From Paracoccaceae bacterium (GTDB taxonomy: Bacteria > Pseudomonadota > Alphaproteobacteria > Rhodobacterales > Rhodobacteraceae): a stretch of DNA of 36,977 bases. A model generated the notes under the pieces. It was not told the origin of the DNA and did not search any database. It saw only the letters and a program-made list of their open reading frames with translations. How positions within the stretch are numbered: position 1 is the stretch's first letter; the number at the start of each line of letters is the position of its first letter. The stretch covers positions 1 through 36,977 of the forward strand of contig JACSRN010000090.1 of NCBI GenBank assembly GCA_014879735.1, written 5' to 3'. Position numbers and translations under genes: made by a program. Positions 1-36,977 of the stretch are shown piece by piece.

Positions 1-26
1 CGCAAGCGGGGCCAACCAGGCCGGTG

Positions 27-1820
27 TCAGAGCGGCTTGCAGGCTGCCTGCAGCCAGCCCAGCACCGGCCCCGCGACCCGGGGACCGATCCTGGTCAGCA
101 CCTCGGCATGATAGCCGTCCAGCCAGTCGCGCTCCTCGGCCGACAGCGCCTCGCGCAGGATCATCCGGCGGTCGAAGGGCACGAAGGTCAGCGTCTCGAA
201 GGCCAGTTGCGCGCGGTTGTCGCCCAGGGCCGGCGCCTCGCCGACCACGATCAGGTTTTCCAGCCGGATGCCGAAGGCGCCCTCGCGGTAATAGCCCGGT
301 TCGTTCGACAGGATCATCCCCGCCTCCAGCGGCACCTCCGACAGGCGCGACAGCCGTTGCGGCCCCTCATGCACCGACAGGAAGGCGCCGACCCCATGGC
401 CGGTACCATGGTCGAAATCCCGCCCCGAAACCCAGAGCGGATAGCGCGCCACGGCATCGAGATCACGCCCAGCCAACCCTTTCGGCCAGCGCAGGCGCGA
501 AATCGCGATCAGCCCGCGCAGGACACGGGTGTAGCAGTCGCGCGCCTCCGACCCCGGATCCCCCAGCGCCACGGTACGGGTGATGTCGGTTGTCCCGTCC
601 AGATATTGTGCACCGGAATCGACCAGCAGCAACTGGTCGCGCTGCAGCTGCCGGTTTGACTCGCGGGTGACGCGGTAATGCATGATCGCGCCGTTCGGCC
701 CTGCCCCGGCGATCGTGTCGAAACTGATGTCATGCAGCGCATTCGTCGCCCGGCGAAAGCCCTCCAGCGCCTCGACCACGGCAATCTCGCTCAGGCTTTC
801 GGGTTCCTGCGCGTCAAGCCAGCACAGGAACTCGACCACCGCCGCGCCATCGCGCAGATGCGCCGCGCGCATGCCGGCCACCTCGGCGGCGGTCTTGCGC
901 GCCTTGGGCAGGCTGCAGGGATCATCGCCCCGCGACACGGCGATCCCCGCCTCGGACAGGTCGTCCGAGACGGCGACCGGCGCCGAGGCGCCATCCACCC
1001 GCACCGGCCCCTGCAACGAGCGCAGGCCCGGCACGAAGGCCTCGGGCGGGCGAAGCGTCACTTCGCGGCCCAGATGCGCGCGCACCTCCTCGCCGATCTT
1101 GGCGGGATCGGTATAGAGCGTCACCCGTGCATCGTCATGCAGAATGGCGAAACCGTGCAGGATCGGGCTGCGCGGCACGTCGGCGCCGCGGATGTTCAGC
1201 AGCCAGCAGATCGAATCGGGCAGCGTGATCACGGCGGCCCGCTCGCCTGCCGCCGCCAGCCCTGCCGCCAGCCGGGCCCGCTTGGCGGCCGAGCTTTCGC
1301 CGGCCAGCGCCTCGGGATGCACGAAAGCCCTGCCGCTGGGCGGCCCGGGCTGGTCGGTCCAGATCGCATCGACAGCGTTTCGCACTGGCCGCAGCGCGAC
1401 CTTGCGCCCGGCCAGCGCCGCCTCGATGCGGGCGATCTCGTCGGCGGTGTGCAGCCAGGGATCGTAGCCGACCAGGCCCTCGGCCAGATGCCCGGCGATC
1501 CAGTCGCCCGGTTTCACCTCGGGCCAGGGCACCGGGGTGAAGGCCGCCAGATCCACCTGGCCCTTCACCTGCGTGCGGTAGCGGCCGTCGACGAACACCC
1601 CCGCCACATCCGGCAGCACGATGCAGAGCCCGGCCGAGCCGGTGAAGCCGGTCAGCCATTTCAGCCGCTCGTCGCGTGCGGCGACATATTCGCCCTGATG
1701 CGCATCGGCCCGCGGCACGATGAACCCGGCCAGCCCTTCGGCGGCAAGGGCTGCCCGCAGGGCCGCCAGCCGCGGTGGGCCCTGCTCGGGCGCGGCTGTG
1801 CTGTCAAAGGTCTGGAACAC
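27..1820 (-). CDS. pepP: Xaa-Pro aminopeptidase (M24B, long three-domain type)
   Basis: Cytosolic metallopeptidase that removes the N-terminal residue from peptides whose second residue is proline. At 597 residues it matches the long, eukaryote-like aminopeptidase P form, with two creatinase-like N-terminal domains (about 1-300) before the pita-bread catalytic domain. The metal ligands of the family are visible: D401 and D412 (VDSGAQYLDGTTD), H484 (SVHEG), E507 (NEPGYY) and E521 (RLENL), plus the HGTGHGVG loop just before H484. The start is a GTG read as MFQTFDS, with GAGG seven bases upstream; the frame is closed by a TGA only three codons further up, so it cannot be much longer. It is followed downstream by the window edge and preceded by a three-copy 15-bp repeat. 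Family call is firm; the exact peptide preference is not readable. Confidence 0.95.
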   Translation of the reverse strand: MFQTFDSTAAPEQGPPRLAALRAALAAEGLAGFIVPRADAHQGEYVAARDERLKWLTGFTGSAGLCIVLPDVAGVFVDGRYRTQVKGQVDLAAFTPVPWPEVKPGDWIAGHLAEGLVGYDPWLHTADEIARIEAALAGRKVALRPVRNAVDAIWTDQPGPPSGRAFVHPEALAGESSAAKRARLAAGLAAAGERAAVITLPDSICWLLNIRGADVPRSPILHGFAILHDDARVTLYTDPAKIGEEVRAHLGREVTLRPPEAFVPGLRSLQGPVRVDGASAPVAVSDDLSEAGIAVSRGDDPCSLPKARKTAAEVAGMRAAHLRDGAAVVEFLCWLDAQEPESLSEIAVVEALEGFRRATNALHDISFDTIAGAGPNGAIMHYRVTRESNRQLQRDQLLLVDSGAQYLDGTTDITRTVALGDPGSEARDCYTRVLRGLIAISRLRWPKGLAGRDLDAVARYPLWVSGRDFDHGTGHGVGAFLSVHEGPQRLSRLSEVPLEAGMILSNEPGYYREGAFGIRLENLIVVGEAPALGDNRAQLAFETLTFVPFDRRMILREALSAEERDWLDGYHAEVLTRIGPRVAGPVLGWLQAACKPL

Positions 1821-1840
1821 CGTTGGGCCTCATTCTCTGT

Positions 1841-1885
1841 GTCAGATACGCCGACGTCAAATACGCCGAGGTCAAATCGGCCGGC
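1841..1885. repeat. 15-bp tandem repeat, three copies, upstream of pepP
   Basis: Three consecutive 15-base units lie 21 bases upstream of the pepP start: GTCAGATACGCCGAC, GTCAAATACGCCGAG and the more diverged GTCAAATCGGCCGGC. On the minus strand they present repeated TTGAC-like hexamers. They sit between pepP and cobT in a 132-base gap. They could be a regulator array or simple replication slippage; the sequence alone does not decide. Confidence 0.8.
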
Positions 1886-1952
1886 GGTCCCGCGGATGCG
1901 GCCCTTGGTCTGCCGCCCCCTTCTGCTGCCCGCCCCTGCCTGTCGCCGCCGG

Positions 1953-3821
1953 TCAGCCCGCCTTCCGCCAGGCGCCCCGCTTCTGGGCGCGCGGATCCTT
2001 GTCGAACAGGCTGGCCAGTTGTTCGGTCATCGCCCCGGCCAGTTGTTCGACATCGGTGATCGTCACCGCGCGCTGGTAATAGCGCGTCACGTCATGGCCG
2101 ATGCCGATGGCGATCAGTTCCACCGCCCGGCGCTTTTCCACCATGGCGATCACATCGCGCAGGTGCTTTTCCAGGAAACTCGCCGGATTCACGCTCAGCG
2201 TCGAATCGTCGACCGGCGCGCCGTCCGAGATCACCATCAGGATCTTGCGCACCTCTTGCCGCCCGGCCAGCCGGCGATGCGCCCATTCCAGCGCCTCGCC
2301 GTCGATGTTTTCCTTCAGCAGACCTTCCTTCATCATCAGCCCAAGGTTCGGCCGCACCCGCCGCCAGGGCGCATCGGCCGATTTGTAGATGATGTGGCGC
2401 AGGTCGTTCAGCCGGCCCGGCGCCTGCGGGCGCCCGTTGGCCAGCCAGCGTTCGCGGCTTTGCCCACCCTTCCAGGCGCGGGTGGTGAAGCCCAGGATTT
2501 CGACCTTGACGCTGCAGCGTTCCAGCGTGCGCGCCAGCACATCGGCACAGATCGCCGCGATCGAGATCGGCCGGCCCCGCATCGATCCCGAATTGTCCAG
2601 AAGCAGCGTCACCACCGTATCGCGGAATTCGGTATCCTTCTCCCATTTGAAGGACAGCGGCGTGGTCGGGTTGGCCACCACCCGGGCCAGCCGCCCGGCA
2701 TCGAGGATGCCCTCCTCCAGATCGAACAGCCAACTGCGGTTCTGCTGGGCCTGCAGCCGGCGCTGCAGCTTGTTGGCCAGTCGCCCGACCGCGCCCTTCA
2801 AGGGTTCAAGCTGCTGGTCCAGATAGGCGCGCAGCCGTTCCAGTTCAGCCGGCTCGGCCAGATCCTCGGCGCGGATTTCCTCGTCGTAATCCGTGGTGTA
2901 GACGGTATAATTCGGATCGGCATCGGAATAGGGCGCAGGCGGCGGAGGTTCCAGCGGCGCCTCGCCCTCGGGCGCCTCGGTCTCGTCGCCCATCTCCATG
3001 TCGGCGCTGTCATCCATCGTGACCTGCGCCTCGGACTGATCTTCCTGCTCTTCCTGGCTGCGCTCGGGGCTGGCCTCGCTCTCATCGCCCTCGTCGCTGT
3101 CCTCACCCTCCGATTCCGGGCTGTCTTCGTCCTCCTCGGCCTGGTCCTTGGCCTCGTCCTCCTCGGGGCGATCGGGATCGTCGCCAAGCTGGTCGGCATA
3201 GCCCAGATCGGCGATCAGCCTGCGGGCCAGTCGGGCAAAGGCCGCCTGGTCGGGCAGCGTCGCGTCCAGCGTCTCCAGCGTGCCACCGCCCTGGTCCTCG
3301 ATGAAACCGCGCCACAGATCCAGCGCATTCTGCGCAGAGGCCGGCAGCACCCGCCCCGTCGCCCTTGCGCGCACCAGATAGCCGGCCGCCGTGGCCAGCG
3401 GCACGTCCTGGGGATTGGTGATCTGGCCATAGCCCCGGCGATCCGCTTCCTGCGCGATCTTGGCATCGATGTTCGTGGCCGTTCCCGGCATCACCCGCGC
3501 GCCCATCGCCTCGCAGCGGGCGATTTCCATCGCATCGTAGATGTCGCGGGCAAGCTGCCCGGTCGGCGCATATTTCGCCGAGACGGAATCATCATGGAAC
3601 CGCCGCCGCAGCGCGAAGGCATCGGCGGTGCCGCGGGCCAGCATCACCTCGTCGCGCGTCATCCGCCGGCTGACCTGCGGCAGGCGCACGCCTTCGCTGT
3701 TCATGCCAGGCGGATCGACCGAATAGGCGACCGTCATCTCCGGGTCATCCGCCATGGTGCGGGTGGCCTCGGCCAGGGCCTTCTTGAAGGGATCGGCGGG
3801 GTTGTCGACGGGCTTGTTCAT
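1953..3821 (-). CDS. cobT: Cobaltochelatase subunit CobT
   Basis: Subunit of the ATP-dependent CobN-CobS-CobT complex that inserts cobalt into hydrogenobyrinic acid a,c-diamide in aerobic cobalamin synthesis. The 622-residue protein has a helical N-terminal half, a very acidic linker (roughly residues 200-290, rich in Glu, Asp and Ser), and a C-terminal von Willebrand factor A domain. The MIDAS motif DNSGS is at D409-S413, with a further DGAPVDDS loop downstream, as expected for the chelatase D-like subunit that works with the AAA+ partner CobS. The start [15 protein letters not shown] fits the family; no strong ribosome-binding site is evident. Its partner cobS is on the same strand but 3.6 kb away, with a flavoprotein, a DUF1801 gene, an insertion sequence, a VOC gene and a secreted-protein gene in between. 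Confidence 0.96.
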
Positions 3822-4145
3822 TGGGGGAATTTGGCACCGCCCCGGGGCAAGGGCAAGGTCGGATCACAAGCCGGCCACGCGGCGCGGCGCAGACGGCAGG
3901 GCGCGACGCGGAAGGTCCGGCCGGAACTGCGGGGCAAGGCCGCCGGCCGGGGCCGCCCGCGGGGGTTGCGGCCCGTGCGAATGCGCACAACGCCGCTGCG
4001 GACGTGCGGAGTTGCCCCGGAAGCCGCAAACCGGCATGTAGAGCGTCGAGCCACGGCCAGACCACCGACCGGCCCGGCGCGAGACAGACCGCAATCCCCC
4101 GGCCGCCGCTCAGGGCCCCCGAAACGAGACCAAGGAAGAAATAAG
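3822..4145. other. Intergenic region between divergent cobT and flavin reductase
   Basis: A GC-rich 324-base gap between two diverging genes, so it must hold promoters for both, but I cannot pick convincing -35/-10 pairs. A short palindrome, GTGCGAATGCGCAC (3975-3988), is the only neat dyad and could be an operator. A strong purine-rich ribosome-binding site (AAGGAAGAAATAAG) precedes the plus-strand gene. I see no credible gene here. Confidence 0.6.
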
Positions 4146-4736
4146 ATGTCCAACCCGAAGATCGCCATCATTGTCGGCACCACCCGCCCCACCCGTTTTG
4201 CCGACATCCCGACGCAGTGGATCGAGGCCCAGGCCCGCGCCCGCGGCGACATGGATGTGGAAATCGTCGACCTGCGCGATTACCCGATGCCGTTCTTCGA
4301 CGAGGTTGCCTCGAACGCCTGGATGCCCAGCGTGAACGAAGTGGCGCAGCGCTGGCAGAAGAAGATCGCGGAATTCGACGGCTACATCTTCGTCACCGCC
4401 GAATACAACCGCTCGATCCCCGGCGTGCTGAAGAATGCGCTGGATCAGGCCTATGTGGAATGGAACCGCAAGGCGATGGGCGTTATCGCCTATGGCTCGA
4501 TGGGCGGCGCCCGCGCGACCGAGCATCTGCGCCTGATCGCGGTCGAGCTGCAGATGGCCCCCGTGCGCTCCGCCGTGCATATCGGCGGCAGCGAGTTCAT
4601 GAAGGTGCATCCCGGCTTTGGCGGTTCGGGCAACCTCGACGACATCGAGGCGGCGATCGGCAATTCCACCAAGGCGATGCTCGATGACCTGGTGTGGTGG
4701 GCCAATGCCACCCGCACGGCCCGCGCGGCCGGCTGA
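4146..4736 (+). CDS. NADPH-dependent FMN reductase-like flavoprotein
   Basis: A 196-residue flavodoxin-fold protein of the NADPH-dependent FMN reductase family (PF03358 type). The N-terminal strand and phosphate-binding loop IIVGTTRPTRF (residues 7-17), the central EYNRSIPGVLKNALD motif and the YGSMGGARA loop are all present, and the length is normal for the family. These enzymes use NAD(P)H to reduce FMN, quinones, azo dyes or chromate; the substrate cannot be told here. The start is chosen by an excellent AAGGAAG site, although the frame stays open far upstream as an antisense shadow of cobT. It appears monocistronic: a GC-rich hairpin with a short U-run follows the stop codon after about 20 bases. 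Confidence 0.92.
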   Translation: MSNPKIAIIVGTTRPTRFADIPTQWIEAQARARGDMDVEIVDLRDYPMPFFDEVASNAWMPSVNEVAQRWQKKIAEFDGYIFVTAEYNRSIPGVLKNALDQAYVEWNRKAMGVIAYGSMGGARATEHLRLIAVELQMAPVRSAVHIGGSEFMKVHPGFGGSGNLDDIEAAIGNSTKAMLDDLVWWANATRTARAAG

Positions 4737-4755
4737 GGCCATTGCACTTCGCTTG

Positions 4756-4784
4756 CGGCCCCTGCCCATCGGCGGGGGCCGTTT
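4756..4784 (+). terminator. Intrinsic terminator after the flavin reductase gene
   Basis: An 11-bp stem (CGGCCCCTGCC paired with GGCGGGGGCCG, one G-U pair) closes a four-base CATC loop and is followed by TTT. It lies 20 bases after the stop codon of the flavoprotein gene and before the DUF1801 start, so it should separate the two transcripts. The U-run is short, so termination may be partial. Confidence 0.65.
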
Positions 4785-4828
4785 GCATTTGGGGCCCCTT
4801 GGTGCTGGAATGGGTGGGGAGGTGCCGC

Positions 4829-5305
4829 ATGACCGAGGACAAGCCGACGAAGCCCCGCTGGAAGCCCGATCCGTCGAAACTGCCGGCCGTGGGGCCTGAC
4901 GGCGTGCGCCTGCTGTCCGGCGGCAACCCGCAGATCGCCAAGGGTGACGGCGAGGGGCCGGTGCGCGCCTATCTGGCTGCGATGCCGGGCTGGAAGCGCG
5001 CCATCGGCCAAGAGATCGACCTGCTGGTCGGCGCGGCCGTGCCCGATGTCCGCAAGGCCGTGCGCTGGAACGCGCCGTTCTGGGGCCGCGACGGGGCGGG
5101 CTGGATGCTCAGCCTGTCCTGCACCGCCCGCTATGTGAAGGTCAGCTTCCTGAACGGCTCTGGGCTGCGGCCGCCGCCGCCGGTGGCGTCCAAGCACGAT
5201 GCCGTGCGCTACCTGCATGTCTTCGAGGCGGAAGGCCTGGACGAAGCCCGAATGCGCGACTGGATCGCCCAGGCCTTCGCCCTTCCCGGGATGGCGATGT
5301 TCTAG
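4829..5305 (+). CDS. DUF1801 domain protein (YdhG-like)
   Basis: A 158-residue protein of the DUF1801/YdhG-like fold, whose molecular role is unknown. The recognisable core is the RKAVRWNAPFWG segment followed by the SLSCTARYVKVSFL strand pair and a terminal helical segment. The ATG is preceded by GGGGAGGTGCC, a good ribosome-binding site, and the N-terminus is short and charged with no export signal. It lies just past the terminator of the flavoprotein gene and its TAG stop codon forms part of a CTAG that directly abuts the end of an IS5-family element, so the insertion happened precisely at the gene end and did not shorten the protein. Confidence 0.85.
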   Translation: MTEDKPTKPRWKPDPSKLPAVGPDGVRLLSGGNPQIAKGDGEGPVRAYLAAMPGWKRAIGQEIDLLVGAAVPDVRKAVRWNAPFWGRDGAGWMLSLSCTARYVKVSFLNGSGLRPPPPVASKHDAVRYLHVFEAEGLDEARMRDWIAQAFALPGMAMF

Positions 5306-6113
5306 GGCTCGGACTCATTCAGAGCCAGAAGGCGACCGCGGTTGCGAGCGGGACGGCTGAAAGGAAGTTAGCGGCCAGCTTATCGTAGCGCGTGTGGGCG
5401 CGGCGGAAATCTTTCAAGCGGCAGAAGGCGTTCTCGATGAGGTGGCGGCTGGCGCAGCGTTGCTTGTCGTACCGGACGGCGCGCTTGCGGTTGCGGCGAC
5501 CAAGGATGACAGGCGTGGCGCCGACGTCGCGAGCCAAGCTCCGCAGGCGACCGGCATCATGCCCCTTGCCGCCGAGCAGGTGGACATGCGTCCGACATGT
5601 TCGAGGAGCACGGGCGCGGCCCTCATGTCGCTGACATTGCCGGGTGTTGGCATCAGCGCATAAGGGCGGCCGATGACGTCGGTGAGCGCATGGATCTTGG
5701 TCGTCCAGCCGCTGCGCGAGCGGCCAATCGCCTGTGCCGCACGCCCCCCTTTGCACCGAACGCCGCCCGCTGCGCCTTGATGTAGGTGCTGTCGATAGCG
5801 GTGCGCTTTGTCACCGCACCGACACCCGCCAGTGCATCCAGCAGCTCGAGCCAGAAGCCACGGCGCGACCAGCGGTTGAACCGGTTGCAGATCGTCGTCG
5901 ATGGCCCGTCGTCGGCCGGACAATCGCACCAGCGGCAGCCGACCTTCAACACGCGCAGAATGCCTGAAATTACCCGCCGGTCGTCGACAGGCCTGGCCCC
6001 GGGCTGGTTCCTTGGCAGATGCGGCTTGATTGCCGCCCATGCCGCGCCCGTTAGCCAAAATAGCGCCATGCCTCATCCGCCATGATCCACTCTGCCTGTG
6101 AATCAGGAAAGCC
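5306..6113 (-). mobile_element. IS5-family (IS427-like) insertion sequence, inactivated
   Basis: An element of about 0.8 kb around a broken IS5-type transposase. The left edge is well placed: the transposase stop codon lies 13 bases inside GGCTCGGACTCATTCA at 5306. The right edge is less certain. Read inward from 6113, GGCTTTCCTGATTCACAG matches the left end in GGCT and in 9 of the next 11 aligned positions if one gap is allowed, and this puts the end 44 bases before the transposase start, a normal distance. No target duplication is visible with that edge. An alternative right edge at 6611, next to a second CTAG, would enclose the VOC gene; see the findings. Confidence 0.7.
5319..6069 (-). 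pseudogene. IS5-family transposase, two frameshifts
   Basis: DDE transposase of the IS5 family spread over three minus-strand frames. The first part (6069 to about 5745) starts MALFWLTGAAWAAIKPHL and contains the AIDSTYIKAQRAAFGAKGG block with the first catalytic Asp. At a run of six G after AAA (minus strand, 5744-5752) the homologous reading continues in the -1 frame (IGRSRSGWTTKIHALTDVIG), which is the expected programmed frameshift of this group. A second -1 shift near 5584 is not expected: continuity is regained as HLLGGKGHDAG, then HLIENAFCRLKDFRRAHTRY with the last catalytic Glu. A single lost base just after an ATG codon would explain it. The copy is therefore probably dead unless this base is a sequencing error. 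Confidence 0.85.
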
Positions 6114-6144
6114 GCTCCACCTCGACCAGCGGCTTGATGCCCCG

Positions 6145-6537
6145 TTAAAAATACGGTTCGGCAGTCAATCGTTGGGACACCCACCAAATGTTTCCCGACG
6201 GATCTCGAACACCGCCCTGCCTGTCCCCATAAGGCATGTCCGCTGCATCCATTATCTTATCTGCACCGGCCTCTTCGGCCCTCGTCATCGCTGCATCGAC
6301 ATCGGCAACGTAGAGGTAGAAGGCGGCTTGGCTCGCGGGGAACTGCGCCGAAGCTTCGCTCACCATGATGGTCGTCGTGGAAAACTGGAGCTGGCAGTTG
6401 GCGATACGCCCATCCGGAGCGGTGCTGCGACCAATCTCGCGAGCGCCGAATGCAGCCTCAAGAAAGCGTACATACTCCTCGGCATCGTCGGCGAAGATGT
6501 ATGGGGTCACCACAGCGAAGCCCTCAGGCACGTGCAT
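6145..6537 (-). CDS. VOC family (glyoxalase/PhnB-like) protein
   Basis: A 130-residue single-chain vicinal-oxygen-chelate fold protein. Two beta-alpha-beta-beta-beta halves are evident: VTPYIFADDAEEYVRFLEAAFG at the start and FYLYVADVDAAMTRAEEAG in the second half, ending in the typical GVRDPSGNIWWVSQ motif. Such proteins are metal-dependent lyases, dioxygenases or drug-binding proteins; no substrate can be read from sequence. AGGAG with a seven-base spacer supports the start at MHVPEG rather than a longer form. Base composition is visibly less GC-rich than the neighbours and codon use is mixed, which suggests acquisition. It lies 75 bases upstream of, and in the same direction as, the IS5 transposase. 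Confidence 0.85.
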   Translation of the reverse strand: MHVPEGFAVVTPYIFADDAEEYVRFLEAAFGAREIGRSTAPDGRIANCQLQFSTTTIMVSEASAQFPASQAAFYLYVADVDAAMTRAEEAGADKIMDAADMPYGDRQGGVRDPSGNIWWVSQRLTAEPYF

Positions 6538-6630
6538 CGCATTGCTCCTGGCGTCGACCACACTCTGGCTGCCACAGCACCCGAGTTCAACAGCGTGATT
6601 GGGTTTGGACCCTAGGACCGGAGGCCCGAG

Positions 6631-7245
6631 CTAGGGCTGCTCGACACGTTCCAGCCGGTAGCCATCGGTCAGCGGCGTACGTGCCGGATCCGAGGTCTGC
6701 CGGGTCCAGGAGGACACCATGGCGAAGGTGGCGTCGGGCGTCGTGCGGAAGGCGGTTTCGTCAAAGCGCCGGGCCAGAAGCTCCAGCTCAGGCAGTTCCT
6801 CGATACCGCCATATTCCCGCATCAGATCCAGCGTCTCGTCATCGGGCGGCATCGCCAGGTAGCACCCCAGATGCTCGCGGCCTTCCGGCGTCTTGGCAAT
6901 CGAGACTGCCAGAAGCGCACCATCCTTCTGCCAGAGCCGCACCTCTCCCTTCTCGGCCAGCGTGGCAAAATTTGCCGCCAGCCGCGGCGCGGCGGCAAAA
7001 CGTTCGGCCAGATCCGGCATTCCATTGGTAAAGCCGATGATCAGCGCCATCGCCAGATCGGTCAGCCCGCCGGCTTCGTCAATCGGCGCCGTCTCCCAGC
7101 CGCGCGCAGGAAGGATCTCGTTCTTCCTTGGCTCCGAAGTCATCGGATCGGAGCAGATTTCGGTGGCCTCGCGCATCGGGCCGGCCAGGACCGGCGCGGC
7201 GAAAAGCGACAGGACAACTGCGGCAAGGACGATCTTTCCTGGCAT
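6631..7245 (-). CDS. Exported protein of unknown function
   Basis: A 204-residue protein that I do not recognise. It begins with a clear Sec signal peptide (MPGKIVLAAVVLSLFAAPVLA, cleavage expected after ALA-type AxA around residue 21), so the mature protein of about 180 residues is periplasmic or secreted. There is one Cys soon after the signal (EICSDP) and one later (HLGCYLAMPP), which could form a disulfide. The longer open frame upstream is not used: GGAGGT nine bases before this ATG and the signal peptide both favour this start, and the upstream part overlaps the cobS terminator. It is on the same strand as cobS but separated by that terminator. Confidence 0.8.
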   Translation of the reverse strand: MPGKIVLAAVVLSLFAAPVLAGPMREATEICSDPMTSEPRKNEILPARGWETAPIDEAGGLTDLAMALIIGFTNGMPDLAERFAAAPRLAANFATLAEKGEVRLWQKDGALLAVSIAKTPEGREHLGCYLAMPPDDETLDLMREYGGIEELPELELLARRFDETAFRTTPDATFAMVSSWTRQTSDPARTPLTDGYRLERVEQP

Positions 7246-7338
7246 GCGGCCGGGACCTCCGTTCTTCATTATCATCAGAAACAACAGGTTAGTCGCCACG
7301 ACCCCACCCGTCAGGTCTGGAATCCCGTCCTGAGCACG

Positions 7339-7363
7339 AAAAAGGGGCAGCCGAAGCTGCCCC
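7339..7363 (-). terminator. Strong intrinsic terminator after cobS
   Basis: On the minus strand, an 8-bp perfect GGGGCAGC/GCTGCCCC stem with a UUCG tetraloop is followed by five U. It lies about 30 bases beyond the cobS stop codon and is the best intrinsic terminator in the window. Confidence 0.93.
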
Positions 7364-7391
7364 TGGCCGACGGTCACATCGCCCGTGGTGC

Positions 7392-8366
7392 CTAGCGCAT
7401 CGCCATCGATGCGGCCGATTCCGGCAATTCCTCGTTGAAGCAGCGCTGGTAGAACTCGGCCACGGTCTGGCGCTCCAGCTCGTCGCATTTGTTCAGGAAG
7501 GTCAGCCGGAAGGCATAGCCGACATTGCGGAAGATCTCTGCGTTCATCGCCCAGTTCAACACCGTGCGCGGCGACATCACGGTCGAGAGATCCCCGTTCA
7601 TGAAGGCGGTCCGCGTCAGATCGGCCACCGTCACCATCTGGCTGATCACCTTGCGGCCCTTTTCGGTGTTGTAATGCGCGTTCTTGGCCAGCACGATGGC
7701 GGTTTCCGCATCGTGGGACAGGTAGTTCAGCGTTGCCACCAGCGACCAGCGGTCCATCTGGGCCTGGTTGATCTGCTGGACGCCATGATACAGCCCGGTG
7801 GTATCGCCCAGACCCACGGTATTCGCGGTGGCGAACAGGCGGAAGCTGGGATGCGGGGTGATGATCTCGTTCTGGTCCAGGAGCGTCAGCTTGCCGTCAT
7901 GTTCCAGCACACGCTGGATGACGAACATCACATCCGGCCGGCCGGCATCATATTCGTCGAAGACAATGGCGACGGGGTTGCGCAGCGCCCAGGGCAGGAT
8001 GCCTTCGTGGAACTCCGTCACCTGCATGCCGTCGCGCAGCTTGATCGCATCCTTGCCGATCAGGTCGATCCGGCTGATGTGGCTGTCGAGGTTCACGCGG
8101 ACGCAGGGCCAGTTCAGCCGTGCCGCCACCTGCTCGATATGGGTCGATTTTCCGGTGCCGTGATAGCCCTGGATCATCACCCGGCGGTTGTAGGCAAAGC
8201 CCGCAAGGATGGCGAGGGTGGTATCGGGATCGAACTTGTAGGTCGTGTCCACGTCGGGAACGCGGTCGCTGCGCTCGGCGAAGCCCTTGACCCGCATCTC
8301 GGTGTCGATCCCGAACAGGTCGCGGACCGAAATCTCTTCGGTGGGTTTCATCACGGTATCCAGCAT
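7392..8366 (-). CDS. cobS: Cobaltochelatase AAA+ ATPase subunit CobS
   Basis: ATPase subunit of the cobaltochelatase that powers cobalt insertion into the corrin ring together with CobT and CobN. From the chosen start the protein has 324 residues, the usual family length. Walker A is GYHGTGKST at 67-75 and Walker B is [11 protein letters not shown] at 131-141; the N-terminal CobS signature [15 protein letters not shown] and the C-terminal [18 protein letters not shown] and CFNEELPES blocks are present. Start choice is uncertain: [11 protein letters not shown] is family-like but has no clear ribosome-binding site, and in-frame starts at 8408 and 8414 would add 14 to 16 residues. The gene has its own strong terminator and is separated from cobT. 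Confidence 0.95.
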
Positions 8367-8501
8367 CGCATCGCCCAGAAATTTATCGGTTCCCGGTTCA
8401 TGGACCATTCGCACCGGGGCCGCAAGGGGAAGGCCGTGATCGGCCTTGTCCGCCGGCGGAACTTTCCCGGCGCGGATCCGGCGCGGACGGGGCCGACCGC
8501 T

Positions 8502-9347
8502 TCAGCCCGACAGATCGCGTACCATCATCACCAGGTCATGCTGCACCGGCCGGCCGTCCGCGCCCTGCCGGAACCGCAGGTGCCGCACCAGCGGCCGGAT
8601 GACACGGAAGCCAAGCTTCTGGTAGAACGGCGCCGCGGTCTGCGTGCCGAGGTGGATCGTCCCCACCCCCTCGCGGCGAAGCAGATCCATCATCCGCGCC
8701 GCAAGGGCCAGCCCGGTGCCGGGCGGCAGGCCGGGGACGACGGCGAGAATGGAAATCCAGGCAAACCGGCGGCCGTCCCGCGCATGGACCGACCCGCAGG
8801 CCCCGCCCCTGAGGGTGCCATCCTGGTCCAGCAGACGCAGGGCGAAGGTCGGGCGAATCCTGGGATCGGCCTCGTTCACCGCCTCGATATAGAGGATGCG
8901 GCCGACGGGTCGGCCGGTCACGAGATCGAAGACCGCCGTATGATCGGGGCCGGCCGGCATGTCGAGCGGATCGGCGGCAAAGCCCCGCGCAACCAGCGCA
9001 TCGCCGATCCGGTCGGCCCAGGTCGTCAGGATCACCACCCGGCCATGGGGCGCATCCGCGGCAATGCCGGCAGCCAGCAGCCGGTCCACATATCCCGCCG
9101 GATCGGTCAGGAACGGCAGGCCGGGAACTGCGGTCGCCGCGTCTTCGGTCGTCAGGTCTTCGGTCGTCAGATCTTCCGTCGCCGGATAGTCGATGGTCAC
9201 GTCCGGATTGACACCGAACTCTTTCTCGCGCGTGGCGAACAGCGCGAAAATCTCCTGCGCGGCGGCATCCAGCTGCTCGGCCGATGCCGTGCGCAGCGTC
9301 AGCTCCTGGTAGGAAAGGCGCGAGGCAGTACCGTCCTGGGTTGCCAT
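8502..9347 (-). CDS. GNAT-type acetyltransferase
   Basis: A 281-residue protein whose C-terminal half looks like a GNAT N-acetyltransferase: strand region RFAWISILAVVPGL, then the acetyl-CoA loop GTGLALAARMMDLLRREG, then TAAPFYQKLGFRVI, the typical last motif. The N-terminal half (about 1-150) is not recognisable and contains a short internal repeat (DLTTEDLTTED) encoded by tandem 15-bp units. GGAG five bases before ATG favours the start MATQDG over an upstream Met. The acceptor substrate is unknown. It lies between cobS and a DnaJ-domain gene, all on one strand, with 87 bases to cobS, so co-transcription is possible. Confidence 0.75.
   Translation of the reverse strand: MATQDGTASRLSYQELTLRTASAEQLDAAAQEIFALFATREKEFGVNPDVTIDYPATEDLTTEDLTTEDAATAVPGLPFLTDPAGYVDRLLAAGIAADAPHGRVVILTTWADRIGDALVARGFAADPLDMPAGPDHTAVFDLVTGRPVGRILYIEAVNEADPRIRPTFALRLLDQDGTLRGGACGSVHARDGRRFAWISILAVVPGLPPGTGLALAARMMDLLRREGVGTIHLGTQTAAPFYQKLGFRVIRPLVRHLRFRQGADGRPVQHDLVMMVRDLSG
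9141..9185. repeat. In-frame 15-bp tandem repeat inside the GNAT gene
   Basis: Two identical 15-base units GTCTTCGGTCGTCAG are followed by a third diverged one, all within the GNAT coding region. Because the unit is five codons, copy-number change would lengthen or shorten the DLTTE linker without breaking the frame. Confidence 0.9.
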
Positions 9348-9407
9348 TCCATCTCCATCTTTCCGGGATTGCCCCGACATATCCGGCCGGCCGGGCCGGG
9401 CCGCGGG

Positions 9408-10040
9408 TCAGTCGCGAAAATAGCGGCTGTCCTTGATCTGGTCCCAAGCCCAGACCACCTCTTGCAACTGCTGTTCCTGGCTGCGGTCTCCGCCGTTCAT
9501 GTCAGGGTGAAGGACCTTGATCAGGCCCTTGTAGATCTTGCGGATTTCCGTCTTGGCCATCGTGTCGCGCGCGTCGAGGATCTCCAGCGCCCGCCGCTCG
9601 GTCGGGGGCAGTTTGCGCGTTGCGCCGGTGGCGGGCATCGCGCCGCGGTTCATCGTGGCCTTCTCGCCCAAAATCTCCATCGGGTCGTTCACGCCCATCC
9701 GCGCCCAGGCATTGCCGTCGTCCTTGCGCGAGAACGGCTTGGTCTCGCGGCCCCAGACCCGATCCTTGTCGAGGAACTTCTGGAATTCCTCATCGGTGGT
9801 GCCATTGAAGAAATTCCACTTCAAGTTGTATTCGCGGATATGGTCCTTGCAGAACCAGAAATATTCGTCGAGGAGATCGGGCGATTTCGGCGCACGGAAC
9901 TGGCCGGGCCGGCCGCAGTCGGGATAGTCGCAGGTCTTCCCCGAAACCTCGGGGCCGGTGGCACCACGGCGGCCGGCGGCCTTGCGTTTCTTGTCGGCGG
10001 AAACGCGGAGGTCGAACTCGAAGGGGGGTCGTGCTGCCAT
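9408..10040 (-). CDS. J-domain (DnaJ-like) protein
   Basis: A 210-residue cytosolic protein with its J domain at the C-terminus, the reverse of classical DnaJ: the last 65 residues hold EIRKIYKGLIKVLHPDMNGG with the HPD motif that stimulates Hsp70 ATPase. The N-terminal part has C37 and C42 (KTCDYPDCG) and C64 and H67 (FWFCKDHI), which could bind zinc. This arrangement fits the molecular chaperone-like gene often seen beside cobS in Rhodobacteraceae (my recollection of the family, not tested). The start MAARPPFEFDLR is chosen because the frame further upstream is the antisense of bolA. BolA is transcribed divergently 82 bases away. Confidence 0.9.
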   Translation of the reverse strand: MAARPPFEFDLRVSADKKRKAAGRRGATGPEVSGKTCDYPDCGRPGQFRAPKSPDLLDEYFWFCKDHIREYNLKWNFFNGTTDEEFQKFLDKDRVWGRETKPFSRKDDGNAWARMGVNDPMEILGEKATMNRGAMPATGATRKLPPTERRALEILDARDTMAKTEIRKIYKGLIKVLHPDMNGGDRSQEQQLQEVVWAWDQIKDSRYFRD

Positions 10041-10122
10041 GCTGCTTGGGCCTTTCGGTGCCTTCTCGACTCGGGCGCCCGATTTTAGATGATTCTGCGG
10101 GAGATTGAAGGGGAGGCGTGAC

Positions 10123-10389
10123 ATGACGGCAAAGGCCATGGCGGTAAAGGATGAAATCGAGGCTCGGCTGAACGATGCGTTCCGGCCGTCGGAACTGCGG
10201 GTGGTGAACGAAAGCCACCGCCATGCCGGCCATGCCGGCGACGACGGCTCTGGCGAAAGCCATTTCGCGGTGACGATCCGGGCACCCGAACTGGCAGCGA
10301 TGAGCCGGGTGGCACGGCACCGGGCGGTGATGAAGGCGCTGGGTGACATCCCGGTGCGAATCCACGCGCTGGCGCTGGATATCGGCTGA
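10123..10389 (+). CDS. bolA: BolA family protein
   Basis: An 88-residue BolA-type protein. BolA proteins bind monothiol glutaredoxins and [2Fe-2S] clusters and take part in iron homeostasis and transcription control. The family blocks are visible: LNDAFRPSELRVVNESHRHAGH (positions 14-35), SHFAVTIRAPEL, and the helix RVARHRAVMKALGD, with the invariant C-terminal His in VRIHALALDI. GGGGAGG six bases before the ATG sets the start, six codons inside the longest frame. Divergent from the J-domain gene. Confidence 0.93.
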   Translation: MTAKAMAVKDEIEARLNDAFRPSELRVVNESHRHAGHAGDDGSGESHFAVTIRAPELAAMSRVARHRAVMKALGDIPVRIHALALDIG

Positions 10390-10416
10390 AACGGGGCCGC
10401 GTCCGAGGATTGCCCG

Positions 10417-10458
10417 GGGGGAACTGCGGCGGGGGAACTGCGGCGGGCGGAACTGCGT
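10417..10458. repeat. 14-bp tandem repeat between bolA and the next gene
   Basis: Two identical copies of GGGGGAACTGCGGC and a third imperfect copy lie in the 212-base gap after bolA. The rest of the gap is GC-rich and shows no gene. It looks like slippage; no terminator is apparent here. Confidence 0.85.
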
Positions 10459-10601
10459 CGCGGGGCCGCGGGGGACCCCGCCGCGCCGCCGCAGGCCGTG
10501 CTTGCCGAATCCGCCGGGCCGCTCCACCCTCTGCAGAAGGGGTCGGCGCCGGCGCGCATCGGGTGCGTCGCGGCCGGATTCCGATGGTGGGAGCGTTGTA
10601 G

Positions 10602-11048
10602 ATGAAACTGTCCGAGATGTTTGCAAGCCTGTCGCGCAGTGCGCAGGATCTGGAGCAACGCATGGGCGAATGGGAGAAGGACCTGTCGCAGCGCAGTGCC
10701 GAATGGATGGAGAGCGGCAAGCAGTGGCTGGCCGATGCGCAGAAGCGCGACGACGAGATGACCGCGCAGTTGAAGGGCTATGTCGATCAGGCCAGCGACC
10801 AGGTCAAGGCGCAATGGACCAAGGCCCAGGGCGAATGGGATGCCGAGGTGGTGCGGATCCGCGGCATAGCCGACGGCCTGCGCGCCGATGCCGCGCGGAT
10901 GTCGGCCCGCGAACGCGCCGAATGGTCCGAGGCCTATGCCGCGCAGATGGTGAACTTCGCCCAGAAGATGCAGGAAGAGGCCGGCAAGGCCCTTGCCGAG
11001 GCCGCAGAGGCGCGCGCGCAGGCCGAGGCGGACAAGAAGCCGGGCTGA
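10602..11048 (+). CDS. Small helical (coiled-coil) protein, function unknown
   Basis: A 148-residue protein that appears entirely alpha-helical: no Pro or Cys except the last Pro, few Gly, and alternating charged and hydrophobic residues with many Trp in a regular pattern (GEWEKDLSQRSAEWMESGKQ, then QWTKAQGEWDAEV). The C-terminus is an Ala/Glu helix ending in KKPG. No signal peptide or membrane segment is seen, so it is probably cytosolic. I do not recognise the family; a resemblance to phasin-like or apolipoprotein-like amphipathic proteins is only an impression. It starts 14 bases after a GGGAGCG stretch and ends 16 bases from the convergent purN stop codon. Confidence 0.75.
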   Translation: MKLSEMFASLSRSAQDLEQRMGEWEKDLSQRSAEWMESGKQWLADAQKRDDEMTAQLKGYVDQASDQVKAQWTKAQGEWDAEVVRIRGIADGLRADAARMSARERAEWSEAYAAQMVNFAQKMQEEAGKALAEAAEARAQAEADKKPG

Positions 11049-11064
11049 CAGGCCCGCCGGCCCG

Positions 11065-11655
11065 TCACGGCAGGAGGACCGGCGTCCGGTCCCCTGCCGC
11101 ATAGCGGCGCAGCACGGCCGGATAGAGCCGGTGCTCCATCGTCAGCACCCGTGCGGCCAGCGTGTCTTCGCTGTCGCCGGCCAAGACCGGCACCCGCGCC
11201 TGCCCCAGAAGCGGACCGGCGTCGAGTTCGGCCGTCACCTCGTGCACGGTGCAGCCGGCCTGGGCATCGCCGGCGGCCAGCGCCCGGGCATGGGTATGAA
11301 GCCCGGGATATTTCGGCAGAAGCGAGGGGTGGATGTTCAGCATCCGCCCCTGGAACCGGGCAACGAAGCCAGGCGTCAGCACGCGCATGAAACCGGCAAG
11401 GCACAGGATATCGGGTTGGGCGGCGTCGATATGGCGCAGGAGTTCGGCCTCGAAGGCGGTTCGGTCGCCGCCGAAGGGCCGATGATCCACCGCCGCCGTC
11501 GCCACCCCCAGCGCCGCGGCCCGCGCCAGCCCCGCCGCCGCTGGATCATTGGCGGCCACCAGCACCGCCCGCGCCGGGTGATCCGCGGTCATCGACCGCA
11601 GAAGCGCCAGCATGTTCGATCCGCCCCCCGAAATCAGGACGGCCACCCGTTTCAC
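11065..11655 (-). CDS. purN: Phosphoribosylglycinamide formyltransferase
   Basis: Uses 10-formyltetrahydrofolate to formylate GAR in the third step of purine synthesis. The 196-residue protein shows the N-terminal nucleotide loop [10 protein letters not shown], the catalytic [20 protein letters not shown] block with the active-site His, and the [17 protein letters not shown] motif with the catalytic Asp. The start is a GTG whose last two bases overlap the TGA of purM (GTGA), so translation is coupled to purM as is normal for this pair. Confidence 0.96.
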
Positions 11656-12737
11656 AGCAAGGCGCCCTTGTAGATCACCGTGGTGCCCTCGGCCGTGGCC
11701 GGCACGATCCGGCCGAGGCGGGCCACGGTCTCGCCGGCTTCGGCCAGAAGTTTCTCGATCTCGTCGGCGCGGTTCGGCTCGACCGCAAGGACCATGCCGA
11801 TGCCGCAGTTGAAGGTCTTCAGAAGCTCGCTTTCCACCATGTTCGCAGTGGCCGCCAGCCAGCGGAAAACCGGCGGCAGGGCCCAGGCCGACAGGTCGAT
11901 CTCGCAGGCCAGCCCGCCGTCCGCGGTGGCGGCCGGCAGGATGCGCGGTGGGTTTTCCGTCAGCCCGCCGCCGGTGATATGCGCCAGACCGTGGACCCCG
12001 CCCGCACGGATCGCCGCCAGCGCCGGCCGGACATAAAGCCGGGTCGGTGCCAGCAGCGCGGCACCGAGTGTGCCCTCGCCCCAGGGACAAGGCGCATCCC
12101 AGCTCAGGCCCGAAAGCTCCACCACCTTGCGGACGAAGGAATAGCCGTTGGAATGGATGCCGTTCGAGGTCAGGCCCAGCAGCACATCGTCCAGCGCCAC
12201 GCCCCTGGGCAGATCGCCCCCCCGCTCCATCGCGCCGACGGCAAAACCGGCAAGGTCAAAGTCGCCATGGGCATACATGCCCGGCATCTCGGCGGTCTCG
12301 CCGCCGATCAGCGCCGCCCCAGAGGCCGCGCAGCCCAGCGCAATGCCTTCGATGATGCGGGCGGCCTGATCGACCTCCAGCTTGCCGGTGGCGAAATAAT
12401 CCAGGAAGAACAAGGGTTCTGCCCCTTGGCAGACCAGATCGTTGACGCACATCGCAACCAGGTCGATGCCGATCGTGTCCAGAATGCCGGTGTCGATGGC
12501 GATGCGCAGCTTGGTGCCCACGCCATCGGTCGCGGCCACCAGAACCGGATCGGAATAGCCCGCGGCCTTCAGGTCGAACAGCGCGCCAAAGCCGCCAAGC
12601 CCGCCCATCGTGCCGGCCCGGTCGGTCGCCCGGGCCGCCGGCTTGATCCGGTCGACCAGCCGGTTGCCGGCGTCGATGTCGACCCCCGCCGCCGCATAGG
12701 TCAGCCCAGTCTGCCCGCCATCCTTGCCCCTGCCCAT
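11652..12737 (-). CDS. purM: Phosphoribosylformylglycinamidine cyclo-ligase (AIR synthetase)
   Basis: ATP-dependent ring closure of FGAM to AIR, the fifth step of purine synthesis. The 361-residue protein carries [20 protein letters not shown] at the start (the flexible ATP loop), [13 protein letters not shown], the [19 protein letters not shown] core, [12 protein letters not shown] and [16 protein letters not shown]. It is slightly longer than most homologues because of an N-terminal extension [12 protein letters not shown] eight bases before the ATG supports this start. Overlaps purN by four bases and is divergent from the lipid kinase gene. Confidence 0.96.
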
Positions 12738-12866
12738 CGCCCGATCTCCGCTGGCCGCCGCTTTGCGGCCCCCATACGCGCTTTGGCGCGCGCGCGCAAC
12801 AAAACGCGGGGGGCGCGGAACCCGCTGTCCCGCCGGGCGTTGCCCCGGGGATCCGACGGAGCCGAG

Positions 12867-13778
12867 ATGATCGCCGAACCGATTGCCATTCTTGCCAATG
12901 CCGGTTCGGGCCGGAGGGGCGCCGCGCGCATCGCCGAACTGGTGCGACCCTTCGCTGCGGCCGGCCTCGGGGTCGAGATCCGCCGGATCGACCGGGGCCA
13001 CCGCCTGCCAGACGAGGCCCGGCGGCTGCGCGACGCCGGCTTCGGCACCGTCATTGCCGCCGGGGGCGATGGCACGGTGACGGCGGTGGCCCAGGCCCTG
13101 GCGGGAACCGATACCGTGCTGGGCGTATTGCCGCTGGGAACCTTCAACTTCTTTGCCCGCAGCATCGGCCTGCCGCCGACCCCGGATGCCGCGGCGGCGG
13201 CCCTGATCGGCGGCCGCGCCCAGGCGCTGGATCTGGCCGAGGTGAACGGAAAGGTCTTTCTCAACAACGCCAGCCTCGGGCTGTATCCCGCCATGCTGGC
13301 CGACCGCGAGCAGGCCTATGCCCGCTGGGGCCGGTCGCGCCTTGCCGCCTATTGGTCGGCGCTGCGCACGCTTGTCACCTATGACCGGAGCAGCGATCTG
13401 CGGCTGACGGTCGACGGCCGGACCGCCCGGGTCCGGAGCCCGATGGTCTTCGTGGCGGCCAATGCCTATCAGCTCGACCAGTACGGGCTGGAGGAAGGCG
13501 CAGAGATCGTGCGCCAGGGGCGGCTGGCGCTATATATCGCAAAGGATGCGAAGGGGCTGAAGATGCTGCGCTTTGCCACGCGGATGGTGCTGCGCAGCGC
13601 AAGGCCCTGGCAGGAATTCCTGCTGTCCTCGGGGCAGGAGATCACCATCGAGACCCGCGCGCCGCGCCGGACGGTGGCGCGCGACGGCGAACGCGGGCGG
13701 CTGTCGACGCCGCTGCATTTCCGCCTGCGGCCCGGCGCGCTGAAGGTGATCGTGCCGCAGGGCGGCGGCCAGGGATGA
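12867..13778 (+). CDS. Diacylglycerol/sphingosine kinase-like lipid kinase
   Basis: A 303-residue DAGK catalytic-fold protein (YegS/DgkB relatives), which phosphorylate lipid acceptors from ATP at the inner membrane face. Visible motifs are the N-terminal [11 protein letters not shown], the ATP-binding GGDGT (66-70), and LGTFNFFAR (90-98) corresponding to the GTxNDFA element; the usual Asp in NDFA is Phe here. The C-terminal beta-sandwich domain follows. ATG at MIAEPIAIL is preceded by GACGGAGCCGAG, a weak ribosome-binding site. It runs directly into a metallophosphoesterase gene 19 bases on, so the two are probably one operon. The lipid substrate is not readable. Confidence 0.85.
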
Positions 13779-13797
13779 CCCCGGCGATGGCCCACCG

Positions 13798-14655
13798 ATG
13801 ACGACGGCCCGTCTCCTCCACCTTTCCGACCTGCATTTCGGCCGGGACAATCCGGCGCTGGTTCCGGCGCTGGTCGCGACGGCACAGGCGCTGGCACCCG
13901 ACCTGACGGTGATTTCCGGCGATCTGACCCAGCGGGCGCGGCGGCAGCAATATGCCGCCGCTGCCGCGCTGATTGCAGCACTGCCCGGGCCGGTCCTGGC
14001 GGTGCCCGGCAATCATGACCTGCCGCTCTGGAACGCCCTCGCCCGGTTCTTCACCCCCTGGCGGGCCTGGACGCGGGGCCTGGCGCTGCCGCTCGAGCCT
14101 TCGGCCGAAACCGCCGGCCTGCGTGTGGCCGGCATGAACACCGCCGATCCCTTCGCCTGGGAGCGCGGGCGCATCCGCATCGCATCGCTTGACCGCGCCT
14201 GCGCGCTGCTGTCGACGGCACGACCCGGGCAGTTGCGGGTGGTGGCGCTGCATCATCCGCTGGCGATGCCCCCCGGCACCGGCAAGACGGCGATGGTGGG
14301 CGCGGCCGAGGCCGGCGAGGCCCTGGCCGATGCCGGGGCCGACATCCTGCTCTGCGGCCACCTGCACCAATGGGCCGCCGGTCCCCAGACCCTGCGCGAG
14401 GGCGGCCGCGCCATGCTCTGCATCCAGGGTGGAACCACGCTGTCGACCCGGCTGCGGGGCGAGGAGAACGATTTCAACCTGATCGAACATGCCGCCGGTA
14501 CCGTGACGGTGACGCGCTACGCCAGCGCTGCAGGCCGCAGGCAGTTCACGCCCGTCAGTACGGCCCGGTTCCGCCAGGAAAACCCGGCCCGCGGCTGGGC
14601 ACCGCTGCCGCCGGCCAACCCCGACATCCGCCCGCCCGCCGGTAAAACCCTTTGA
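13798..14655 (+). CDS. Calcineurin-type metallophosphoesterase
   Basis: A 285-residue phosphoesterase with the full dimetal motif set: LLHLSDLHFG (D11, H13), VISGDLTQRA (D42), VPGNHD (N72, H73, D74), VALHHPLA and CGHLHQW. The compact form resembles the cyclic-nucleotide or lipid phosphodiesterases of this superfamily (CpdA, LpxH, YkuE); the LpxH call is unsafe. No signal peptide, so cytosolic. Downstream of the lipid kinase gene in the same direction, which hints at turnover of a phospholipid or nucleotide signal. The next feature, 42 bases on, is a tRNA gene. Confidence 0.88.
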   Translation: MTTARLLHLSDLHFGRDNPALVPALVATAQALAPDLTVISGDLTQRARRQQYAAAAALIAALPGPVLAVPGNHDLPLWNALARFFTPWRAWTRGLALPLEPSAETAGLRVAGMNTADPFAWERGRIRIASLDRACALLSTARPGQLRVVALHHPLAMPPGTGKTAMVGAAEAGEALADAGADILLCGHLHQWAAGPQTLREGGRAMLCIQGGTTLSTRLRGEENDFNLIEHAAGTVTVTRYASAAGRRQFTPVSTARFRQENPARGWAPLPPANPDIRPPAGKTL

Positions 14656-14697
14656 CGCCGCCGGCATATCTGCTAGGCCAAGCCAGCGGCACGCCGC

Positions 14698-14773
14698 GGG
14701 CCTGTAGCTCAATGGTCAGAGCAGGGCGCTCATAACGCCTTGGTTGGGGGTTCGAGTCCCTCCGGGCCTACCA
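14698..14773 (+). tRNA. tRNA-Ile(CAU), lysidine-modified type
   Basis: A complete 76-base cloverleaf with encoded CCA. Acceptor GGGCCTG pairs with CGGGCCT (two G-U pairs); D arm GCTC...GAGC; anticodon arm GGGCG-CTCATAA-CGCCT gives anticodon CAT; T arm GGGGG-TTCGAGT-CCCTC. CAT anticodons belong to initiator Met, elongator Met or Ile2. A paired first base excludes the initiator, and the AGCAGG...CTCATAA...TTGGT context matches my memory of tRNA-Ile2, whose C34 is converted to lysidine by TilS to read AUA. Elongator Met remains possible. Confidence 0.85.
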
Positions 14774-15671
14774 TATTTCACCCGCCAGCGTTTCGGATCG
14801 AAGAGCATCCGCCTGAAAGCGGGGGTTTCCGGCTCCGCCGCGATATCTCCGCTGCGGTCAGGGTCCTGCGGCAGGATGCTTGTTGCTTGCGTACTGCCGG
14901 GGGGGCGGGGTGCGGTGGCGGGTGCGCCGCGCCACCCGATCCACCGCGCGGGCGGCAGGCGCAAGGCGATGCGGCGGGGGGCTCGCGGCCGGGCCGATGG
15001 TCCAATGGGCTTCTACCGGCCAGATCGCGACGGATCCGGGCTCTGCCCGCCCGGATCGCGGCCGATCCGGACAAAGGGGCGGCGGATCCTCCGCGATCCG
15101 AATGACAACCGGAACCGTCCTGCACATCACGCGAAAGCGGTTTTTCGGAGTTTGCACATTCTGGCCCGCGGCCTTCCGAGCGGTTGCGGGAGGAAACGGC
15201 ACCCGACTGCCCTGCCCCGCCTGGCACCGCGCGCGCCCCCGGGGGCGAGGCATCGCGCCGGATAAGCCGGCCGTTTGCCGCGGATCGGGCCGCCGCGAAA
15301 CCTCTTGCCACGAAGGGGGTCGCGGCAATATTCTCTGGTCATCCGATGCAGGGAATTTTTGCCTGGAATTGCCGACCGTCCGCCGCGAAATGCGGGGCTT
15401 TCCCTTCGACGACCCCAGATCGCAGCAGCACATTCAGGAGGGCCAGAGACCGCATCCCCTGCGGGCATGATGCCATCCAGATCCGGAAACCTGCCGCGCG
15501 ACGGCACGGGACAAGGCGTTGCACCCGCCGTTTCGCTACGGGGCGGGAATGTGGCCGCGGCTGCATCGGCGCATTCCCGCAACAGATCCGGCCCTGACCG
15601 CATCCCCGGTTCCGGTAACAGGATATTAACCCTGTTCCCCGATGCTCATCTTCATTCCGAAGGAAGAGGCC
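14774..15671. other. 898-base stretch without a recognisable gene
   Basis: Between tRNA-Ile and the solute-binding protein gene. The reading frames that stay open here are composition artefacts: they run in several frames at once, are Arg/Pro/Gly/Ala-rich and have no ribosome-binding sites. Landmarks are a small hairpin CGCGAAAGCG followed by GTTTTT (15130-15145), which might end a short plus-strand transcript, and an inverted repeat with an AT-rich loop close to the next gene. Being beside a tRNA, it is a plausible scar of past integration, but I see no integrase or repeat of the tRNA end. Confidence 0.55.
15617..15636. promoter_or_regulatory. Inverted repeat upstream of the solute-binding protein gene
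   Basis: AACAGG and CCTGTT form a 6-bp dyad around ATATTAAC, the most AT-rich spot in this gap, 36 bases before the start codon of the solute-binding protein gene. The placement fits an operator overlapping the promoter or leader of the sensor operon. No confident -35/-10 pair can be named. Confidence 0.4.
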
Positions 15672-17240
15672 ATGACGGTCTTTCGCATCTTCGCCCTTGT
15701 TCTTGCACTGGTTGGCCCGCCGGTCCGGGCCGAAACCACCGTGATCGAAGCTCTGACCGATCTGAACGTGAATTTCGATCCGGTCTATTCCAGCAATGTC
15801 AGCAGCCCCGTCCTGATCGACAGCCTGTTCGACACGCTGGTGGCCTGGGATGTCGAGGGCGATCTGTTGCCCGCGCAGGCCGACCGCTGGGAGATCTCGC
15901 CCGACGGGCTGGTCTATACCTTCCATCTCGGCTCCGGCAACCGCTGGACCGATGGCGCGCCGGTGGTCGCCGAGGATTTCGTCACCGCCTTCCGCCGCTT
16001 CGTCGACCCCGCGACCGACGATCTGACCGTGCTGCGCTACCTGCTCGATCCGGTGGTCAATGCCATCGACATCGCCGCGGGCAAGCGGCCACCCGCCGAC
16101 CTGGGCGTACGCGCCCTGGACGAGCATACGCTGGAGATCACGCTCACCTCCCCCACCAGCTATTTCACCGAGATCCTGGCCCAGCCCGCGCTGTCGGCCG
16201 TGCCCACCCATGTCCTGGCCCAGGGCGAGGACGGGTGGACCGCACCCGACCGGATGGTGACGAACGGCCCCTACCGGCTGGAATCCTCGGAACCCGGACG
16301 GGTGACGATGGTGCGCAATCCCGATTTCCACATCCCGCCCGAACCCGACCGCATCGAACTGATCTTCGTCGACGATACCGCCGAACTGATGCGGCTGCTT
16401 GCCAGCAACAAGGTCGATATCGTGCTGTCCCTGCCGCAGAAGGCCGTCGCGGCGCTGCGCAGCGGCGCCTGGATCAAGACGATCGAGGTCGAGGCGAGTC
16501 CGGCCACCACCTATCTGTCGATCAACACCGCAAGACCGCTACTCAACGACCTCCGGGTCCGCCAGGCGCTGGATCTTGTCATCGACCGCGCGGCGCTCAA
16601 CCAGGCGCAGGACGAATATGCCGGGGTGGTTGCAACCTCCTTTACCTCGCCCACGCTTTTCATCCATGTGCCGCCGCCGGGCCAGCCAGACCTGCCGCCT
16701 TATCCCGAACGGGTGGAGCAGGCCCGTGCCTTGCTGGCCGAGGCCGGCTTCAACGCAGGCAACCCCCTGCAACTGATGCTGATGCGCCGCGCCTCCAGCC
16801 CGCAAAGCAGCGCCGCCTTCGTCGGCATCCGCGCGATGCTGGGCCAGCTTCCGGTCGAGGTCACCACCCTGGAGCCGGATCGCGACGAACTTCTGCGCCG
16901 GCTGCACATCGGCGAGTTCGACCTTGCGGTGCTGACCTGGCAGGGCGACTACAACGACCCGATGACATTCCTCGCCCTGTTCCGTGCCGGCGGGTTCGCC
17001 AATTTCTCGGCCTGGGTGAACCCGGAATACCAGCGCCTTCTGGACGAGGCGCTTCGGGTCACGGACAAGGCTGCGCGCGAGGAGATCTATCTGCGCATGG
17101 AGGCGCTGATCCGCACGGAGATTCCGGTTATCCCGCTGCGCCACAGCGCAATTTCGATCGTTTCGTCGCGTCATCTGCTGATGCCGAAACTTGTCAACGG
17201 CATCATCTATCCAAGGTTGGTGCGTTTTCGGGATGGCTGA
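15672..17240 (+). CDS. Peptide-type ABC solute-binding protein (OppA/DppA family)
   Basis: A 522-residue periplasmic protein of solute-binding family 5. A Sec signal peptide (MTVFRIFALVLALVGPPVRA, cleavage before ETT) has no lipobox, so the mature protein is soluble. The family features are present: early VIEALTDLNVNFDPVYSSN, WEISPDGLVYTFHL near residue 75, NGPYRLESSEPGRVTMVRNP, and a C-terminal ALIRTEIPVIPLRH block. Members bind oligopeptides, opines, nickel or other ligands. AGGAAGAGG before the inner ATG and the signal peptide decide the start. No permease or ATPase gene follows; instead the stop codon overlaps the start of a hybrid histidine kinase, suggesting that this protein presents a ligand to the kinase rather than to a transporter. 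Confidence 0.93.
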   Translation: MTVFRIFALVLALVGPPVRAETTVIEALTDLNVNFDPVYSSNVSSPVLIDSLFDTLVAWDVEGDLLPAQADRWEISPDGLVYTFHLGSGNRWTDGAPVVAEDFVTAFRRFVDPATDDLTVLRYLLDPVVNAIDIAAGKRPPADLGVRALDEHTLEITLTSPTSYFTEILAQPALSAVPTHVLAQGEDGWTAPDRMVTNGPYRLESSEPGRVTMVRNPDFHIPPEPDRIELIFVDDTAELMRLLASNKVDIVLSLPQKAVAALRSGAWIKTIEVEASPATTYLSINTARPLLNDLRVRQALDLVIDRAALNQAQDEYAGVVATSFTSPTLFIHVPPPGQPDLPPYPERVEQARALLAEAGFNAGNPLQLMLMRRASSPQSSAAFVGIRAMLGQLPVEVTTLEPDRDELLRRLHIGEFDLAVLTWQGDYNDPMTFLALFRAGGFANFSAWVNPEYQRLLDEALRVTDKAAREEIYLRMEALIRTEIPVIPLRHSAISIVSSRHLLMPKLVNGIIYPRLVRFRDG

Positions 17241-19593
17241 GTCCGCAAGAGCCGGATCGGAGGTGGCGCGTCGCTGGACGCGCAGCGCGCATCTGCACGA
17301 GTTCCTGCGGGTGGCGCTGTGGTTCTGGCCGTTCGGCGACCGCTCGGCCGACTGGGCGATCGTCCGCCGGCTGATCGTCATCGTCTCGGTTGGCGCCGGC
17401 CTGATCGGCGGGTCCTGGATCCTGGTCTCGAAACTGCAGCATCTGCGCTTCCAGCGGCAGATTCTGGAAAGCACGACCCAGACCGCCTCGAACGGCATCG
17501 CGATGAACATCGCGGTGATGGACTATGCCTCGGCGGCCTTTCTGGCCGAGGCCCATCGCACCACAAGCGGCGTGCTGGCCGTGCAGGTTACGGACCGCTA
17601 CGGCTTTCTGGTCTACGGCCCCGAACAGATTGATCTGACGAGCTATCCCTCGCATGCGACGCTGGTGGAGCGCGCCCTGGTCGATGCCGGCGGTGGGCCC
17701 GGCGGCACGGCCGAGACCGTCGGCCTCCTGCGGCAGGTGGTCGAAGAACCCACGGTGCAGGGCATCCTGATCGATGTGCTGTGGAAAGGCCTCGCCGCGG
17801 CGCTGCTGTTCGGCAGTGCCGTCGCGCTGACGATGCAGGTCTACATGCATCGTTTCGTCATCGCCCCGCTCGAACATTTCATCGACGCCGTCGCCCGGAC
17901 CAGCCAGACCGGAAAATACGTGCGGGTGGAATATCTGTCCGAAACCAGCTTTGGCATCTTCGCGCGCAATTTCAACCTGATGCAGGATCGGCTGGAAAGG
18001 CAGGATCTTGAACAGCAGGCTCTGCTTGACCAGAACGGCCGGATCAACAGCGACCTGTGGGAAGCCTATGGCCGCATCCGCCAGGACCAGCGGGTGAAAC
18101 TGGCGCAGTTCGAGGCGCTCGGCCGCGTCCTTGATCAGGCCGAGATCCTGATCACCTATGCCGACGCGGCCGGCCGGCCGGTCTTCACCAACCTCCGCAG
18201 CCATCCGCTGCCCGCCATTGCCGAGGTGATGCGGCAGACCGGCTTCGACGGGCAGGAGATCTTTCACAAGCTGACCGCGGCGGGGCTGTCCTGCCAGTTT
18301 GTCAGCACCGGCTCTCCCGGCAGGGAGGATGCACATGATGGCTTTGCCATCGAGGTCGCCTCGCCCGATGGCCGTGCCTGGGTGCTGGTTGCCGGCCCGA
18401 ACGACATCGAGGGGCAGGTGATCCTCTGCACCCACATCTCGAAACTGCGCGAGATGGAACAGCGGCTGCGCCAGACCCAGAAGATGGAGGCGCTGGGTCG
18501 GCTGGTGGGCGGGGTCGCGCATGAGTTCAACAACATGCTGTCGATCATCTCGGGCAACCTCGATCTGCTGGAGATGGCGGCCGCGGGCAAAGATCCGATG
18601 CAGAGCGATTCGCTTGCGGCCGCCCGCCGGGCTGCGGAACGCGCGGCCGCCACGGTGTCGCAGCTTCTGGCCTTCACGCTGCGCAAGGTGCTGAACCGCC
18701 GCCGGATCGAGATCACACCGCATTTCACCGGATTGACCGGAATGCTGCGCGGCGTCCTCGGCCCCGGAATCTCGCTGCAGGTTTCGATCGAACCGGGCAT
18801 CGTGATCGACTGCGATCCCGACCAGCTGGATGGTGCGGTCATCAACCTGGCCACCAATGCGCGCGATGCCATGGAACGGTCGGGCATGCTCTATCTGCGG
18901 GTCTTCCGGCGCGGGGAATGGCAGGTGGGGGATAACGGCCAAATCTGGCAGGACTTCTGCGTGATCGAGGTCGAGGATACCGGCCCCGGCGTGCCCCGGG
19001 ACCTCTGGCACAAGATCTTCGACCCATTCTTCAGCACCAAGGCCGCCAGCGGCAAGGGCGTCGGCCTCGGCCTTGCGGCGGTCTCGGGCTTCGTCGAGGC
19101 CTTCGGCGGCCGGGTCGAGGTGCAAAGCGGGGCAAGCGGCGGCGCGCTTTTCGTGCTGAGGCTCCCTGCCGGCTGCGACCGCCAGGCCGACACGCCGACC
19201 CTTCGTCCCCCGGTCTTCGCCGCCGCCGGCATGGCTGCCCTGGTCGTCGAGGACGAGGCCGATGTGCAGCGCATCGCCGTGCTTTTCCTGCAGCGCTGCG
19301 GTTTTGCCTGTGACACCGCCGCCACGCTCGAGGAGGCGCGGCAGGCGCTGTCGGACCAGCCGAGCGACCATTATCGCCTGCTGGTCTGCGACCTGCAGCT
19401 TCCCGACGGCAATGGCGCCGATTTCCTGCCAGCGTTCCGCACCACCAATCCGGCGGCACGGATCATCTGCGCCAGCGGCTATTCCGACGCCACGCTGATC
19501 GAGCAGTTGGACGGGCTGGTATTCCTGGGCAAGCCCTACAGCTTTGCGACCCTGAACGAAACCGTGGCCAGGCTGTTCGCCGCACCGGGCTGA
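17233..19593 (+). CDS. Membrane-bound hybrid histidine kinase
   Basis: A 786-residue inner-membrane sensor. In order: cytoplasmic N-terminal tail, transmembrane helix about 46-66, a periplasmic domain about 67-178, second transmembrane helix about 180-203, HAMP and coiled-coil linker to about 300, a PAS-like segment about 300-410, HisKA with phospho-acceptor H430 (GGVAHEFNNMLS), HATPase with N-box INLATNARDAM near 537 and GKGVGLGLAAVSGF, and a C-terminal receiver with VVEDEAD and phospho-acceptor D720 (LLVCDLQLPDGNG). There is no DNA-binding or Hpt domain, so an unlinked phosphotransfer protein or response regulator is needed. The start overlaps the solute-binding protein gene by eight bases, tying the two together. 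The ligand is unknown. Confidence 0.93.
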   Translation: MAESARAGSEVARRWTRSAHLHEFLRVALWFWPFGDRSADWAIVRRLIVIVSVGAGLIGGSWILVSKLQHLRFQRQILESTTQTASNGIAMNIAVMDYASAAFLAEAHRTTSGVLAVQVTDRYGFLVYGPEQIDLTSYPSHATLVERALVDAGGGPGGTAETVGLLRQVVEEPTVQGILIDVLWKGLAAALLFGSAVALTMQVYMHRFVIAPLEHFIDAVARTSQTGKYVRVEYLSETSFGIFARNFNLMQDRLERQDLEQQALLDQNGRINSDLWEAYGRIRQDQRVKLAQFEALGRVLDQAEILITYADAAGRPVFTNLRSHPLPAIAEVMRQTGFDGQEIFHKLTAAGLSCQFVSTGSPGREDAHDGFAIEVASPDGRAWVLVAGPNDIEGQVILCTHISKLREMEQRLRQTQKMEALGRLVGGVAHEFNNMLSIISGNLDLLEMAAAGKDPMQSDSLAAARRAAERAAATVSQLLAFTLRKVLNRRRIEITPHFTGLTGMLRGVLGPGISLQVSIEPGIVIDCDPDQLDGAVINLATNARDAMERSGMLYLRVFRRGEWQVGDNGQIWQDFCVIEVEDTGPGVPRDLWHKIFDPFFSTKAASGKGVGLGLAAVSGFVEAFGGRVEVQSGASGGALFVLRLPAGCDRQADTPTLRPPVFAAAGMAALVVEDEADVQRIAVLFLQRCGFACDTAATLEEARQALSDQPSDHYRLLVCDLQLPDGNGADFLPAFRTTNPAARIICASGYSDATLIEQLDGLVFLGKPYSFATLNETVARLFAAPG

Positions 19594-19952
19594 AATCCGG
19601 GTCGTGCCCGGCCCCCTTCGGAAAACCCCTGTCGCGGCCGGGCCTGATGTCCCGCCGCCGCTGTCGCCGGCGTGGGGCAACGGCCCGGTCCTTCCGCCAC
19701 CAGCCGTCTCGGCAACGGCCAGGGACCTGCCGCGCCCCCCCGCCCGGCAGCAGCCCGGTCCGAATATCCAGCAGGGCGGCCGCAAGCCCGGCGCCAGCCG
19801 GCAGCGCGGGGCCGATCCGGGCGGAAACACCCCGCGTCAGCGCATGCTTACGGCCGTTGCGGACCCTTCGCTTGACGCAATCCCGGCCGGGTCCTATCGC
19901 CCCGGAGGACAGGTTTTCCCCCTTCCCCCACCAGCCAACCGGAGCCGCCGTG
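19594..19952. other. 359-base gap between the kinase and the lipid operon
   Basis: GC-rich sequence with no ribosome-binding-site-led gene; the open frames here are extensions or shadows. No strong terminator for the kinase transcript is evident. The downstream end carries a plausible promoter, listed separately. Confidence 0.5.
19872..19900 (+). promoter_or_regulatory. Candidate sigma-70-type promoter for the lipid operon
   Basis: TTGACG (5 of 6 to the -35 consensus) is followed after 17 bases by TATCGC, a weak -10. Transcription would begin about 45 bases before the LAB_N-type gene. Spacing and -35 are good; the -10 is poor, so confidence is moderate at best. Confidence 0.4.
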
Positions 19953-20270
19953 ATGCGTGACATCCTGTGGTCGGCCCTGCATGTGCAGGGCTGGACCGAG
20001 TTCACCTGGGTGATGGTCGGCCTTGCCGGCCAGTTCCTCTTCACCGCGCGCTTCCTCGTCCAGTGGATCGCCTCGGAAAAGCAGCGCCGCTCGGTCGTGC
20101 CGGTGGCGTTCTGGTATTTCTCGCTGGCAGGCGGGACGGTGCTGCTGACCTATGCGCTCTGGCGGCGCGATCCGGTCTTCGTCCTTGGCCAGTCGATGGG
20201 CCTGCTGATCTACCTCCGCAATCTCTGGCTCATCCATGCCGAGCGTCCCGGCCGTGCAACCGAATCCTGA
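19953..20270 (+). CDS. LpxB N-terminal-like membrane protein (LAB_N)
   Basis: A 105-residue inner-membrane protein matching the lipid A biosynthesis N-terminal (LAB_N) domain, usually found alone or fused to LpxB or to glycosyltransferases. The marks are FTARFLVQWIASEKQRRS and VPVAFWYFSLAGG followed by SMGLLIYLRNLWLI; three membrane helices are expected at about 18-36, 51-70 and 75-92. Function of the stand-alone form is not established; it resembles small sugar- or lipid-carrier-handling membrane proteins. GGAG precedes the ATG, and an adjacent GTG one codon upstream could also serve. It overlaps the following glycosyltransferase gene by 35 bases, so the products are probably made together. 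Confidence 0.85.
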   Translation: MRDILWSALHVQGWTEFTWVMVGLAGQFLFTARFLVQWIASEKQRRSVVPVAFWYFSLAGGTVLLTYALWRRDPVFVLGQSMGLLIYLRNLWLIHAERPGRATES

Positions 20271-21744
20271 CGCCGCGCTGTCCGGCTGGGGTCGTGCGAC
20301 CCACCCGACCCGGGTGGCGCTGGCGGCAATCCTGCTTGTCACACTCTGGCGGTTGATGCTGGGCGCTTTCGACCGCACCGGCCTGTCGACCGACGAGGCG
20401 CAATACTGGGCCTGGGGGCAGGCGCTGTCCTTCGGCGCCTATTCCAAGCCGCCGTTGATCGGCTGGATCATCCGGGTCTCGACCGAGCTGTTCGGATCGC
20501 AGGTCTGGGCGGTCCGCCTGCCCGCGGCACCGATGCATGCGGCAACGGCGGTGGTGCTGCTGGCGCTGGGGCGGCGCGTGGCGGATCCCGCGCTGGCCGC
20601 CGGCGCCGCGCTGGCCTATCTGACGACCCCCGCCGTCGCCCTTGGCTCGGTGCTGATGACGACGGACACGCCGCTGCTTCTTGCGGCGGCGCTGGCCCTG
20701 CTGGCGCAGGTCGAGCTTGCCCGCACGGGCCAAGCCGGCGGGCGGACGACGGCGCTGGCGCTGGCGCTCGGCCTTGCGGTCGGCATCGGGTTCCTGGCGA
20801 AATATGCCATGGCCTTCGCCCTGACCGGCATGGTCCTTGCGGCATTGCTGTCGCCCGGCTGGCGACCACGGACGCGCGATGCGGCGCTGGCATCGGCGGC
20901 GGCGCTGTTGGTGATGGCCCCGCATCTGGCCTGGCTGGTGCAGAACCGATTCGTAACCTTCCACCACCTGGCCGAATCCTCGGGCATGGAAGGCGGCGCG
21001 CTGGCCCCGGGCGAGGCGCTGCGGTTTCTTGCCAGCCAGCTTGCCGTGATGGGGCCGATCCTCTTTCCCGCGATGCTGATCGCCATTGCGCGGGCGCGTC
21101 GCGGCACGGCGGCGGCGGGGCTGGCCGCGCTGGCGGCGACGCCACTGGTCATCGTGCTGGGCCAGGCGCTGTCGGGCAAGGCGCTGGCGAACTGGGCGGT
21201 GCTTTACCTGCTGCCCGGTGCGATCCTTGCCATGACCCCCCTTGCCGCCCGTCCGCTGCTGCGACACCTGTCCTTCGCGATCGGCCTGCTTGTCACGCTC
21301 GCCCTGCCGCTGGCCATGGCCGCCGGTCCGGCGCTGCGCCTGCCCGGCGACCGGCCGGCGCTGGCGCGCTATCTGGGGCACGAGGCGCTGGCCGCGCCGA
21401 TCCTTGCCGCGGCAGAGGCTGCCGGCGTGCAGACCCTGGTCGCCACGGACCGCGACCTGCTGGCCGATCTCACCTGGTTTGCCCGCGACCGCGGCCTCGC
21501 CGTCCGGGCGCTGCCGCCGCAAGGCACGGCACAGAACCACTGGGAGCTCGCCTTCCCGTTCCGGCCCGCGCCCGGGGACGGCCCGGCCCTTCTGGTCCTG
21601 CGCGAGGGGGCCGTACAGCCCTGCCCCGCCGCCCGGCCGGCCATCCGGCTGACCGCCGGCGATGGCTTTGCCGCCGGCGACGTGATCCTTGCGATCCCCA
21701 TCGCGCCCGCCACCTGCCCCGCCCTGTTCGGACCCCCACCATGA
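20236..21744 (+). CDS. GT-C glycosyltransferase (ArnT/PMT-like)
   Basis: A 502-residue polytopic membrane protein of the dolichyl-phosphate-mannose or ArnT-like GT-C class (PMT_2 type). The first loop holds the catalytic acidic pair D53-E54 in LSTDEAQYWAWG, followed by AYSKPPLIGWIIR, which is strongly characteristic. About ten hydrophobic helices follow and the last 130 residues form a soluble periplasmic domain. These enzymes transfer a sugar from a polyprenyl-phosphate donor to lipid A, a protein or a glycan on the periplasmic side. The position between a LAB_N protein and a PAP2 phosphatase points to lipid A or a related lipid as acceptor; donor sugar unknown. Starts inside the previous gene and ends by ATGA overlap with the next. 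Confidence 0.9.
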   Translation: MPSVPAVQPNPDAALSGWGRATHPTRVALAAILLVTLWRLMLGAFDRTGLSTDEAQYWAWGQALSFGAYSKPPLIGWIIRVSTELFGSQVWAVRLPAAPMHAATAVVLLALGRRVADPALAAGAALAYLTTPAVALGSVLMTTDTPLLLAAALALLAQVELARTGQAGGRTTALALALGLAVGIGFLAKYAMAFALTGMVLAALLSPGWRPRTRDAALASAAALLVMAPHLAWLVQNRFVTFHHLAESSGMEGGALAPGEALRFLASQLAVMGPILFPAMLIAIARARRGTAAAGLAALAATPLVIVLGQALSGKALANWAVLYLLPGAILAMTPLAARPLLRHLSFAIGLLVTLALPLAMAAGPALRLPGDRPALARYLGHEALAAPILAAAEAAGVQTLVATDRDLLADLTWFARDRGLAVRALPPQGTAQNHWELAFPFRPAPGDGPALLVLREGAVQPCPAARPAIRLTAGDGFAAGDVILAIPIAPATCPALFGPPP

Positions 21745-22502
21745 CCGATCCGCTGCATCACCGGCTTCTTCTCCTGTGGCTTTTCGCCATGGTCGCGGCG
21801 CAGGCGCTGTTCGCCGCCTTTCCGGAAATCGACCTTGTCATCGCCCGCGCGATGACCGACGGCAGCGGCAGCTTCGTTGCGACGCGGGGCGTCCTGCCCT
21901 GGCTGAGCGGCCTTGTCCGGCTGATGACGGAGATTGTCGCCGCGGTCATCGTCTTCGGCACGCTTGCCGGCTGGATCGGCGGCCGGCTGCGCGGCGCGGC
22001 GCTGCGGCTGGCCGGCTATGCCGCGGCAAATGTACTGTTGGCCCCGGGGGTGGTGGTAAACCTTGTGCTCAAGGCCCATGTCGGCCGCGCCCGCCCGGCC
22101 ACGCTGAGCGAATTTGGCGGCACCCGGGATTTCACGCCAGCCTGGCAGTTCTCGGAACAATGCGATCGCAACTGCTCCTTCGTCTCGGGCGAGGTGTCGA
22201 TCGCGGCGACGCTGGCGCTGATCGCCGTCGTGCTGTTCTGGCCGCGGATGACGAGGGCGGGGCGCGGTCTTGCCATTGCCGGCGGTCTTGCGGCCGTCCT
22301 CGGCGTGGCGGCGATGCGCCTGGCGCTGGGGCGGCATTTCCTGTCGGATGCGGTCTTTGCAACGCTGATCTCGGCCGGCGTGGCACTGGCGCTCTATCCG
22401 CTGTTCGGCCTGTCTCGGGCGCGGCGCGATCTGCCGCTGCCCCAGCCCCTGCCCCAGCCGGACACCGCTGCAGCGGGTGCCCGGCAGACCATATCAGGCT
22501 AG
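21741..22502 (+). CDS. PAP2-family membrane phosphatase (LpxE/LpxF-like)
   Basis: A 253-residue membrane phosphatase with about six helices. PAP2 motif 1 is KAHVGRARP (K111, R118, P119). Motif 3 is RLALGRHFLSD with R193, nucleophile H199 and D203. Motif 2, normally PSGH, reads CDRNCSFVSGEVS, so E151 stands where the second catalytic His is expected; two Cys precede it and may form a periplasmic disulfide. Family members remove phosphate from lipid A, phosphatidylglycerol phosphate or undecaprenyl pyrophosphate. ATGA coupling to the glycosyltransferase suggests a shared lipid substrate, for example dephosphorylation of lipid A before or after sugar addition, or release of the carrier phosphate. 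Pro/Gln-rich tail of about 25 residues. Confidence 0.88.
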   Translation: MTDPLHHRLLLLWLFAMVAAQALFAAFPEIDLVIARAMTDGSGSFVATRGVLPWLSGLVRLMTEIVAAVIVFGTLAGWIGGRLRGAALRLAGYAAANVLLAPGVVVNLVLKAHVGRARPATLSEFGGTRDFTPAWQFSEQCDRNCSFVSGEVSIAATLALIAVVLFWPRMTRAGRGLAIAGGLAAVLGVAAMRLALGRHFLSDAVFATLISAGVALALYPLFGLSRARRDLPLPQPLPQPDTAAAGARQTISG

Positions 22503-22546
22503 TTCCGCCAGCGCTTCGCACGCCCGGCCATGGGTGCCGGACCGGC

Positions 22547-23713
22547 TCAGCCCAGTCCCACCGCGACGCGGGCGGCACGGGCGATGACCAGTTCCTCGTT
22601 GGTCGGGATGACCAGGACCGGAACTTTCGCATCATCGGGCGAGATGCAGCGGGCATTGGCGGCGTTGCGGTCGGGATCAAGGCCAAGGCCCATCCAGGCC
22701 AGGCCCCCGGCCACCCCGGCACGGATGCGGCGCGAATTCTCGCCGATGCCGCCGCAGAACACCAGCGCATCGATCCCGCCCATATCGGCGGCCAGGGCGG
22801 CAACCTCGCGCTGACAGCGGGCGATGAAATAGCCGATGGCCTCCTCGGCCGCCGGCGTGCCGGCCGCCTCGAGCGTGCGCATGTCGTTCGACAGGCCGGA
22901 GAGGCCGAGAAAGCCCGACCGACGATAGAGCAGATCCGAGATCTGCGCCGCCGTCATGCCCTTCTGGTCCATCAGATACAGCAGCACGCCAGGATCGACC
23001 TGGCCGGTCCGCGTGCCCATCGGCAGCCCGTCCAGCGCAGAGAAGCCCATGGTCGAGGCCACCGAACGGCCAGCCGAGATCGCGCACATCGAGGCGCCGT
23101 TGCCCAGATGCGCCACCACCACCCGGCCGGCGGCCAGGGCAGGCGCGCGCATCGCCAGTTCACCGGCGATGAACTGATAGCTCAACCCGTGAAAACCGTA
23201 ACGCCGCACGCCTTCGTCATACAGCGCGCGGGGCAGCGCGAAGGTGTCATGCACGAAAGGGTGGCCGCGGTGAAAGGCGGTGTCAAAACAGGCCACCTGC
23301 GGTACGCCGGGAAAGGCCGCCATGGCGGCGCGGATACCGGCAAGGTTGTGCGGCTGGTGCAGCGGCGCAAAGGGCGACAGCCCCTCCAGATCCGCCAGCA
23401 CCCCGGCATCCACCGTGACAGGCACCTGTCGGTCCGGGCCGCCATGCACCACCCGGTGGCCGATGGCCAGCAGATCAAGCCCGGGCCAGCGCGCGCGGAA
23501 CGCCGCGATCACCGCCGCCATGGCCCCTTCGTGGCCAGACAGATCCCCCGCCGCCGCAATCGGCGCGCCGGCGGTATCCACCAGCTTCAGCACGCCCTCG
23601 GGGCCGATCCGGTCGGCGATGCCGGTGGCCAGCGGCGCATCCCCCGCCGCGGGAAACAGCGCCACCTTCAGCGACGAGGACCCCGCATTCAGCGTCAGAA
23701 CCGCCCGCGTCAT
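22547..23713 (-). CDS. ackA: Acetate kinase
   Basis: Interconverts acetyl phosphate plus ADP with acetate plus ATP in the cytosol. The 388-residue protein has both acetokinase signatures: LTLNAGSSSLKVALF at the N-terminus and CFDTAFHRGHP further on, plus IGHRVVHGG, HLGNGASMCAI and the C-terminal VFCGGIGENSRRIR. Length is close to the usual 400. Its ATG overlaps the TGA of the upstream MaoC-phosphotransacetylase gene (ATGA), so both are coupled and together convert an acyl-CoA to the free acid with ATP gain, or run in reverse for acetate uptake. Convergent with the PAP2 gene; 44 bases separate the stop codons and no terminator is clear. Confidence 0.96.
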   Translation of the reverse strand: MTRAVLTLNAGSSSLKVALFPAAGDAPLATGIADRIGPEGVLKLVDTAGAPIAAAGDLSGHEGAMAAVIAAFRARWPGLDLLAIGHRVVHGGPDRQVPVTVDAGVLADLEGLSPFAPLHQPHNLAGIRAAMAAFPGVPQVACFDTAFHRGHPFVHDTFALPRALYDEGVRRYGFHGLSYQFIAGELAMRAPALAAGRVVVAHLGNGASMCAISAGRSVASTMGFSALDGLPMGTRTGQVDPGVLLYLMDQKGMTAAQISDLLYRRSGFLGLSGLSNDMRTLEAAGTPAAEEAIGYFIARCQREVAALAADMGGIDALVFCGGIGENSRRIRAGVAGGLAWMGLGLDPDRNAANARCISPDDAKVPVLVIPTNEELVIARAARVAVGLG

Positions 23714-25092
23714 GCTGCGTCCCCCTTGAAATGGTGGATCGCCGCCACGGCGCAGGAGGCCAGCCGCGACATCGGGCTGTCGGACCGGCTGTTCAGGATG
23801 ACCGGAACCCGGGCGCCCAGAACCAGGCCCGCGCCCTCGGCATGGCTGATGAACGCCAATTGCTTGGCCAGCATGTTGCCGGCGTCGATTCCCGGCACCA
23901 CCAGGATGTTCGCCCGCCCCGCGACATTGCCCTTCAGCCCCTTGGTCCGCGCCGCACCCAGATCGACGGCATTGTCCATGGCCAGTGGCCCCTCGACCTG
24001 CCCGCCGGTGATCTGGCCGCGGTCGGCCATCTTCGACAGCAGCGCCGCATCGATCGAGGACTGGATCGCGGCGTTCACCGTCTCGACCGCCGAAAGCACG
24101 CCCACCCGCGGGTCCATTCCCAGCGAAAGCGCAAGGTCGATGGCATTCTGGCAGATGTCGACCTTGGCGGCGAGATCGGGCGCGATGTTGACCGCGGCAT
24201 CCGAGACGAGGATCGGCTCGCCCCGCCCCGGCACATCCATCACGAAGACATGGGTGAAACGGCGGCCCATGCGCAGGCCGGTTGCCTTGTCGAGCATCGG
24301 CCGCAGCAGGTCATCAGTGTGCAGATGCCCCTTCATCACCGCCGCGGCCCGGCCTTCGTGCACCAGCGCACAGGCGCGCGCGGCTGCCTCATGATCGGCT
24401 CCGGGAACGTCGATGACCTCGATCCCGGCGAGATCCTCGCCCGCCTCGGCCGCCACCGCCCGGATGGCCGCCGCCCGCCCGACCAGGATCGGCGTGATCA
24501 GGCTTTCCCGCGCGGCCAGCAGCGCCCCGCCCAGCGAACGGGCATCGTCGGGACAGACCACCGCCGTCGGCAGCGCCGGCAGCGGGCGGGCGCGCTCGAG
24601 CAGCGCCTCGAAATGCCGGTGGCGCTGCACGATCAGCCCCGGCATCTCGACATCTTCGCGGTCGAAGGGCACCGACGGCGCCTCGACCTCGGCCTCGCCG
24701 GTCAGGATCACGATCCCGCCCTCGGCGCGCCGCACCTCGGTGGCAAGCCGCACCACGCCGCCCGGCAGCTTCTCCAGCACCTCGACGCGGCAGATCAGCT
24801 CGTCGCCGGCATGCGCCCGGGCGTGAAAATCCAGCACCTGCCGGCGGTAGAAGGTCCCCGGCCCCGGCAGCCGCATTCCCAGCACGGCCGAAAGCAGCGA
24901 CGCCACGAACATCCCCGGCGCGATCCGCTCCACCTGCCCGTCGCCGTCCAGATCGCTGTCGGTCAGATGCATCGGGTTGTAGTTCCCCGAGGCCGCCGCA
25001 AAGACATAGAGGTCGTCCGCCGTCACGAGACGCCGCAACTCGCTGACATCGCCGACTGAAAGATCGGCATAGGTCCGGTTGGTGATCCGCAT
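23710..25092 (-). CDS. MaoC-like / phosphate acetyl(butyryl)transferase fusion
   Basis: A 460-residue two-domain enzyme. Residues 1 to about 150 are a hotdog-fold MaoC-like domain, with ASGNYNPMHLTD at 34-45; the (R)-hydratase Asp-His pair appears here as N37 and H42, so the catalytic Asp is replaced by Asn. Residues from about 165 are a phosphotransacetylase/phosphotransbutyrylase domain (MKGHLHTDDLLRP, RFTHVFVMDVPG, NANILVVP-like ANILVVPGIDAGN, GARVPVILNSRSDS). The second half converts an acyl-CoA and phosphate to acyl phosphate for AckA. GGGAGAG six bases before the ATG decides the start; the longer open frame is non-coding. The joined hydratase-like domain hints at short 3-hydroxyacyl or enoyl-CoA handling, which is inference. 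Confidence 0.92.
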   Translation of the reverse strand: MRITNRTYADLSVGDVSELRRLVTADDLYVFAAASGNYNPMHLTDSDLDGDGQVERIAPGMFVASLLSAVLGMRLPGPGTFYRRQVLDFHARAHAGDELICRVEVLEKLPGGVVRLATEVRRAEGGIVILTGEAEVEAPSVPFDREDVEMPGLIVQRHRHFEALLERARPLPALPTAVVCPDDARSLGGALLAARESLITPILVGRAAAIRAVAAEAGEDLAGIEVIDVPGADHEAAARACALVHEGRAAAVMKGHLHTDDLLRPMLDKATGLRMGRRFTHVFVMDVPGRGEPILVSDAAVNIAPDLAAKVDICQNAIDLALSLGMDPRVGVLSAVETVNAAIQSSIDAALLSKMADRGQITGGQVEGPLAMDNAVDLGAARTKGLKGNVAGRANILVVPGIDAGNMLAKQLAFISHAEGAGLVLGARVPVILNSRSDSPMSRLASCAVAAIHHFKGDAA

Positions 25093-25405
25093 GTTCTCTC
25101 CCACGCGGATCTGCCCCGCCTGTCCCGCGCCGCCCCTCCATCGCCCGTCCGCCGCGAAAGATCCAGCCTTTCGACCGATAGGCCGGAACGGTGCCGGGCC
25201 TGCTCCGGGACAGATCGGCCTCCGGGGGCTGCAGGCGACAGGATGGCGGCCCGGCGCGCCGGCGGGCCTGCAGGCGGTGCACCCCATCCGGCGGTTCCGG
25301 AAAATCCGGGGCCGGCCCGGGACGGATTCACCCGGTGATCAGGTCATATGGCCTTGATGGATGGATCATGTGGCCCTACCCTTGCGGGGTCGGCGGGAGG
25401 ATTCG
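25093..25405. other. Divergent intergenic region between pta fusion and TA pair
   Basis: A 313-base gap between the divergent phosphotransacetylase fusion and the antitoxin. The first 230 bases are GC-rich with no gene. The last 60 bases, nearest the antitoxin, hold the promoter and repeats described separately. Confidence 0.6.
25344..25382 (+). promoter_or_regulatory. Antitoxin promoter with paired direct repeats
   Basis: A -35 TTGATG (25354-25359) and a -10 TACCCT (25377-25382) are 17 bases apart. A near-identical 10-base repeat, TCATATGGCC (25344-25353) and TCATGTGGCC (25366-25375), has one copy just before the -35 and one in the spacer, 22 bases apart or two helical turns. This is the geometry expected for binding of the antitoxin dimer and autoregulation. 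Hexamers are weak matches, so it remains a prediction. Confidence 0.5.
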
Positions 25406-25795
25406 ATGGAACGCGCCATCAGCGAAGGGTCACAGCCGGATGTGCAATCGGTCGCGCTGAAGGCATTCGGACGCATTGCCGAGGCATGGTCGCTGACCGG
25501 CACGGAGGCTGCCGCGCTGGTCGACATGTCGGAAAGCACCTGGAAACGGGCGCGGCGACCCGGCTATGCCGGCACGCTGACCCGCGACCAGATGCTGCGG
25601 CTGAGCGGCCTTGTCGGCCTCTACAAGTCGCTGGACTTGTTCTTCAGCGCGCCGGTCGCCACGCAATGGGTCAAATCCGCGAACCGCGGGCCGGAATTCG
25701 ACGGCCGGCGGCCGCTCGATGCCATGATCGCCGGCGGCCTGCCCAAGATCCTGCGGGTGCGGGCCTATGTCGATGCGATCCGGGGTGGCGCGTGA
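25406..25795 (+). CDS. Xre/MbcA/ParS-family antitoxin
   Basis: A 129-residue antitoxin of the Xre-RES class. The N-terminal two thirds form an Xre-like helix-turn-helix (AWSLTGTEAAALVDMSESTW, then TLTRDQMLRLSGLVGLYKSL). The C-terminal 50 residues are the MbcA/ParS toxin-binding domain (ATQWVKSANRGPEFDGRRPLD, AMIAGGLPKILRVRAYVD). It should neutralise the RES toxin and repress its own promoter. GGGAGG before the ATG sets the start. Its TGA overlaps the GTG start of the toxin gene, the usual gene order for this class. Confidence 0.92.
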   Translation: MERAISEGSQPDVQSVALKAFGRIAEAWSLTGTEAAALVDMSESTWKRARRPGYAGTLTRDQMLRLSGLVGLYKSLDLFFSAPVATQWVKSANRGPEFDGRRPLDAMIAGGLPKILRVRAYVDAIRGGA

Positions 25796-26484
25796 AGATC
25801 ACGCCGATCCGGGACCGCGGGCTTGTCCGGCTCATTGCCGATACCCATCACCGGCCGCCGGTGCTGCGCGGGCTGGTCGACAGCGATGCGGAAGCGGCCG
25901 TCCTTGCCGAGCTGGAAGGCGAGACCAGCGCCCGCCTTCTGGCCGAGCGCGAGGGGCTTGCCGGTCTCGACCGCCGCGAACTGGCCTTCGCGCGGCGTGC
26001 GAATGATCTCGCGCTTTACGGTCAGGGCCATATCAACGCGGCCTTCACCTATACCCGGGCGACCGGCAACCGCTTCAACAGCGGCGACCGCGGGGCCTGG
26101 TACTGCAGCTATGACACGATCACCTCGCTTGCCGAGGTCGGGTTCCACCGGACGCGGGAACTGGGCTTTGTCGGCATCTTCCGCGACGAGGCGCGCTATG
26201 TCGAGCTTCTGGCCGATTTCATCGGCGACTTCCCCGACCTGGCCGGAAATCCGGCGCATCCGGCACTGCATCCCGACCCCGGCATCGGCTATGCCGAGGG
26301 CCAGGCGCTGGCGCTGGACCTGCGCCGGGCGGGACATCGCGGCCTTCTCTATCCCTCGGTGCGTCATCCGGGTGGGCGCTGTCTGGTGGCCTTCGATCCC
26401 GGCATCATCCAGAACGTTCGCCCCGGCGCCCGCTGGAACCTGGTCTGGAATGGATCGCCGGACTATTCGGTCGAAGCCCTGTAG
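25792..26484 (+). CDS. RES-domain toxin
   Basis: A 230-residue RES toxin; characterised relatives degrade NAD+ (MbcT, RES-Xre) or ADP-ribosylate a host enzyme (ParT). The three residues that name the fold are visible: R94 in TGNRFNSGDRGAWYCS, E115 in SLAEVGFHR, and S189 in LLYPSVRHPGG. Starts at GTG overlapping the antitoxin stop (GTGA). The length and intact catalytic residues suggest a working toxin. The gene is the last intact host-like gene before a region of phage and IS debris. Confidence 0.92.
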   Translation: MKITPIRDRGLVRLIADTHHRPPVLRGLVDSDAEAAVLAELEGETSARLLAEREGLAGLDRRELAFARRANDLALYGQGHINAAFTYTRATGNRFNSGDRGAWYCSYDTITSLAEVGFHRTRELGFVGIFRDEARYVELLADFIGDFPDLAGNPAHPALHPDPGIGYAEGQALALDLRRAGHRGLLYPSVRHPGGRCLVAFDPGIIQNVRPGARWNLVWNGSPDYSVEAL

Positions 26485-26519
26485 CGCCGCAATTCCCCCC
26501 GGCCACACCGCCGCACCGG

Positions 26520-26938
26520 GAGGCACCGATGCAAGGAGGGCGGCGGAATTGCCGGAGCGCCTGACCTCGCCCCCGTGCCTGGGCCTGGGCCTCATGATGC
26601 CTGGCCTGGCTCTGGAATGACGGTCCCTGCACAGCCTGCTGGCCCAAGGCAATGGCCGTCACGCTGTCGGCGGCGACACCCCGGGCGGCCAGCTCGGCGC
26701 GCTGCCGGGCCATGGCACCACGAAACTGCTGCCGTTCGCGCCGGTTCTGCGCGGCAGACAATGTGGCCTCGTCGGCGGCCTGCCGTTCCAGCGCTGCGGC
26801 CTGCGTCCGGGCGGCGGCGGCCCGCTGCAATCCTGCCATCAGACTGCCGCCCACGCTGATAAGGCTGCCCAGGGCGGCCAGCGTTCTGGCGGTGATTGCC
26901 GCTCCGGCGGCCTTGGTGGTACCGGCTGTTGAACGGCT
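26520..26938 (-). pseudogene. Phage virion-type protein relic, 5' end lost
   Basis: A minus-strand open segment with strong coding character, similar in style to small Ala/Gln-rich phage internal virion or head-tail proteins: TLAALGSLISVGGSLMAGLQ, then AARTQAAALERQAADEATLS, NRRERQQFRGAMARQRAELA and ARGVAADSVTAIALGQQAV. Its 5' side stops at the IS21 left end, and I see no start codon with a ribosome-binding site, so it lost its beginning to the insertion. The 3' side fades into non-coding sequence near the RES toxin gene. The assignment to a phage family is by overall pattern only; edges are approximate. Confidence 0.5.
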
Positions 26939-27205
26939 TGTAATAAGGACCCCGCTTCTGAGGTGATCGGCGTCCAAAACGGACCCCACCGACCGGGGGT
27001 TGGGTCCATTGTGCTTCCGATAGCTATCGGCGGCCGAGCGCGGGATGCTGATCGTGGAGACAATCCCAAAAATCAGGCGGCTACATTTTACTGAGGGCAA
27101 GGGGATCAAGACGATCTGCGGAGACCTGAAGCTGCCGCAGAAGGTGGTGCGGAAGGTGATCCGCACCGGAATTACGGAGTTCACCTATACCCGGACCGTG
27201 CACCA
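26939..27205 (+). mobile_element. IS21-family left end with a truncated istA
   Basis: Begins TGTAATAAGGACCCC, in the style of IS21 ends, with internal GGACCC/GGGTCC repeats (about 26945, 26980 and 27002) like the multiple terminal binding sites of this family. A perfect palindrome CCGATAGCTATCGG (27017-27030) lies just before the istA start. Only the left end remains; no istB or right end exists in the window. It is inserted against the phage-type relic and joined on the other side to an unrelated gene. Confidence 0.7.
27045..27205 (+). pseudogene. istA (IS21 transposase) N-terminal fragment
   Basis: About 50 codons of an IS21-type IstA: MLIVETIPKIRRLHF, then the helix-turn-helix KGIKTICGDLKLPQKVVRKV and IRTGITEFTYTRTV. 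A full IstA is about 500 residues and carries the DDE core, all of which is missing. Similarity stops around 27205, where the sequence changes into the next gene in another frame; the frame itself stays open to 27605 only as a shadow. Not functional as a transposase. Confidence 0.8.
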
Positions 27206-27225
27206 GCGATGCGCTGAAAGACCTG

Positions 27226-27936
27226 ATGCGCGTCCTGATCCATCGGTTCCAGATTGCAAAGAAGCTGGACCCGGTCCCGCTGGCGGAAATGAAGGGCTAT
27301 TGCTGGCGCTACTTCGCGGTGGGGGAACTGGGAAACTTCCTTGGGCAAGAGAACCGGCAGGTCTACGACCAGCTTGCCGAACTGATCCGGCGCGGGCTGC
27401 TGGTCCGTGTCTGCGCACCCGGTGCGGTGGACTACCCCTACCCGCACGAGGCCTGCACCGAGTTTGTGACAGCGCGCAAGTCGTTGCAGGAGATCATCGT
27501 GACGATGCCCGCAGACAAGGCAATCGCCGTTGCAGCACGCGCCTGCGCCCTAAACAAGGTCGAGATGACCTTGCCCGATATTCGCGCCTGCGAACTGACC
27601 TATGAAGTCGAGATCACGGATCGCGACCGGGCATGGGCCGAGGCCTGGTATAAGTCGGTTATCAACCTAACCCCGCCGACGGGGCGACCGGCCTTGGTCG
27701 AACGCGTCGAACATACCATTTGGAAAGCGCAGCAAGCACCCTACGCACCTGACGCAGGCTTTCCGGCTGTCATCGTCGTCGGGCTTGCGACCCCGGTAAC
27801 GACCATCCGCGACGCCCTGACAGCCGCCGGGCTTGGCAGTCTGGACCTTGCGATGCGGGGCGTGCTTGCTGTGCCGCTGTACGCCTTCGATACCGTCACA
27901 CGCAGCCGGGTAGCCCCCGAACTGCCTGTGCTGTGA
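27226..27936 (+). CDS. Unknown protein with a winged-helix-like N-terminus
   Basis: A 236-residue protein (if the ATG is real) that I do not recognise. The first 75 residues look like a winged-helix DNA-binding region (YCWRYFAVGELGNFLGQENR, QVYDQLAELIRRGLLVRV). The middle is mixed, and the C-terminal part is beta/alpha (AVIVVGLATPVTTIRDALTA). The ATG has no convincing ribosome-binding site, and the coding pattern continues in frame upstream (SDALKDL) to the IS21 junction, so the gene may have lost its true start. Phage or plasmid origin is likely from its place among relics. A hairpin and an intrinsic terminator follow. Confidence 0.65.
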   Translation: MRVLIHRFQIAKKLDPVPLAEMKGYCWRYFAVGELGNFLGQENRQVYDQLAELIRRGLLVRVCAPGAVDYPYPHEACTEFVTARKSLQEIIVTMPADKAIAVAARACALNKVEMTLPDIRACELTYEVEITDRDRAWAEAWYKSVINLTPPTGRPALVERVEHTIWKAQQAPYAPDAGFPAVIVVGLATPVTTIRDALTAAGLGSLDLAMRGVLAVPLYAFDTVTRSRVAPELPVL

Positions 27937-27978
27937 GGTTGGCCGGGGCGGTGCTGGTACCACGGCGCCCCGGTCACA

Positions 27979-28013
27979 GGCGGCGGGCTGTTGTGCGCCT
28001 TCGGCCCGCCGCC
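27979..28013 (+). terminator. GC-rich hairpin after the unknown gene
   Basis: GGCGGCGGG and CCCGCCGCC form a perfect 9-bp stem about 40 bases after the stop codon, with a 17-base loop. No U-run follows, so it may be an mRNA-stabilising hairpin rather than a terminator. Confidence 0.4.
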
Positions 28014-28139
28014 AACCGTCTAGGGCACGAGGCTATGCGCCCTTGCCTTGGGGGTGTGGGCAGGCCCGCGACACAAGGGCCGTGCCACCCCCCTTACCCT
28101 GCGTCTGCCGCGTGTTCATGGGGTTGTGCACGGCGACTT

Positions 28140-28174
28140 GCCCCGGCCCGATTCGCGACGGGTCGGGGCTTTTT
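28140..28174 (+). terminator. Intrinsic terminator on the plus strand
   Basis: GCCCCGGCCCG pairs with CGGGTCGGGGC (one G-U) and is followed by five T. It ends plus-strand transcription just before the stop codon of the opposing SH3-like gene. The sequence from 27937 to here has no gene. Confidence 0.85.
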
Positions 28175-28178
28175 CATG

Positions 28179-28943
28179 CTATCGGAAAACTTCGCCCGTT
28201 TCGGCGTTCAAATACAGCCGGTTGGCCAAGGTCGAACCGCCGCAATAGGTGAAGTAGACAGGTTGGTTGCGATGGTTGTTGACGGACTTCATCCAGCCGC
28301 CCATTTCGCGGAAGTCACCTTCGCTGCATTGGCCCTGTGCAATGAGGGATTGGGCGGCTTCTGCGAAGGCGGTTCGGTATCGCGCAAAGTCGTCGGACCC
28401 GGCAACCAATTCTTCGATGCCCGAAGCACCCGCCGCAGGATCAGGCGGGCGGGTATCCGAAAGGTATTCAGCCGAAACCCATTCGGCAAATTGCCCGTCA
28501 GTGATGCCGTTCGTGGGATCACAAGCAGCGTTGCCCGTATCGACGTATTGGCTGCGCCCATTCACGCATGAAGCGTCGTATAGTTTTGTCACGCGCGCCC
28601 AACCTGCGCGGCGTTCCAGTATCGTTGCCGCTTCGCGGAAAAAGTACTGCCCGACGACGCCGCAGCTATCCGACGGGCAGGTGCGGCGGTTGAGGCGTTC
28701 GGACGTGACCCAGAATTTGCCGTCGTCTTCGGACGCATCCGAAGGACGTGTGTTAGGTTCGGGTAGGTCGGCTACCGTAGGGGCGTTCTTCGGAGCGAAG
28801 ACGCCGACAAGGACGAAGCAAGCGAGAAACGAAACAAGAGAAACCCAACGCTTCTTGAACGGCTTGAAGGGGTAGATAATACCGGCAAAGCATACGACCG
28901 AAACAAGTGCCAGAACTGACACAACACCAACATTCCCGTCCAA
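28179..28943 (-). CDS. Membrane protein with SH3-like domain
   Basis: A 254-residue protein with two N-terminal membrane helices (about 5-25 and 33-50), then a bacterial SH3-like segment starting WVTSERLNRRTCPSDSCGVVG near residue 80, rich in Cys (pairs at CPSDSC and later CVNG and ACDP), and a C-terminal region with a QGQCSEGDFREMGGWMKS block. The soluble part is probably periplasmic, with disulfides. The start appears to be TTG with AAGGG nine bases upstream; an in-frame TAA nearby excludes a much longer form. Distinctly lower GC than the host genes and placed next to tRNA-Asn, so it is probably island cargo. An AGTATA (TATACT on the minus strand) at 29042-29047 could be its -10. Confidence 0.75.
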   Translation of the reverse strand: MDGNVGVVSVLALVSVVCFAGIIYPFKPFKKRWVSLVSFLACFVLVGVFAPKNAPTVADLPEPNTRPSDASEDDGKFWVTSERLNRRTCPSDSCGVVGQYFFREAATILERRAGWARVTKLYDASCVNGRSQYVDTGNAACDPTNGITDGQFAEWVSAEYLSDTRPPDPAAGASGIEELVAGSDDFARYRTAFAEAAQSLIAQGQCSEGDFREMGGWMKSVNNHRNQPVYFTYCGGSTLANRLYLNAETGEVFR

Positions 28944-29088
28944 GTCGCTAGCCCTTTCAAAAATTTAATGGGCGAAGATGACACGGTATGCGTGTGTGGG
29001 GAAGTCCTTCCTAGCACCAACAAACCCGTGTGTAGGTTGTTAGTATATTTTGTGTTGCGCCAATTTTCCCAATGAAATCAAGGGGGAT

Positions 29089-29163
29089 TGGCTCCGGCGG
29101 TAGGGATCGAACCTACGACCAATTGATTAACAGTCAACTGCTCTACCGCTGAGCTACGCCGGA
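29089..29163 (-). tRNA. tRNA-Asn(GUU)
   Basis: A full 75-base cloverleaf with encoded CCA on the minus strand. Acceptor TCCGGCG pairs with CGCCGGA; D arm GCTC...GAGC; anticodon arm GTTGA-CTGTTAA-TCAAT gives anticodon GTT; T arm GTAGG-TTCGATC-CCTAC. The 3' end faces the island of relics, the side on which tRNA-targeting integrases insert. Confidence 0.96.
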
Positions 29164-29322
29164 ACATGCGGGGCCGTATAGCAAGGCGATCTGGGTGCCG
29201 CAAGGGGGTGGCGGACGAAAACTTGCAGGCTTGCCGGGGATCGGACGGGCGTCGACCCGGGAGGACCGGCGGACCCCCGAGCACCGCCATTCATCGCCAG
29301 CCGGCAGGGCCGGAAACCGGCG

Positions 29323-29745
29323 TCAGCGTCCGGGCGGAATCGAATAGGTCAGGCCGGCGCGGGCGACCGGATCCGCGACGCCTTCCGCGAAGACCAGCAC
29401 ATCGCCCACCGCAAGGCTGCGGCCCAGTTTCAGGATCCGCGCCTCGGCCAGCAGATCGTGGCCGGCGGGGGGCTTGCGCAGGAAGTCGATCGAGCAATTG
29501 GTCGTCACCGCCAGCGCCACCGGGCCGATCCGCGACAGGATCGCCAGATACATCGCCACATCGGCCAGCGCGAACATCGCCGGACCGGAAACCGTGCCCC
29601 CGGGCCGCAGATGGCGCTCGCTGGCAACCAGCCGCAGGGCAACACCCGCCGCATCGGCGCGCTCCACCGCAAAATCCGCCGCGACCTGGCCGAAATCGCG
29701 GGCCAGAAAGGCGGCAAGCGCCGCGCGGTCCATCCTCAGATCCAT
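29323..29745 (-). CDS. PaaI-type hotdog thioesterase
   Basis: A 140-residue hotdog-fold acyl-CoA thioesterase of the PaaI/DUF4442 kind. The central helix motif is GTVSGPAMFALADVAMYLAI, followed by AVTTNCSIDFLRKPPAGHDL, both typical. GGAGG shortly before the ATG (MDLRMDRAA) supports the start, 40 codons inside the longest frame. Substrate unknown. Its start is about 125 bases downstream of the end of the M32 carboxypeptidase gene and on the same strand, so it may share that transcript. Confidence 0.9.
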   Translation of the reverse strand: MDLRMDRAALAAFLARDFGQVAADFAVERADAAGVALRLVASERHLRPGGTVSGPAMFALADVAMYLAILSRIGPVALAVTTNCSIDFLRKPPAGHDLLAEARILKLGRSLAVGDVLVFAEGVADPVARAGLTYSIPPGR

Positions 29746-29871
29746 GCACCCTCCATCCTGCGCAACCGCTCCAGCACGCCGCCGCATCTCGGCAACATCC
29801 GGCAAGCCCCTTCCTCTTGATCCAAATACCCCCGCCGGAGGCATCCGGCGCAGCCGGATCTCCACCTGCGG

Positions 29872-31353
29872 TCAAAGCCCGTAGATCGCGCCGAACTTGG
29901 CCTCGAGATAGTCGAGCAGCGGCCCGGCGGCGGGTTCAAAGCCACAGGCGCGGCCGATCACCTCGCGCGGCGCATAGAGCCCGCCGTGGCGCTGCACCTT
30001 TTCGCGCAACCAGCCGGTTGCGGCCGAGACATCGCCCGCCGCCATCCGCGCGTCGAGGTCCGGCAGGTCGGCGCGCAGTGCGCTGTGCAGGCAACCGGCA
30101 TAGAGGTTGCCCAGCGCATAGGTCGGGAAATAGCCAAAGAGCCCCACCGACCAATGCACATCCTGCAGCATGCCGTGGCGCGGCCGGTCGACTGCCACAC
30201 CGAAATCGGCAAGAAAGCGGGCATTCCAGGCGGCGTCCAGATCGCCAACCTCCAGCTCGCCGCGGATCAGCGCGCGTTCGAGGTCGAAGCGCAGCATGAT
30301 ATGCAGGTTGTAATGCACCTCGTCGGCCTCGGTGCGGATGAAACCGGGCTGCACCCGGTTCACAGCGGCGAAGAACGCCTCGGGCGTGGCGATGCCGAAT
30401 TCGCCGAAACCCTCGCGCATCCGGGCAAGGAGCCAGCCGGTGAAGGCCTGCGACCGGCCAAGCTGATTTTCGTAGATCCGGCTCTGGCTTTCGTGGACGC
30501 CCATCGAGACGCCACCGCCGATCGGCGTCAGCAGATAGCCGGGATCGACGTTCTGTTCATAGGCGGCATGGCCGACCTCGTGAATCGTCGAATAGAAACA
30601 GTTGAACGGGTCGCTTTCCGCCACCCGCGTGGTGATGCGCACGTCGTTGCCGCTGCCCGAACTGAACGGATGCACTGCGATGTCGATCCGGCCGCGGCTG
30701 AAATCGTAACCGAAGACGGTGGCAAGCTCGCGCGACAGGCGAAGCTGCGCCTCGGTGCCGAAACTGCCCGAAAGCGCCGCGGGCCGGCGGGTGGCGCCAA
30801 GGATGCGGCCGCGCAGCGCAACCAGCCTCGGGCGCAGGCTGTCGAACATCGCCGCCGCCTCGGCGCCGGTCATGCCCGGCTCATATTCGTCGAGCAGCGC
30901 GTCATAGGGGCAGCCGCCGCCGGCCAGGGCCTCGCCCTCCTCGCGCTTGAGGCGGACCACCTCGGCCAGGGTCGGCAGAAAGGCCGCCACATCGTCCTGC
31001 GCCCGAGCCTCGGCCCAGAGACCCTGCGACAGGCTCGTCACCCGGGCAATCTCCTGCGCCAGCCGCGCCGGCACCCGCCGGGCACGGTCGTGGCTGCGGC
31101 GAATCTTCGCCACCTGCGCCCGGCCGGCATCGTCGGGCGGCTCAGCCGCCGCCAGCCAATCGGCCAGCCGCGGATCGGTGCGCCGCGCATGAAGCACGCC
31201 CTCGATCGCCGCCAGTTCCTCGCCACGCTGGCCGGCGGCGCCGCGCGGCATCACCGTCTCCTGATCCCAGCCCAGCCGGCCGGCCACCTGCTCCAGCGCC
31301 GTCGTCTCGCGGGCATGGGCCATCAGCGCCCCGAGGGCATCGTTCTTCGGCAT
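29872..31353 (-). CDS. Carboxypeptidase Taq-type metallopeptidase (M32)
   Basis: Zinc carboxypeptidase of family M32, 493 residues as usual. The zinc site is TIHEVGHAAYEQN with H258 and H262, with the downstream GVHESQSRIYENQLGRS block that supplies the third ligand. N-terminal helical region GRLGWDQETVMPRGA matches the family start. AAGGAA seven bases before the ATG supports the start. Its ATG overlaps the last base of the ctaA stop codon (TGATG), so the two are translated from one message, although no functional link to heme A is obvious. Confidence 0.95.
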   Translation of the reverse strand: MPKNDALGALMAHARETTALEQVAGRLGWDQETVMPRGAAGQRGEELAAIEGVLHARRTDPRLADWLAAAEPPDDAGRAQVAKIRRSHDRARRVPARLAQEIARVTSLSQGLWAEARAQDDVAAFLPTLAEVVRLKREEGEALAGGGCPYDALLDEYEPGMTGAEAAAMFDSLRPRLVALRGRILGATRRPAALSGSFGTEAQLRLSRELATVFGYDFSRGRIDIAVHPFSSGSGNDVRITTRVAESDPFNCFYSTIHEVGHAAYEQNVDPGYLLTPIGGGVSMGVHESQSRIYENQLGRSQAFTGWLLARMREGFGEFGIATPEAFFAAVNRVQPGFIRTEADEVHYNLHIMLRFDLERALIRGELEVGDLDAAWNARFLADFGVAVDRPRHGMLQDVHWSVGLFGYFPTYALGNLYAGCLHSALRADLPDLDARMAAGDVSAATGWLREKVQRHGGLYAPREVIGRACGFEPAAGPLLDYLEAKFGAIYGL

Positions 31354-32522
31354 CACTGGGTTCCTTCCCGGATCGAACCTGCAACGGGATATTGCGAGAG
31401 ATAGCGGGCACGCAGGATCAGTACCCAAAGCAGCACGGCCCCGATCTGATGGGTGATCGCCACATGCAGATGCGCCGCCGTCAGCACCGTGGCAATGCCG
31501 AGACCGACCTGGGCCAGCAGCATCAACAGCATCATGTGAAAGGCAAAGCGCGTGGTGGCATGGGCCGACTTGCGCCCGCGCAGCCAGACCGCGACGCCGA
31601 AGCCCATCAGCAGATAACCGGCGATGCGGTGATTGAACTGCACGAGGCCGGGGTTTTCAAAGAAGGCATGCCAGGCGGGCAGCGTGCCGCCCTGCCCGTC
31701 CGGCACATAGAAGGCATCGGCGGGAAAGAAGCTGTCGCCCATCAGCGGCCAGGTGGGAAAGGCCCGGCCGGCGTCGATCCCGGCAACCAGCGCGCCAAGC
31801 AGGATCTGCAGGAAGGCAAGATGCATGAAGCCGGTCGAGAGCGAGAAGAGCCGGGCCTCCCTGCCCCGCCGCGCAGTCATCAACTGCGCCTCGCTGCGTG
31901 ACAGCAGCAGGACATACCAGGCCAGGAATCCCAGGATCGCAAAGCCCAGGCCCAGATGCACGGCCAGCCGGTACGAGGCGACCGAAACCATGCTCCCGGT
32001 CAGCCCGGAGGCCACCATCCACCAGCCAATGGCGCCCTGCAGCCCGCCCAACGCGCCGACCAGCACCAGCCGCCCGGTCCATCCCGGCGGAATCTGGCGG
32101 CGCAGCAGAAACCAGAGAAACCCGACCGCCCAGACCAGCCCGATCGCCCGGCCAAGCTGGCGATGCCCCCATTCCCACCAGTAGATGCCCTTGAACTCGG
32201 CCAGGGTCATCTGCGGATTGGCCAGGGCGAACTGCGGCGTGGCGCGATATTTCTCGAATTCGGCCGCCCAGTCCGCTTCGGCCAGCGGCGGGATGGCGCC
32301 GGTGACGGGGCGCCATTCGGTGATCGACAGGCCACTGTCGGTCAGCCGGGTCAGCCCGCCCACCACGATCATCGCCGCAACCATCAGGAACAGGATGATC
32401 AGCCAGCCGCGGATCGCATGGCGCGCGCCCTTGGGCCGGGCGTCGATCATGCCGCCCAGGGGCGCTGCCGCCTTCTGCGGCGGGGCCGCGACCTCTTCGA
32501 AAATGCTGCGCTTGCCGGCCAT
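31353..32522 (-). CDS. ctaA: Heme A synthase
   Basis: Integral inner-membrane enzyme that oxidises the C8 methyl of heme O to give heme A for aa3-type cytochrome c oxidase. The 389-residue protein has eight hydrophobic segments and the family's heme-ligand His in WEWGHRQLGR, VHLGLGFAIL, FNHRIAGYLLM and HLHVAITHQIGA. GLTRLTDSGLSITEWRP near residue 60 is a signature of the proteobacterial type. The N-terminal cytoplasmic tail of about 38 residues is ordinary. The start MAGKRSIFEEV has GAGGTG upstream. First gene of a minus-strand run with M32 peptidase. Confidence 0.96.
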   Translation of the reverse strand: MAGKRSIFEEVAAPPQKAAAPLGGMIDARPKGARHAIRGWLIILFLMVAAMIVVGGLTRLTDSGLSITEWRPVTGAIPPLAEADWAAEFEKYRATPQFALANPQMTLAEFKGIYWWEWGHRQLGRAIGLVWAVGFLWFLLRRQIPPGWTGRLVLVGALGGLQGAIGWWMVASGLTGSMVSVASYRLAVHLGLGFAILGFLAWYVLLLSRSEAQLMTARRGREARLFSLSTGFMHLAFLQILLGALVAGIDAGRAFPTWPLMGDSFFPADAFYVPDGQGGTLPAWHAFFENPGLVQFNHRIAGYLLMGFGVAVWLRGRKSAHATTRFAFHMMLLMLLAQVGLGIATVLTAAHLHVAITHQIGAVLLWVLILRARYLSQYPVAGSIREGTQ

Positions 32523-32954
32523 TCGGGCACCTCTTCGCTGTCGGGCGGAGACTAGGCGGCCCGACGGGGCGCTTCAAGGCCCGAGCGGGACAGGACGGCC
32601 ACCGCCGTGCCGGCACGGCGCGGCAGACCTGGCGCGACCAGCGGCCTGAGGCGGCCTGGCGCGACCGGCACCCTGGGGCGGATACGGCGGGCACATCCTC
32701 TGCGCGCTGGCACGGCTGGTGCGGGCGCGACCGGCGTCCGGGGGCGGTCTTGCGCCGCCGGCATCCCCGGGGCGGACTTGCGCCGCCGGCATCCCCGGGG
32801 GCGGTCTTGCGCCCCCGGCATCCCGGGGCAAACGCGGCGGGCCTTGCCGCGCGGGCCAGCGAGTGGCAGGGCCGGCGGACCGCCGCCTGCCCTCTGGCCT
32901 TTGCGTGCGGCGCGGGTTATGCGGGAACCCGATCCCTTTCCCGGACAAGGCCCC
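32523..32954. other. 432-base divergent gap between ctaA and ribB, repeat-rich
   Basis: Extremely GC-rich and without a credible gene. It contains a 12-base direct repeat CCTGGCGCGACC (32628-32639 and 32655-32666) and a three-copy longer tandem repeat given separately. I looked for an FMN riboswitch ahead of the riboflavin genes and found no conserved core. Promoters for ctaA and ribB must lie here but cannot be picked out. Confidence 0.6.
32741..32825. repeat. 28/28/29-bp tandem repeat, three copies
   Basis: Three units of about 28 bases, each built as GGGGCGG, T or A, CTTGCGCC, then GCCGGCATCCCC. Units 1 and 2 differ by one base; unit 3 has an extra G and small changes. Lies about 130 bases before ribB. 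Each unit contains a self-complementary GC core, so the tract could fold. Confidence 0.9.
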
Positions 32955-34064
32955 ATGTCTGAACCGACCCCTGACACGTTTCGCACCGACTATGCCGATG
33001 CCATCTCCTCGGTCGAGGAAATCATCGAGGACGCCCGCAACGGGCGGATGTTCATCCTGATCGACCACGAGGACCGCGAGAACGAGGGCGACCTCGTGAT
33101 CCCGGCGCAGATGTGCACCCCTTCGGCGATCAATTTCATGGCAACCCATGGCCGCGGGCTGATCTGTCTGGCCCTGCCCGGCACCCGGATCGACGCCCTT
33201 GGCCTGCCGCTGATGAGCGCGAAGAACTCTTCGCGGCACGAGACCGCCTTCACCGTCTCGATCGAGGCGCGCGAGGGCGTGTCGACCGGCATCTCGGCCG
33301 CCGACCGGGCGCGCACCGTTTCGGTCGCGATCGACCCGTCGAAAGGCGCGCAGGACATCGCCTCGCCGGGCCATGTCTTCCCGCTGCGCGCCCGCGACGG
33401 CGGCGTCCTGGTCCGCGCCGGCCATACCGAGGCCGCGGTGGACGTCAGCCGCCTGGCCGGCCTGAACGCCTCGGGCGTGATCTGCGAGATCATGAACGAC
33501 GATGGCACCATGGCGCGGCTGCCGGAGCTGGTGGCCTTCGCGCAACGGCACAACCTGAAGATCGGCACGATCAGCGACCTGATCGCCTACCGCCGCCGCC
33601 ATGACAATCTGGTCAACGAGACCGAGGTCCGGCCGGTGCATTCCGACCATGGCGGCGACTGGCTGATGCGGGTCTATACCGATGAAACCCAGGGCGCCGA
33701 CCATGTGGTGCTGACCAAGGGCGATCTGACCACCGACGAGCCGGTGCTGGTCCGCGTCCATGCGCTGAACCCGCTGGAGGATGTGCTCGGCATAGGCGCC
33801 GCCGGCACGCTGCCCGCCGCGATGCGGCTGATCGGCGCCGAGGGACGCGGCGTCGTCGTCCTGCTGCGCGACACCACGATGAAGATGGTCGGCGCGGGCG
33901 AGCATTCGCCGCAGACCCTGCGGCAATACGGGCTGGGGGCACAGATCCTCTCGACGCTCGGCCTGTCGCAGATCACGCTTGTCACCAATTCGAAGGCTCC
34001 GAAGATCGTGGGCCTCGATGCCTATGACCTGACCATCGCGGGCACCCGCCCGATCACGGAGTAA
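32955..34064 (+). CDS. ribB: 3,4-dihydroxy-2-butanone 4-phosphate synthase with decayed RibA-like domain
   Basis: Makes 3,4-dihydroxy-2-butanone 4-phosphate and formate from ribulose 5-phosphate for riboflavin synthesis. Of 369 residues, about 1-205 are a complete RibB: IDHEDRENEGDLVIPA, the STGISAADRA loop and GHVFPLRAR all present. The C-terminal 160 residues resemble GTP cyclohydrolase II but the zinc-binding Cys triad is gone (VRVHALNPLEDVLGIG where CxxGD and RCDC would be), so it cannot be a normal RibA; this is the RibBX-type arrangement of alphaproteobacteria. Catalysis of the first step must come from another gene. ribH follows after three bases. Confidence 0.95.
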   Translation: MSEPTPDTFRTDYADAISSVEEIIEDARNGRMFILIDHEDRENEGDLVIPAQMCTPSAINFMATHGRGLICLALPGTRIDALGLPLMSAKNSSRHETAFTVSIEAREGVSTGISAADRARTVSVAIDPSKGAQDIASPGHVFPLRARDGGVLVRAGHTEAAVDVSRLAGLNASGVICEIMNDDGTMARLPELVAFAQRHNLKIGTISDLIAYRRRHDNLVNETEVRPVHSDHGGDWLMRVYTDETQGADHVVLTKGDLTTDEPVLVRVHALNPLEDVLGIGAAGTLPAAMRLIGAEGRGVVVLLRDTTMKMVGAGEHSPQTLRQYGLGAQILSTLGLSQITLVTNSKAPKIVGLDAYDLTIAGTRPITE

Positions 34065-34067
34065 GTC

Positions 34068-34568
34068 ATGGCCGCGTCCGAACAGCACTACACCCTGCCG
34101 CTGCCGGCCTTCGACAAGCCGGTGAAACTGTTGATCGTGGTCGCGCCCTATTACCGCGACATTGCCGACATGCTGATTGCCGGCGCGACGGCCACCGCCG
34201 AAAAGGCGGGCGCCAGTGTCGATCTGGTCGAGGTGCCGGGCGCGCTGGAAGTCCCGACCGCCATCGGCATCGCCGGGCGCATGGCGCGCTATGACGGCTT
34301 CGTCGGGCTTGGCTGCGTGATCCGCGGCGAGACCACGCATTACGACACGGTCTGCAATGATTCGAGCCGCGGCCTCACCCTTCTCGGATTGCAGGGCCTG
34401 TGCATCGGCAACGGCATCCTGACGGTGGAAAACCGCGATCAGGCCGTGGTCCGGGCCAACCCGGCCCAGCAGGACAAGGGCGGCGGCGCGGCCGCGGCGG
34501 CGCTGCAGCTGATTGCGCTGTCACGGCGCTGGGCTGCAGATGCGACGGGCATCGGATTTCGCGCATGA
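34068..34568 (+). CDS. ribH: 6,7-dimethyl-8-ribityllumazine synthase
   Basis: Condenses 5-amino-6-ribitylamino-uracil with the RibB product in the penultimate riboflavin step. The 166-residue protein shows the lumazine synthase set: LLIVVAPYYRDIADMLIAGA, VEVPGALEVPTAI, GCVIRGETTHYDTVCNDSS and GNGILTVENRDQAVVRA. Placed three bases after ribB and overlapping nusB by four (ATGA), so all three are coupled. Confidence 0.96.
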   Translation: MAASEQHYTLPLPAFDKPVKLLIVVAPYYRDIADMLIAGATATAEKAGASVDLVEVPGALEVPTAIGIAGRMARYDGFVGLGCVIRGETTHYDTVCNDSSRGLTLLGLQGLCIGNGILTVENRDQAVVRANPAQQDKGGGAAAAALQLIALSRRWAADATGIGFRA

Positions 34569-35029
34569 GCCAGGCCCCGACGAAACGGCAGATGAAATCT
34601 GCCGCGCGGCTTTATTCCGTGCAGGCGCTGTTCCAGATGGAAAGCTCTGGCCAGACGGTGAAGGCCATCTGCCGCGAGTTCGAAAGCCACCGCATCGGCG
34701 CCTCCTATGAGGGCATGGAATTTGTCGAGGCGGATCTCGACCATTTCCGCGCCGTGGTGGAACATGCCGTCAACTGGCAGGCGCTGATCGACCAGATGAC
34801 CGACCGCGCCCTGGTGGCGAAATGGCCCATCGGCCGGATCGACCCGGTGCTGCGCGCGCTGTTCCGCGCCGCCGGGGCCGAGCTGACCCAGATGGACACG
34901 CCGCCCAAGGTGACGATCACCGAATATGTCGATGTGGCGCGGGCCTTCTTTCCCGAGGGCAAGGAACCGGGCTTCGTGAATGCCGTTCTCGATCACATGG
35001 CACGCGAGGCCAAGCCTTCGGCCTTCTGA
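34565..35029 (+). CDS. nusB: Transcription antitermination factor NusB
   Basis: RNA-binding partner of NusE (S10) in the antitermination complex that keeps rRNA transcripts going. The 154-residue helical protein has RSAARLYSVQALFQME-type start (KSAARLYSVQALFQME) and the conserved TITEYVDVARAFFP and GFVNAVLDHMA blocks. The ribH-nusB order is widespread in proteobacteria. Start ATG lies in the ribH stop codon. Confidence 0.95.
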   Translation: MSQAPTKRQMKSAARLYSVQALFQMESSGQTVKAICREFESHRIGASYEGMEFVEADLDHFRAVVEHAVNWQALIDQMTDRALVAKWPIGRIDPVLRALFRAAGAELTQMDTPPKVTITEYVDVARAFFPEGKEPGFVNAVLDHMAREAKPSAF

Positions 35030-35064
35030 TGCGTCAGAGGATCGAAGCCATGATGGAGACCCCG

Positions 35065-35493
35065 ATGCGCAAGATGATCCTGACCCTGACCGCGGCCATG
35101 GCGCTGACCGCCTGCGTCACCCGCACCGCCGGCGCCGACGAGATCGCCAGCGGGGAGTGGTTTCTTCTTGCCCTTGACGGCACGCGCTTTTCCGCCGAGG
35201 CGAGCCTTGCCTTCGACGCGGCCGGCGGGGTGCATGGCAAGGCGCCCTGCAACCGCTATTCCGGGCCGAATGGCGCCACCCTGCCCGCGGTCGACCTGTC
35301 GCGGTTGGCCTCGACCCGGATGGCCTGTCCCGCGCTCGCCGAGGAAAATCTCTATCTCCAGGCGCTGGCCGTCATGACCGCAGCCGAATTGCGCGACGGC
35401 CATCTGCTGCTGACCGGCCCCGACGGACGCAGGGCCGAATTCGTCCGCGATCCGGGCGACAAGGCCCTGGTCTGCCTGACCTGCGACGGTTGA
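35065..35493 (+). CDS. META-domain lipoprotein
   Basis: A 142-residue protein with a lipoprotein signal (MRKMILTLTAAMALTAC, lipobox LTAC with C17) and a single META/HslJ-like domain: GEWFLLALDGTRFSAEASLA and APCNRYSGPNGATLP, where the Cys-Asn-x-Tyr core is characteristic. Relatives are outer-membrane heat-shock or secretion-linked proteins of uncertain role. Two C-terminal Cys (CLTC) may bind metal or form a disulfide. GGAG six bases before this ATG favours it over an earlier in-frame ATG overlapping the nusB stop. Same direction as nusB, 35 bases on. Confidence 0.85.
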   Translation: MRKMILTLTAAMALTACVTRTAGADEIASGEWFLLALDGTRFSAEASLAFDAAGGVHGKAPCNRYSGPNGATLPAVDLSRLASTRMACPALAEENLYLQALAVMTAAELRDGHLLLTGPDGRRAEFVRDPGDKALVCLTCDG

Positions 35494-35541
35494 GGCCCCC
35501 TGGCCGGCCGGACAGGGCGCCATGGATCAGACCGGCAAGTC

Positions 35542-35766
35542 TCAGACCGGCATGTTGTCGAAACCCTCCTCGACCGCCGCTTCCTCGGCGCGGCGGCGGG
35601 CGGCGGCGGTTTCGGCATCCTCGTCGGGCAGCGCCCCAAGAATCGCGCCAATGGCGCGAATCTCGGCCTGCAGCAGCGACAGTGCGGCGGACTGGCCCGC
35701 GCTCATCAGCGCCGCAGTGTCTTCCGCCAGATCGATCAACGGGTTGGTGGTCGGCTTCTCGCTCAT
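35542..35766 (-). CDS. Small acidic protein of unknown function
   Basis: A 74-residue protein, helical and acidic, starting MSEKPTTNPLIDLAEDTAAL. GGAGG six bases before the ATG is convincing, and codon bias is host-like. No signal, no Cys. I do not recognise it. It sits 22 bases downstream of the DksA-like gene on the same strand and is convergent with the META lipoprotein gene. Confidence 0.75.
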   Translation of the reverse strand: MSEKPTTNPLIDLAEDTAALMSAGQSAALSLLQAEIRAIGAILGALPDEDAETAAARRRAEEAAVEEGFDNMPV

Positions 35767-35788
35767 CTCGGTCCTCCGTGAGGCGGTG

Positions 35789-36121
35789 TCAATGCGCACA
35801 GGCGCGACAGAACGGGGTGAAGGGCAACGCGTCTAGCCGGTCGTCGCCAATTTCGGCGCCGCAATGCACACAATAGCCGTATTCTCCCTCGTCGATACGG
35901 GAAAGCGCGGCTTCGATCCGGCGGATCTCGGATTTTGCGGAGCTTCCGCTGGCCTCCAGCACTTCATCCCCCTCGCGTTCCTGGGCAAGTTCGTCCCAGT
36001 CGCGGCTGGTATGGGACTCGAGTTCCGCCTCGATGGCGGCAATGCGCGCCTTCAGATCGGCAAGACGCAACTGAAGCGTCGTCTTTCTTGCCTCGACGGG
36101 AATCTTTCCGGCTGGTGTCAT
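35789..36121 (-). CDS. DksA/TraR C4-zinc-finger protein
   Basis: A 110-residue short DksA/TraR-type protein: N-terminal coiled-coil (about 15-75) and a C4 zinc finger with C84, C87, C105 and C108 (YCVHCGAEIG and FCRACAH). Such proteins enter the RNA polymerase secondary channel and tune rRNA and stringent-response promoters. It lacks the usual DksA length of about 150, so it is a DksA-like paralogue rather than DksA itself. GGAGG precedes the ATG; the longer frame upstream overlaps the divergent gene's promoter region and is not used. Confidence 0.9.
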   Translation of the reverse strand: MTPAGKIPVEARKTTLQLRLADLKARIAAIEAELESHTSRDWDELAQEREGDEVLEASGSSAKSEIRRIEAALSRIDEGEYGYCVHCGAEIGDDRLDALPFTPFCRACAH

Positions 36122-36274
36122 GCGGGCCTCCGTTCTGCGCGGCAAACATGCCCTGCCGCGCGACCGGCGCGCCTTGACGCACGTCAAGCGCCGCATGTCG
36201 CGCGGCAGGGCTTTTCCGCTGCTGAAACGGGCGGTAGTCTGGGGCAGACCCCGCATATCACCACAGGACCGCCG

Positions 36275-36709
36275 ATGGACATCCGCCCGCTGACCGAAAC
36301 CTATGCCGTCTCGCCGCAGATCCACCCCGCCGACCTGGCCGCCGTCAAGGCGGCGGGCTATGCGATGGTGATCGACAACCGCCCCGACGCAGAGATCCCC
36401 GAAGACCTGCAGGCCGACCGGATGCGCCGCGCGGCCGCTGCGCTGGGGCTGGAATTCGTGGCCAATCCGGTGATTGGCGGCGCGCTGACCGAGGCGAACG
36501 TCACTGCCCAGGCCGCTGCCCTGACGGCCGCCAAAGGGCCGGTGCTGGCCTATTGTGCCAGCGGCAACCGCTCCTCGATGGTCTGGGCGCTGGCGAATGC
36601 CGGTAGGAAATCATCCGACGAGTTGATCGCGCTGCCCGCGCGCTACGGCTACAATCTGGAACATCTGCGCGCGAAACTGGACCTGATGGCCAAACGCGGG
36701 CAGGGCTGA
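36275..36709 (+). CDS. DUF442/TIGR01244-type phosphatase-like protein
   Basis: A 144-residue protein resembling the dual-specificity-phosphatase/rhodanese-like domain found fused to or beside Blh beta-lactamase-like hydrolases. The putative P-loop is YCASGNRSS with C94 and R99, following the Cys-x4-Arg spacing. The upstream VSPQIHPADLAAVKAAGY and VIDNRPDAEIP segments are typical. Members are linked to sulfide or sulfur metabolism or dephosphorylation; no direct proof. ATG is preceded by ACAGGACCG. Divergent from the DksA-like gene. Confidence 0.85.
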   Translation: MDIRPLTETYAVSPQIHPADLAAVKAAGYAMVIDNRPDAEIPEDLQADRMRRAAAALGLEFVANPVIGGALTEANVTAQAAALTAAKGPVLAYCASGNRSSMVWALANAGRKSSDELIALPARYGYNLEHLRAKLDLMAKRGQG

Positions 36710-36898
36710 TCGCCAGAGGGCCGATGGCAGGGCACCGCCAGCGGGATTACCCGCCGCAGGCGGCGGATCGCCGAAAGCGGCCCGGCAGAGCGCCGGGACC
36801 GCGCGACAGCATCCGCGGGACACAGGCGGCGGCCGCTGCCGCGCGGGACGAAACGGTCCCCGGGGACGGAATTGTCGGTGCGTGCCCGGGCGGAGCGC

Positions 36899-36977
36899 TT
36901 ACAGATTCGCCGGGTCGGCCTGGGTTGCCGGGTCGGCCTGGGTTGCCGGGTCGGCCTGGGTTGCCGGGTCGGCCTGG
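36899..36977 (-). CDS. C-terminal end of a protein with QADPAT repeats (runs off window)
   Basis: The minus strand has a frame open to the window edge: 25 codons reading three QADPAT hexapeptides and a final QADPANL before TAA. Because the 18-bp unit is six codons, repeat number can change in frame. A repeat-rich, Ala/Pro/Asp tail is common at the C-terminus of secreted or ribonuclease-like proteins, but nothing more can be identified from this much sequence. It may also be non-coding repeat that happens to be open in this frame. Confidence 0.5.
   Translation of the reverse strand, partial: QADPATQADPATQADPATQADPANL
36912..36977. repeat. 18-bp tandem repeat, 3.7 copies to the window edge
   Basis: Perfect copies of GGGTCGGCCTGGGTTGCC at 36912, 36930 and 36948, and a 12-base partial copy at 36966 cut by the window end. 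No base differences between copies, so the array is young or kept homogeneous. The region from 36710 to 36898 upstream has no gene. Confidence 0.97.

Follow-up and report, generated by a model that had tools for sequence, protein, structure and literature searches.

In a contig of a Paracoccaceae bacterium we uncovered a gene for an OppA-related family-5 solute-binding protein (SBP) that overlaps the gene of a hybrid histidine kinase on the same strand, with no transporter gene adjoining the two. We propose that they constitute a dedicated two-gene co-sensor comparable to ChvE-VirA, which would be co-transcribed and probably translationally coupled, and we lean modestly towards this interpretation. 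The two probably form a single sensing unit. Arrangements of this kind are already known, but the two proteins involved here are unusually isolated.

The overlapping genes and their products

The window, i.e., the whole stretch of 36,977 nucleotides that was analyzed, is one entire contig, and hence the surroundings of the pair are visible only up to its edges. The pertinent features are the following:

14698..14773, + strand: tRNA-Met, the left neighbor of the pair
15672..17240, + strand: family-5 SBP gene (522 aa, OppA-related, with a hydrophobic N-terminal segment, no Cys and no transporter genes adjoining)
17233..17240, + strand: 8-base overlap, ATGGCTGA; the start codon of the kinase falls within the 3′ end of the SBP gene
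17233..19593, + strand: hybrid histidine kinase gene (786 aa)
17371..17847, + strand: TM1 (aa 47-65), periplasmic segment of about 112-121 residues and TM2 (about aa 178-205), predicted from hydrophobicity and a low-confidence model
17848..18480, + strand: HAMP-like linker (HAMP 13.2 bits, below the cut-off of 25) and a putative region of PAS-like strand order
18493..19170, + strand: HisKA (His at aa 430, HEFNN) and HATPase_c (N, G1, F and G2 box motifs), from Pfam and motifs
19240..19563, + strand: C-terminal receiver (Asp in VCDLQLPDG, aa 718-726; Ser and Lys motifs present)
19947..22502, + strand: LAB_N, PMT_2 and PAP2 genes of the lipid A or glycosyl modification type, starting about 353 bases 3′ of the kinase

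The SBP gene extends from an ATG at 15672, with AAGGAAGAGG immediately 5′ of it, to a TGA stop at 17238-17240, and the kinase gene opens with an ATG at 17233; the eight letters common to both bear out the overlap described in the original prediction. Both are real, intact coding genes: their motifs are complete and their GC3 (0.83 and 0.84) is like that of the 12 other window genes compared (0.70-0.87, one mis-framed row being left out).

The SBP begins with a hydrophobic, signal-type segment and, as there is no cysteine anywhere in its chain, lacks a lipobox, in keeping with what had been noted at the outset. It matches PF00496 (SBP_bac_5) with 238.3 bits (E 1.8e-70; gathering cut-off 32.4), its best sequence matches within this family being OppA (1b05, E 2.3e-64), MppA (3o9p, E 1.2e-49) and YgiS. 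We know of no kinase partner for OppA, MppA or YgiS. Among the PHROGs, the families matched by the SBP (phrog_18374, 207.7 bits) and by the kinase core (phrog_5982, 235.4 bits) both lack an assigned function.

The second product is a membrane hybrid histidine kinase with two TM segments, in which HisKA, HATPase_c and Response_reg, all over their Pfam cut-offs and with intact catalytic motifs, lie in one chain. Its hydrophobic peaks (aa 47-65, and 178-196 or 187-205) leave a periplasmic segment close to the roughly 110 residues first estimated. For this segment we recovered neither a Pfam family over the cut-off nor a solved relative, which favors the co-sensor reading, and its structure model is poor (mean pLDDT 45.9), which weakens it. 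We set aside a low-scoring Pfam hit of the sensor, Esterase_PHB (E 0.016; 14.9 bits against a cut-off of 23). A second model, of aa 260-416 (mean pLDDT 56), displays a PAS-like strand order; as the fold search with it returned nothing at E 0.001 or better, with profilin as the best match and PAS-containing chains among the next, we treat a PAS module here as putative. The receiver, whose Asp, Ser and Lys motifs presumably have their usual roles, spans aa 670-777 with no domain beyond it, just as the kinase had been described as ending in a receiver without an output domain.

The best NCBIfam scores for the kinase core and receiver are those for the CckA models NF046026 (224.8 bits) and NF046020 (215.7 bits), far under the curated cut-off of 1000, and the window kinase differs from CckA in bearing its periplasmic segment. 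Another kinase of the genome is a better CckA match (505.9 and 441.2 bits, also below 1000). The VirA-like model NF010411 is likewise among the best matches (186.9 bits), far from its curated cut-off of 647.

Departure of the binding protein from its relatives

OppA-type models score the SBP at about 218 bits, far above NikA (97.6) and CntA (44.6), the latter an opine-metal binder. In OppA, Asp419 holds the peptide amine, whereas Arg413 and His371 lie near the other end of the ligand (partly after PMC6305025 and PMC9967938). The SBP retains the equivalent of Asp419 as its own Asp426, a residue present in 28 of 29 relatives, along with Trp416 and Asn437 (OppA numbering throughout), but the Arg413 position, an Arg in all 29, is occupied by Val, and the His371 position, a His in 26 of the 29, by Gln; OppA and YgiS keep both. 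Thus, of the ligands originally listed (a peptide, opine or metal chelate), the model scores and the preserved Asp419 favor something peptide-like with an amine end and render an opine or metal chelate less likely.

Of 70 positions conserved among its family relatives, the SBP keeps 50 and differs at 20, versus 64 in OppA (one of its six misses being an alignment gap), 62 in a Salinivibrio SBP with no annotated permease within 6 kb, and 58 in YgiS, which in the one record inspected has no annotated transporter gene within 4 kb. This departure from the transporter relatives favors a sensory dedication. Nevertheless, the SBP sits on a very long branch of its tree (3.36, the median terminal branch being 0.22) and may represent an old lineage of its own; part of the 20 differences would then be normal for that lineage, which weakens the argument. 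The same branch, with the loss of the conserved Y109, H161, H371 and R413, could alternatively signify an SBP that is decaying or has adopted a non-sensory role (e.g., chaperone-like) in which the ligand pocket no longer matters. Given its intact frame, a GC3 like that of its neighbors, and its retained Asp419, Trp416 and Asn437, we accord this alternative very little credence.

Transporter genes, linkage and flanking genes

The best relatives of the SBP, at most 37% identical, reside in ordinary Opp operons: an ABC ATPase gene lies downstream in all 13 fetched neighborhoods, and the intervening genes encode Opp-type permeases in each of the three checked by Pfam. A kinase within about 1.5 kb was seen for none of 37 relatives, in a search by similarity to the window kinase that could miss a very unlike one. 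Unlike such OppA-type proteins, the window SBP is not encoded with OppBCDF. Neither Pfam on 30 distinct window ORFs nor motif patterns on those window ORFs that reach at least 180 aa revealed an ABC permease or ATPase (of the 152 window ORFs of at least 90 aa, most are not genes; the ATPase pattern recovered all 13 Opp operons, whereas that for permeases is insensitive), and the initial remark that neither adjoins the pair stands.

The 4.4 Mb genome holds 24 SBP_bac_5 matches and 18 OppC_N matches (16 over the cut-off). The original prediction had raised the prospect of a matching permease elsewhere; every one of the 18 OppC_N matches has some other SBP_bac_5 gene within 7 kb, leaving no orphan, and this, with the lack of a permease in the window, argues for the co-sensor. 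Conversely, five of the 24 SBP_bac_5 genes, including that of the pair, lack any OppC_N match within 7 kb (one of the five is near a contig end); a lone SBP is therefore not special in this genome, and the four others weaken the case. A kinase flagged by pattern beside another lone SBP was not borne out by Pfam.

These observations bear on the principal alternative, namely that the SBP is a stray transport component passing its ligand to a permease whose gene lies elsewhere, with the kinase sensing alone and the overlap reflecting a chance operon. A precedent is MppA, which likewise lies outside any transport operon and borrows the Opp or Dpp permease (PMC6022919). The 18 OppC_N matches and the transport neighborhoods of the relatives also speak for it, as do SBPs of Pseudomonas aeruginosa that are encoded near a kinase at two sites and showed no interaction with that kinase (PMC11113362). 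However, the closest other SBP of the genome is only 30% identical, and hence the clade of the window SBP offers no evident permease; moreover, positions kept by transporter SBPs are lost here. We hold this alternative to be unlikely, though far from negligible. A further variant is that the SBP serves both ends, feeding an unlinked transporter that is induced by the kinase, as in BctC-BctE, where one SBP serves transporter and kinase and the kinase induces the transporter genes (PMC9602780); but BctC belongs to a transporter operon and the window yielded no transporter gene, making this variant improbable.

Bacterial genomes typically encode some tens of kinases. Assuming such a number alongside the 24 SBP_bac_5 genes, roughly 0.1-0.2 same-strand SBP-kinase neighbors would be expected by chance, and so the adjacency taken alone is only suggestive. 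A homologous pair was recovered from none of the genome samples searched; thus, no second genome attests to conserved linkage. The window itself was the sole match of the kinase sensor in the family (1 of 295 genomes, E 1e-15) and class (1 of 385, E 1e-6) samples, with the best few candidates per genome scored, and in the genus (1 of 13, E 1e-4), as it was for the full kinase across the family (1 of 394, E 1e-68; two candidates scored per genome). Plasmids yielded no kinase sensor match at 1e-8 and six records matching the SBP at 1e-60, the best 34.5% identical. In a collection of 84,980 species, scans with short exact patterns, which reveal close relatives only, gave 15 matches for the kinase sensor and 31 for the SBP, none confirmed. 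Among the titles and abstract openings inspected in the open-access literature, none described a family-5 SBP and a hybrid kinase acting as a pair.

A functional link between the pair and the downstream lipid A-type genes is unproven, and is weakened by a single relative, G010, in which the LAB_N-PMT-PAP2 run follows a glycosyltransferase gene, with no match to the SBP or kinase in the 15 kb fetched. Equally unproven is a recent mobile island beside the tRNA-Met. On this question the relevant observations are the neighbor-like GC3 of the pair; one weak, below-cut-off transposase match at 5322-5756, the sole one in the scan of 30 window ORFs; the repeat list for 14600-30000, in which the tRNA end has no copy; and G010, which shares the left side of the window and ends 386 bases past its tRNA-Met. 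In loci L078-L082, the region past the tRNA was searched for the window's own proteins only.

A proposed sensory role and its precedents

According to PMC11113362, the genes of 10 of the 11 characterized SBP-kinase couples are neighbors, which, together with the ChvE-VirA precedent, favors the co-sensor. In the latter system, the target of ChvE is the periplasmic domain of VirA, which is likewise a hybrid kinase ending in a receiver and passes phosphate directly to VirG (PMC4705274). The window pair resembles it in combining a periplasmic binding protein with such a kinase, but ChvE is a sugar SBP, whereas the window SBP is OppA-like. In the AatJ-AauS-AauR locus of Pseudomonas syringae, an SBP is likewise encoded with a two-component system, transport and regulation being genetically separable (PMC7386598); that locus includes the aat amino-acid transporter genes, whereas none were found beside the window pair.

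In the proposed scheme, the SBP would be exported and bind a peptide or peptide-like compound whose amino end is free, whereupon the loaded protein would close and dock on the kinase through the latter's small periplasmic domain. The signal might then pass via TM2 and the HAMP-like linker, and possibly a PAS-type module, to the HisKA/HATPase core. Phosphate could be handed directly to a separate response regulator, the C-terminal receiver having a tuning role as in VirA, or travel by way of the receiver and a phosphotransferase. Of the phosphotransfer protein or regulator elsewhere that had been called for earlier, the former is not strictly required, since the VirA-VirG case indicates that a receiver-ending hybrid kinase can dispense with an Hpt partner. 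The idea that the SBP docks on the kinase as its ligand sensor is partly supported: it fits the overlapping genes, the small periplasmic domain, the lack of an adjoining Opp permease and the neighboring genes of most known couples, but is tempered by the kinase-free transporter relatives, the single instance of the pair and the P. aeruginosa cases.

A bolder version, which we consider distinctly unlikely, has an Opp-type SBP withdrawn wholly from transport and dedicated to the hybrid kinase, with its pocket rebuilt for amine-anchored ligands devoid of a standard free carboxyl end, such as long, capped or branched peptides, and possibly membrane-active peptides or murein fragments; it might even steer the downstream lipid A modification genes.

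In any event, the pair provides one more case by which to judge whether neighboring SBP and kinase genes work together as a rule. If it does signal, an OppA-type protein would here bind the ligand on behalf of a hybrid kinase, and the change in its pocket, with the amine anchor kept and the other-end residues lost, is specific and testable; the pair would then show how part of an importer becomes a sensor.

The overlapping gene pair and its setting

The overlap of the genes for a family-5 solute-binding protein (SBP; 522 aa) and a hybrid histidine kinase (786 aa), from which the original prediction started, is real: the two plus-strand genes share ATGGCTGA.

Features of the pair and its flanks
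14698-14773: tRNA-Met, left of the SBP gene
15305-15334: two overlapping promoter-like sites (chance expectation 0.7 in the 8 kb scanned)
15672-17240 (+): SBP gene, from an ATG with a strong ribosome-binding stretch directly upstream
17233-19593 (+): kinase gene, from an ATG
19947-22502: LAB_N-PMT_2-PAP2 gene run, starting 353 bases right of the kinase gene

The 898 bases between the tRNA-Met and the SBP gene have no assigned gene. The GC3 of the pair (0.83-0.84) falls inside the range of 12 other window genes (0.70-0.87). Since the window is the entire contig (36,977 bases), the surroundings can be read to its edges only.

In the genus relative G010, which has the same left side as the window, a glycosyltransferase 2 gene precedes the LAB_N-PMT_2-PAP2 run at the place held here by the SBP-kinase pair; a second LAB_N match of the bacterium's own genome lies on its contig C172. 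A block of ~740 bases at 11979 has matches in 13/13 genus genomes, in 10 of which (own included) a tRNA-Met is near on the same contig, and the window stretch directly after the tRNA-Met has no adjoining match among the genus matches listed. At 11979-13775, a single 599-aa ORF carries a YegS-type lipid kinase behind an N-terminal part of ~246 aa that has matches in other species of the genus. Of the genus stretches fetched, only that of G010 (L075) contains both parts, and there, as in the window, a metallophosphoesterase and then a tRNA-Met follow. Elsewhere, the window has a weak DDE transposase match (5322-5756, minus strand; 23.8 bits against a cut-off of 29.2), a 564-aa ORF with a DnaJ domain at its C-terminal end only (9411-11102, minus strand; aa 507-559), and a 378-aa ORF with a RES domain in its C-terminal part (25348-26481), while five other plus-strand ORFs scanned in 23.7-28.6 kb had no Pfam match.

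Relatives and ligand pocket of the solute-binding protein

The SBP matches Pfam PF00496 (238 bits) and, judged by its matches, is nearest to the SBPs of Opp transporters: its top NCBIfam models, both under their cut-offs, are PRK09755 (218.6 bits) and OppA (217.8 bits), with NikA (97.6 bits) and DppA (93.5 bits) far lower and also below cut-offs, and its closest solved structures are OppA chains (1b05, from Salmonella, 2.3e-64), against 1.2e-49 for MppA (3o9p). Matches at E 1e-45 occur in 67/248 family genomes and at E 1e-66 in 8/385 class genomes (own included in both), the best outside its own genome being 37% and 35% identical, respectively; at E 1e-100 the sole genome matched among 100 relatives is its own, where the next SBP is 30% identical.

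Across the alignment, the pocket is altered in a definite way. Of 70 positions common to at least 90% of 29 aligned relatives, the SBP matches 50, as against 64 in OppA (1b05; one gap), 62 in a Salinivibrio SBP and 58 in YgiS, and each of the 29 relatives, left out in turn, matches 90% or more. In OppA numbering, the SBP retains Asp419, Trp416 and Asn437, and replaces Arg413 (29/29 relatives) with Val, His371 (26/29) with Gln, Tyr109 (29/29) with Thr and His161 (27/29) with Gln. YgiS, likewise a lone SBP, shows the reverse, keeping Arg413 and His371 with a Thr at 419; hence, standing alone does not in itself account for the change seen here. In line with PMC6305025 and PMC9967938, Asp419 serves as the amine anchor, and Arg413 and His371 are close to the peptide's far residue. 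The end branch of the SBP in the tree (3.36 versus a median of 0.22, the program flagging its unlike letter composition) may reflect either fast change or a deep separate lineage, which look the same here; under the latter, part of the 20 differences could be typical of the group to which it belongs.

The kinase and the neighborhoods of SBP relatives

HisKA, HATPase_c and receiver domains of the kinase score over Pfam cut-offs, with catalytic motifs present. The top models for its core, all far below cut-offs, are CckA, PRK13557 and VirA-like; a better CckA match in the genome is another kinase (505.9 bits), which shares 34% identity with the window kinase across aa 394-777. The predicted periplasmic domain of ~110 residues is borne out by the ~112-121 residues between TM1 (aa 47-65) and TM2 (aa 178-196 or 187-205), which have no Pfam match over cut-off. 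In searches of 295 family, 13 genus and 385 class genomes, the sensory half (aa 1-400) matched nothing but itself; nor did it match any plasmid searched or any solved structure at E 1, and a pattern scan of 84,980 species yielded no confirmed relative. Single-sequence structure models of kinase parts were weak.

None of 29 loci examined, from 71 family SBP matches outside the own genome (~1.5 kb flanks, one shorter at a contig end), matched the kinase at E 0.01, and eight class loci (one shorter at a contig end) had no kinase match at a meaningful E-value, the single stray one being 24.6 bits (E 0.30). Among the 14 best family relatives, 13 gave wider neighborhoods of 14-16 kb (the remaining one sits on a 6-kb contig): each of the 13 has a downstream same-strand ORF with an ABC ATPase motif, with OppB- and OppC-type permeases between SBP and ATPase in 3/3 checked with Pfam, and none matches the kinase at E 0.001. 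The pair thus stands alone in all samples covered by the searches, with no second copy detected.

Transport or signaling

Matching permease genes elsewhere under shared regulation would have told against the original prediction. For each of the 18 OppC_N matches in the genome (16 over cut-off), some SBP_bac_5 gene, not counting that of the window, is found no more than 7 kb away; therefore, no OppC-type permease lacking a nearby SBP gene was detected, in a search blind to permeases without that domain. Of the 24 SBP_bac_5 genes, five (that of the window among them) lack an OppC_N match within 7 kb; nothing similar to the window kinase came up at E 0.001 near the other four, in surrounding stretches of 7-13 kb. 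These results support the prediction of an SBP with no transporter of its own, though it could possibly share the permease of another SBP, by analogy with MppA (PMC6022919).

Of the two partners that the prediction names for the receiver, a phosphotransfer protein or a regulator elsewhere, the former need not be present: VirA likewise carries a receiver and passes phosphate to VirG in vitro without Hpt (PMC4705274), so the receiver is no proof of a relay. SBP-driven kinases are a known kind, with about ten characterized cases (PMC9602780). PMC11113362 describes 10/11 SBP-kinase couples as having adjacent or closely spaced genes, yet also two sites where a neighboring SBP and kinase showed no interaction, one of them that of AruS, whose sensor domain is also about 110 residues; hence, we lean only modestly toward the pair acting as a co-sensor. 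The proposal that the SBP binds the ligand and docks on the periplasmic domain of the kinase survives as the most likely reading of the pair, comparable to ChvE-VirA and suggested by gene layout and analogy.
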